Below, in pieces: positions 1 to 64,000 of a stretch of 64,000 bases of DNA. Origin of the DNA: Zanthoxylum bungeanum (lineage: Eukaryota; Streptophyta; Magnoliopsida; Sapindales; Rutaceae); assembly GCA_019454045.1 (NCBI GenBank), contig SKCR01019523.1, positions 1-64,000 on the forward strand. The letters are read 5' to 3'. Position 1 is the first letter of the stretch; the number at the start of each line of letters is the position of its first letter. The position numbers and the translations under genes were made by a program. The notes under the pieces are model-generated. The model was not told the origin of the DNA and made no database searches. It saw nothing but the letters and a program-made list of their open reading frames with translations.

Positions 1-195
1 AATTGAGATTTAGATTTTACAGAGCTTAATAAAACATTGAATTCGGATAGAACACAGTGGCGTCAAATGACTCATGTAGCCTCCCCTTCTAGTGGGAAAT
101 GCTTTTGTTTGGTTACACTTTTATGAGCATGATAGTTAATTTTCATCATAATAAATTGAATTCCTCGCAGATATTAACTCATTGATAATTTAAGG

Positions 196-1873
196 ATGTT
201 GCCGATTGATCCAACAGAAAAGATATCCTTTACTCGATGCATTCAAGATGGGGATTTGGTTATTGTCTATGAGAGGCATGACTCCATGAAAGCCGTTAAA
301 GTATGTCAGACCTCGGCTCTCCAGAACCGTTTTGGTGCATTTAAACATTTGGACTGGATTGGGAAGCCCTTCGGGTCCAAGGTGTTCAGTAACAAGGGCG
401 GATTCTCCAGAGTTATGGACTCTGGTTTTGAGCCACAGAACTCAGATTCTTTATATTGCCGATATTAGCTTTGTCATCATGTACTTAGAAATTGTTCCTG
501 GTTGTTTGGTTCTTGAGTCGGGAACTGGAAGTGGATCTTTGACAACCTCTCTTGCAAGGGCTGTAGCTCCTACAGGACATGTCTACACATTTGATTTTCA
601 TGAGCAAAGGGCTGCCTCAGCTAGGTAAGAAATGGAGTTTCTCACTTAATAGTTTCTTTTTTCTTTTTCCTTTTTTAAATTATTATCGTCGTTGTTTATT
701 TATTTTTATAGTTTCAAGTTTAAATTGTGAGTTTTAGACTATGTTGATAACCGCTTTAAATGAGGTGTCAATGATGTCATCTTAACGGTTGAAAGAAAGA
801 GAAGTGGAGTTGGGATGGGGAAGGTCTTAGCTTTATTAATTACCATTTACCCAGCATTTGAAGGCATACCTCATTCTCGTAAGACCTCACAAACTACCAG
901 TGCATAAATTTTAAGATAACTTTTTCGAAGTTAAATTGAAGTCCTGTCCAGTTTCCAGTTTCCAGTTTCACTCATTCCAAGATCAGATTTTAGTCGTTCT
1001 TTGCTCAGAAGAAAATTCCAGTTCGGTTATAGGTTCACGTTCTAATTCTTTAAGATTAATTTGTTTTGGGGAGGGTGTTCAGCTCTTTGTCTGGTTTTTA
1101 TGATATATGGAAAGGTTATCCTGGTTTCAATTCTTCAACAGGGAGGACTTTGAGAGAACAGGAGTGAGCAGCTTTGTTTCCGTGAGTGTTAGAGATATCC
1201 AGGGTCAGGGATTTCCAGATGAATTTACGGGGTTGGCTGATTCTATATTTCTGGACCTACCACAACCCTGGTTGACCATCTCTTCAGCTGCAAAAATGTT
1301 GAAACAAGACGGAATTTTGTGTTCTTTCTCACCGTGTATTGAGCAAGTGCAGCGCTCATGTGAATCGCTACGATTTAACTTTACAGGTAAGCTGTAATGA
1401 ATTTTAACTTTGCAGGGTCACTATTACACTGTTTGGTAGAGAATATTGATTGAGAGTATAAGCTACCTTAGAAGTATTACACTGAAAATATAAGATTTTT
1501 CTATCTCACTCTCTTTCTGACATGGGTTACTTTTTCCTCAACAAGTTTTCTAGTTGGCCAATTTGTTGCTGGTATCCTCGTTGAATATTAATTGATGGAT
1601 ATGTGTGTTTGTATCTTGTGCTGGTATACAGATATAAGAACATTTGAGATACTCCTTCGGACCTATGAGGTTCGGCAATGGAAAACGGATTGCGGGCAAG
1701 GCAATGGCGGTGGTTCAGTTGGGTCTCTTTTACAAAAGAGGAAGCAGCATTCAATAGAAGGAAGTGGTGAGCAGGACAATCCTAATAATTCTGCTGTCAT
1801 GGCTAGGCCCAATGGCGAAGCTAGAGGTCACACTGGATATTTGACATTTGCAAGGCTCAAATGCCTCACATGA
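196..1873 (+). pseudogene. TRM61: tRNA (adenine-58-N1)-methyltransferase catalytic subunit, frameshifted gene
   Basis: The family methylates A58 in the T-loop of tRNAs, working as a complex with TRM6. Three coding exons are visible: 196-624 (donor GTAAGA), 1142-1386 (donor GTAAGC) and 1632-1873, ending in TGA. The splice phases join cleanly (AG|G and G|AT). Visible motifs are the SAM-binding loop ESGTGSGS in exon 1 and DLPQPW in exon 2; the C-terminus ends HTGYLTFARLKC, as I recall for plant TRM61. The joined length, just over 300 codons, fits the family. An acceptor-like CAG at 168-170, 25 bases before the ATG, suggests a 5'UTR intron. Around 401-407 the frame jumps by +1 and about seven expected residues between the GGF and PELWTLVL segments are missing, so exon 1 as given cannot encode the whole protein. 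It may be a true pseudogene, a lineage allele or an assembly error. Identity is sure; functional status is not. Confidence 0.88.
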
Positions 1874-3411
1874 TACCTTTTCCATCTGGTTCTACGCCAT
1901 AACAGTTTCTGTTGATCTTTAAAAGTTTAATTGGCAGTGCAGAGAGAAGGCCTGGTCAGTGACCAGAAGAATGAAATTTACTGGTCTCCCTTCCAGTTGC
2001 ATAAGGGGTTTCAGAGACTTGCATTATCTCCTTGTTTGCCACTTTTGGAAACATACCGGATCATAGAGGAGTCTTTGAGAGAAGTATCTGCTCTTGTTGA
2101 GGCGTGGATTGGAAGATTTGACTGCAAAACGGCAAAATGATTATCTAATTTAGTTATGCTGGATCCTATTCTCACAGGAAGTATAAAAAATCTCAGTTTT
2201 CGTCCATGTAAGTACTCTGCTTTTTTTGACCTGACAGTAATCTTATGATATTTAAGACTGATAAGAGAATAGATATATAACAATATATGCTATTCAAATT
2301 TTAACTGTTATTCTGGAAGGAAAAAAATCTAATTTCTTCTTCATTCATGTAAATTGAAAGACGTTGATCCCTGCTAATTTGAAATTATGAATAAATCGTT
2401 TTTGGTTTGGTGAAAGTACCGTCCATATTGGAAACCCAAAAACAAATGATACACATTGGCTGTTCACGAATCTCTGTAACTTGCTGAGTTTCAAATTGAA
2501 TCTTTTGAACTGATCTCTGTAGTACATTGAAATTATCCGACACTTTTTGGAAATATGGGAAATCTCACTCCCAAATCATCTCATTCGGGTTTAAGCATAG
2601 TATGTAAAATTCTCTGTTACTCCTGATTCTTATAAGAAATGTTCTTTCTAGATTCGAATTAAGAACCTGACAACCAAATCCTAAGGTAGTTATCACTGTC
2701 ATACCACTTAGGCACTTGACACTTGTCAATTATTATTGGCAAGCATAAAAAGGTAGAATCTAAATGTAATATTCATTAACAGATCTTTAATGTCTATTCA
2801 TATCCAACAACTGTAACGGCATTTCAATTTGGATGTGGAACAGTCATATTATAGGGGAATTATTAATTATGTATCCAAATGTTGACATGTTACTAAAAAT
2901 ATATAAATTCTGAAACTTTATTTATCGGTTTATATAAAGATTGCAAAATATATTAAACTAGTATCAAATTTAGATATCTAATTGAAATATATGTCAAACA
3001 TTGAGTATACGCATGTGTTGGGAAAGGAACTCACTACAGCGGAAACAACTTTTTCCCTCTGTGTGATTAAAATGAATTGTATGCCACAAAATAAATTATT
3101 GGAAACTAAACAACTACAACTAAGACAATAAATGAACACAAACAACCACAAAAATGAGACACCGATATTTTTATATGGAAAACCCAAATTGCGGAAAAAC
3201 CACAGGACCGTAGTCCGATATAAACTTCCACTAGCAGTTAATGGGATTTCAACACAAGTTATTCTCTAGGTAATATTAGAGTTTCACAACATCAAGAATC
3301 TCAACAATCTCGGCTCCCAATAACAATATGCATTTATAAATGGATATCTCAAATATCAATGAAAGAGATGCTAAAATTGAAATTAACACCTATGGAATTG
3401 TAAAGTACGAT
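1874..3411. other. intergenic, no gene recognised
   Basis: This stretch is AT-rich and probably begins with the TRM61 3'UTR. Short open frames exist (for example 1931-2140), but none resembles a family I know. The part around 3150-3260 contains a 'tggaaaacccaaattgcgg' phrase and a 'gaaaaaccacaggacc' phrase that recall plant LTR-retrotransposon debris. I could not define an element there. Confidence 0.5.
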
Positions 3412-4770
3412 TGTAGACACTGTATTTTTACATCTATCCCAATAATGAGTCTGTTATAGCAATGCTTCTAAAAATTCAAGAAGTTGCAAGGTTTAGTGCT
3501 GGGAAACCCCAAAATACCCCTAGCTGGATGTCCTCTATGTTTGTCCAAACATATGTTACTCATGTCCAACTGGACATGATTCAATATCTGGCCAGATATG
3601 CCTCCGTTTCTAGTTTTATAAAAGGTTACGATCTCTTTCTTTTTTAAGCCCAAATTCTGTAAAACAGCAGTTTCCTATTTAAAAAATAATTTCCTTAAGT
3701 GTCTTTTGCCAAAATAAGAAGTTTCCCTTATCAGATAAGATTTTCCCTATTAAAAAAAAAACCTAAACACTGTAAAAAGGAGGTTCACGTTCAAATGGAG
3801 AGGACTTGGAGATTTTTGGCATCAAAATTTGGAGAATGAGCGAGCTTTAGATTCTAATCTCCAACCTTTTGAGGAACTGATAAATACATTCAGAGAACCA
3901 AAATAGCCCAAAACCTTCGACCATTATTTTCTTCCAAATCTTCAAACGTGAGCCACAACCACAGTACTCCAGCACAAGACCAAACTACTTATTTGACTTG
4001 CAGAAGTATTCTGAGAGCCAGGTACCGTTTCAGATGTATATTCGATCGAACATGTATTCGTAGCACAGTAAGTCCAGCCACTAAACTGGCTACACCGAGC
4101 AGTCTATTTTATATGGTATATAGGATTGAAATCCAGACATAAATTACATAACCAGTTCTGAATGGATGATAGTATGGTCTGCACTGGAGATGCAATTTCA
4201 TGTACCACATGGAAATCATCGTGTATGACTTCGAGCTTACGTTTTGTTTCTTTTATGCTTAAACATCCTTTATTTATCATTATATGTTATTATTATGTTA
4301 ATTGTTTTCTATGGTGATGTGGTGATCGATGTGTGAAGATATAACCCTGCATCATTGCGTAATAAGTTTGGCCGGACTTGAAAAGTTACATCAGGTCGGA
4401 TTTGACTCACTCTGAATGAATTTAATTTATCTTTGTTCAATGTAATTAATGAATATGTAATGATTTTGGATATAAATTCTTGTGCATGATTTCTTTGTAT
4501 TATAAGACATGTGGATCCTCTTTTGAGCCTTGGTATTAAACTAGCATCAGTCATGGACTATTCTGAACCCAAACAGATATAAGATCGGACCTTGTGAGGG
4601 GTGTAGTGTAGCCTTAAATCATTCCTTATGTCTCATACTGGGTGGAAACTCTTTTATTCTCTAGTTAGTTCCCCCATGGGATTATCTGTACTCTCTATGA
4701 GCTGCGAGCTCAACAGTGTTATGGTCGTCGACGTCATAGACATAGTGGGAAATTCTACTTCACTCCTACA
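3412..4770 (+). repeat. 5' LTR of element A
   Basis: Starts TGTAGACAC and ends TCCTACA, two bases before the primer-binding site. It aligns from its first base with 11370 onward. It contains one copy (about 4036-4345) of a segment that is present twice in the 3' LTR. Confidence 0.85.
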
Positions 4771-4772
4771 GA

Positions 4773-4790
4773 TGGCGACTTCACTAAGGA
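4773..4790 (+). other. Primer-binding site of element A (tRNA-Arg type)
   Basis: TGGCGACTTCACTAAGGA lies two bases after the LTR. It differs at a few bases from TGGCGACTCCACTGGGGA, the site seen intact in element D and typical of Ogre/Tat elements primed by tRNA-Arg. Confidence 0.8.
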
Positions 4791-5735
4791 TAGAAAATTG
4801 ACTGCCAAAAAATACCTTGCAGTGTCTTTGGTGAAACTGAGATGAACCATGTCTTCATAATTTTTGCATATCCTTTTAAACCCTAATGACATCATGTATC
4901 AAGAAATCACTTTCACTCAAAGCGATGTATTGGTATGTGATGACAACCATCCCTTATTGGTACGTATACTTGGGCATAAAAAAATGACGTCCACTCAGTT
5001 GATTGAACCCAAGAGTGAGAAGACCTAGTTATGGACAACCCTTCACTGATAAGAGCCTAAGCTATACCTCTATGAGCCCACATAAAAGCCCGTAGTTGAT
5101 CATTTTATTGGAGCCTCCTTATTGCTTGTTATTGGGCCCTGGCCATTTGAAGCCATTTAATCATTTTATCGTAGGACAAGGAACTTGTTGGGCCTTTTCA
5201 CTGGGACAAGTTCATGTTCCATGATAATTTGATTGAATACTTTGAAATGTCAATGAGCCACCATATATGACAACCTCGTTGGGTAAGTGTTTTATAACAA
5301 TCCAAATAAGACATGAGTCTGATGCTCGCACTGACTTTTATTCAGTCGGTTTGGGCATTCCTAAATATTTCACGGCCTATCCCCAATAACAATATTTATT
5401 GAGGGTCCAATTCATCATTTTTAAATAATGGCATGATCCTCATGTTAGGCTTAGTCATTTTAAAAATGGGTGGAAATTTTCTTTTACTGATGGAAAGGAA
5501 ACGAAGTAGCCCAGATTCACCTTTAGTATATGAGAGAATGAGTTTGTGTATCCTTTGTTGGTACATAATGTAAGCCACACCTAGGGCAGATATGGAATTA
5601 CCGCGTATGAGGGAGAAATAAGGTTGGAAGGATTATGCTGAATGAATGAAACCTTACGTCTCATGCATACATGCATCCCATGCACCATGCTAACCCTTTG
5701 TAATTGTAGCCATCATAATAGAATGTTGGGTTAGG
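4791..5735 (+). other. Element A 5' leader, non-coding
   Basis: No convincing frame. The segment around 5000-5040 (ATTGAACCCAAGAGTGAG, then AGACCTAGTTATGG) has a counterpart in the leader of element D on the minus strand (around 59560-59600). This supports a common lineage for A and D. Confidence 0.6.
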
Positions 5736-5999
5736 ATGAAAGGAAAACCAATAAAGAAGGTGATCCCAAGCAACACAAAAATGACAGGTGATGACAGTTC
5801 TCAAGTCGACCAACCAGAGCCCCTAGTGAATAAGATGGTAGAACAACTGCAAACCTTGATAAATGCCATGGCCAATCAGAATGTATTTCAAGCCATGAGG
5901 GCTGAGATTAGCGAAAGGAAGCATGGGGAGCCCGAAAGTAGACTTGGGGGAGTCCCTATCCTAAATGATGAAGAATACATGGTCCGAAAAATAGCCAAG
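5736..5999 (+). pseudogene. gag N-terminal fragment of element A
   Basis: An ATG-started frame encodes a polar, partly helical segment (for example VNKMVEQLQTLINAMANQN), as expected upstream of the gag core in Tat/Ogre elements. The solo copia LTR at 6000 cuts it. The core gag homology resumes after that LTR at about 8090, so the two parts belong to one broken gene. No catalytic function is expected. Confidence 0.6.
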
Positions 6000-7980
6000 T
6001 GTTGGACAATTATGACCCATAGCATCACTATTTGTAGAGATCATGGTGTTGTTGTATAAATTAACTATGTGACAAAGGAAATTGCTCTTTTATCATTTGT
6101 AATTGGATTACCAAGATATATAATGATAGAAGGTCCTTATGATTAGTTCCGGATTTAGATGATATGAAACAGTATCAATCTATGAAGGTTTAATCATTAA
6201 ATATCCATAGTTGCAGTATTATCGAGATTGGACATCGATAATGCGGAATAGACTAGTATTACACTTGTGCGCGTTGTGAGTGCATAACATCATAGTTCTC
6301 ATATATTTAAGTATTGGATACTTATGCAAGTGCGATAGGAGGTTGTGTTTTATCGATGGTTCGGAAAACAGCTTCGCTCTGGATAGACCCCGTGGAATCC
6401 CATTGGTAGTATGTTTGTGTGTCTATGGGAGTCCGCTTCAGGGTAGGTGTATTTGGTCTTAACCTGAGACTTACACCGCTAATACTTGCGACAATCAATA
6501 TACTTTGGTTTTGATCATCCAGGGCTTTAACAGGTTCTGTGTACGCCTCTTCTGGGTATATTGAGAATCGTAGTGTATTGGGTGTGATGTCAAGATGGAA
6601 GTATCACTTCAGACATATGGAGATGATGATCACGTAAGATACGGAACTAGTGCTCTTATATGCTGCATCTATCGGGATAATATGACAAGGCCATAGTTAT
6701 CCGATTATAAAGACTAGTTACCAGATATCCGACATGTGTTTCATACGGGGCAGACACATTTCCAGCCCCAGACCTAGCACGTGACATCCGATACTAGATC
6801 GACATACACAATACTGCGTATACTACGTCTGACATAGATCATATATTTCTTTAAGAATATTTATGGAGAATTGGGTAGGCACGGTGCTTTGCTAGAAGCC
6901 AACCATGTCATGTAAATCGGTAAAAATGTAGTACTAGGTACGTACGTATTCGGATAGTTCGATAACCGGATTTACTGCCAATATATCTGGAGATCTCATG
7001 GGTCGCTTCCCGAAGACTCACCAATGATGTATGAATCGCATATTATTAATTTGGGATTAATTTGATGAGAGAGAAAATTAATCTGGGATTAATTACGGAG
7101 ATATTTTATCTGGGATAAAATATTATTTAAAGAGAGAGAATGATTAATTTAGAATTAATCGATAAAATAATATATTCGATATATTAAACGAAATTGGATT
7201 TTGACGCGGAATTAAAATCAGATTTTAATTTGGGCAAACGAGTTAATTTAGAATTAATTCGCTAGCGACGTGAATAGTAATTTTGCTAGGCATAATTATT
7301 TAATTAAATTTGATTTAATACGTCGTAACGGAAAATTCGTTAATTCGGAATTAACGAACCCAAGCTCGGGAGTGTTTACGAGCCCACTCGTATTTCGAAT
7401 CAAGTGGGGCCCACAAGTCACATCAAGCGTCAAATCACTAGTCAATCAAGTGATATAAGTCATGTCACTTTAAGTGATGTGATGTAAAGTCACTTTTGAG
7501 TGATTGATGGTGGTGGTTGGAAGACTTTAAAAGTCTTGTACCTTTTTGGAAAAATGGTAATTGTTTTTGGTATTTGAATTTTGGAAATAAAATAACCAAA
7601 TACACAACACAAATTCTCTCTCCCCTCTCCTCCCATTTTCGGCCAAGGGCCAAATTTCTCTCTCAAAATCGAGAGCAAGAAGATGAACGAGAAAGATTTG
7701 TGGCAAATTTTTCTTATGCTAGCACATTAAGAGTCATCCAAGGTGATAGGGAAACAAACCCTTGAGCATGAAATTCTCAAATAAAGCTTGGAGCTTGAAG
7801 ACAAACATGGAGCACAAAATGCTTGCTTGGCTGAGAGCTTCACACAAGGGAATAAAAAATTTTGTTCTTCAAGGCATCTCACATCCAATCTTTGTAGGTA
7901 TGATTCCGCCATACTTCTTTATTGTATTCATTTTATTTAATTTATTGAATTGATCTTGGGACTATAGTAGAAACCCAACA
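6000..7980 (+). repeat. Solo LTR of the C-type copia element
   Basis: Begins TGTTGGACAATTATGACCC and ends AACCCAACA. It aligns along its whole length with the two LTRs of element C (15909-17940 and 25842-27868). It has no adjacent primer-binding site or internal region, so it is a solo LTR left by LTR-LTR recombination. Flanks are CCAAG at 5995-5999 and CAAAG at 7981-7985, a 5-bp duplication with one change. It carries its own spread of small, unlikely ORFs. Confidence 0.85.
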
Positions 7981-8059
7981 CAAAGTCCTAGACTGAGGTC
8001 GAACTTCAAAAGCTAACATAATAAATTGAGGTAGTAACCCAAAAGATGAAAAACAAACA

Positions 8060-8928
8060 TAATGATTTACTGGATTACAACGATATGACATTCAAGAAGT
8101 GACTGCTTTCCGAATTCAAAATGCCTGATGTGGCCAAGTTCAATGGAAATGGAGACTCCAAAGTACACCTCCATCAATACGTATCTATGATAAGTCTTGT
8201 TGGCCTATCCGAGCTGTGGATCTTGAAAATGTTTAGCATGTCATTGGAACGGAATCTATGGTATAGTACCACAACCTGAAAAAGAAGATAAAAGACCATT
8301 GGAAGACATTGGCAGAGGCCTTCCATAACTAATATGTCACAGACCTAGAACAAGATCTATCACTCCACGACTTAGAAAATAAAAAACAAAAGGCATATGA
8401 AAGCTTCAAGTAGTATATGAAACGCTAGAGAAGCCAGATACTAAAGATGTATACTAGGCCCGCAGAGGAAGATCAAATCAAGATGATAATCGAGGGTATA
8501 AGTCCTTCATCTATAATAAGTTAAGGAGGATGACCCCTATGATCTCGAACTTTCTACAGTTAAAGGAGACTGTGATGGATATAGAAGAAAATGAAGCAAA
8601 ATAGAAGAAGCTCTATGGATATAAGAGGAATAATGGAGATGGCTCAGAAATAAAAGAAGTTAACACTGTCCAAAAGCGATGCTTCTCCAACTTGGGAAGA
8701 CCAATGTCCAAGATTTTGGCTAACCTTGAGAAAGAAGGCATTTTGATACCTCTAGATCTAAAACCCGTGCCAAACTCACTGCCAAGTAAAATTGATCCAA
8801 CCGTGTACTGTTACTTCCACCTGTTCCCAGGATATGAGACAGGCAAATGTTCCCGTCTTAGGTATGAGATCCAAAACCTGATTGACGCTGGTAAAATACT
8901 TGATCCTGAACAAGCCTCGACCATGTAG
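8060..8928 (+). pseudogene. Ty3/gypsy gag core remnant of element A
   Basis: From about 8116 the translation reads FKMPDVAKFNGNGDSKVHLH, the start of the retrotransposon gag domain in Tat/Ogre elements, followed by a KMFSMSLE segment and, after several stops and frame changes, PAEEDQIKMIIEG. The last part (8692-8928) is open and resembles the gag C-terminal module with a degenerate zinc-binding pattern around CYFH and GYETGKC. It continues the fragment at 5736-5999. Multiple stops make it non-functional. Identification rests on recognising family motifs, without a database search. Confidence 0.8.
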
Positions 8929-10399
8929 CAGCCAAATTCCCAATGAATTTGCATTTGCATATTTCTTTGTGTCATGTAATGACTCATTTTATTTAATGAT
9001 AAAATGAATTTGGTTTTGCAAAATCTTGTGTCTCTTGATGAGAATAAGCATGTATAAATTTGGAAAGAAGTTTTAAACTTTGGAGTCACTAGCAGAATGT
9101 TATCTACAAAATTTTTTCACTAAAACTTGAACTTGAAATTGCAAAGCACACTTAGAAAAAGTTTATGTTGGCACAATTTTTAGAGATGGTCAAAACACTT
9201 GACATTCATTTGACCATTTTTCCAAGGTTAAGACTGAGATGACGAAAATAAAAAATATGAAAAGAAAAGAAAGGAATAAAAAAGAGATACGAATCCAATG
9301 TTTGGATTGTTTTGTAACCAGGAGTATCATGAACCCCATGACTACTTTTGCATCAAACGACAAATCAGAAAATGAGAATGCAAAGCAACTTGAGTGGTGA
9401 AGATGTTAAGTAACCAGGGGCTCGCATCACAAATGTGCATTCTTGTGTCAAATGATAATTTGACGACTTAAGGAAGCCGGGGGATAAGTCTTACATAAAA
9501 AAATATTTGAAAAATCATGTTGATCCTTAACTAGGTGTTAGATTACCTTAACCCAAAAAAAAAATATGAAAAGTGAATTAAAGTGTCAGCACTGATTTAC
9601 ACTTAATGTCAGCATAAACCAATTCAGGTTGCATGAAAGAATCTCACACACATAGAGAATCATTCAAAAGGTGAAACCTTTGTTGAAATGGAATTTTGAA
9701 TTTAAACAATGCTAATGCTTTGGAAAGAGACAATATTTCAAAAAGATAAATCTTTTGAGAACATGTGAAAAGTCATTGCATGATAAAAGGGATTTGGAAA
9801 GCAAAAACAATTTGGGAAAACCCTGATGGACGGCATGAGTAGAAAATGAGATGAGGTCCGACGGTACCTCTACAGAAGAAAGCAATCAACTAGAGATCAT
9901 TTGCATACATTCATACGTACATATAATAATTCTTTTACAGGAAATTTGGACAAGGAAAGCCTCCAAGAAATGGAGCAAGAACACTTAGTTGAAGTCCAAA
10001 GCTGAAGCCTCTAGAAAGCGGAGAAAGAGCACTCAGTTGAAGTGAAAATTTGAAGCCTCCAAGATACGAAGCACCTAACTGTTAGAAGAACAAGACATAA
10101 GAGCGAGGCTCACTGGAATATAGCAAATGAGGAAAAGGCCTGCCTAGATGAAATAGCTAGGGGTCGTGCAATTATGATTTAGAACATCGACCAAAGCTGA
10201 AAAAAATGGTTTAACATTCCAAAAGATATGGGATAAGATGTAATCAAGTGTTGAAGCCTTCACACAAGGAAGCACTCGACAAGCCAAAAATCGAGATATG
10301 AGGGCGGGCCCACTTTAAAAAGGAATACCAGGGGTGAAGCCTGCTTAAGAGAAAATACAAAGGACATGGGGTCCAACACTAGACAGGGGTCGAAACACC
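8929..10399 (+). other. Element A non-coding internal region
   Basis: No gene recognised. A-rich and low in complexity, without the pol domains that would normally follow gag. Phrases such as AGGGGTCG near 10165 and 10385, and repeated 'gaagcctcca' and 'gaagcac' words around 9960-10090, show that degenerate repetition starts before the clear tandem tract. Confidence 0.5.
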
Positions 10400-11240
10400 T
10401 CAACAGATCAAGAAACAGATGAATCAAAAGGTCATCAGATCATAAATGAATGAATCAAAAGGTCATTAAGTTAGAAACAGATGAATCAAAAGGTCATTGG
10501 ATCAGAAATAGATGCATCAAAAGGTCATCAGATTAAGAAGCAGATGACTCAAAAGGTCATGAGAACAGAAACGGGTGAATCGAAAGATTATTAGATCAAG
10601 AAGCAGATGAATTAAAATGTAATCAGATCAAGAAACAGATGAATCAAAAGGTCATTAGATAAATCAAAAGGTCATTAGATCAAGAAGAAAATGAATCAAA
10701 AGGTCATTAGATCAATAAAAAAAATTAATTTAAAATGCCATCAGACCAAGAAGCAGATGAATCAAAAGGCCATCAGATCATAAACGAATGAATCAAAAGG
10801 TCATCATATTAGAAAGCAAATGGAAGAAAAACCCATCACACAGAAGTAGATGGAATAAAAAGCCATCTGTCGGATCAAAATGCCACTAAAGACAGAAGTA
10901 GATGGAGGAAAAGTCCATCGAAGAGATCAAAATGTCAAGAAGCAGATGGAACAAAAGGCCATCAGTCAGATCAAAACGCCACTAAATGCCAAGAAACGGA
11001 TAGAAGAAAAGCCTATCAAGATGGATCAAAATGACTCCAAAGTTAGAAACCAGATAGACCAAAAAGCCATCATCCAAAAGAAGAACTCCCGAGCAGATCA
11101 AAATGACACCCAAGATAATAAAACATCTTAGATGAACCAAAATTCCATCACCCGAAAGAAGAATTCATGAGTGGATCCAAATGCCTCTCAAATCAACAAG
11201 TCAATCCAGAACACCTCAGATGGACGCAAAATGCCATCAC
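10400..11240 (+). repeat. Tandem-repeat tract of element A
   Basis: A unit of about 30 bp, AGATGAATCAAAAGGTCATC plus a linker such as AGATCAAGAAGC, repeats about a dozen times to about 10830. More diverged units (AGAAGTAGATGGA, then AAAAGCCATC) continue to about 11240. Tandem repeats between the coding region and the 3' LTR are common in Tat/Ogre elements. The open frame at 10880-11131 is a by-product of the repeats. Confidence 0.85.
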
Positions 11241-11358
11241 TCATCAACTAACTTCTACAAAGACAGGTAATTCTGATGATTCCCGATAGACTAGGTAGGT
11301 AAAAATACATCAATGGCTTTGATAGACTTTTCATTATCACACACTGCACAAGCCTACC

Positions 11359-11369
11359 AAATTGGGGAC
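11359..11369 (+). other. Polypurine tract of element A
   Basis: AAATTGGGGAC directly precedes the TGTAGAC start of the 3' LTR, in the position of the plus-strand primer. Confidence 0.7.
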
Positions 11370-12815
11370 TGTAGACACTGTATTTTTACATCTAGCTCGA
11401 TGATGAGTCTCTTATAGCAATATGTCTAAAGGTTCGAGGAGTTGCAAGGTTTAGTTCTGGGAAACCCCAAAATACCCATAGCCGGATGCCATATATATTT
11501 GGGGCGGACATATGTTAGTCATGTCCGGCTGGACATGATTCAATATATGTCCGGATATGTCTCAATTTCCCATTTTATAGAAGTTTATGATCTCTTTCTT
11601 TTTTTAAGCCCAAATCATGTAAAATAGTTGTTTCCTCTTTTAAAAATAACTTCCCTAAGTGCCTTTTGCTAAAATAAGAAGTTTCCCTTATCAGATAAGA
11701 TTTTACATATTAAAACAAAACCTAAACACTATATAAAGGAGGTTCATATTCAAAGTGAGGGGACTTGGAGATTTTTTATATCAAAATTTAGAGACTGAGA
11801 GACCTTTAGATTATGATCCTTAACTTTTTGAGGAACTGATAAATACTTTCAGAGAACCAAAACGACCCAAAACCTTCGATCGTTACTTTCTTCCAGTTCT
11901 TCGAAAGTGAACCATAACAACAATACTCTAGTATAAGACCTAACAACTCATTGACTTCCAAAATTATTCTGGGAGTCAGATACCGTTTTAAGTAAAGCCT
12001 GAGGGCACTTAATATTTGAATTTTGCATCATATGTTCACTGTTTTGAGTGATGCCTTATATCCGGCCGGACATATATATGTCCAACGGACATGTATTCAT
12101 TGCACAGTATGTCCGATAACTAAATTGGCTACACTGAGTAATCTATTTTTATGGTATATATGATGGAAACCTGAACATAAATTCCATAACCGATTCCAAT
12201 TGGATGGTAGGATGGTTTGCACTCGTGATGTAATTTCAAATACCATATGGAAATATACGTGCATGACTTCGAGCTTATGTTTTGTTTTTTTTTTATTCTT
12301 AAACATCTATTATCTATCATTATATATTATTATTATGCTAATCCTTTTCTCTGGTGATGTGATGATCAATGTGTGAGGATATGACCATGCGTCTCTATGC
12401 TTTCTGGATTGCACAGCAAGTCAGACCGCCCATCATGTACATCCAGTTAGACATGCTAATTATTTTCGCATCATTTGTTAATAGTTTTAAGTGATGCCGC
12501 ATATCTGATCAGACAAATGTATGTGCGTCCATACATGCATTCGTCGCACAGTAAGTCCGGCCGCTTAACTAGCTTCACTGAGTATTTTATATGTTATATA
12601 ATATAGAAACCCATACATAAATTTCATAGCCGATTCCAAATAGTCGATAGTACAGTCTGCACTCGGGATAGAATTCCATGTACCACGTGGAAATAAACGT
12701 GCATCGTTTCAAGCTTTATGTTTTTTTTATGCTTAAACATCTATTATGATTTGTTATTATTTACTAATCATTTTCTTTAGTGATGTGGTGATTGATGTGT
12801 GTGAGGATATGAGAA
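11370..12815 (+). repeat. 3' LTR of element A, truncated, with internal duplication
   Basis: Starts TGTAGACACTG like the 5' LTR and has TATAAA at 11732-11737. The stretch at about 12024-12385 (GAGTGATGCC to TGTGTGAGGATATGA) recurs diverged at about 12475-12815, whereas the 5' LTR has it once. Homology to the 5' LTR stops near 12815, before the expected TCCTACA end. Confidence 0.75.
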
Positions 12816-14686
12816 CATACGCAAGGTAATTCCCAGCCGAAGAATAACGTATGAGAGACACTAGTAGTTTTCCAAAGAGATGTAGCTATATGCTCTATGT
12901 AGGAAAAGACATGCCTTCACACCGCAACCCAAAATGTTGAATGGGTGGTATATACTGCAACATCCTTCCATGTCACCCATCACATAGATTTTCTTACAAC
13001 ATACAAAGCATAAGACTTTGGCTCAATGAAGATGAAAATATCAGTTCCTCTAGGATAGTAGGAATGGCGATATTCAGTTACGAATAAATTTTAGGTATAT
13101 ATTAACCTTGAACGATGTCCTGCATGTTCCAAAACTTTGGCCGAATGTACTCTCATGGATAGCCTTTGACAAATAGGGCTATGGCAATCACTTCATAAAT
13201 TGCCACATGGATAACGATAAAAGGTGTCATGATTGTTTCCCGAGGACATGTTTGCGACATATTATACAAGTCTCATGTGAAGATTCGTGCAGACAGCCTT
13301 AATGTAGCTGAAAAAAGGCTTTTCAAAATCTCTGGCACTAGAGACTCAGTCAGATGAGTGAGAGATGTGTGTTTACCATAACCAAGAAGAAGCTTATCAA
13401 GGATGTTGCACTATGTCCTTGTAACCACTGCTTGTTTGGTAAGCAACGCAGAGTCTCATTTAGTTTCTCTTCAAATAGAAGATCAAAGTTTCCCAGTCTG
13501 TTGCACTCTAATATTGTGATCCCTTAGAGGTTAATTCATTGGGTAGTATCAAGTATTTTCTGACTTTCATTGATGATGCTTCTCAGAAAGTATGAGTGTA
13601 TTTCCTCAAGATGAAGGATCGGGTTATGAAATATTTTAAACTGTTTCACGCCCTGGTAGAGCATGAAACATGGAAGAAGCTAAAGTGCCTCCGTAAAAAA
13701 GATAGATGCGAGTAAAATTCCAGAGAGTTTGATACCTACTATAGAAGACACGACATTCGACATAAGAGGACCGTTCCACGCACCCCACATCATAATGGTG
13801 TAGCTTGAAAGAATGAACCGTACAATTATGGAGAAAGTCAGAAGCATGATTAGTATGGCTAAGCTGCCAAACCATTATGAGGAAGCTGTTCATACAGTCT
13901 GCCACATGATCAATAGATCACCATCTATACCGTTGAATTTTGATATTATAGAGAGAAAGTGTGGTCTGACAAGAATATCACATACTCTCACTGTATATTT
14001 CTAGACTATAGAGATCAAGAATTCATATACATACTATAGGATCCGAAGGAAAAGATGGGCATCAGAAGCAAGAATGTAGTGTTTCTTGAAGACCAGACAA
14101 TTGAAGACATGACAAGCCAAAGATGTCTTCCAATTCCAGTGCCGACAGGAATCCAAACCCAACACCATCATAATTGGCCACAAATAAGGTGTATGCCATT
14201 TCAGTAGCAGAATTAGAGGAGACAAATGAGGATGTTGAGTAGAGAGAGACACAAACTGCTCCATCGAAAGCTACATAAGAGAGTGTTGAGCAGGGGAAGC
14301 TGCCACTCGCTTTACTAGAAGACACAGAATCATCTACATATTTGGATGGTGACAGACCTCCTAAAACCAGTGGACCTCAAATAAAAATATCTGAGCATGG
14401 CCGGATTCTATCAATCAGATATATAGAATCCGAATATATTATGTTTACTAATGAGAGGGAGCCAGAGATTTTCCCAGAAAGAAAGAAGGTATTGGGGAAC
14501 AAATGGGTGAAGTTAAAATAGCAGTGAAAGTATGTTGTGCAGAGACACAACGGAAGTGTGTTGTGCAAAGACACAACCGACATATAAACAAAGGTGGTCA
14601 CTCGGGATAAGCTAGAGCTGTGTAGAGACATAGTCGAGATAGTTGTCAGATGATAATCATTTTGGATGCAGCTAGAGGGGGAGAAT
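12816..14686 (+). pseudogene. Ty1/copia pol remnant (protease to integrase)
   Basis: Decayed Copia polyprotein of the Tnt1/Tork type. Near 12930 WVVYTATSFHVTHHIDF matches the region with the protease aspartate. Near 13430 HCLFGKQRRVSFSF is the GAG-pre-integrase segment. From 13813, MNRTIMEKVRSMISMAKLP followed by INRSPSIPLNFDI is the integrase core. Around 14050-14120 RSRNVVFLEDQTIED-like words appear after frame correction. Many stops and frameshifts; the reverse transcriptase is not recognisable. It lies between the broken 3' LTR of A and LTR E. Confidence 0.8.
14674..14684 (+). other. Polypurine tract of the Copia remnant
   Basis: AGAGGGGGAGA lies just before a putative LTR start, where the plus-strand primer of Tnt1-like elements sits. 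Confidence 0.55.
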
Positions 14687-14868
14687 TATAGAATCCAGTT
14701 GCATTGCACCTCCAATAACCCTCCAATATGACTTTTGGTGGATGATTTCCTTCTTTGAAATTATGGTGTAAGCTTACAAATTACCTTTATGTGATTTTGT
14801 TGTTTTGTTGACTTTTGAGTCATGTATTATCATATAAATATGGAGCTCATTTGAGAGCTAAAACCACA
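14687..14868 (+). repeat. Partial 3' LTR of the Copia remnant
   Basis: About 180 bp between the purine tract and the TG start of LTR E. It contains ATGTATTATCATATAAATATGG-like AT-rich sequence but no partner copy in the window, so the assignment is by position only. Confidence 0.4.
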
Positions 14869-15386
14869 TGTAGGCATTGCATTTTTGCATGGCCCAAGGA
14901 TGAGTTCTTGTAGGGGCACTGAATGAAAGTTACGGAAGGTTATAAGGTATAATATTAGAGAAAAACCACATATATCCGTATAGATATAAACCATCACATC
15001 CATCCAGACAATAACCATTACCTCCGGCCAAAAATAATATGTCTGGCCGGATATGTGTCGCGTTTCAAGTTTACAGAATGATTTGATCTCTTTCCTTTTT
15101 AGACAATTTCCATAAAACCATATTCTTCAGGTCTTAAACACTTTCATGAATTATTTATTTCCTTAATATCAACTTGCATAATTGATAATTTCCCTATTAT
15201 AGAAGATTACTTCCTTATTTACTACAAACTTATTGATTATAAAAGCGAGGACCTTCACACAAACATGAGGACTTTTGGGGATTCGAATTTTGGAAGCTCT
15301 TAACCGATACACAAGTCAAAAAACAGAGAAACAACACACATAACCATAAATCACATATTTACAAACCATTCTAAAACCTCTCTTGT
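14869..15386 (+). repeat. LTR E, left half (Tat/Ogre-like)
   Basis: Begins TGTAGGCATTGCATTTTTGC, the same start as the LTRs of element D read on the minus strand, and is related to LTR A (shared TGTCTGGCCGGATATG-like motif and a GAGGACTTT-like stretch). TATAAAAG at 15238-15245 is a plausible promoter. Element B interrupts it at CTTGT (15382-15386); the right half resumes at 63662. Confidence 0.75.
15238..15245 (+). promoter_or_regulatory. TATA box of LTR E
   Basis: TATAAAAG in a position equivalent to TATAAA in the 3' LTR of A. Confidence 0.5.
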
Positions 15387-15908
15387 TGGTGTGATATTTT
15401 ATATCGTACCTCAAGTGTACGGTGTCAAGTTTTACTATGAATGAGTTTAGAGTGTCGAACCAACAGAGATTGCGTTAACTCGTACTAAATACTACAATTG
15501 ATAATCCTAACTTTATTTAGAAAACAATTAATAAAGATTTTAATAAATAAATATAAAAATAATTAGATATGAGGAACTAATACGATAGAGATTCTAGATC
15601 CTGATTTCACCTAGCTGTCGCCTATGTATTTGTCATGCAAATTAATCCTTGTTCAGTTATATTGTTTGTAAGTCAAGACTCCGAAATTATCCACTCCCTC
15701 TCCGAGCATCAGTGAAAATATCATCAACTATAGACTTCGATATCTCTATAAAAATCCAGAAGTTAACAACTCATTCTGCTTTGTGATTCTATATTAACAA
15801 CTTCAAAGGAATTTATAGATTCTCTCGAACTTTATAAAACTCCTAGGTTATATTCTCTAGATCTATTCAAAATCACCTATCTGGAGTGATAGATTTCAAA
15901 CATATATC
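15387..15908 (-). repeat. 3' LTR of element B, terminal segment
   Basis: Aligns with 62299-62820 of the 5' LTR of B. Element C interrupts it at ATATC (15904-15908). Confidence 0.9.
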
Positions 15909-17940
15909 TATTAGAAAATTATGACCCATAGCGTCACTATTTGTACAGATTATGATGTTGTTGTACAAATTAACTATGTGACAAAGGAGATTGCACTCTT
16001 ATCATTTGTGATTAAATCACCTAGATATATAAATGATAGGAGGTCCCTGTGATTTATTCCTGGATTGAGAATGATATGAGATAGTATCAGTCCACGAAGG
16101 ATAAATCATTAAACATCCATAGTCAGAGCATTATCGAGATTGGACATCGATGAATGCATAAAAGACTAGTATTACACTTGTGCGTGTTGTGAGGGCACAA
16201 CGTCATAGTTCTCATATATTTGGGTATAGGATACTCATGCAAGTGTAATAGGAGGTTTGTGTTCACCGATGGTACGGGAAACAGCTTCGCTCTGGATAAA
16301 ACCCCCTCGGAATTCCATTGGTAGTATGACTATGTGACTATGGAAGTCCGAAATCAGGGTTAGGTATTTGGTCTTAACCTGAGACTTGCACCACTAATAC
16401 TTGCGACAATCAATATACTTTGGTTGTGGTTGTCCAGGACTTTAACATGTTTTGTGTACGCCAATGCTGGGTATATTGAGAATTGTGTAGTATGTTGGGT
16501 GTGATGTCAAGACGGAAGTGTCACTCCAGTCATATGGAGTTGATGATCGCATAGGGATACAGAACTGGTTCTCTAAATAAGGTTGCAACCGTCGAGATAA
16601 TATGACTTGGTCATGATTATCCGATATTAAAGAGACTAGTTGCTTGTTATCCGATATATGCTTCGTACGGGGAAGACACTGTACCAGCCCCAGGCCTTGC
16701 ATGTGATCATCCGATACTGGACAGAAATACGCAATACTACGTATACTACGCCTAATATAGATCCTTTATTCCTGTAAGGATATTTCCGGAGAAATGGGTA
16801 GGCATGGCGCTTTGCTAGAGGCCAACCTTGTCTTGTAAATCTGTATAAACGTAGTACGAGGTACTTACTGTTCGGATTAGAACGACGATCGAATTTACTG
16901 CCAACATATCTGGGGATCTCATGGGTCACTTCCCAAAGATTCACTGATGACGTATGACTCGAACTTAATTAATCTGGGATTAATTAGATGAGAGAGAAAA
17001 TAATCTGGGATTAATTGCGAGATATTTTATCTAGGATAAAATATCATTTAAAGAGAGAGAAAGATTAATTTGGAATTAATCGATAAATTAATATATTGAT
17101 ATATTAAACGAAATTGGATTTCGACGCGGAATTGAAATTAGATTTTAATTCGGGCGAACGAATTAATTTAGAATTAATTCATTAGCGACGTGAATAGTGA
17201 TTTCACTAGGCGTAATCATTTAATTACGACACAAAAAAAATTCGTTAATTTGGAATTAGCAAACCCGAGCTCGAGATTATTTGCGAGCACATTCGCATTT
17301 CGAATTCGAGTGCTGCACGCAAGTCAAATCAAGCATCAAAACATTAGTCGCATCAAGCGTCAAATCACTTGTCACTTTGAGTGATGTGACTTGATAACTT
17401 GTGATTGATGTGATTGAGTGATGTGTGTGGTTGGCATTTGTAGGCATTAATTGCCTTGACTTTTAGAACCAAAATTGGTATATGATTTTAGAAATTGAAT
17501 TACCAAAACACTTAACACATTTACCTCTCTCTCTTCCTCACTTCTTCCTCTCATTTCTCGCCCAAGAGGGCTGTTATTTTCTTTCTTTTTTCTGGTCTAA
17601 AAGCCGAGTGACAAGGAAGAAAAATGGGAAGCAAAGTGCGATTCTGTAGCAAAATCAAGAGTGCTAGCACACTCCGGGATCATGCGAAGGTGATAGGGAA
17701 GTCCACCCATGAGGCGGGAATCGTTTCACAAAGCTTGGAGCTTGGAAGATGACCACCCAAAGCCGAACCAGTGAGCTGTGACAATGCTCACTGCCGAGCT
17801 GCACAAGGAGAAGAAAAGAAATTTTTGTTGCCTCCCGCGTCGCTCAACCGCTCGATGTAAGTATTCCGTGACTTTCTCGAATGTATTCACTTATGTTTCA
17901 TGCTTGTTAATTGATCTTGGGATGCTTAGAATCTCCAACA
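15909..17940 (+). repeat. 5' LTR of element C
   Basis: Aligns with 25842-27868 and ends GAATCTCCAACA. Its first bases (TATTAGAAAATT) are mutated from the TGTTGGACAATT seen in the other copies, so the canonical TG end is lost. Confidence 0.9.
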
Positions 17941-17941
17941 A

Positions 17942-17953
17942 TGGTATCAGAGC
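17942..17953 (+). other. Primer-binding site of element C (initiator tRNA-Met)
   Basis: TGGTATCAGAGC, one base after the LTR, is the standard copia primer site complementary to the 3' end of plant initiator tRNA-Met. Confidence 0.92.
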
Positions 17954-20109
17954 ATGGTTAAAAGCATGAAAAAGTTTAGGGTTAAAATTTGGGTAAATTG
18001 ATTTTAAGTATGTTTAAATGAAATTGGATGATTTTGTATGCTTAATTGATGTTGAATTGAAGTTTGATTGGATCAAGTTCAAGAAAATTGGTTGGAACAA
18101 TTTTTGCCCAAATTGTTGTGTTGGCCGAATGGTCTAGCCCTAAAATGTCTTGGGATTTTTGATTGTTGATCATTGGATGTGTTGGAAATCATTCGGGGAA
18201 TATGATTTAATGTCGATTGTGGAATTATTGGATTGAATTCGAATCGGACGTAAAATCCCCAAATTGCCGAGAATGTAAGAGCATGAATGGGTTTGATTTT
18301 GTTAAAATGTGTTGGACATGTTTTAATGTTAATGGCATGATTAATTAGTGCTAATTGATGTTTTAGAAATATTAATTGGATAATTAATGTGTAATGCACT
18401 TTAGGTAATTAAATTGGGAATTTGGAATTGGCAATTTAATTTAATTGGGCTAATTTTGGAAATTGGGCTTGAAATGTTGTAAATGGGCTTATTGGGCTTT
18501 GTTGTACAAAGTTGGGTTAAGGCAAATTGGATTGGATCCAATTGGGCCCAAAACCGCATCCATAAAGCCCAAATGCGACTTAATGGACCTTTAAATTTTA
18601 ATTGGGCCTAATGGGCCTAAATTGATTTCTAGGCTTATGGGGTAATTCCAAGATTGGACTTTGGTTATCGGTTTGACCCGAGTTGACCAAAAGTCCACGC
18701 CTTAAGAAATTAATTAAAGCCCATTGGACTTTAATTAAATTGACGTTGGACGTTAATCGGGCTTTGAGACCCGTAACGATTAAATTTGGAATTTAAATCG
18801 TAAAAGGTTTATTAATAAAGTGTAGTATTTAATTTGTAATTAAATAGTGGATTAGAATTAAATACATATTAAATTGGATTTATTTATGTAGTTTAATTTA
18901 ATTCGAGAATTTGTACTTTGAGTACTTATTCGCAAAACGATTTTGACTCGAGCAAAATCAAATCGTTGTTTGAACATTGGATGATCACTATTTATCAGAT
19001 TAATTAATTTGATTAGATTGATTGATAACATGCTTGTGTGAATACATGGTTGCGATGCATGAATAATGTATATCGGGTGGATATTAGATGGGTGGGGCAA
19101 TTTTAGAAATTGTTGTAATCAATTTGGAATTTATTAAATTGGACCTACGAGTCCAGCCTTATTACCTCCTTATTCTTTGTATTCTCTTCTCACCTATTCC
19201 CCTCAATGTAAATGAGGTTTCTTTGGAAGTGTAGTGTAACGGGTAGAAGTAAATACATGTGCTAGCGGGAGAGAGAAAGGGATAGATTTGATCTAGGATC
19301 AATGTGTAACGTATCCATCCGCATATCATTATTATTTTTTCATATGCGCTTTATTATGTGTTTAGAATGCATGTTTAAAGGTGTATGATGATGAGACCTT
19401 GACAAAGATAATAAATTGGTTGCCATTTTGCACTCGAAAAATCCTCACATAATATTAAGCGTCTTTCCTTCCATTGAGTGATTCTCACTCAAGATCCGAG
19501 ACTGGCATTGGCTTGTGGCCAAAGTCAAGGCCTTTGTCCGTCGAGGATGTGTTTGAATCACGAGAGTTTTGTTCCATATTGGTGTCTTGTCTAAGTTGTG
19601 GTTTGTTGGCCAAAGTCATACCACTTCTTGTCCATCAACATTGATTACGAAGCTTTCCATGGTCAATGGGTCGCGCTTAACTGGGATCACTAAGTTTGTT
19701 GTGCCAAAGCCAAGGCTTAGTTGATTCAGAGGAAAAAGGTTAGGTAATACATTGGATGTATTGGCATATATAAGATATATGTTTCGGACTTGGATGTCCC
19801 CCTACCGGATCTAGGAATTGGATTGGATCCAATCGATCTTAGAGATCTACCTAGTTATTATCATACAATTTGTTGGCAAAAGTCAAGATTGTGTGATATT
19901 TAATGGGATCCTAGCCCACTAGGAAACACGATTTCCCGAGTACTCGACAGAGGGTTGGAGGCTCGCCGAAAAATAGTGGGAGGCAAGAATTTGATTTGCA
20001 ATATTGATTTAATTACTTGCCATACGCGCTCAAACAAATATCATTCGTTGTCAAATAAATTAAATGTTAGTTGGACTAATATTTTTTTGTTTTAATAAAT
20101 AGTTGGACT
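17954..20109 (+). other. Element C leader, non-coding
   Basis: About 2.1 kb without a credible frame and without recognisable gag. It is rich in TTAATTGGGC-type words, and a motif close to TTGGCCAAAGTCAAGG recurs four times (about 19515, 19605, 19700 and 19870). Its function is unknown; long non-coding leaders occur in some plant copia lineages. Confidence 0.5.
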
Positions 20110-22151
20110 TGACCGGTGCGTAATCACACGCGTATAACGTAAGCGCACGAGGACTTAATACCTAAGCTATTAATTTTATGAGGTCAAATGATTACTAGTA
20201 TCTAACAGGTTGTTTGATAGATTTGAAAAGGTGACGATTCTAAATTTAAAAATAAGTTAATAAAATTGTTCGAAAGTAGGTTTAAGAAAATTCACTATTA
20301 AAAACTATCTAGTGTTGTGATTTCTTCCAATATAATTTTAAAGATGAAGTGGTAATCTTATAGTTGGGTAAAATATTGATTTATTAACCTGGAACACTAA
20401 GTTATGTAAAAGCCTCTTCCGATGGTCAACCACAAATATCCAGTATAACCCAATTGAACCATATGTCTATGTCAACCAAATTACCTGGATTCATTAAGAT
20501 TAAGTTCCAATTATGGCTACCCCCGCCCAACAGATATATTCCTATCTTGTAAGGAAATCTATTAAAGGGTTATATATTCTCAAGGAAGATCGTGGGCTAG
20601 AGTCTAAGGTCTTAAACTTAAAATCCCTATGTCTAGTTCATTTTAAGTTTACCAGTTCAATTTTTAATGACCAGTTAATAAAAAGCATTAATATTAAGAC
20701 TCAATAAATAAACCTTTATATTACCCAAACTATAATTTAACCCCTTGTAAACCGGTGATATTGGATTTCATCACAACCTTGGATAACTGGCTTAGTTACG
20801 ACACATATTTACAAGTAGTAAAAAATAAAAGACATAAAGTAAAATACTAAAAATTAAATACTGAAAAGTAAATTTTTGAAAAGTAAATAAAGTAAAAGTA
20901 AAAGTAAAAAAAAATAAAAAAAAAAAATTACTGAAAGTAAAATGCTGAAATTAAATAAAGTAAAAGTACAATAAAAGAAAATGCTAGGGTTAGAGGATCA
21001 ACTTTTATTACTACTATTTTAGATATCTCCCTTAATATAATATATTAACTTTGCGTGATAATTACCAACCAGCCATATAGACGGTATCCTGATTAAGTCA
21101 AATTAATAATTAATTACCAATCGACCAACCAGGCGGTATCCATACTTAGTCAGGTTAAAACCAATTTATAATTAATTTCCAATCGGAAATATAGCGGTAT
21201 CCTCATTAAGTCAGGTTTTAAATAGTTTATATTTTATATTTAAGGGAGATTAATCTATATAGCAATAATAAAAGCTTTACCTTTTACCCCAATAAGGGGG
21301 AGTTACCTCCTCTTTGCTTGAAAAAAAACTGCAAAAGTAAAGAAAGAAAAGGTTTGTGCGTAAAAGTAAATTGCATAAAGTAAAAACTGAAAAGTAAAGA
21401 AAAGAAAGTGCGAAAGCGGAGATTAATTACTGGAAGCTGTAAATAAACAAACAAGATACAATCTTCTTATTTATTCATTAGGAATTTTCAAAGAAGAAAA
21501 TATGAAATTTACAAATGAAATGACTTGGGATTTATAGGCAAAATTTTGCCTCCATCAAATCATCCATCAAATTCTCCACCAAATCCATTATTAATTTCTC
21601 CACTAATTACTCCACCAAATCCATTATTAATTGCTCCACTAATTGCTTATCATGTTTGGTGGTAATTTGATAATTTTTTATATTTATTTATTAATTTAAT
21701 TTTTGCTTTGAAAATGACTTTAATAATTACACACAACACACTTCTAGATAGTTCATCAATTTCGGTCATGAAATCTTCAGAATTCGAAATTATTTTGTCT
21801 TTCAAAGTTGTATATCTTCGAGTCTTATTTAATCTGACACTTGAATCAGCTCAATCCGATATCGGAGTAAACAGTTATGCCCAAAATACGACAGATGCAC
21901 AAAACTGGAATTTCCAAAACTTTACTTCGTTAAAACGCCCTTTCAAGTTTCCAATCTCCAAAATTAAAATATCAAGTCCAATAATTGCCCTTATTTGACC
22001 CATATTTCATCCTAAATGATTTCATTGAGACCCGATATTATTTTATCTGCAAAGTAAACTAAAACACATCAAAACGTTCATCAAATCCGAGAAACTAAAC
22101 AAAATATTAAGTTAAAGGGGCGGTAAATATTGATATATTTTCCGCTCATCA
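20110..22151 (-). repeat. Solo F-type LTR in element C, reverse orientation
   Basis: On the minus strand it runs from TGATGAGCGGAAAATATATC (22151) to CCGGTCA (20110) and aligns with the LTRs of array F, including the repeated 'accgcc..ggttggtaa' blocks. No internal region or primer site adjoins it. The flanks (GGACT and TGAAT) do not match, so either the flanks have changed or the element was not a simple insertion. Confidence 0.85.
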
Positions 22152-22559
22152 TGAATATATTCAAACTATTCATTTATAGTTGATTTTATAATTGGATTAT
22201 AGTATAATTGATTTTAATCTATTAAATTATAGTTGATTAAATAGTTGGACTATTGTAATCATTATAATAAATAGTACCAAAATCGTTGATTAAATAGTTG
22301 GACTATTAAAATAAAGATAAAATTGAAAGATTGACATTTAAAGCATAATCCTAGGGAAAATGTATTTAAATGGTTTAATTTTCAAATTGGGAATAAATTT
22401 CATGATGGTCCTGGAAAAACTAATAAGTTACTTTATTTGATAAAATAACATATTAAGCCTAAACCTGGAGTTGAGCAAATAGTAGAGCATAATCTTTGGA
22501 AGATTTATGTGATGATAACTTTAGTACTTAATCCATTAAGCTTGTCATAGTAGATTCCT
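22152..22559 (+). other. AT-rich interval of element C
   Basis: No gene seen. The phrase AAATAGTTGGACTATT occurs twice (around 22239 and 22294) and a related AATAGTTGGACT lies just left of the solo LTR (about 20098-20109), suggesting local duplication around the insertion point. Confidence 0.4.
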
Positions 22560-25500
22560 TAATTTATGAATCAGAACTAAGGACTAGATCCTAAAGTATG
22601 ATAAAGAAATTGAATGATCTTCATAAATCTATACTTAGATTTTAGAAGTACTAAAATTGGAATAAATAATTCTTGGAGAATTAATGACTATTCTCAAGGA
22701 GATAAAGTCAAAGTTTGCAATAGGCAAGTAGCGGAAGGCGCACCTTACTTCGATATTCTAGAAACCCGAGGCTTGGCCAAAGGCTTCTGGAGTGTTGAAA
22801 AGGGCAAAGGCAAAATCATTATAATCTTCTGGGAAGATAAAGGACATATCCCAAAATATCTGCCTAAATTGTGGCAAACGGGATCGCTGAAACGTGACTG
22901 CCATTTGGACAAAGCAGACATGAAGGAATTTAAGACGAGCAAGGCTCTAACTTCAAATATGTTTGTCATAAATATATTCACTACTAGTATTAAAATTGGA
23001 TTTTAGACACTTAGTGTGATATATATTGATGTTCAGAATCTGTTATGAACAGGATACTGACCTCATTTGAGATTTAATATGCGGATTGGAAACGGGATGA
23101 AAATCACCGTTTTAACCGTAGATACCTAAGTTTAGGAACTACCCTTCGGGTGTGTACCTAAAATAGGAATCTGTTATAATGTAACTAGTTTGACTAGATA
23201 CATTATCTTTATATCAGTGTTTAACCCGCTGCGGGTGAACCTTTATATTCTAGAACACTAAAGTGTTTTATTACAAAGATGATATTGAGATAAACACATT
23301 AGATGTGAATAACAACATTTATATTTTTGAATATAAATAAATCTCAAACATATTACATGACAAATAAATAGCTCAAACTGATTTTATCAGGTGAAACTAA
23401 TTGTGGCATTGTTGTCTGGGACACAATCAAACAAGACTCGTATATCCGCACTTTTAAAGTTTGGGTACTAGGACTGATTTGATTCCATTCAAATAAAATC
23501 TACGAATCTAGTTTAATGGGCAATGTGCCTATAACACTGTTTACTTGGTAAAAGTGTAAAAACCACCGATCTGTTAGCCATATCTCATAGTGAAACAAGT
23601 GGGCCCATGTCTAGCTAGGCTAGAGGTGGTTATGAATTTTTCATGACCTTTACGGATATGGCATCGCGTTATGGTTATGTGTTTCTTTTGAAGAACACAA
23701 ATCATAAACTTTTACAGTTTCGACACGAAATAGACAAACAGATCGGCTAAAGTATTAAGCTGTCATGGTAAGACCGTAATGGAAATACTTAAGCAATAAG
23801 TTTCTAATATACTTGAAAGAGTGTAGTATTCTTTCAAATGAGGACTCCTCCCGGAACACGTCAGTTTGACGGTGTGTCTGAATTGAGTAACCGAATTTTG
23901 TTGGACATGATAAGGTTAATCATGAGTCGCTCTGAGCTACCATTTCCTTCAACGGATAAGCTTTGACAGTGCAGAACTTATTTAGAATAAGGTTCCATTA
24001 AAATCTGTTTGACAGATATCATATTAGATATTAATAGGAAAGAAACAAGGTTTCTCATTCCTGAATATTTGGGTATGATGGGCATATGTTTGGATGATAC
24101 CAAACTAGAACCCAAATTGGATAAGTGCCAATTGTAGGTTATCCTAGGGATACCATAAGTATTGTACTTATACAACTCACTAGAGAACAATTAGATTGTT
24201 GCTCACCATGCGGTTTTCCTGAGAGGAATACCGATATGCAGTGGTAAGTGGGAGGATAGTAAAACTCGATGAAAATCGGAGTGATACTGTTCTAGGCACC
24301 TATTCCTTAATGGAACATAAATAGTTCATCAAGGATGGAACTCTTACCAGTAACCTTCAAATACACAAGAACCGCGTAAGTCGGAGAGAGTCAGAAAACA
24401 ACCTGGGGTATGGGTTTCTGATCTCACCTCGAAAGATGTCTATCTTTAGAGGTATACCAACTGACTACGTATGAGGAAGTGATACAAGGTATCGACTCCC
24501 TATTATGACAAAGTGTCATGAGTCCGAAATGGATTCCATGTATATCAACTATGTTTAGACACTAGTTGATGTACCGCTAGGCATTGTGCATATTGGTACT
24601 ATATAAGTCTTCAAGGAAGACATACATGGATGGAAACATACCAATGTATAAAGCTAGGCTTTCAGCGGAAAGGTATCATTATCAACATTGTGTTGATTAT
24701 GATTCAACCTTTTACCTGTTGCCACGGTAAATCCATTTGGATAATGCTTGCTAATGCTGCATGTTTCATTAGTGAAAAATGGCAGCTGAACGGGAAAATC
24801 GCTTTCCTGAAAAGGAAACCTTTTGGAGGATGTTTATAACATCCTTTCGGTTTTGTCGTACCAAAACTAGCAAACAAGGTTTGCAGGTTGTTCAATCCAT
24901 GCTTGGATTGAAGCAAACATAGGTTCTTTGAATTATCATTTTGATGTAATCATAATAGTTTATGATTTAATTCAAAACGAAATGATTCTTGTGTATATTA
25001 TAAGGTTAGTGGGAGCGCACTTCCAATCGCTGTCCTATAAAATAATGATAATACGTCATTTCTTGGAAATAATATTCCCATATAAAAATAATTGGGAAAG
25101 CTTGGCTTTCGAGAAAATTCTCCGTAGAATTCTTGGGAGAAACAACCTTTATTCTAGGAATAAAGATCTTCAAGGAAAGATCTAAAGTTATTGAAACTCT
25201 CCGAGAACTCGTACATTGAAAATGTACGCGACCTGGTGTCTCATACATTTTGAACATATGGAGTCATAAACAGGCCAATCCAAGTGATAGTCACTGGATT
25301 GATGTTGAGAACATCTGTTAGTATCTTAGAGAATTAAGGATGCTGTCTTAGTCTATGGAGAAGGAGAACTTGAAGTGACTGGGATCACTACTGCAAGTTT
25401 CTTAACCGATAAGACGACTAAAAGTCGCAAACGGTACTATACAGTTTGAATAATGGAACAGTGAGCTGGAAATCTTCGAAGCAAGATACTGTTACCGAAT

Positions 25501-25826
25501 AAACAACAAATGCGGGTTATTGTTGCAGCTGAGGCGGCAATAGAAGCCATTTGGGTCGATAAATAAATCTAATTAGATTAGATATAATTCTTTTAGCAGC
25601 TGAGCTAGAATTGAGCACAGGCTAAAGAATTAATGGTCTCATCAACGATCCAGATACATACTTCGATTTTCTTCTGATTCGTTCGGATCATACATCGTGG
25701 TGATGTGATGATCGAATAAAGCGTATCATATGATATTCATGTAAATCCACTGACGAAAGCATTTCTCAGCCAATTTGAGCCAACCGTACATAGTTCGGGT
25801 GTAAGACACTCGAGTGACTGGCTATA
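22560..25826 (+). pseudogene. Ty1/copia pol of element C, heavily decayed
   Basis: Domains appear in copia order. A gag/zinc-region tail followed by a protease remnant lies at about 22700-23040 (VINIFTTSIKIGF, then WILDT just before a stop). GAG-pre-integrase and integrase lie at about 23380-23960 (GPMSS, ARGGYEFFMTFTDMASRYGY, PGTRQFDGVSE). Reverse transcriptase lies at about 24600-25170 (GFVVPKLANKV, YYKVSGSAL, GNNIPI). RNase H lies at about 25430-25790 (GTVSWKSSKQDTV). Stops and frameshifts occur every few dozen codons. This is the only place in the window with recognisable reverse transcriptase. Confidence 0.82.
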
Positions 25827-25841
25827 GGCAAAATGGGAGAT
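25827..25841 (+). other. Polypurine tract of element C
   Basis: GGCAAAATGGGAGAT immediately precedes the 3' LTR start TGTTGGACA. Confidence 0.8.
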
Positions 25842-27868
25842 TGTTGGACAATTATGACCCATAGCGTCACTATTTGTACAGATCATGGTGTTGTTGTACA
25901 AATTAACTATGTGACCAAGGCGATTGCACTCTTATCATTTGTGATTAGATCACTTAGATATATAAATGATAGGAGGTCCATGTGATTTGTTCCTGGATTG
26001 AGAATGATATGAGATAGTATCAGTCCACGAAGGATAAATCATTAAACATCCCTAGTCAGAGCATTATCGAGATTGGACATCGATGAATGCGTAAAAGACT
26101 ATTATTACACTTGTGCGCGTTGTGTGGGCACAACGACATAGTTCTCATATATTTGGGTATAGGATACTCATGCAAGTGTAATAGGAGGTTGTGTTTCACC
26201 GATGGTACGGGAAACAGCTTCGCTCTGGATAGACCCCCTCAGAATTCCATTGGTAGTATGACTATGTGTCTATGGAAGTCCGAAATCAGGGTAGGTGTAT
26301 TTGGTCTTAACCTGAGACTTGCACCGTTAATACTTGCGACAATCAATACACTTTGGTTGCGGTCATCCAGGACTTTAATAGGTTATGTACGCCAATGCTG
26401 GTTATATTGAGAATCGTAGTGTGTTGGGTGTGATGTCAAGACGGAAGTGTCATTTCAGTCATATGGAGTTGATGATCGCGTAGGGATACTGAACTGGTTC
26501 TCTAAATAAGGTTACAACCGTCGGGATAATATGACTTGGTCATGATTATCCGATATTAAAGAAAATAGTTGCTTGCTATCCGATATATGCTTCGTACGGG
26601 GCAGACACTGTACCAGCCCCAGGCCTTGCATGTGATCATCCGATACTGGACAGAAATACGCAATACTACGTATACTACGCCTAATATAGATCTTTATTCC
26701 TGTAAGGATATTTCCGGAGAATAGGGTAGGCATGACGCTTTGCTAGAGGCCAACATTGTCTTGTAAATCGGTATAAACGTAGTACGAGGTACTTACGTGT
26801 TCGGATGGTCCGAAGACCGAATTTACTGCCAATATATCCGGGGATCTCATGGGTCGCTCCCAAAGATTCACCGATGACGTATGACTCATACTTTAATTAA
26901 TCTGGGATTAATTAGATGAGAGAGAAAATTAATCTGGGATTAATTGCGAGATATTTTTATCTGGGATAAAATATCATTTAAAGAGAGAGAACGATTAATT
27001 TGGAATTAATCGATAAATTAATATATTTGATATATTAAATGAAATTGGATTTCGACGTGGAATTGAATTAGATTTAAATTCGGGCGAATGAATTAATTTA
27101 GAATTAATTCGTTAGTGACATGGATAGTGTTTCGCTAGGCGTAATCATTTAATTACGACGCAACGAAAAATTTGTTAATTTGGAATTAGCGAACCCGAGC
27201 CCAAGATTATTTGTGAGCGCATTCATATTCGAATTCAAGTGCGGCACAAAAGTCAAATCAAGCGTCAAATCATTAGTCCCATCAAGCGTCAATTCACTTG
27301 TCACTTTGAGTGATGTGACTTGACAACTTATGATTGATGTGTTGAGTGATGTGTGTGGTTGGCATTTGTGGGCATTAATTGCCTTGACTTTTGGAACCAA
27401 AATTGGTATATGATTTTAGAAATTGAATTACCAAAACACTTAACATATTTACCTCTCTCTCTTCCTCAATTCTTCCTCTCATTTCTCGCCCAAGAGGGCT
27501 GTTATTTTCTTTCTGTTTTCTGGTCTAAAAGCCGAGTGACAAGGAAGAAAAATGGGAAGCAAAATGCGATTTTGTGGCAAAATCAAGAGTGTTAGCACAC
27601 TCCGGGATCATGCGAAGGTGATAGGGAATTCCACCCATGAGCCGGGAATCGTTTCGCAAAGCTTGGAGCTTGGAAGATGACCACCCAAAGCCGAACAAGT
27701 GAGATGTGACAGTGCTCACTGCCGAGCTGCACAAGGAGAAGAAAATAATTTTTTTTTGAATCCCGCGTCGCTCAACTGCTCGATGTAAGTATTCCGCGAC
27801 TTCCTCGAATATATTCACTTATGTTTCTTGCTTGTTAATTGATCTTGGGATGCTTAGAATCTCCAACA
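25842..27868 (+). repeat. 3' LTR of element C
   Basis: TGTTGGACAATT to ATCTCCAACA. Full-length match to the 5' LTR, followed by the ATATC duplication. Confidence 0.93.
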
Positions 27869-27873
27869 ATATC

Positions 27874-27894
27874 ATCATATTTATGGCCAGCAAA
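27874..27894 (-). repeat. 3' LTR of element B, small segment between C and F
   Basis: ATCATATTTATGGCCAGCAA matches 62821-62840 of the intact B LTR. It is all that remains of B between two later insertions. Confidence 0.85.
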
Positions 27895-29877
27895 TGATGA
27901 GGGGAAAATATATCAATATTTACCGCCCATTTTACTTAATATTTTGTTTAGTTTCTCGGGTTTGATGAACGTTTTGATGTGTTTTAGTTTATTTTGCAGA
28001 TAAAATAATATGGGATACAATGGAATCATTTAGGATGAAATGTGGGTCAAATAAGGGCAAAAATTGGACTTGACATATTAATTTTGGAGATTGGAAACTT
28101 GAAAGGGCGTTTTAAGGAAGTGCGGTTTTGGAAATTCCAGTTATTTGCATCTGTCGTATTTTGGGCATAACATTTTACACCGATATCGGATTGAGCTGAT
28201 TCAGTTCCAGATTAAAGAAGACTAAAAGATCTTCAACTTTGAAAGACAAAATAATTTCGAATTCTGAAGATGTCATGCCCGAAATTGATGAACCATCCAG
28301 AAGTGTGTTGTGTGTAATTATTAAAGTCATTTTCAATCATTTTCAAAGCAAAAAATAAATTAATAAATAAATAATAAAAATTATCAAATCACTACCAAAT
28401 ATGATAAGCAATTAGTGAGCAATTAATAATGGATTTGGTGGAGCAATTATTGGAGCAATTAGTGGATCAATTATAATGGATTTGGTGGAGGCAAAATTTT
28501 GCCTATAAATACCAAGCCATTTCATTTGTAAATTCATACTTTCTTCTAAGGAATTCCTTAAGAATACTAAGAAGATTGTATCTTGTTTGTTTATTTACAG
28601 CTTTTAGTAATTAATTTCCGCTTTCGCACTTTCTTTTCTTACTTTTCAGTTTTTACTTTCCGCAATTTACTTTTATGCACAATAATTTACGTTCTTACTT
28701 TTTACAGTTTTTACTATTCACCATGAGGAGGTAACTTCCCCAGCTAGGGTGAAAGGTAATTCTTTTACTGTTAGTATTTAGATTAATCTCCCATAAAAAT
28801 AATATATTCACTATTTAAAATATTGACTTAAAAAGGATACCGCCAGATTGGTCGGTTGGTAATTAAATTTTCTTACCGCCTATATGGCAGGTTTATTTTG
28901 GTTCTGCCTTTATGGCTGGTTGGACTTAATTTGACTTAATCAGGTTACCGCCTATTTGGCTGGTTGGTAAAATATCACAAGTTAATATATTATATTAAGG
29001 GAGATATCTAAATAGTAAATAGTAAAAGTTGATCCTTTTACCTTAGCATTTTATTTTACTTTTCAGCTTTTATTTTATGTCTTTTACTTTTCAGTATTTT
29101 TACTTTATGTCTTTTACTTTTAAGTTTTTACTAGCCCTAGTTATGTATTAGTTATCTGGGGTTGTGATGAATTCTAATCATCACCGGTTTATAATGGGTT
29201 ATTTTATAGTTTGGGTATTTAAAGGTTTACTTATTAAGTCTTAAGCTGAATGCTTATTGTTGTCTGATCACCAATAAGATTGATGTGGTAAATCTAAAAT
29301 GAACTATACATAGGGATTTTAGGTTTCAGCCTTAGACTTAATAGCCCACGATATTCCTTGATGATAGATAACCATTTAATAAATTTCCTTACAGGATATA
29401 CATACCTGTCGGGCGGGGGTAGCCATAATTGGAACTTAAACTTAATGAATCCAGATAATTTGGTTGACATAGACATATTTTTCATTGGGTTAAACTGAGT
29501 ATTTGCGTCTGACCATCGACAGAGGCTTTTGCATAATTTCGTGTTCCAGGTTAGTAAACTAATTTATTACACAAACATAAAATAATCACTTCATCTTTTA
29601 AAAGATATTAGAATGATTCACAACCCTAAATCTTTGTGTCTTTTTTTATTTTCCTTAGTATTTTCTTTTGTCTTTTTATTTATTTATTTATTTAGCAAAT
29701 CTACAATCAACCAAATCAATCAAGCAATCATTCTCTTCTCCCTCAATTAGATATCTGTAAATAAATAGATTTATAATTAATAACAACAGTAGGAATTAAG
29801 TCCTCGTGGGATAAATATTTTTATACTACATGAAAGATACGTGCGCTTGCGTTATACGAGTGTGTTTATGCCGGTCA
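27895..29877 (+). repeat. F LTR1
   Basis: TGATGAGGGGAAAATATATC to GCCGGTCA. It has a single 'accgccagattggtcggttg' block where LTR2-4 have two. TATAAATA at 28504. Confidence 0.9.
28504..28511 (+). promoter_or_regulatory. TATA box of F LTR1
   Basis: TATAAATA, conserved at the same site in LTR2-4. Confidence 0.6.
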
Positions 29878-29883
29878 AGTTTT

Positions 29884-29900
29884 TGGTGCCGTTGCCGGGG
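29884..29900 (+). other. Primer-binding site, F unit 1 (tRNA-Asp type)
   Basis: TGGTGCCGTTGCCGGGG, six bases after the LTR. Units 2 and 3 have TGGCGCCGTTGCCGGGG, the usual Athila-type site. Confidence 0.85.
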
Positions 29901-30012
29901 ACTTATTTTTCATGAGTTATTAATTTTGAAGCTATCTAATTTACTTGTATATAATTTTCTTTATTTTTATTTGTAATTTTTATTTCTTTCTTTTATTTCA
30001 GGTGGTTGAAAA

Positions 30013-31306
30013 ATGGAACACTACTGGGAGATTAAAAGATTACGAGCTTTACTCGAAAATACACCCCAAATCTCGGAGCAACAGTCCGGTTTTCTGAGGC
30101 CTGTTGTCCAGCCCAACAACTATCACTGGATGCCAGAACCAAGCAATACCACATTTGCTCAACAAGACGCAATGAGGAGATGTGACATATGTAATGGTAA
30201 CCACCCTAGAGATTATTGTGAATACAACTACCATCTAGGGTGGCAGAGCTATCAAGATCCTTCTTGGTATGACGAGCCATCACATTTCACAGAACCAAAT
30301 TTTCCATCTTATCCACCACCCACCTAAAATGATCTTCATCAACAATCAGAACAATCAGAAAAAGATCAGATGATTGACATGCTCAAAGATGTATTCAAGA
30401 AACGAGAAGAAAAGATGGATACAATGCTTGAAATATTGCAGAATCAACTCGAAAGTATTCAGAGACAATCAGGATCCATTCAGAGGATGACAGATCAAGT
30501 GAGACAATTAACAGAAAACCAGAACTATATACCTCAAGGACCATTTTCATATGACACTAATGAAGCCTTCGAGTACCAAGCATTTCACGATGACACTTTA
30601 GAAAATGAGGAGGCTGAGCAGTATCTGGAATCTGAGGTATTAGTTCGGGAACCCAAAAAAGCGAAGTCTCAATTTAATTTTTATTATTCAGATTCTGACG
30701 AGGATGAAGCTGAGCTGTTATTACCAATTGCACCAACAAAGGAGGATGAAATTTTTCAGCCTCAAAATAAAGATCTTGGAGAATGCTTTGCACAAATGTT
30801 TGAAGAATATCTATCAGAGTCAATCACATCAGCCTCAGAGGATGAAGACCTAATGTCATACACATCTTTAATCCTCACGTTGATACATCCGGAGCATGCA
30901 TTTCATAGATGACATATGAAGAATTGAATACGGAAAATTTAAAATACTTCTGTGAGAAAAGGTGGAGCAAGAAACAGAGCAAATGGAGGTGAAAATGTCA
31001 GACCAAATTGAAGATCCAGAGAATTCAGGCGAAACATCACTATTTTGGGGAGTACAAATCAAAGATATCACCCAGAAGCTTGACAGAATGGAACTTTCAT
31101 TCAAAGTAAAGCACCATACAAGACCTCCTGATTTTCTTTCTTTCTTTTCAGGAACCACTGGAGAAACAAAGGTTAAAAATGTGGCACACGCACTGAATGG
31201 GACAAAACTCTTTTTTCCACTTTACCGTTGGAAGAGACACTTCAAAAGCAACGCTCACGGGATTGTCTTTAATCGGACATCTAAAACGACATTGAAACCT
31301 CCTTAA
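30013..31306 (+). pseudogene. F unit 1 ORF1, zinc-knuckle and acidic protein of unknown function
   Basis: Begins MEHYWEIKRLRALLENTP and ends RTSKTTLKPP. The product has a CDICNGNHPRDYC motif (CX2CX3HX4C, zinc-knuckle-like) at about residues 57-69, a Tyr/Trp/Pro-rich stretch, a predicted coiled coil (FKKREEKMDTMLEILQNQLE) and an acidic segment YYSDSDEDEAELL. Here a stop (TAA at 30325-30327) and a one-base loss near 30867 divide it into three open pieces. I do not recognise the family. Position right after the primer site suggests a gag-like protein. Consensus length across the three units is about 430 codons. Confidence 0.65.
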
Positions 31307-31835
31307 CAGATTTCATTCATGTCTAGCTGAAGACGATAAAATTTAGCGCTAGCAGGGAGGCAACCCATGCAATTTGTTGTAATTTCTGTTTTTATATTTT
31401 GTGTATACATGTTGTAGAGTTTTTAATTTTGTGTGTTATTTTTGTAGGGAAAAACACAAATGGAGCATTTTAAGACAGAATGAATGGTGGTTGGCAATCA
31501 CAAAGATGAGAACCAATTCATTAGCGATGGCTGAGTAAGAAATGAAATCTTGAGACGCATCCTAATGGATTTATATACCAATGAGTGGTGTATTGCGTAC
31601 ACAATTTTGTTACCTTAATTATTGCTTTGATTAGCTTTTCTGTTGTAATTATCTTTATTTTCGTAGACAGGATCCAGACTTTTTGACATTTCATGATTTC
31701 TTTTATTATTTAGCTAACAATCGTCTTTTGGAAGATACTAGTGCTATTATTACTCACCATTTTTCAGGTACTATAAATTCAGCACGTCATTGCACTTTTG
31801 AAGGCATCCAGAGTTGAGAAAGAAATACATAAAAA

Positions 31836-32546
31836 AGGAAGCCACTTCAAGAAGACGAGTTGAAAACATCTGTGTATTTTACGGTAGTAGTGTTGGTGTT
31901 AAGCCACAATACGTAGAAGCAGCACAAGAATTGGGTCCAGTCTTAGCTGCAAGGAATAAGCACTTAATATATGGCGGAGGCAATCTTGGACTTATGGGGA
32001 TCGTTTGAAAGGCTGGAAAGGAGGGAGGCAGTCATATTTTGGGAATCATCCAAAAACCCTTGGCATAGGCAAATCTTATTGAACCATTAAACGGAGAGGA
32101 ACTGATCGTGCCAGGTATGTCTGAACGTTGGTAGAAATGATTAACCATGCTGATGCTTTTAATGTTTTGCCAGGTGGCTTGGGTACATTGGAGGAATTTT
32201 TATTGTGCTATCTTAGACGAACCTGAACATACACCAGAAACCGCTTGGACTGTACAATGTTGAAGGATTTTATGATTTTCTTTGTGTTTTTCTTGATGAT
32301 GCTCGGAGAAATGGGTACGTGTCAAAACCTATGAAAGAACTCCTCTTCACTGCCAGAACTGCTCCAGATCTAATAGACCAACTTTTAGCCTATGAACCAC
32401 AAGTTGACCCTATCCTTTCAAAAATAAATTGGTCTGCGGAAGATCGTGGTAAGAGGCGTCGGATTAATCTGGATCTTAACATTTATTTTCCTGTAGAATT
32501 TCAGCTAATCAGGTACGACCTTCAAAACTCATATTCTAATTTTTAA
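31836..32546 (+). pseudogene. LOG-like cytokinin phosphoribohydrolase, F unit 1 copy, decayed
   Basis: The same intronless gene as at 37832-38485. The start ATG is destroyed by loss of its T (31836-31838 region). A TGA lies at 32006-32008, a TAG at about 32065, and single-base losses near 32128 and 32197 break the PGGLGTLEE region. The stop codon is changed, so the open tail runs on to 32546. Recognisable words include ENICVFYGSSVGVKPQYVEA and YGGGNLGLMGIV. It is the most damaged of the three copies. Confidence 0.85.
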
Positions 32547-32564
32547 GACATTGGGGACAATGTC
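32547..32564 (+). other. Conserved hairpin plus internal purine tract, F unit 1
   Basis: GACATTGGGGACAATGTC forms a 7-bp stem with a GGGA loop and is followed by GGTTTGGGGGAGGG. The same pair occurs in units 2 and 3, and in degenerate form in element B. The role is unknown; the purine run resembles a second, internal polypurine tract. Confidence 0.6.
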
Positions 32565-33789
32565 TCATTTAGGTTTGGGGGAGGGAATTAGTTGATCGGT
32601 ACCTTGTTTTTAGTTTGTGTGTTGTTTTTATTTTTAGTCCAAAATTTTTCGAAAAATACAAAAAAATTGAAATATTTTCAAAAATTACAAAAAATATTTT
32701 GTGTTTTTGTGTTTTTATTTTGACTAAAAGGGTGAAATTGGTAAGAGATAGCTGAGTAAGGAGTTTCCAATCCTGAGACGTATCTCAAACTTATTTCGGA
32801 ACAAGTTAATTTTTGTTTATTTCCTTTTAAATTATTGAATTTGTAAATTCTCCATAAAACGGAATAAAATGGATCTTCATACGCTTAGTTGGCAGGTATT
32901 ATCAACATGCATAGAAACATACAGACATAAGCTATAATTGAAAAGTTTGTAATATTCAGTGCTCTACTTAATTAGAGGAAGCATCTCAAAAAGCAATTGA
33001 GTTAAAAAAAAATGAATCCGAGTTGAGTTATTATTCTGTAAGGTTGTTTTTTAACACCTAGTGCCATAAAACCAACTGGTTTGGGAGTCACTGGCCCAAA
33101 GCTCGTACATGGATCAAAGATGCTGTAAAAATATATATATCTGAAGTCAGAGTAATTAAGTCCGTAGGGGTATCTTTACACCTGGTGCCGTAAAGCCAAC
33201 TGGTTTGGGAGCCACCGACCCAACACTCGCTACATAGACGGAAGATATTGTATATAAATAAAAAAAATCAAAGAAAAAATCAGAAAAATCAGAAAAATTA
33301 TTCCATTGCTACAAAAAAGGTGTGAATTGAAATTTATAGAACTTTAGGACAAAAATATTACTCTTTTATCAACTGCACTTGTGACTGTTGTGGGCAAAAA
33401 TGAGTTGATTAATATTTTTTCGGCTGTGCATATGGAGAATGGTAAATATAATCGAAGAATTTACATATTCAGTAATTTAGAAAGAAAGAAAACAACTATT
33501 AACTTGGAGTAGAAGTTTCACCTGATTAGTCACAACTTCTTTATTCTCTTTTCTCTTGCCTTTTTGCTTTTGTGTGCGTTAGTTTTTATTTTTTTACTTT
33601 TGTAAAATGTTTGTGGGTATCGTTGTGCAAGCCCTCACGAGACTATAACTCGTCCACTAGGGACACCTAGGGGTTTAAAGGCTTGTTGCATATGCTAAAT
33701 GCAACCGTGATCCCCACGAAAGTGGCTTGGTTTAATTTTAATTGTTTCTTGTATTTTATTTTGTTGTTTTGCTCAAGGACTAGCAAAAT
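32565..33789 (+). other. F unit 1 3' untranslated interval
   Basis: No gene. It contains poly-A-rich TTTTTCGAAAAATAC words and two diverged copies of a block 'ACACCTRGTGCCRTAAARCC' (about 33053 and 33179). The end matches units 2 and 3. Confidence 0.55.
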
Positions 33790-33805
33790 GTTAGGTTTGG
33801 GGGTG
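33790..33805 (+). other. Polypurine tract before F LTR2
   Basis: TTAGGTTTGGGGGTG directly before TGATGATGCGC. Confidence 0.75.
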
Positions 33806-35871
33806 TGATGATGCGCAGAAAATATATCAATATTTACCGCCCCTTTTACTTAATATTTTGTTTAGTTTTTCGGGTTTCATGAACATTTTGATGTGTTTTA
33901 GTTTATTTTGCAGATAAAATAATATTGGGACACAATGAAATCATTTAGGACGAAATTTGGGTCAACTAAGTGCAAAAAGTGGACTTGACATATTAATTTT
34001 AGAGATTGGAAACTTGAAATGGCGTTTTAACGAAGTGCAGTTTTGGAAATTCCAGTTTTGTGCATCTGTCGTATTTTGGGGATAAAGTTTTACTCCGATA
34101 TCGGATAGAGCTGATTCAAGTTCCAGATTAATAAGACCCAAAGAGCTACAACTGTTAAAGACAAAAAATAATTCGAATTCTGAAGATTTCATGCCTGAAA
34201 TTGATGAACCATCCAGAAGTGTGTTGTGTGTAATTATTAAAGTCATTTTCAATCATTTTCAAAGCAAAAAATAAATTAATAAATAAATAATAAAAATTAT
34301 CAAATCACCACCAAACATGATAAGCAATTAGTGGAGCAATTAGTAATGGATTTGGTGGAGTAATTATTGGAGCAATTAGTAGAGCAATAATAATGGATTT
34401 GGTGGATGATTTGATGGAGGCAAACTTTTGCCTATAAATACCAAGCCATTTCATTTGTAAATTCATACTTTCTTCTAAGGAATTCCTTAAGAATACTAAG
34501 AAGATTGTATCTTGTTTGTTTATTTACAGCTTTTAGTAATTAATTTCGCGCTTTCGCACTTTTTTTTTCTTTACTTTTCAGTTTTTACTTTCCGCAATTT
34601 ACTTTTACGCACAATAATTTACTTTCTTACTTTTTACAGTTTTTACTATTCACCATGAGAGGTAACTTCCCCAGCTAGGGTGAAAGGTAATTCTTTTACT
34701 GTTATTATTTAGATTAATCTCCCTTAAAATAATATATTCACTATTTAAAATATTGACTTAAAAATGATACCGCCAGATTGGTCGGTTGGTAATTATTTTA
34801 ATCTGGTTTAAACCTGACTAATCAAGGATACCGCCAGATTGGTCGGTTGGTAATTAAATTTTCTTACCGCTTATATGGCAGGTTTATTTTGGTTCTGCCT
34901 TTATGGATGGTTGGACTTAATTTGACTTAATCAGATTACCGCTTATTTGTCATGTTGGTAAAATAATCACTAGTTAATATATTATATTAGGGAGATATCT
35001 AAATAGTAAATAGTAAAAGTTGATCATTTTACCTTCCTTAGCATTTTATTTTACTTTTCAGCTTTTATTTTATGTCTTTTACTTTTCAGCATTTTTACTT
35101 TATGTCTTTTACTTTTAAGTTTTTACTAGCCCTAATTATGTGTTAGTTATCTGGGGTTGTGATGAATTCTAATATCACCGTTTATAATGGGTTATTTTAT
35201 AGTTTGGGTAATTTAAAGGTTTACTTATTAAGTCTTAAGCTTAGTGCTTCTTGTTGTCTGATCACCAATAAGATTGATGTGGTAAATCTAAAATGAACTA
35301 TACATCGGGATTTTAGGTTTCAGCCTTAGACTTAATAGCCCACGATCTTCCTTGAGGATAGATTACCCTTTAATAGATTTTTACAGGATAGACATATACC
35401 TGTTGGGCGGGGTAGCCATAATTGGAACTTAAACTTAATGTATCCAGATAATTTGGTTGACATAGACCTATGGTTCAATTGAGTTAAACTGGGTATTTGC
35501 GTTTGACCATCGACAAGGCTTTTGCATAATTTATGTTCCAGGTTAGTAAACTGATTTATTACAAAAACATAAATAATCACTTCATCTTTTAAAAGATATT
35601 AGAATGATTTACAAACCTAGATCTTTGTGTCTTTTGTTATTTTCCTTAGTATTTTCTTTTGACTTTTTATTTATTTTTTTATTTAGTAAATCTACAATCA
35701 ACCATCAATCAATCAAGCAATCATTCTCTTCTCCCTCAATTAGATATCTATAAATAAATAGATTCAATAATTAATAACAACAGTTGGAATTAAGTCCTTG
35801 TGGTATCGATATTTTTATACTACTTGAACGATACGTACGCTTGCGTTATACGCGTGTGTTTACGCCGGTCA
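33806..35871 (+). repeat. F LTR2
   Basis: TGATGATGCGCAGAAAATAT to CGCCGGTCA, about 2.07 kb, with two 'accgccagattggtcggttg' blocks. Shared by units 1 and 2. Confidence 0.9.
34433..34440 (+). promoter_or_regulatory. TATA box of F LTR2
   Basis: TATAAATA. Confidence 0.6.
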
Positions 35872-35877
35872 AGTTTT

Positions 35878-35894
35878 TGGCGCCGTTGCCGGGG
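35878..35894 (+). other. Primer-binding site, F unit 2 (tRNA-Asp type)
   Basis: TGGCGCCGTTGCCGGGG, six bases after LTR2. Confidence 0.9.
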
Positions 35895-36005
35895 ACTTAT
35901 TTTTCTTGAGTTATAATTTTGAAGCTATCTAATGTACTTGTATCGAATTTTCTTTATTTTTATCTGTAATTTTTATTTCTTTCTTATATTTCAGGTGGTT
36001 GAAAA

Positions 36006-37301
36006 ATGGAACACTATTGGGAGATTGAAAGATTACAAGCTTTACTCGAAAATACACCCCAAATCTGGGAGCAACAGTCTGATTTTCTGAGGCCTGTTGT
36101 CCAGCCAACAACTATCACTGGATGCCAGAACCAAGCGATACCATATTTTCTCAACAAGACGCAATGAGGAGATGTGACATATGTAATGGTAACCACCCTA
36201 GAGATTATTGCGAATACAACTACCATCCAGGGTGGCAGAGCTATCAAGATCCTTCATGGTATGACGAGCCATCACATTTCACAGAACCATATTTTCCATC
36301 TTATCCACCACCCACCTACAATGATCTTCATCAACAATCAGAACAATCAGAAAAAGATCAGATGATTGACATCCTCAAAGATGTATTCAAGAAACGAGAA
36401 GAAAAGATGGATACAATGCTTGAAACATTGCAGAATCAACTCGAAAGTATTCAGAGTCAATCAGGATCCATTCAGAGGAGAACAGATCAAGTGAGGCAAT
36501 TAACAGAAAACCAGAACTATATACCTCAAGGACCATTTTCAGATGACATTGATGAAGCCTTAGAGTACCAAGCATTTCACGATGACACTTTAGAAAAGGA
36601 GGAGGCTGAGCAGTATCCGAAATTTGAGGTATTAGTTCGGGAACCCAAACCAGCGAAGTCTCAATTTGATTTTTATTATTCAGATTCTGACGAGGATGAA
36701 GCTGAGCTGTTAGTACCAATTGCACCAACAAAGGAGGATGAAACTTTTCAGCCTCAAAATGAAGATCTTGGAGAATGCTTTGCACAAATGTTTGAAGAAG
36801 ATCTAACTGAGTCAATCACATCAGCCTCAAAGGATGAAGACCTAATGTCATACACATCTTTACATCCTCACGTTGATACTTCTGGAGCATGCATTTCACA
36901 GATGACATATGAAGAATTGAATACGGAAAATTTAAAATACTTTTGTGAAGAAAATCTGGAGCAAGAAACAGAGCAAATGGAGGAGAAAAAAGTCAGACCA
37001 AATTGAAGATCCAGAGAATTCAGGCGAGACATCACTATTTTGGGGAGTATAAATCAAAGATATCACCCAGAAGCTTGACAGAATGGAACTTTCATTCAAA
37101 GTCAAGCACCATAAAAGACCTCCTGATTTTCTTTCTTTCTTTTCAGGAACCACTGGAGCAACAAAGGTTAAAAATATGGCACACGCACTGAATGGGACAA
37201 AACTCTTTTTGCCACTTTACTGTTGGAAGAGACCCTTCAAAAGCAACGCTCATTGGATTGTCTTTAATCGGACATCCAAAACGACATTGAAACCTCCTTA
37301 A
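36006..37301 (+). pseudogene. F unit 2 ORF1, zinc-knuckle and acidic protein of unknown function
   Basis: Best-preserved copy. A one-base loss near 36103 (CCAGCCAACAAC, where units 1 and 3 have one more C) separates the first 33 codons from an open frame of 294 codons starting at 36122. That frame includes the CDICNGNHPRDYC knuckle, the coiled-coil-like stretch and the DSDEDEAELL acidic segment. A second slip near 36988 (AAAAAAG) moves the rest (37083-37301, ending RTSKTTLKPP) into another frame. No homology to a named family is claimed. A gag-like nucleocapsid role is inferred from the knuckle and the position. Confidence 0.65.
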
Positions 37302-37831
37302 CAGATTTCATTCACATCTAGCAGAAGACGAAAAATTTAGCGCTAGCAGGGAGGCAACCCATGCAATTTGTTGTAATTTCTGTTTTTATATTTTGTGTAT
37401 ACATGTTGTAGAGTTTTTAATTTTGTGAGTTATTTTTTGTAGGGAAAAATACAAATGGAGCATTTTAAGACATAATGAATGGTGATTGGCAATCACAAAG
37501 ATGAGAACCAATTCATTAGCGATGGCTGAGTAAGAAATGAAATCTTGAGACGCATCCTAATGGATTTATATACCAAACGAGTGGCGTATTGCGTACACAA
37601 TTCTGTTGCCTTAATTATTGCTTTGATTCACTTTTCTGTTGTAATTATCTTTATTTTCGTAGACAGGATCCAGACTTTTTTGACATTTCATGATTTCTTT
37701 TATTATTTAGCTAACAATCGTCCTTTGGAAGATACTAGTGCTATTATTACTCACCCTTTTTCAGGTACTATAATTCAGCTCATTATTGCACTTTTGAAGG
37801 CATCCAGAGTTGAGAAAGAAATACATAAAAA
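37302..37831 (+). other. F unit 2 spacer between ORF1 and LOG
   Basis: No gene. Starts with the motif 'gcgctagcagggaggcaacc' (about 37339-37358), which element B also has. An open frame at 37545-37913 runs into LOG in another phase and looks incidental. The last part, with GCATCCAGAGTTGAGAAAG just before the ATG, may be LOG 5'UTR. Confidence 0.5.
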
Positions 37832-38485
37832 ATGGAAGCCACTTCAAGAAGACGAGTTGAAAACATATGTGTGTTTTGCGTTAGTAGTGTTGGTGTTAAG
37901 CCACAATACGTAGAAGCAGCACAAGAATTAGGTCGAGTCTTAGCTGCAAGGAATATGCACTTAGTATATGGCGGAGGCAATCTTGGACTTATGGGGATCG
38001 TTTCAAAGGCCGTAAAGGAGGGAGGCAATCATGTTTTGGGAATCATCCAAAAACCCTTGGCAGAGGCAAATCTTATTGAACCATCAAACGGAGAGGAACT
38101 GATCATGCCAGGTATGTCTTAACGTTTGGTAGAAATGATTAACCATGCTGATGCTTTTATTGTTTTGCCAGGTGGCTTGGGTACATTGGAGGAAATTTTT
38201 ATTGTGCTATCTTGGGTGAACCTGAATATACACCAGAAACTGCTTGGACTGTACAACGTTGAAGGATTTTATGATTTTCTTTGTGTGTTTCTTGATGATG
38301 CTCGGAGAAATGGGTTCGTGTCAAAACCTATGAAAGAACTCCTCTTCACTGCCAGAACTGCTCCAGATCTAATAGACCAACTTTTAGCCTATGAACCACA
38401 AGTTGACCCTATCCTTTCAAAAATAAATTGGTCTGAGGACAATCGTGGTAAGAGGTGTCGGATTAATCTGGATCTTAACATTTAA
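37832..38485 (+). pseudogene. LOG-like: LOG-like cytokinin riboside 5'-monophosphate phosphoribohydrolase, F unit 2 copy
   Basis: LOG enzymes release active free-base cytokinin from its riboside monophosphate in one step. The frame is 217 codons without an intron, near the usual plant LOG length. Residues visible: N-terminal CVFC-SSVG Rossmann start (residues 12-20), YGGGNLGLMG at 46-55 (nucleotide binding), R98, and the family signature PGGLGTLEE at 113-121 ending in E121; R98 and E121 correspond by position to residues reported as essential in plant LOG. A single in-frame TAA (38120-38122) replaces codon 97, which is Glu in copy 3. The usual stop TAA follows DLNI. It lies between ORF1 and a conserved hairpin inside element F, so it is cargo and not a chromosomal gene in its own setting. 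Family assignment is firm; substrate and expression are inference. Confidence 0.92.
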
Positions 38486-38545
38486 TTTCCTGTAGAATTT
38501 CAGCTAACCAGGTAAGACCTTCTAAACTCATATTCTACTTTTTAA

Positions 38546-38563
38546 GACATTGGGGACAATGTC
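38546..38563 (+). other. Conserved hairpin plus internal purine tract, F unit 2
   Basis: GACATTGGGGACAATGTC followed by GGTTTGGGGGAGGG, as in units 1 and 3. Confidence 0.6.
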
Positions 38564-39796
38564 TCATTTAGGTTTGGGGGAGGGAATTAGTTGATTGGTA
38601 CCATTTTTTTAGTTTGTGTGTTGTTTTTTATTTTTAGTCCGAAATTTTTCGAAAAATACAAAAAAAAAATTGAAAATTTTTCAAAAATTACAAAAACATA
38701 TTTTGTATTTTGTGTTTTTATTTTGACTAAAATGGTGAAATTGTTAAGAGATAGCTGAGTAAGGAGTTTCCACTCCTGAGACGTATCTCAAACTTATTTC
38801 GGAACAAGTTAATTTTTGTTTATTTCCTTTTAAATTATTTAATTTGTAAATTTTCCATAAAATGGACTAAAATGGATCTTCATATTCTTAGTTGGCAGGT
38901 ATTATCAACATGCATATAGTAACATAAGGACATAAGCTATAATTGAAAAGTTTTAATATTCAGTGCTCTAGTTTAATTAGAGGAAGCATCTCAAAAAGCA
39001 ATGGAGTAAAAAAAAAAAAGATCCGAGTTATTAAGTCTGTAAGGGTGTTTTAACACCTAGTGCCATAAAACCAACTGGTTTAGGAGTCACTGGCCCAAAG
39101 CTCATTACATGGATCAAAGATGCTGCAAAAATATATATATCTAAAGTCTGAGTACATAAGTCCGTATGGGTATCTTAACACCTGATGCCCTAAAGCCAAC
39201 TGGTTTGTGAGCCACCGACCCAACACTCGCTACATAGATGGAAGATATTGTATATAAATAAAAAAAAATCAAAGAAAAAAATCAGAAATATCAGAAAAAT
39301 TATTCCATTGCTACAAAAAAGGTGTGAAATCTTATAGAACTTTAGGACAAAAATATTACTCTCTTATCAACTGCACTTGTGACTGTTGTGGACAAAAATG
39401 AGTTGATTAATATTTTTTCGGCTGTGCATATGGAGAATGGTAAATATAATCAGAGAATTTACATATTCAGTAATTTAGAAAGAAAGAAAACAACTAGTAA
39501 CTTGGAGTAGAAGTTTCACCTGATTAGTCACAAACTTCTTTATTCTCTTTTCTCTTGCCTTTTTTCTTTTGTGTGCGTTAGTTTTATTATTTTTTTACTT
39601 TTGTAAAATGTTTGTGGGTATCGTTGATGTAAGCCCTCACGAGACTATAACTCGTCCACTAGGGACACCTAGGGGTTTAAAGGCTTGTTGCATATGCTAA
39701 ATGCAACTGTGATCCCTACAAAAGTGGCTTGTGTTTTTATTTTAATTGTTCTCTTATTTTTATTTTATTGTTTTTTTCGAGGACTAGCAAAATTTT
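38564..39796 (+). other. F unit 2 3' untranslated interval
   Basis: No gene. Collinear with 32565-33789, including both 'AACACCTRRTGCC' blocks. Confidence 0.55.
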
Positions 39797-39808
39797 AGTT
39801 TGGGGGTG
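39797..39808 (+). other. Polypurine tract before F LTR3
   Basis: TAGTTTGGGGGTG-like run ending at the TGATGAGCGG start. Confidence 0.75.
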
Positions 39809-41868
39809 TGATGAGCGGAAAATATATCAATATTTACCGCCCCTTTTACTTAATATTTTGTTTAGTTTCTCGGGTTTGATGAACATTTTGATGTGTTTTA
39901 GTTTATTTTACAGATAAAATAATATTGGGACACAATGAAATCATTTAGGACGAAATTTGGGTCAAATAAGGGCAAAAATGGACTTGACATATTAATTTTG
40001 GAGACTGGAAACTTGAAAGGGCGTTTTAACGAAGTGCAGTTTTGGAAATTCCAGTTTTGTGCATCTGTCGTATTTTGGGCATAAAGTTTTACTCCGATAT
40101 CGGATAGATCTGATTCAAGTTCCATATTAAATAAGACTCAAAGATCTACAACTGTTAAAGACAAAATAATTTCGAATTTTGAAGATTTCATGCCCGAAAT
40201 TGATGAACCATCCAGAAGTGTGTTGTCTGTAATTATTAAAGTCATTTTCAATCATTTTCAAAGCAAAAAATATATAATAAATAAATAATAAAAATTATCA
40301 AATCACCACCAAACATGATAATCAATTAGTGGAGCAATTAGTAATGGATTTGGTAGAGTAATTATTGGAGCAATTAGTGGAGCAATTAATAATAGATTTG
40401 GTGGATGATTTGATGGAGGCAAAAGTTTGCCTATAAATACCAAACCATTTCATTTGTACATTCATACTTTCTTCTAAGGAATTCCTTAAGAATACTAAGA
40501 AGATTGTATCTTGTTTGTTTATTTACAGCTTTTAGTAATTAATTTCCGCTTTCGCACTTTCTTTTCTTAACTTTTCAGTTTTTACTTTCCGCAATTTACT
40601 TTTACGCACAGTAATTTACTTTCTTACTTTTTACAGTTTTTACTACTCACCATGAAGAGGTAACTTCCCCAGCTAGGGTGAAAGGTAATTCTTTTACTGT
40701 TATTATTTAGATTAATCTCCCTTAAAAATAATATATTCACTATTTAAAATATTGACTTAAAAATGATACCGCCATATTGGTCGGTTGGTAATTCATTTTA
40801 ATCTGGTTTAAACCTGACTAATCAAGGATACCGCGAGATTGGTCGGTTGGTAATTAAATTTTCTTACCGCTTATATGGCAGGTTTATTTTGGTTCTGCCT
40901 TTATGGATGGTTGGACTTAATTTGACTTAATCAGGTTACCGCCTATTTGGCTGGTTGGTAAAATAATCACTAGTTAATATATTATATTAAAGGAGATATC
41001 TAAATAGTAAATAGTAAAAGTTGATCATTTTACCTTAGCATTTTATTTTACTTTTCAGCTTTTATTTTATGTCTTTTACTTTTCAGCATTTTTACTTTAT
41101 GTCTTTTACTTTTAAGTTTTTACTAGCCTTAATTATGTGTTAGTTATCTGGGGTTGTGACGAATTCTAATATCACCGTTTATAATGGGTTATTTTATAGT
41201 TTGGGTAATTTAAAGTTTACTTATTAAGTCTTAATCTTAGTGCTTCTTGTTGTTTCATCACCAATAATATTGATGTGGTAAATCTAAAATGAACTAGACA
41301 TAGGGATTTTAGGTTTCAACCTTAGACTTATTAGCCCACGATCTTCCTTGAGGATAGATAACCTTTTAATAGATTTCCTTACAGGATATACATATACCTG
41401 TTGGGCGGGGGTAGCCATAATTGGAACTTAAAATTAATGAATCCAGATAATTTGGTTGACATAGACATATGGTTCAATTGGGTTAAATTGGGTATTTGCG
41501 TATGACCATCGACAGAGGCTTTTGCATAATTTCGTGTTCCAGGTTAGTAAACTGATTTATTACACAAACATAAATAATCACTTCATCTTTTAAAAGATAT
41601 TAGAATGATTTACAACCCTAGATCTTTGTTCTTTTGTTACTTTCTTAGTATTTTCTTTTGTCTTTTTATTTATTTATTTTTTTAGCAAATGTACAATCAA
41701 CCAAATCAATCAAGCAATCATTCTCTTCTCCCTCAATTAGATATCTGTAAATAAATATATTTAATAATTAATAACAACAGTAGGAATTAAGTCCTCGTGG
41801 GATCGATATTTTTATACTACTTGAACGATATGTGTGCTTATGTTATACGCGTGTGTTTACGCCGGTCA
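39809..41868 (+). repeat. F LTR3
   Basis: TGATGAGCGGAAAATATATC to CGCCGGTCA, about 2.06 kb, two 'ggtcggttggtaatt' blocks. Shared by units 2 and 3. Confidence 0.9.
40432..40439 (+). promoter_or_regulatory. TATA box of F LTR3
   Basis: TATAAATA. Confidence 0.6.
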
Positions 41869-41874
41869 AGTTTT

Positions 41875-41891
41875 TGGCGCCGTTGCCGGGG
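41875..41891 (+). other. Primer-binding site, F unit 3 (tRNA-Asp type)
   Basis: TGGCGCCGTTGCCGGGG, six bases after LTR3. Confidence 0.9.
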
Positions 41892-42004
41892 ACTTATTTT
41901 TCTTGAGTTATTAATTTTGAAGCTATCTAATGTACTTGTATCGAATTTTCATTATTTTTATCTGTAATTTTTATTTCTTTCTTTTTATTTCAGGTGCTTG
42001 AAAA

Positions 42005-43299
42005 ATGGAACACTACTGGGAGATTGAAAGATTACAAGCTTTACTCGAAAAATACACCCCAAATCTGGGAGCAACAGTCTGATTTTTTTAGGCCTGTTGT
42101 CCAGCCCAACAACTATCACTGGATGCCAGAACCAAGCGATACCATATTTTCTCAACAAGACGCAATGAGGAGATGTGACATATGTAATGGTAACCACCCT
42201 AGAGATTATTGCGAATACAACTACCATCCAGGGTGGCAGAGCTATCAAGATCCTTCATGGTATGACGAGCCATCACATTTCACAGAACCATATTTTCCAT
42301 CTTATCCACCACCCACCTACAATGATCTTCATCAACAATCAGAACAATCAGAAAAAGATCAGATGATTGACATGCTCAAAGATGTATTCAAGAAACGAGA
42401 AGAAAAGATGGATGCAATGCTTGAAAATTGCAGAATCAACTCGAAAGTATTCAGAGACAATCAGGATCCATTCAGAGGAGAACTGATCAAGTGAGGCAAT
42501 TAACAGAAAACCAGAACTATATACCTCAAGGACCATTTTCAGATGACACTGATGAAGCCTTCGAGTACCAAGCATTTCACGATGACACTTTAGAAAAGGA
42601 GGAGGCTGAGCAGTATCCGGAATCTGAGGTATTAGTTCGGGAACCAAACCAGCGAAGTCTCAATTTAATTTTTATTATTCAGATTCTGACGAGGATGAAG
42701 CTGAGCTATTATTACCAATTGCACCAACAAAGGAGGATGAAACTTTTCAGCCTCAAAATAAAGATCTTGGAGAATGCTTTGCACAAATGTTTGAAGAAGA
42801 TCTATCTGAGTCAATCACATCAGCCTCAGAGGATGAAGACCTACTGTCATACACATATTTACTTCCTCACGTTGATACTTCCGGAGCATGCATTTCACAG
42901 ATGACAGATGAAGAATTGAATACGGAAAATTTATAAAACTTCTGTGAAGAAAATGTGGAGCAAGAAACAGAGCAAATGGAGTAGAAAAATGTCAGACCAA
43001 ATTGAAGATCCAGAGAATTCAGGTGAAACATCACTATTTTGTGCAGTGCATATCAAAGATATCACCCAGAAGCTTGACAGAATGGAACTTTCATTCAAAG
43101 TGAAGCACCATACAAGACCTCCTGATTTTCTTTCTTTCTTTTCAGGAACCACTGGAGCAACAAATGTTAAAAATGTGGCACACGCACTGAATGGGAAAAA
43201 CTCTTTTTGCCAATTTACCGTTGGAAGAGACCCTTCAAAAGCAACGCTCATGTGATTGTCTTTAATCGGACATCCAAAACGACATTGAAACCTCCTTAA
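42005..43299 (+). pseudogene. F unit 3 ORF1, zinc-knuckle and acidic protein of unknown function
   Basis: Same gene as 30013-31306 and 36006-37301. An extra A near 42047 shifts the frame early; the knuckle CDICNGNHPRDYC is open in the run 41994-42494. A two-base loss near 42425 and a one-base loss near 42645 shift it again. The conserved C-terminal block (PPDFLSFFSGTTG to SKTTLKPP) is split by a loss near 43195. Confidence 0.62.
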
Positions 43300-43829
43300 C
43301 GGATTTCATTCACGTCTAGCTGAAGACGAAAAATTTAGCGCTAGCAGGGAGGCAACCCATGCAATTTGTTGTAATTTCTGTCTTTATATTTTGTGTATAC
43401 ATGTTGTAGAGTTTTTAATTTTGTGTGTTATTTTTGTAGGGAAAAACACAAACGGAGCATTTTAAGACAGAAGGAATGGTGTTCGAAAATCACAAAGATG
43501 AGAACTAATTCATTAGCGATGTTTGAGTAAGGAATGAAATCTTGAGACGCATCTTAATGGATTTATATACCAAACGGGTGGCGTATTGCGTACACAATTC
43601 TTTTGCCTTAATTATTGATTTGATTCGTTTTTCTGTTGTAATTATCTTTATTTTCGTAGACAGGATCCATACTTTTTTGACATTTCATGATTTCTTTTAT
43701 TATTTAGCTAACAATCGTCCTTTGGAAGATACTGTTGCTATTATTACTCACCCTTTTTCAGGTACTATAAATTCAGCCCATCATTGCACTTTTGAAGGCA
43801 TCCAGAGTTGAGAAAGAAATACATAAAAA

Positions 43830-44483
43830 ATGGAAGCCACTTCATGAAGACGAGTTGAAAACATCTGTGTGTTTTCCGGTAGTAGTGTTGGTGTTAAGCC
43901 ACAATACGTAGAAGCATCCTAAGAATTAGGTCGAGTCTTAGCTGCAAGGAATATGCACTTAATATATGGCGGAGGCAATCTTGGACTTATGAGGATCGTT
44001 TCAAAGGCCGTAAAGAATGGAGGCAATCACGTTTTGGGAATCATCTCAAAACCCTTGGCAGAGGCAAATCTTATTGAACCATAAAACGGAGAGGAACTGA
44101 TCATGCCAGGTATGTCTGAACGTTTGGTAGAAATGATTAACCATGCTGATGCTTTTATTGTTTTGCCAGGTGGCTTGGGTACATTGGAGGAAATTTTTAT
44201 TGTGCTATCTTGGGTGAACCTGAACATACACCAGAAACTGCTTGGACTGTACAACGTTGAAGGATTTTATGATTTTCTTTGTGTGTTTCTTGATGATGCT
44301 CGGAGAAATGGGTTTGTGTCAAAACCTATGAAAGAACTCCTCTTCACTGCCAGAACTGCTCCAAATCTAATAGACCAACTTTTAGCCTATGAACCACAAG
44401 TTGACCATATCCTTTCAAAAATAAATTGGTCTGAGGACGATCGTGGTAAGAGGCGTCGGATTAATCTGGATCTTAACATTTAA
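43830..44483 (+). pseudogene. LOG-like: LOG-like cytokinin riboside 5'-monophosphate phosphoribohydrolase, F unit 3 copy
   Basis: Exactly the same length as the unit 2 copy (654 bases), so no net frameshift. Three stops break it: TGA at codon 6 (43845-43847), TAA at codon 31 (43920-43922) and TAA at codon 85 (44082-44084). The half with the catalytic signature (MSERLVEM and PGGLGTLEE) is open from 44103 to the natural TAA. Copy 2 has sense codons at all three broken positions, and copy 3 has Glu where copy 2 has its only stop. No intron, as in the others. Confidence 0.92.
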
Positions 44484-44543
44484 TTTCCTGTAGAATTTCA
44501 GCTAACCATGTACGACCTTCTAAACTAATATTCTATTTTTTAA

Positions 44544-44561
44544 GACATTGGGGACAATGTC
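44544..44561 (+). other. Conserved hairpin plus internal purine tract, F unit 3
   Basis: GACATTGGGGACAATGTC followed by GGTTTGGGGGAGGG. Confidence 0.6.
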
Positions 44562-45367
44562 TCATTTAGGTTTGGGGGAGGGAATTAGTTGATCGGTACC
44601 TTGTTTTTAGTTTATGTGTTGATTTTATTTTTAGTCCAAAATTTTTCGAAAAATACAAAAAAAAATTGAAATTTTTTCAAAAATTACAAAAAATATTTTG
44701 TGTTTTTATTTTGACTAAAAGGGTGAAATTGGTAAGAGATAGCTGAGTAAGGAGTTTCCACTCCTGAGACGTATCTTGATGAGTGGTATTTATACCACTA
44801 TTTCCCACTCATTTGACCTAATATTTTGTATTGTTTCTCGAGATTTATGAACATTTTGTTGTTATTTTGCAGATAAATAAAGTTTGGACAGCACTGGAGG
44901 CAATTTGGGACAAAACCGGACAAAAATGCACCAACTGGGATATTTATGTCTTCTGCGCGTCGCGCCGCTCAAAGCTTTGGCGTCGCGACGCCCAACGTGC
45001 GCCGAATCTGCTAAAATGCGCCGGGGTCAACGGGGTCAGAATCTGAAAAGTTGACTTTGCTAACGTGCGCCGTGCCACGTGTCACCATCACATAAGACTT
45101 GCTAACTTGCGCTGCCACGTGTCATCATCTCAACGGTGTCGACAATCATCATCTATGCTAACGTGCGCCAGGACACGTGTCGATATCTCAACGATTTGCT
45201 AAAATGTGCCTCTGCCACGTGTCACGATCTGATGCTGCCGACAATCAACTTCAGCGTGACGTAAGCGATGACATCATGAACAGTGCCACGTCATCGGATA
45301 AGGATCTGATCTCTTAGCCGCCTTGCCACGTGTCAAGCCGTTATTGAGCCACGTTGAACTGTAGCGC

Positions 45368-45402
45368 GCGTCGCGACGCTAAAGGCTTTAGCGTCGCGAC
45401 GC
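45368..45402. repeat. Perfect GC-rich palindrome in LTR G
   Basis: Arm GCGTCGCGACGCTAAAG and its exact inverse, separated by one G (17-bp arms), 19 bp upstream of the TATA box. A looser version (GGCGTCGCGACGCC) lies near 44978. Confidence 0.85.
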
Positions 45403-45420
45403 AAAACCGCCATCCGCGCC

Positions 45421-45428
45421 TATAAATA
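45421..45428 (+). promoter_or_regulatory. TATA box of LTR G
   Basis: TATAAATA just downstream of the 35-bp palindrome. Confidence 0.6.
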
Positions 45429-45709
45429 GAGCGCGAGGGTTCAGTTTATGTTGTACCATTTCCTCTCCCAAATCCTATGTAATTAGGGAGTTCTTCTCTC
45501 TCTAACTTTCTTTTAATAAAGTTTTGTAATTTTTAATTACGTTCTGTAAAAATAATAATTTACTTTCTTTATTTTACAGTTTTTACTACTCATTATGAGG
45601 AGGTAACTTCCCTCTGTTAAGGTAAAAGGTAATTCTTTTACTATTACTTCTTAGATTATTCTCCCATAATTATAATATATTCAAGTTTTAAATTGGACTT
45701 AATAAGGAT

Positions 45710-45950
45710 ACCGCCAGACTGGTCGGTTGGTAATGTTATTCCGCCTATATGGCTGGTTTATTTTAAATTCCGCCTTTATGGCTGGTTTATTTTAAATTCC
45801 TCCTTTATGGCTGGTTTATTTTCATTCCGCCTATATGGCTGGTTATTTTGATTCCGCCTTTATGGCTGGTTGTTTTTAAAATGATTCCGCCTTTATGGCT
45901 GGTTGTTTTTAAACTGATTAAATCAAGATACCGCCTATATGGCTGGATGA
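45710..45950 (+). repeat. Tandem block in LTR G
   Basis: About seven units of 'ccgcctttatggctggtt' with spacers of variable length. F LTRs have the same words in fewer copies. Confidence 0.8.
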
Positions 45951-46882
45951 AAATGTTTTGCAAAACTTATATTATATTATGGGAGAAATCTAATTAGTAT
46001 ATAGTAGAAGTAATTCCTTTTTACCTTAGCAATTTTATTTTAATTCACTTTCAGCATTTATTTTACCACATTTACTTTATGCAATTTTATTTTAAGTCTT
46101 TTAAGTTTTTAGCCCTAGTTATCTAGGGTTGTGATGAATTTCAATTTAACTGGTTTATAAGGGTTAGATTATAGTTTGGGTAATTTAAAGATTTATTTAT
46201 TGAGTCTTAATCTTAAAGCTCTTTAATTAACTGGCCATTAATTAAATTGATTAGGTAAACTTAAAACGAACTAGACATAGGGATTTTAAGTTTAAGACCT
46301 TAGACTCAATAGCTCACGATCTTCCTTGAGGATAGATAACCCATTTAATAGATTTCCTTACAGGATAGGAATATACCTGTTAGGCGGGGGTAGCCATAAT
46401 TGGAACTTGAATTTAATGAATCTAGATAATTTGGTTGACATAGACATATGGTTCAATTAGATTATACTAGGTATTTGTAATTGACCATCGGAAGAGGCTT
46501 TTACATAATTTAGTGTTCCAGGTTATTAAATTGATATATTACCCAACTATAAGATAACTACTTCATCTTTTAAATAATATTGAAATAAGTCACAACCCTG
46601 GATAGTTTTTAATATTGAATTTCCTTAAAATCTACTTTTAAGTAATTTTATTTATTTGTCTTTAAATTTAGAATCGTCGCCTTTTTCCAACCAAATCAAA
46701 TCAATCTGTTAGATACCACCTTTTCCAACCAAATCAAATCAATCTGTTAGATACCAGTAAACAGTTAACCTCATAAAAATTAATAGAAAAGGTTTTAAGT
46801 CCTCGTGGGATCGATACTTTTTATACTACTTGAACGATACGTACGCTTGCGTTATACGTGTGTGTTTACGCCGGTCATATCT

Positions 46883-47737
46883 CAAACTTATTTCGGAACA
46901 AGTTAATTTTTCTTTATTTCCTTTTAAATTATTTAATTTGTAAATTCTCCATAAAACGGACTAAAATAGATCTTCATATGCTTAGTTGGCAGGTATTATC
47001 AACATGCATAGTAACATACGGACATAAGCTATAATTGAAAAGTTTGTATTATTCAGTGGTCTAGTTTAATTAGAGGAAGCATCTCAAAAAGCAATGGAGT
47101 AAAAAAAAAAAAGATCCGAGTTATTAAGTCTGTAAGGGTGTTTTAACACCTAGTGCCCCAAAACCAACTGGTTTGGGAGTCACTGGTCCAAAGCTCGTTA
47201 CATGGAACAAAGATGCTGCAAAAATATATATATCTGAAGTCTGAGTAATTAAGTCTGTAGGGGTATCTTAACATCGGGTGCCCTAAAGCCAACTGGTTTG
47301 GGAGCCATCGACCCAACACTCGCTACATAGACGGAAGATATTGTATATAAATAAAAAAAAAAATCAAAGATTAATATGGAAAATGGTAAATATAATCGGA
47401 GAATTTACATATTCAGTAATTTAGAAAGAAAGAAAACAACTAGTAACTTGGAGTAGAAGTTTCACCTGATTAGCCACAAACTTCTTTATTCTCTTTTCTC
47501 TTGCCTTTTTGCTTTTGTGTGCGTTAGTTTTATTATTTTTTACTTTTGTAAAATGATTGTGGGTATCGTTGCTGTAAGCTCTCACGAGACTATAACTCGT
47601 CCACTAGGGACACCTACGGGTTTAAAGGCTTGTTGCATATGCTAAATGCAACCGTGATCCCTAGGAAAGTGGCTTGGTTTAATTTTAATTATTTCTTATA
47701 TTTTATTTTGTTGTTTTGCTCGAGGACTAGCAAAATG
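46883..47737 (+). other. F unit 3 3' untranslated interval (after solo LTR G)
   Basis: Collinear with units 1 and 2, minus a short piece near 47367-47375 where the sequence jumps to ATATGGAAAATGG. No gene. Confidence 0.55.
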
Positions 47738-47752
47738 TTAGGTTTGGGGGTG
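47738..47752 (+). other. Polypurine tract before F LTR4
   Basis: TTAGGTTTGGGGGTG directly before TGATGAGCGG. Confidence 0.75.
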
Positions 47753-49596
47753 TGATGAGCGGAAAATATATCAATATTTACGCCCCTTTTACTTAATATT
47801 TTGTTTAGTTTCTCGGGTTTGATGAACATTTTGATGTGTTTTAGTTTATTTTGCAGATAAAATAATATTGGGAAACAATAAAATCATTTAGGACGGAATT
47901 TGGGTCAAATAAGGGCAAAAAGTGGACTTGACATATTAATTTTGGAGATTGGAAACTTGAAAGGGCGTTTTAACGAAGTGTAGTTTTGGAAATTCCAGTT
48001 TTGTGCATCCGTCGTATTTTGGGCATAAATGTTTACTCCAATATCGGATAGAGCTAAGTTCCAAATTAAATAAGACTCAAAGAGCTACAACTGTTAAAGA
48101 CAAAATAATTTCGAATTCTGAAGATTTCATGCCCGAAACTGATGAACCATCCATAAGTGTGTTGTGTGTAATTATTAAAGTCATTTTCAATCATTTTCAA
48201 AGCAAAAAATAAATTAATAATAAATAATAAAAATTATCAAATCACCACCAAACATGATAAAAAATTAGTGGAGCAATTAGTAATGGATTTGGTGGAGCAA
48301 TTAGTGGAGCAATTAAAAATGGATTTGGTGGATGATTTGATAAAGACAAAATTTTGCCTATAAATACCAAGCCATTTCATTTATAAATTCATACTTTCTT
48401 CTAAGGAATTCCTTAAGAATACTAAGAAGATTGTATCTTGTTTATTTATTTACAGTTTTTAGTAATTAATTTCCGCTTTCGCACTTTCTTTTCTTTACTA
48501 TTCAGTTTTTACTTTTCGCAATTTACTTTTACGCACAGTAATTTACTTTCTTACTTTTTATAGTTTTTACTGTTCACCATGAGGAGGTAACTTCCCCAGC
48601 TATGGTGAAAGGTAATTCTTTTACTGTTACTATTTAGATTAATCTCCCTTAAACATAATATTCACTATTTAAAATATTGACTTAAAAAGGATACCGCCAG
48701 ATTGGTCGGTTGGTAATTCATTTCAATTTGGTTTAAACCAGACTAATTAAGGATACCGCCAGATTGGTCGGTTGGTAATTAAATTTTCTTACCGCCTATA
48801 TGGCAGGTTTATTTTGGTTCCGCCTTTATGGCTGGTTGGACTTAATTTGACTTAATCAGGTTACCACCTATATGGCTGGTTGGTAAAATAATCACAAGTT
48901 AATATATTATATTAAAGGAGATATCTAAATAGTAAATAGTAAAAGTTGATTATTTTACCTTAGCATTTTATTTTACTTTTCAGCTTTTACTCTATGTCTT
49001 TTACTTTTCAGCATTTTTACTTTATGTCTTTTACTTTTAAGTTTTTACTAGCCCTAGTTATGTGTTTGAATTCTAATATCACCGGTTTATAAATGGTTAT
49101 TTTATAGTTTGGGTAATTTAAAGGTTTACTTATTAAGTCTTAAGCTTAGTGCTTCTTGTTGTCTGATCACCAATAAGATTGATGTGGTAAATCTAAAATG
49201 AACTAGACATAGGGATTTTAGGTTTCAACCTTAGACTTATTAGCCCACGATCTTCCTTGAGGATAGATAACCCTTTAATAGATTTCCTTACAGGATATAC
49301 ATATACCTGTTGGGCGGGGGTAGCCATAATTGGAACTTAAACTTAATGAATCCAGATAATTTGGTTGACATAGACATATGGTACAATTGGGTTAAACTGG
49401 GTATTTGCGTCTGACCATCGACATAGGCTTTTGCATAATTTCGTGTTCCAGGTTAGTAAACTGGTTTATTACACAAACATAAAATAATCACTTCATCTTT
49501 TAAAAGATAGTAGAATGATTTACAACCCTAGATCTTTGTGTCTTTTGTTATTTTCCTTAGTATTTTCTTTTGTCTTTTTATTTATTTATTTATATA
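47753..49596 (+). repeat. F LTR4, 3' end deleted
   Basis: Matches LTR1-3 up to TTGTCTTTTTATTTATTT, then breaks at about 49593-49597 into element B LTR sequence. About 0.25 kb of LTR end is missing. Confidence 0.85.
48359..48366 (+). promoter_or_regulatory. TATA box of F LTR4
   Basis: TATAAATA. Confidence 0.55.
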
Positions 49597-49840
49597 TTTG
49601 AAGGCGTCACGACGCCAGTGATAAATTCTTCACTTGTGCTGCGCCTCACGTTCTATGCTCCCGTGCGCGTTCGATGCTTCCAAAAGTTCCCAAAACACTC
49701 GTATTTACTCCATTATTGATGTTTTAATGCTTCCTACAAATCAGACATAAAATAAACTAAAAATACATTAAATGAATCGAAACATAACAAAATAGTAAGC
49801 TAAAAATGCCATAATAAGTGGGTATAAACCGCACTTATCA
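49597..49840 (-). repeat. 3' LTR of element B, first segment
   Basis: On the minus strand begins TGATAAGTGCGGTTTATACC and aligns with 63661-63400 of the 5' LTR. The middle of the LTR (equivalent to about 62841-63397) is missing at the junction with F. Confidence 0.88.
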
Positions 49841-49857
49841 AACACCCCCAAACTTAA
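49841..49857 (-). other. Polypurine tract of element B
   Basis: Minus-strand CTTAAGTTTGGGGGTGTT directly before the 3' LTR start. Confidence 0.8.
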
Positions 49858-50913
49858 GATTTTGCTAGTCTCGAGCAAAAGACAAGAATAAAAACTAAAT
49901 TCAAATTAACAATTAAAAATTACTAAATTAATTAAGCCATTTTCGTAGGGATCACGATTGTATTTAGCATATGCAACAAGCCTTTAAACCCCTAGGCGAC
50001 CCTAGTGGATGAGTTATAGTCTCATGAGGGCTTACAGTGACGATACCCACAAACATCATTCACACACAGTCATGCAAAATATGAAAATAACAAAAGCATA
50101 GTCCCGATAGTTACGCATAAAATTATCCTCAAATAAAACTTATAGATGAAATTAGAGAACCTTCAAAGTGCACAATGCGACTCAAATCGAAGTTCTTGAA
50201 TCAGAATAGATATCTAAAAAAATAGTCATTCATTGACATGCAATTTCTTCAACTAGTCACCTTGTCAACTACTTTAGTTTTCACTGCTAAAAACCTATTA
50301 TTAAGTGCTTACGAGTCTAACATAGATTAATTACTCAAGGCATCGAATAAAAGTAAATTGGGCACTTATCGTTTCTAATATTTCACCCATAAACAAACAA
50401 TATCATCGTGGAATTTATGTTTTACTATCTAGGACTAAAAACAAACAATTTTTTTTTACTTAAACAAATAAATAACAAGTAAACAACATCCACACACCCC
50501 AAACTTAAAACTTGCATTGTCCTCAATGAAAGATAGATATAAAGAACAAGAGTGAGGAACAACACTACCGTACATGGAGTTGATCAGGCTCATGCTGGTT
50601 AGAATTTGGTTGCAAGGGCGTTGTGTGTCTCGTGTTACCTGCATAAATAGCATGCAAAACGAATAAATAAAGAAATAGCACACAATAAAATAAAAATTAA
50701 AAATAAAGAAAATAATAATAAAATAAATGTAAGGGTTGCCTCTCCGCTAGCACTAAGTTTAACGTCTTCAGCCAGACGCAACCACCCAAATGGTGGTCAT
50801 GGTAGCTTCTTCTTTTGTATCCACTAGCTGCTTTGACATGAAAAAGATAGCTTGTAAGTTGTGGCAGTTTATCCAAATACCCCTTACGGCTGCTTGGTCA
50901 TGGAGGAAGTAAT
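49858..50913 (-). other. Element B non-coding tail
   Basis: No gene. On the minus strand it holds, in order, GCTAGCGGAGAGGCAACC (around 50755-50738), a CATTGAGGACAATG hairpin (50528-50515) and then the 3' untranslated interval. The same two motifs flank the LOG cargo in array F; here they are about 0.2 kb apart with no gene between them. Pol is absent: gag runs directly into this tail. Confidence 0.6.
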
Positions 50914-52023
50914 CTACCCAATCTGTGTTTCTAAGGACTTCATTGTTGCCCCGATATTTTCCATGTGTGTCTCAATATTGTTCAATCTTGCTTTATTTTT
51001 CTCAAACCTTGATGAAGTATTAGTAACAAACGTGCTCATGAAATCTTTTAAGGAAGATTTCTTCTCAGCTCTTTGATAGTCAAAGCCCGATGAAGGTTGT
51101 AAGGCATTCTCTGTATTAGCATATGACAAGTTTGGATGATAGTGATTAGGTACAAGATTTCCTCTATAGCTATTGAAGTTCCAATTGTTCACATATTGGA
51201 CATGCTCAAAATTTGGTTCTCCTTCCAATAACCGCATATTTATGGCTGCCGCAGATTCAATATATGGTACTCGTTGATTTTTCAAGGCTGCTACTTGAGT
51301 AGATAAGGTGGAAATTTGAGCTGTAAGTGCCACAAGTGGGTCCACTTCATATATACCAGCCACTTTGGTCACCGTAGCGCGTTCACTTGGCTATTAAAAA
51401 TGGTTAATGGACATTTATTCTAAGAGATTGTACGCGTCCTCAGCTGATTTCTTGAATAGAGCTCCTCCAGCTGCTGCATCAACCACAGTCCTATTCGAAC
51501 CATTCAACCCATTATAGAACAACTGAATTTGGACCCAATCTACATAATCTTGTTGTGGGCATCTTCGTAGTAGATCCTTAAATCTCTCTCATGCTTCATA
51601 TAAAGTCTCAGTCTCCAGTTGCTTAAATATACTAATTTTCGCCCTCAGTTGAGCTGATTTAGCAGGTGGAAAGAACCTCACAAGAAATTTTGTGGCTATA
51701 TCCTGCCATGTCATGATACTCCCCATCTGTATTGATTGAAGCCAATCCACGCTCTATCCTGTAAAGAGAATGAGAATAAGTGTAGCCTGATAGCCTCTTT
51801 ACCTACGCCATTTATCTTTATGGTGTATGCGATCTCCAGAAACATCCTTAAGTGCAAGTTGGGATCTTCTACAGCTGAACCCCCAAACTGATTTCTTTGA
51901 ACCATGTTGATCAACGGAGGTTTTAGCTCAAAATTATTGGAATTGATTGGTTGATGGGAAATCCCAGAATAAGTATCATCTATGACCGGTTTGAAGTAAT
52001 CTTTGATTGCCACATGACGTGGG
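50914..52023 (-). pseudogene. Athila-like gag of element B, main part
   Basis: Minus-strand translation begins RHVAIKDYFKPVIDD, continues QPINSNNFELKPPLINMVQ, NQFGGSAVEDPNLHLR, then after a frame change RFFPPAKSAQLRAKI, YNGLN, AAAGGALF and an open C-terminal run (51372-50914) with MENIGATMKSLETQIG. This is the retrotransposon gag domain with the usual Athila wording. Stops and frameshifts are scattered. It ends at 50914, where pol should follow but does not. Element D splits it from its first residues at 61984-62073. Confidence 0.85.
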
Positions 52024-54006
52024 TGTAGGACACAGAACTTGACGACGCATGATGTTCTAGGCTCGCGGCCTAGTTGGGAGTACGGAGTAGCCCGCGTGGG
52101 ACTAAACTGGAGAATAATGGAGTCGCCACCCGGTGTGAACCGGGACAAAGATTTAAGGCCGCACTCACCCCTCGCATGGGAAGACCTCAAACCGTTGGGT
52201 TCAGAATGGTCCCTTACTTATGTCATTTGTGATGATATGATTTGTGCAATAAATTAACCGAGTCTACTCAATAATCATGCTCAAAGGTATTTAGATCTAA
52301 CATGCATTCGCTAAATAAATCCTATTCTAAGTTTGCATGCTTGAAAATAAGTCTTTGAACGGAAAACACGATATCACACAATGAGCATATTGAACCATTA
52401 AATAAACGAATCACTATTCCAACATAAACCTAAACTAATCAAAATAACATGCTTAAAAATAACATAATCATGCTTAGAAATTAAATAACAAAACTTAATT
52501 AAATCATGCTTAAAATAATAAATAAACGACCTATAAACTACAACATGCTCAAATACAAATTTGGATGAGACGAGATATGCGTATCTTAAGTGGTACGTGG
52601 CGTTGTATCCCGAGTACAAACCGCAATACCGTCCATTTGGAATCGGCTACGGAATTTACGTCCGAGTTTCCATCCTATATACCATAAAATGGAACACACA
52701 TTCCGCTCATCCAACAATCACATCATGCCTCAAACGACTCTTATGAAATATTATTTTTAAAATAAATAAAATAAAACGAAAGATATAAGTTAAAAGGTGC
52801 CCTCAGGTCTAACCTCTTTTGTCGTCTCAAGAAATGGCGTTACACGTCCGTTGGAAGGGTGAATGATCCGCTACTTTTTCAATTTATTAATTCAACGTCT
52901 TTCCTCATTGTTTTGATGTTCGGGTTGCTGTTTTTGGTCCGTTTCGCTGCTACTTTTAGGTCACTGTTTTGGTTATTTTGGGGACTGTTTTGGGTGATTT
53001 GGAGGGCTAATTGGCTTACGGTTTTAAGGGTTTTTAGGGGAAACTTTGTGCAGTTTTTTAGTGCTGTTTTATGGTGGTTTTAGGGCTGTTTTATGGGTTA
53101 AAATCTCAGCAAAAACTGGGCAGAATGCGGCAGTTTAGGTGTAGTGTAGTGGGTGTTTTAGGCTTGGTTTCAGGCGTGCAGTGAGGTTATGTGTAGGGGC
53201 TATTTGTGGCGACTTTTAGGGCTGTGTGGAGGTTGTTTTGGCGTGGATTTAAGGGCTGTGAAGGGGCTGGATGCGGCAATGGAAGGGTGTGTTTAATGGT
53301 GATAGGCGTGAATGGTGTAAGAGAAAGGGGATGGCTCACGGAAATGCAAATGAGGTTCTTGACTTGGAGATGCGGCAAAGCAAGGGTTTGGAAAGGATGT
53401 TGGACGTGCAAAGGGGAGGCTTAGATGTATCTTGGGGAGTGAATATGAAGTATTTTTTCCAGGTTGTGAATGGTGGTGAATGGCTCTTTTTATAGGCAAA
53501 TGAGAGGAGGCTTTCCTTATTCGAATAGGATTAGGATTCTCATGGATGATGACATCTCATTCTTTGTATTTCACAAGGAAAAGATCTCCTAATTTAGGAT
53601 TGTGATTGAATTGTGATTAGGAAAGGGATCTATGAGATTTCTTCTAATTAGGAATGAATTTTACTAGATTCAAGCATGTGATAAATGTGTATTTACCTAA
53701 TTAGAGGCAATATGGGCATGAATAAGGCTCCTTTGGGCGTGGGTTTTGGTTCATGGGTTGGCTTGGGTATTTTTGGTTTGGTTCGGGTTTAGTAAGTGGT
53801 TTACGGGGTTTTGGGCCTAAGATAAGCTTTGGAACGGAAGTCCAACAAGCAACTGAAGTCAAACAACTAGACAAAATCCAACAAAAATGCCCTTTTTCCA
53901 ATGTTACCCTTCCAACGTCCGCTTCCCGCGGCTTTCAAAACTAAAGAGATAGTGCCTCCATACGAGACTCGTCATTGGGCTGATATGCAAAAATGCAATG
54001 CCTACA
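52024..54006 (-). repeat. 3' LTR of element D
   Basis: Minus-strand TGTAGGCATTGCATTTTTGC to GTGTCCTACA. Full-length match to 60009-61983. The small ORFs in it on both strands are repeated identically in the other LTR and are not genes. Confidence 0.93.
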
Positions 54007-54022
54007 GTCGCCCCCACTTTGA
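54007..54022 (-). other. Polypurine tract of element D
   Basis: Minus-strand CAAAGTGGGGGCGAC next to the 3' LTR start. Confidence 0.8.
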
Positions 54023-54359
54023 TGGGACTTGTGCAGTGTGTGACAATGACAATCCTATCAAAGTACGTGCAATGCATTTTTACTTACCTGGCTCGCCAGC
54101 TGCCACCTGACTCGCCTGCTGCTTCGAACTGAGTGGATATGGTGGTGAGGCACCTCGATCCCTGGGTTTTGTTCCCGAACCACCGAATGTGAATTGTGTT
54201 GATGCTACAATGGGCCCTCAACCCTGGGACGCATCCCGGAACTGCAACTGACAATGGGGGCACCTCGACCTTGGGCACCTCGACCCAATACTACTGACAA
54301 AGTGGGCCTCGCCCGTAAGCTGATGATGTAGTGGGTCCTCGACCCTGAACTCCTGAGAT

Positions 54360-55205
54360 GCTTTGACCTTTGGGCTTTGTTCCTAAACTGTATTGAATAT
54401 GGGCTCTGTTCCCGAACTGCATTGAGAGAAGACTTTATTCCCCTGGGTTTTATTCCCGAGCTGTGTCAAGGTAGGGTTTTTATTCTCCTAGGCTTTGTTC
54501 CTGAACTGTATTTAAGATAGGGCTTTATTCCTCTGGGCTTGATTCCCGAACTGTGTTGACTGTGGGCTTTCTTCCCAAACTGTGTGAAGGTAAGGCTTTG
54601 TTCCCCTAGGCTTTGTTCCCGAACTATTTTCAAGATAGGGCTTTATTCCCCTGGGCTTTAATCCCGAACTGTGTTGATTGTAGGCTTTATTCCCGAACTT
54701 TGTGAAGGTAGGGCTTTGTTCCCGAACTATTTTCAAGATAGGGCTTTATTCCCCTGGGCTTTAATCCCGAACTGTGTTGATTGTAGGCTTTATTCCCGAA
54801 CTTTGTGAAGGTAGGGCTTTGTTCCCGAACTGAATGTGATGGCGAGGTGCCTCGACGTGTAGAGAGTGGGCTTTGTTCCTGAACTGAATGTGATGGCGAG
54901 GTGCATCGACCTCTGGGCTTTGTTCCCGAACCATCTGTGGGCTTTATTCCCGAACTGTATAGAGAGTGGGCTTTGTTCCCTGGGCTTTGTTCCTGAACTG
55001 AATGTGATGGCGAGGTGCCTCGACCTCTGGGTTTTGTTCCCGAACCATCTATGGGCTTTGTTCCCGAACTGTGTAGAGAGTGGGCTTTGTTCCCTGGGCT
55101 TTGTTCCCGTTGTGTTGAATGTGATGGCGAGGTGCTTCGACCCATGGGCTTTGTTCCCAAACCATATGTGGGCTTTGTTCCCAACTATGTAGAGAGTGGG
55201 CTTTG
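54360..55205. repeat. Tandem repeats of element D, block 1
   Basis: Units of about 28-30 bp around GGGCTTTGTTCCCGAACTG (plus-strand view). From 54830 they form longer units of about 130 bp that add ATGTGATGGCGAGGTGCCTC. Confidence 0.9.
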
Positions 55206-55299
55206 TTCCCTGAATTGATTTGATTATGCCATACCCGGCATGTTAAACCCCGTACCCGAGGTGTCACGGTTGCTGTGAATTGAGTTGATCTGGTTGTGC

Positions 55300-55885
55300 A
55301 ATACCCAGCGGGCTAAACCCCGTACCTAGGGTGTCGCGGTTGCGTCTCCATACCTAGAGTGTCGCAATGATATCTCCATACCCGGAGTGTCGTACCTGGC
55401 AAGCTAAACCTCATACCCAAGGTGTCGCTGAAATATCTCCATACCCGGAGTGCAATACCTGGCAAGCTAAACCTCATACCCAATGTGTCGGTGAAATATC
55501 TCTATACCCGGAGTGCCGTACCTGGCAAAACTGATCTGATGTCTCCATACCCGGAGTGCCGTACTTGGCAGAACTGATCTGATGTCTCCATACCCGGAGT
55601 GTCGTACTTGGCAGAATTGATCTGATATCTTCATACCCGGAGTGCCGTACCTGGCAAACTGATCTGATGTCTCCCTACCCGGAGTGCCGTACCTGGCAAA
55701 ACTGATGTTGTGTCTCCATACCCAGAGTGTCGTACCCGGCGAAACTGCAATGATGTCTCCATACCCGGAGTGCCGTACCTGGCGAAACTGATCCGATGTC
55801 TCCAAACCTGGAGTGTCGTACCTGGAAAACTGATCTGATGTCTCCATACCCGGAGTGCCGTACCTGGAAAAACTGATACTGATAC
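55300..55885. repeat. Tandem repeats of element D, block 2
   Basis: About a dozen units of 42-44 bp, CTCCATACCCGGAGTGCCGT followed by ACCTGGCAAAACTGATCTGA. Confidence 0.9.
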
Positions 55886-55889
55886 TGAA

Positions 55890-56870
55890 TTATGGGTCTT
55901 CTTCCCGATGTGAGTTGAAGGTCTCGTTCCCTGAATTGTGGGTCTTGTTCCCGTGGGTCTTGTTCCCAATCTGAGTTGAGGGTCTTGTTCCCTGAATTGT
56001 AGGTTTTGCTCTCGTGGGTCTTGTTCCCTGGGGCTTTGTTCCCGTTGTGCTGAATTTGGGTTTTGTTCCCGATCTGTATTGAATCTGGGCTTTATTCCCA
56101 ACTGTGTTGACTGTGGGCTTTGTTCCCGAAATGTACTAAATGTGGGTTTTGTTCCCGATCTGTGGGCTTTGTTCCAAAAGTGTGTTGAATGTGGGCTTTG
56201 TTCCCGAATTATGTTGACTGTGGGCTTTGTTCCCTGATTGTGTTGAACGTGGGCTTTGTTCCCGAACTGCACTAAATGTGGGCTTTATTCCCAACTGTGT
56301 TGACTGTGGGCTTTGTTCCGGAACTGTGTTGAATGTGGGCTTTATTCCCGAACTGTGTGAAGGTAGGGATTTGTTCCCCTGGGCTTTGTTCCCAAACTGT
56401 TTTCAAGATAAGGCTTTATTCCCCTAGGCTTTATTCCCGAACTGTGTTGACTGTGGGCTTTATTCCCGATATGTGTGAAGGTAGGACTTTTTTCCCCTGG
56501 GCTTTATTCCCGAACTGGATGTGATGGCGAGGTGCCTCGACCTCTGGGCTTTGTTCCCGAACCATCTGTGGGCTTTGTTCCCGATTGTGTTCCATTCTCG
56601 GGGTGTCATTCTCGACTTGTTCATTCCCGAACTGTGCTCCATTCTTGGAGTGTCATTCCCGGCTTGTTCATTCTCGAACTCTACTCCAATATTGGATTGT
56701 CATTCTTGGCTTATTCATTCTCGAACTCTGATCCATTTTCGGAATGCCATTTTCGGCGTGTGATAGTGGTTTATTTCCGAACCGTGCTAACGATGCAGTG
56801 GGCCCTAGACTCTGGGACGTATCTCGGAACTACAACCGACAACGGGGGCACCTCAACCCAATACCGATGA
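55890..56870. repeat. Tandem repeats of element D, block 3 (higher-order copy 1)
   Basis: GGGCTTTGTTCCCGAACTG units, then a GTGTCATTCCCGGCTTGTTC block, then CGATGCAGTGGGCCCT. The succession from about 56046 recurs at 57499-58310. Confidence 0.85.
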
Positions 56871-57480
56871 CAAAGTGGGCCTCGCCCTCAAACTGATGAT
56901 GTAGTGGGTCCTCGACCCTGGGATGCATCCCGGAACTACTACTGATGATGCAGTGCGCCCTCGACCCTGGGACGCATCCTGGAACTACAACCGATAACGG
57001 GGGCACCTCGACCCTGGGCACGTCAACCCAATACCGTTGACAAAGTGGGCCTCGCCCATAAACTGATGATGTAGTGGGTCCTTGACCCTGAACTGGTACT
57101 GATGCGGGCCTCGCCCTCAACTGATACTGATGTGGGCCTCGCCCCAAACTGATACTGATGTGGGCCTCGTCGCCAGACCAATACTGATGTGGGCCTCGCC
57201 CCAAACTGATATTGGTGTGGGCCTCACCCCCAGATTGATACTGATGTGGGTCTCGCCCCAGACTCATACTGATGTGGGCCTCACCCCAAACTCATACTGA
57301 TATGGGCCTCACCCCAAATTGATACTGATGTGAGCCTCGCCCCGAGACTGATACTGATGTGGGCCTCGCCCCCAGACTGAAACTGATGTGGGCCTCGCCC
57401 CCAGACTGAAACTGATGTGGGCCTCGCCCCAAACTGATATGGGCCTCGCCCCTGGGATTTATTCCCGAAGACTGCTGATA
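56871..57480. repeat. Tandem repeats of element D, block 4
   Basis: Units of about 27-29 bp, GTGGGCCTCGCCCCAAACTG plus ATACTGAT, about a dozen copies from 57070 to 57450. Larger units with CCTCGACCCTGGGACGCATC precede them. Confidence 0.88.
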
Positions 57481-58310
57481 ATGCAGGCTTTATTCCCATT
57501 GTGCTGAATATTGGTTTTGTTCCCGATCTGTATTGAATCCGGGCTTTATTCCCAACTGTGTTGACTGTGGGCTATGTTCCCGATCTGTACTGAATGTGGG
57601 TTTTGTTCCCGATCTGTGGGCTTGTTCCCAAATTGTGTTGAATGTGGGCTTTGTTCCCGAATTATGTTGACTGTGGGCTTTGTTCCCTGATTGTGTTGAA
57701 CGTGGGCTTTGTTCCTGAACTGCATTAAATGTGGGCTTTATTCCCAACTGTGTTTACTGTGGGCTTTGTTCCGGAACTGTGTTGACTGTGGGCTTTATTC
57801 CCAAACTGTGTGAAGGTAGGGCTTTCTTCCCCTAGGATTTGTTCCTGAACTGTTTTCAAGATAGGGGTTTATTCCCCTGGGCTTTATTCCCGAACTGTGT
57901 GAAGGTAGGGCTTTGTTCCCCTAGGCTTTGTTCCTGAACTGAATGTGATGGCGAGGTGCCTTAACCTTTGGGCTTTGTTCCCAAACCATCTGTGGGCTTT
58001 GTTCCCGAACTGTGTTCCATTCTCGGAGTGTCATTCCCGACTTGTTCATTCCTAAACTGTGCTCCATTCTCGGAGTGTCATTCCCGGCTTGTCATTCTCG
58101 AACTCTGCTCCAATATTGGATTGTCATTCTTGGCTTGTTCATTCTCGAACTTTGATCCATTTTCGGAGTTCCATTTTCGGCGTGTGATAGTGATCCATTT
58201 CTGAACCGTGCTAACGATGCAGTGGGCCCTCGACCTTGGGACGCATCCCGGAACTGCAACCGACAACGGGGGCACCTTGACCCTGGGTACCTCGACCCAG
58301 TACCACTGAT
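57481..58310. repeat. Tandem repeats of element D, block 5 (higher-order copy 2)
   Basis: Repeats block 3 in the same order, including the unique-looking CCATTTTCGG and GGCGTGTGATAGTG landmarks (about 56740-56768 and 58170-58192). Confidence 0.85.
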
Positions 58311-58860
58311 AAAGTGGGCCTCGCCCCAAACTGATATGGGCCTCGCCCCTGGGATTTATTCCCGAAGACTGCTGATAATACGGTCTTCGCCCCCTGTGAT
58401 TCATTCCAGGATTCTTTCCAAAACTCTAATGATGTGGGCCTCGACTCTGTGATTTATTCCCGGATTCATTCCAAATTCTGACGACGTGGGCCTCGACCCT
58501 GGGATTCATTCCTTGGATTCATTCCAAATTATGACGACGTGGGCCTCGGCCCTGGGATTTATTCCCTTGGGATTCATTCCTGAAACTCTGACGATGTGGG
58601 CCTCGACCCTGGGATTCATTCCCCAAACTGCTGATAGTGTGGGCCTCGGCCCTGGGATTCATTCCCAAAACTGCTGATAAGGTGGGCCTCAACCCTGGGA
58701 TTCATTCCAAAACTCTGACAATGTGGGCCTCGACCCTGGGATTCATTTTCGGATTCATTCCAAAACTTTGATGATATGTGGGCCTCGACCCTGGGACTCA
58801 TCCCCAAAACTGCAACTGATATGGGTCTCAACCCTTGGACTCATCCTCAAAACTACTACT
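58311..58860. repeat. Tandem repeats of element D, block 6
   Basis: About ten units of 40-55 bp, GTGGGCCTCGACCCTGGGAT plus TCATTCCAAAACTCTGA. Confidence 0.88.
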
Positions 58861-59986
58861 CATATGTTGCTGATTCTGGTTGGCTTGTCTTTGCCGCGTT
58901 CTATTTTTCTTCTTTGAAACCTGTAAATACAAAACGAAACAACACAAAATGAATGGAAAATACGTTACGTGTATGCATGCATGCATGTATGAATTTCATC
59001 ATTGGACTTATGCCTAACTATTAGGACTAAGAACACAATTTTTTTTTCTTTTTCTTCTTTTTTTTTCTTTTTTCGTTTTTTTTTTTCCCTTTTTTTCTGA
59101 AGGCCCCCAATGGTCTTTCTATCCCTGCCGTAAATCTCTCTTTTTCTCGGTTTCCTTTTCTCCAATATCCATGTTTGCTAAACTCTTCTTTGACAAGTCT
59201 TTTTTTTCCTAACCCAACGGATATCTATGATGGCTTTTAAGACACAGGGGTTAACATGATGCATGTATGCATGAGATGCATGAGATGCGTGCGATGCATG
59301 TAATATATAAGTCATAATAATTTTACACTAGTTGGCCCATCATCATTTTAGAAACTTTTGGCCCGATTGCCATAAAGCACAGACTCGTCCCAGTTTAAAT
59401 GGCCCAACAAGCCCATACTTCATGACAACAAGTCCGACTGAATCCAAATGACAATGGTCCAAAACATAAAGGAATAGTCTCTACTGATCCTACAACTATA
59501 TTTCATACGTGGGTTTACATGGGTATAGACAAAAGCTCCCGTCGACGAAGGATTGCCCACAACTAGGTCTCCTCACTCAAGGGTTCAATCGACCAAGTGA
59601 GCGCACCTTTTTTATACCTTACGGTCTGTGCCAACGAGTTATGGTGCTCGACTGACTGTCAAATGTATTTCTCATTGTAGATTCCCCAGAGGGAGGGTGG
59701 AGCGAACTCTCCTAAGTACCCAAGCCTCTTAGGCTCTTATCGCTTGGTGACAGGAATAAACAATGAGTCCTTCAAATTAGTCCATCACGGTAGGCTACTA
59801 GTACATGATTATCTAGACGCCTTCACAATTTTTCCTTATAGAAAGGTAGTGAGTGAAGGAAGACACCCAACCATTACCTAGCTCAAAAGGTGTCTTTGAT
59901 TAAACCCTTTTCAACCCACGGTAGACATGGTTAACTAAAGCAAAAATCACAATCATTACAAGACATTATTTCGGGGCCAATTCTTT
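58861..59986 (-). other. Element D leader, non-coding
   Basis: No gene. Contains a T-rich tract (59038-59096), CATGCATG runs near 58973-58990 and 59260-59300, and a stretch near 59560-59600 similar to the leader of element A. Confidence 0.55.
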
Positions 59987-60005
59987 ATCCCCAGTGGAGT
60001 CGCCA
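59987..60005 (-). other. Primer-binding site of element D (tRNA-Arg type)
   Basis: Minus-strand TGGCGACTCCACTGGGGAT, three bases from the 5' LTR. Confidence 0.92.
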
Positions 60006-60008
60006 GAC

Positions 60009-61983
60009 TGTAGGACACAGAACTTGACGAAGCATGATGTATTAGGCTCGCGGCCTAGTTGGGAGTATGGAGTAGCCCGCGGGGGACTAAACAGGAGAAT
60101 AATGGAGTCGCCACCCGGTGTGAACCGGGACAAAGATTTAAGGCCGCACTCACCCCCCGCAAGGGAAGACCTCAAACCGTTGGGTTCGGAATGGTCTCTT
60201 ACTTATGTCACTTGTGATGATATGATTTGTGCAATAAATTAACCGAGTCTACTCAATAATCATACTCAAAGGTATTTAGATCTAACATGCATTCGCTAAA
60301 TAAATCATATTCTAAGTTTGTATGCTTGAAAATAAGTCTTTGAACGGCAAACACGATATCACAAAATGAGCATATTGAACCATTAAATAAACGAATCACT
60401 ATTCCAACATAAACCTAAACTAATTAAAATAACATGCTTAAAAATAACATAATCATGCTTAGAAATTAAATAACAAAACTTAATTAAATCATGCTTGAAA
60501 TAATAAATAAATGACCTATAAACTACAACATGCTCAAATACAAATTTGGATGAGACGAGATATGCGTATCTTTAGTGGTACGTGGCGTTGTATCCCGAGT
60601 ACAAACCGCAATACCGTCCATTTGGAATCGGCTACGGAATTTGCGTCCGACTTTCCATCCTATATACCACAAAAGGGAACACACATTCCGCTCATCCAAC
60701 AATCACATCATGCCTCAAACGACTCTCATGCAATAATATTTTTAAAATAAATAAAATAAAACGAAAGATATAAGAAAAAAAGGTGCCCTCAGGTCTAAAC
60801 TCTTTTGTCATCTCAAGAAAGGGCGTTACACGTCCGTTGGAAGGGTGAATGATCCGCTACTTTTCCGATTTGTTAACTCAATGTCTTTCCTCATTTTTTT
60901 GATTTTCGGGCTGCTATTTTTGGTCCGTTTCGCTGCTACGTTTTAGGTCACTGTTTTGGTTATTTTGGAGACTGTTTTGGGTGATTTGGAGGGCTAATTG
61001 GGTTGCGGTTTTAAGGGGTTTTAGGGGAAAATTTGTGCAGTTTTTAGTGCAGTTTTAGGGTGGTTTTAGGGCTGTTTTATGGGTTAAAATCGCAGAAAAA
61101 ATGGGCAGAGTAGAGAGGCAGAATGCGGCAGTTTAGGTGCAGTGCAGTGGGCGTGCAGTGAGGCTATGTGTAGGGGCTAGTTGTGGCAAATTTTAGGGCC
61201 GTGTGGAGGCTGTTTTGGTGTGGATTTAAGGGCTGTGAAGGGGCTGGATGCGGCAATGGAAGGGTGTGTTTAATGGTGATAGGTGTGAATGGTGTAAGAG
61301 AAAGGGGATGGCTCACGACAATGCAAAGGGGGTTCTTGACTTCGAGATGCGGCAAAGCAAGGGTTTGGGAAGGATGTTGGACGTGCAAATGGGAGGCTTA
61401 GATGTATCTTGGGGCGTGAATATGAAGTATTTTTTCCAGGTTTGTGAATGGTGGTGAAGGGCTCTTTTATAGGCAAAGGAGAGGAGGCTTTCCTTATTCG
61501 AATATGATTAGGATTCTCATTGATGGTGACATCTCACTCTTTGTATTTCACAAGGAAAAGATCTCCTAATTTAGGATTGTGATTGAATTGTGATTAGGAA
61601 AGGGATCTATGAGATTTCTTCTAATTAGGAATGGATTTGACTAGATTCAAGCATGTGATAAATGTGTATTTACCTAATTAGAGGCAATATGGGCGTGAAT
61701 AAGGCTCCTTTGGGCGTGGGTTTTGGTTCATGGGTTGGCTTGGGTATTTTTAGTTTGGTTCGGGTTTGGTAAGTGGTTTACGGGGTTTTGGGCCTAAGAT
61801 AAGCTTTGGAAAGGAAGTCCAACAAGCAACCGAAGTCAAACAACTAGACAAAATCCAACAAAAAAGCCCTTTTTCCAATGTTACCCTTCCAACGTCCGCT
61901 TCCCGCGGCTTTCATAACTAAAGAGATAGTGCCTCCATATGAGACTCGTCATTGGGCTGATATGCAAAAATGCAATGCCTACA
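60009..61983 (-). repeat. 5' LTR of element D
   Basis: Minus-strand TGTAGGCATTGCATTTTTGC to TGTGTCCTACA, followed outward by the GTGGG duplication at 61984-61988. Confidence 0.93.
61464..61471 (-). promoter_or_regulatory. TATA box of element D 5' LTR
   Basis: Minus-strand TATAAAAG. The other LTR has a near-identical site around 53484-53494 with one more A. Confidence 0.55.
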
Positions 61984-62073
61984 GTGGGTTGTTCTCTCTG
62001 TTTTCGGCCGTCATTGCTTATTTTTCAGTTTTTCTTTCTTTTCTTAGTCTTCTCGCTGTTCTTTCTATTTCAT
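61984..62073 (-). pseudogene. gag N-terminus of element B, cut off by element D
   Basis: From the minus-strand ATG at 62073, a stop follows after two codons; the same frame then reads ERTARRLRKERKTEK, a usual Athila gag start. It joins the residues at 52023 when D and one GTGGG copy are ignored. Non-functional. Confidence 0.75.
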
Positions 62074-62275
62074 GATCAAATAGGAGCGAGTCGAAACTTG
62101 TGGATCTTCGCATTCACTGAAGCACCAAAAGGAAAAAAAAATCAATAAACAAAATAAATCCAAAAAAAATAAATAAATAAATACAAAACAAAAATAAACT
62201 AAAAATAAAAGATAAAAAACTAAATTAAAGCTAAGATTACTTGGTAGTAGTAATAATGTGAATTAAACAAACAAT
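62074..62275 (-). other. Element B 5' leader
   Basis: AT-rich, no gene. Confidence 0.6.
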
Positions 62276-62292
62276 CTCTGACAACGGCGCCA
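62276..62292 (-). other. Primer-binding site of element B (tRNA-Asp type)
   Basis: Minus-strand TGGCGCCGTTGTCAGAG, six bases from the LTR; close to the F site TGGCGCCGTTGCCGGGG. Confidence 0.85.
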
Positions 62293-62298
62293 AAAACT

Positions 62299-63661
62299 TG
62301 GTGTGATATTTTATATCGTACCGCAAGCGTACGATGTTAAGTTTTAGTATGAATGAGTTTAGAGTGTCGAACCCACAGGGATTGTGTTAACTCGCACTAA
62401 ATACTACAATTGATAATCTTAAATTTATTTAGAAAACAAATAATAAAGATTTTAATAAATAAAATAAAAAAAAATTATATAGGAGGAACTAATACGATAA
62501 AGATTCTAGATCCCGATTTCACCTAGTTTTCGCCTATGTATTTGTCATGCCAATTAATCATTGTTCAGTTATATTGTTTATAAGTCAAGACACTGAAATT
62601 ATCCACTCCATCTCTCGAGCATCAGTGAAAATATCATCAACTACAGACTTCGATATCTCTATAAAAATCCAGTAGTTAACAACTCATTTCGCTTTGTGAT
62701 TCTATATTAACGACTTCAAAGGAATTTATATATTCTCTCGAACTCTATAAAACTCCTAGGTTATATTCTCTAGATCTATTCAAAATCCCATCTCTCGAGT
62801 GATAGAATTCAAACATATATCATCATATTTGTGGCCAGCAAACACAAGGCATTAAACTCAAGAGAATACAAATAAACTGAATAAAACTTCATAACAAAAT
62901 TGAAACAATTACAAGTTTCAAGCATCAGTTACACATTCTCCAGAATTAACGAGTTTAGTTCATGACAATAGATAAACAATGATAAACAAGTCATGAATCT
63001 AATGAAAATCATTAAAGTTCTAAGAAAGAAACAAGAAGATAAAATCTGAATTGAATCTCTTCCTCTTCGGACGTCACCGTCGTCGTCTCTTCTTGTTGCT
63101 CTTCAATCGTCCTCCTTGGATCTCTCTAAAATATGTATTTTGTGCTGTGTATTAGCCTCCTCTTGAGTATTGGATGAACTCATGTATTTATAATAGAGCC
63201 TTGGAGTCATTGGATATCTTAAAAACCCTAAATTTAATATTTGGAACATGTGTGTTCCGCAGCGCCGCAGTCAATTGGCGCCACAGTGCACTTCTCTTGG
63301 GCATATATATGGAATCATGAGGCTTGTAGATGCCGTGGCCCTGGGCTTGGGCACCGCGGTGCTAAAGTCCCTGGATTTTATATGGGACACGTGATCTGTT
63401 TGAAGGCGCCACGGCGCCTGGTCTTGGGCACCGCGGCGCCAGTGATAAATTCTTCATTGGTTGCACCTCGTGTTCTATGCTTCCGGCGCGTCCGATGCTT
63501 CCGAAAGTTCCCAAAACACTCGTATTTACTCCATTATTGATGTTTTAATACTTCCTACAAATAAGACATAAAAGAAACTAAAAATACATTAAATGACTCG
63601 AAACATAACAAAATAGTAAGCTAAGAATGTCATAATAAGTGGGTATAAATCGCACTTATCA
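62299..63661 (-). repeat. 5' LTR of element B
   Basis: Minus-strand TGATAAGTGCGATTTATACC to ATATCACACCA, uninterrupted, 1363 bp. It is the template for recognising the scattered 3' LTR pieces. GGCGCC-rich inverted repeats lie at 63255-63450 and TATAAATA at 63192-63185. Confidence 0.93.
63185..63192 (-). promoter_or_regulatory. TATA box of element B 5' LTR
   Basis: Minus-strand TATAAATA, downstream of the GC-rich inverted repeats. Confidence 0.6.
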
Positions 63662-63840
63662 CTTGTAGACAAAGCTAACAACCAACCAAGACTATCAAAC
63701 GTGTTCTCAGAGCCGAGTTACACATAAGGTAAGACCCGGGGGCCTATATCACTTTAATTTTGCATTTATTATTTTGACATAGTATCTTTGGCCAGACATA
63801 TTTTATGTCCGGCCAGACATACATATGTCATAAATTAAAT
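63662..63840 (+). repeat. LTR E, right half
   Basis: Starts with the CTTGT duplication and continues with sequence alignable to the later part of LTR A (GTTCTCAGAGCC, TAATTTTGCATTTATT, TGTCCGGCCAGACATA). It would follow 15386 without the 48-kb insertion. Its end is not clear. Confidence 0.7.
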
Positions 63841-64000
63841 TCGGCCCCATATAATGTTGGGGTTTTGGGCGATGGGGCGGCAGCAAAAGCGCGGGTCGGG
63901 AGAAATCGTATTTTAAAAATTTTTCAAAAAAACCAAATAATTATTCAATATCTAATATAAATAATTTATTCATATTTCACACTAAACCTATTTATTTAAT
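63841..64000. other. AT-rich end of window
   Basis: No gene or repeat partner seen. It may still belong to LTR E. Confidence 0.35.

Follow-up and report, generated by a model that had tools for sequence, protein, structure and literature searches.

LTR retrotransposons with host-type genes

Some LTR retrotransposons of plants carry domains of the LONELY GUY (LOG) family. The available text of PMC9289625 (citing Steinbauerova et al. 2011) lists the YgdH domain (LONELY GUY family) in Gypsy-type LTR elements of Citrus sinensis, C. clementina and Populus trichocarpa. As in the family described here, these are Ty3/gypsy LTR retrotransposons, with the LOG-family domain present in several consensus sequences. 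The preliminary description of our locus, which knew of no described family with this cargo, has to be corrected in this respect. The same source presents a Gypsy lineage of Phalaenopsis whose many copies contain a host-type enzyme, an AlkB-type m6A demethylase, as an extra ORF. Other relevant systems, as far as the consulted parts of the literature go, are the elements of the Athila type, in which pol is followed by an env-like ORF and additional ORFs in sense orientation separate it from the 3' LTR (PMC7264820, PMC6317226), and maize Bs1 and other gene-capturing elements, in which an intronless host coding sequence is found in sense orientation (PMC7264820, PMC13317346).

LOG frames in the window

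The stretch of DNA analysed, called the window, comprises 64,000 nucleotides of a Zanthoxylum bungeanum contig. Positions 27895-49593 are occupied by three tandem units of about 6 kb, each with a LOG frame. As first described, there are three intronless frames of 217 codons (31836-32489, 37832-38485 and 43830-44483, all on the forward strand), each flanked by an ORF called ORF1 on one side and by a hairpin on the other. None of them is intact. In copy 1 the start codon is broken, and the frame is further interrupted by three one-base deletions and by stops. Copy 2 contains the single internal stop originally reported (38120-38122). Copy 3, rightly said to be free of frameshifts, has no indel, but it is not open either, since it contains three internal stops. 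Each disabling change, read by eye from the alignment, is private to a single copy, and the changes among the window copies are spread over the codon positions as even drift (15/15/13).

ORF1 is broken in unit 1 (30013-31306, ending in ...SKTTLKPP) and in unit 3 (42006-43300), and in unit 2 (36005-37301) 307 codons are open at 36083-37003; all three lie on the forward strand. The only relatives of the unit 1 ORF1 are seven unnamed database proteins. No Pfam family was found for ORF1, neither for the unit 2 frame (at 0.01) nor, above the cut-off, for four relatives. The hairpin, AGACATTG-GGGA-CAATGTCT, is located about 60 bases 3' of the LOG stop (forward strand, 32546-32565 in unit 1 and 38545-38564 in unit 2), and has an unremarkable folding energy (z -1.4). 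A shorter version is retained, at 50.5 kb, in a LOG-less relative on the reverse strand (49600-52217), in which gag-like remnants, a post-pol motif and the short hairpin are present with no LOG in between. The gag-like remnants were assigned by eye and have no Pfam match. This relative shows where LOG was inserted.

Identity of the LOG protein

The PGGxGTxxE motif, together with the catalytic residues that follow it, is characteristic of the LOG family, and both PGGLGTLEE and R98 are kept in translations of the element LOG. The pieces from window copies 2 and 3 match PF18306 (5.6e-10) and PF03641 (2.8e-22 and 6.8e-25), which rules out a chance ORF, and the LOG proteins P0005 and P0009 exceed the gathering score of PF03641 / PF18306. 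P0001 reaches 160.9 bits against TIGR00730 (cut-off 96.35), and a 126-residue window piece alone stays under this cut-off with 81.3 bits. The scores of P0001, P0005 and P0009 against NF058542, an NCBIfam equivalog built on prokaryotes, lie between 104.8 and 120.1 bits, below its threshold of 300. The first 46 residues of P0009, used as a query, match only P0009 itself, and residues 1-36 match the window DNA immediately 5' of LOG (8.97e-6).

The closest named relatives of the element LOG are plant LOGL10-type proteins and the best solved one is Arabidopsis At2g37210 (2a33, 1.9e-54). A true cytokinin-activating activity is probable. The protein could also be useful through another reaction or role, such as nucleotide turnover or RNA binding together with a nucleic-acid-binding protein-like (NABP-like) ORF, cytokinin not being involved. 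LOG is a member of a larger Rossmann-fold family and has weak matches to TIGR00725 and PpnN, and the nucleic-acid-binding ORF adjoins it in the longer forms of the element. However, the plant relatives named above and the retained PGGLGTLEE motif argue against such a role, which we consider rather unlikely.

Searches for the host gene with the full-length LOG or a 69-residue piece of it returned element copies in overwhelming numbers. A host LOG gene, At2g37210-like, was found at locus L032 in at least four blocks, and hence with at least three introns; its identity to P0001 is 37-50% per block. The proposed comparison with a chromosomal LOG gene thus reveals at least three host introns that are missing from the continuous element LOG. 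We infer that a spliced mRNA was captured through reverse transcription; the gene at L032 is not its immediate source.

The family across the genome

A 27-base word from the LOG active site has 6,131 exact matches in the Z. bungeanum genome (3.96 Gb) and its reversed control has none. Apart from two window copies, which contain the exact word but were not counted because it derives from the window, three of the 25 LOG copies fetched contain it, and therefore the true number of LOG copies is probably several times above 6,131. A first look gave 70,292 candidates, a figure that is not a copy count. Among the 150 best of them by protein score, LOG is stop-free in 122, in agreement with the suggestion that it was coding while spreading.

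Twenty loci, every one picked from the stop-free rows and located through LOG and not through the LTR, were fetched, and all of them have the element 3' region and LTR sequence downstream of LOG. Seven elements, on seven contigs, have both LTRs from end to end. All seven show TG...CA ends, two LTRs, a primer site and a perfect 5-bp target-site duplication, different in each case; LOG lies inside the LTRs, whose divergence is 0.18-2.7%. LOG is therefore a cargo of an LTR retrotransposon and mobile with it, as had been proposed.

The long loci contain RT, RNase H, integrase and gag domains (Pfam), and the pol order in loci L014 and L021 is RT-RNase H-integrase. Three architectures are present: gag-pol-NABP-LOG, gag-protease-NABP-LOG without RT, and ORF1-LOG. 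In the longer forms the ORF between pol and LOG is carlavirus-like (NABP-like), and the four ORFs tested all pass PF05515 (26.6-29.7 versus 23 bits) and PF01623 (25.1-27.6 versus 20.9 bits). Unit 1 has a remnant of it between ORF1 and LOG (31482-31570, forward strand; 67.6% over 108 aligned positions to L014). The family is probably an Athila-like (Ogre-Tat-Athila type) Ty3/gypsy family, a lineage assignment drawn from layout and primer site and not from an RT tree.

Selection on LOG

Variants common to at least two LOG copies are distributed over codon positions as 27/17/76, and private variants, themselves uneven, as 54/27/39. The dN/dS ratio falls with distance from 0.55 to 0.155, being 0.186 over 351 pairs. 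This pile-up of common variants at third positions and the falling ratio indicate purifying selection on LOG while it was mobile, so the suggested check of codon substitutions along the element copies did find constraint. It is much weaker than that on RT (0.18 versus 0.022, the RT value coming from two copies only). Taken together, the structure of the LOG-carrying family and the coding constraint are very well supported.

The low ratio could be mainly an artefact of sampling, since dN is lowered by taking the 150 rows with the best protein scores and all 20 loci from stop-free rows. However, the contrast between common and private variants is hard to produce in this way within one sample, and the picture stays the same when one of five tool-chosen groups of extra loci is brought in together with its stop-bearing copies (27 copies, five with stops). 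We regard this explanation as improbable. Alternatively, LOG could be a passive passenger, a cDNA captured once that reached high copy number by hitch-hiking and is of no service to the element. The window copies, all dead and drifting evenly, would fit, and plant LTR elements are well known to take up pieces of genes, as described in the consulted parts of PMC7264820 and PMC13317346. Against this stand the third-position excess of common variants, the falling dN/dS and the similar ratios within the three architectures (0.150, 0.195 and 0.183), and we give it very little credence.

The window array

The LTRs of the array lie on the forward strand: LTR1 (TGATGAG...GCCGGTCA) at 27895-29877 in unit 1, LTR2 at 33806-35871, common to units 1 and 2, LTR3 at 39809-41868, common to units 2 and 3, and LTR4 at 47753-49593, without its 3' end. 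Their ends could be fixed because a solo LTR of a related family, flanked by TATCT at either side, is nested in unit 3 (44777-46877, forward strand). A tRNA-Asp-type primer binding site, which we take to correspond to tRNA-Asp, follows LTR1 at about 29883-29901. In the literature consulted in part, tRNA-Asp is one of the primers used by non-chromovirus elements. No relatives were found in viral contigs, either by protein or by the primer-site (PBS) word. Among prokaryote genomes this word appeared in a single contig of a Streptomyces assembly, set aside as a likely plant contaminant.

Neighbouring units have LTRs in common, and 28824-38788 and 34815-44776 form a single self-alignment (94.7%). 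The array is one insertion amplified in tandem, and three separate jumps are not supported. Hence, the spread of LOG with the element, as originally put forward, stands for the family, on the evidence of the end-to-end elements and their duplications, and not for the window trio. The RT-RNase H-integrase series is absent from the window element. What the window contains is a short family member that lacks pol, arranged in tandem and decayed. Plain duplication in the genome, of a host LOG locus beside LTR sequence, is accepted for the array with its continuous 10-kb self-alignment and its ends without a readable target-site duplication. As the source of the family it was rejected and is hardly conceivable, given that the seven end-to-end elements each lie on a contig of their own, with LOG within the LTRs and a perfect duplication that differs from the other six.

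A model for the cargo

We consider, with a probability of about 0.8, that an Athila-like Ty3/gypsy family took in an intron-free plant LOG gene, kept it under purifying selection and multiplied to thousands of copies, and that the window holds a decayed array of it. The copy would have been taken in downstream of pol, in an env-like place, and then retained by selection during amplification, with the short forms presumably mobilised by the long ones. LOG may be produced from element RNA, perhaps via splicing. Acting on the riboside monophosphate of cytokinin, the enzyme would release the active hormone. The element could profit from this, for instance by keeping host cells dividing. It is possible, although somewhat doubtful, that this hormone effect is the selected benefit. 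More tentative still is a host-manipulation cassette of two genes, a plant-virus-type nucleic-acid-binding protein and a cytokinin-activating enzyme, both held by selection. If this were true, expression of the element would raise active cytokinin and cell division where copying must occur for inheritance, and a selfish element would act on the hormones of its host.

Most extra genes of plant LTR elements encode unknown proteins or are fragments of genes. In the present family a hormone enzyme that can be recognised as such has kept an open frame while transposing many times, in thousands of copies, whether or not the form that carries it has a reverse transcriptase of its own. This makes it testable whether mobile elements alter host hormone balance. 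It is also a warning that, among the annotated host genes of such genomes, thousands may in fact be LOG genes of the element.

Comparison with known elements

Compared by description, the Citrus and Populus YgdH elements appear in the available text of PMC9289625 as a domain count with RT as marker, without mention of position, introns, selection or partner ORFs; the present family adds RT-less and ORF1-only forms, target-site duplications, a selection test and the NABP-like ORF. The Phalaenopsis elements carry a different enzyme, are confined to orchids in that account and have in vitro activity shown there, whereas that of LOG is predicted here (PMC9289625). In contrast to the Athila-type elements of the sources consulted (PMC7264820, PMC6317226), the extra ORFs are NABP-like and LOG, neither env-like nor the Athila ORF-1 protein. 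Maize Bs1, as described in the parts of PMC7264820 and PMC13317346 consulted, contains pieces of three genes, while here a full-length frame exists in thousands of copies under constraint. The carlavirus cysteine-rich nucleic-acid-binding proteins (PF05515, PF01623) resemble the four pol-LOG ORFs, all above both Pfam cut-offs, but the latter are retrotransposon-encoded, with modest scores (25.1-29.7 bits) and a putative function. As far as the literature was searched, the scale, the constraint, the three architectures and the carlavirus-like ORF between pol and LOG are new.

LOG copies in the window and across the genome

The LOG cargo is real, and the family bearing it is larger and more interesting than the window alone indicates. 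As stated in the preliminary description, every unit of the window array carries a LOG frame (217 codons in 3/3 units) flanked by ORF1 and an 8-bp hairpin, at 31836-32489, 37832-38485 and 43830-44483. In copy 1 the start codon is broken and the frame holds three one-base deletions plus stops; copy 2 has one stop, and copy 3 three stops and no indels. The single stop of copy 2 and the lack of frameshifts in copy 3 had been described correctly; the three stops of copy 3 correct that earlier picture. As read from the alignment, each disabling change is private to its copy, and private changes are spread evenly over codon positions (15/15/13), indicating neutral decay of the window copies. Among its protein relatives, window LOG nests within a clade of intact sequences.

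In the 3.96 Gb genome holding the window, each of the 150 best-scored LOG matches starts at residue 1 or 2 and ends at residue 216 or 217; manual counting gave 122 without an internal stop. An exact 27-base word taken from the active-site stretch of LOG has 6,131 matches, 3,067 on the forward and 3,064 on the reverse strand; the reversed word, used as control, was found nowhere in the genome. Since only 3/25 fetched copies contain this word, the true copy number is probably higher than 6,131.

Array structure and mobility

Self-comparison of the window resolves 27895-49593 as a single array, LTR1-int1-LTR2-int2-LTR3-int3-LTR4, repeating about every 6.0 kb; 28824-38788 and 34815-44776 form a single 10 kb alignment of 94.7% identity, and LTR pairs, computed without their last ~150 bases, are 93.5-96.4% identical. 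The LTRs begin with TGATGAG and end with GCCGGTCA, followed by TTTGGCGCCGTTGCCGGGG, the primer site, which we take to be of the tRNA-Asp type. No target-site duplication of the array is readable because LTR4 lacks its end. Unit 3 is interrupted at 44777-46877 by a solo LTR from a related family; the TATCT on each side of it fixes the LTR ends.

Elsewhere in the window, a minus-strand LTR of the array's family (20107-22151) shows no visible internal region and no clear target-site duplication. Two pairs of ~2-kb direct repeats (52024-54008 and 60009-61985, 94.2% identical; 15911-17942 and 25844-27870, 93.3%) are possibly LTR pairs of other elements, and 54652-58747 is densely packed with degenerate tandem repeats of short offset.

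Twenty element loci (L010-L029), every one stop-free, were hand-picked down the ranking of the 150 best-scored places. The order LOG, element 3' internal region, LTR sequence was present in 20/20, the LTR aligning only in part to the window LTR in several loci and its next match beginning 2.6 kb further on in L027. Both LTRs were seen end to end in seven loci, the fetched stretch being too short or the 5' LTR match partial in the other 13. All seven elements are flanked by perfect 5-bp duplications, each different (AAGCA, TATGA, GACGA, ACCTT, ACTAC, CCAAG, GCGAG), and their LTRs diverge by 0.18-2.7%. LOG has been copied by retrotransposition, partly recently, and its proposed spread with the LTR element is borne out.

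The genomic contig piece L001:1-3922, filed under Streptomyces clavifer, has 36.5% GC and is laid out as in plants, with the 3' internal region followed by LTR and primer site; it is probably plant contamination and may be the junction of a tandem or circular element.

Element architectures

Three architectures were distinguished, L015 being assigned to none. The long type (L010, L011, L014, L020, L021, L024) carries RNase H and integrase, then an NABP-like ORF, then LOG. Five of these six loci show RT (the sequence of L011 stops short of it); upstream pieces of this type were fetched for L014 and L021 only, and both contain gag. The middle type (L012, L013, L016, L018, L019, L026, L027) has protease, integrase end, NABP and LOG; none of the seven contains RT, RNase H or the integrase core, and gag is present in all except L018. 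The short type, that of the window (L017, L022, L023, L025, L028, L029), has ORF1 and LOG only. In unit 2, none of the ten stop-to-stop pieces outside LOG matched Pfam at 0.01, so pol was not found there. The window ORF1-LOG spacers hold a remnant of the NABP ORF (~60-110 aligned bases, 68-78%), indicating that the short type descends from an NABP-bearing type. The three architectures are intermixed on the LOG tree (7 label changes versus a minimum of 2 and a shuffled mean of 10.1), and this mixing of RT-bearing and RT-less forms is what recombination between co-packaged RNAs would produce.

All four ORFs tested between pol and LOG (L014:4354-4938, L016:5051-5635 on the minus strand, L019:4364-4948 and L021:4371-4874) passed the cut-offs of both PF05515 (Viral_NABP) and PF01623 (Carla_C4). 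Carlavirus NABPs are cysteine-rich nucleic-acid binders that influence silencing and host cell growth.

The ORF1 protein (window 31038-31138) is conserved and belongs to no Pfam family; at 0.01 it has only seven relatives, all without names (P0121-P0127). ORF1 may be a gag remnant, since in L013, L016 and L019 a stretch read jointly with gag shares 29-33% identity with a portion of it.

A relative without LOG occupies 49600-52217 on the minus strand and has the same post-pol motif, a short hairpin and gag-like remnants, read as such by eye and without Pfam match. No LOG lies between motif and hairpin, which suggests that LOG was inserted between the pol end and the hairpin, an env-like place.

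Origin of LOG and selection on it

Among the best 120 of 1,787 matches to LOG copy 2, the database proteins P0001-P0007 are 72-86% identical, and the best named plant relatives are Populus LOGL10-type proteins (52-53%). Another relative, P0009 (62%), is extended at its N-terminus, and residues 1-36 of the extension match window DNA just 5' of LOG (8.97e-6, 64-kb window). A 35-residue canonical LOG query gave two genomic matches at 80%, the others among the 150 best-scored reaching at most 68%. L032, one of the pair at 80%, is a host LOG gene split into at least four blocks, hence with at least three introns within the aligned part; element LOG is uninterrupted at all three places, in keeping with the intronless frame first described. 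L032 is At2g37210-like and is not the direct parent of element LOG. In peanut, LOG genes contain 2-6 introns (PMC13257298).

Codon tests used 27 copies (25 loci plus window copies 2 and 3), five of them with stops. The substitution ratios proposed in the preliminary description gave a dN/dS of 0.186 over all 351 pairs, falling from 0.553 at dS <0.03 (2 pairs) to 0.155 at dS 0.3-0.5 (43 pairs), values in which sampling by protein score and open frame pushes dN down. Variants present in at least two copies are distributed 27/17/76 by codon position, with a third-position excess, and single-copy variants 54/27/39, which is not flat either; this contrast is the safer part of the evidence for constraint. 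Third-position excess and declining dN/dS together are as expected of lineages under purifying selection while they move and under looser drift after insertion. For nine copies of the NABP-like ORF, dN/dS is 0.25 (private variants 22/24/22, shared 17/12/31), and for RT, in two copies only, 0.022, a constraint far tighter than that on LOG.

Comparison with known elements

The preliminary description knew of no described family with this cargo, a statement that is not supported: LOG-type cargo in Gypsy elements is already recorded, in one sentence, in PMC9289625. That paper ties the YgdH domain to LONELY GUY proteins and reports it, in consensus sequences of Gypsy type, for two Citrus species and, once a filter was dropped, for Populus trichocarpa, in agreement, according to the same source, with Steinbauerova et al. 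2011. Titles and abstract beginnings yielded no further paper on LOG-type cargo in LTR elements, nor, in a search on LTR retrotransposons with Carlavirus, any on an NABP-like ORF; further prior work is found in PMC7264820, PMC13317346, PMC11963269 and PMC6317226. Compared with what is recorded, and as far as these searches go, what is new is the scale of the family, the constraint on its LOG, the existence of forms lacking RT and the virus-like ORF that accompanies LOG.
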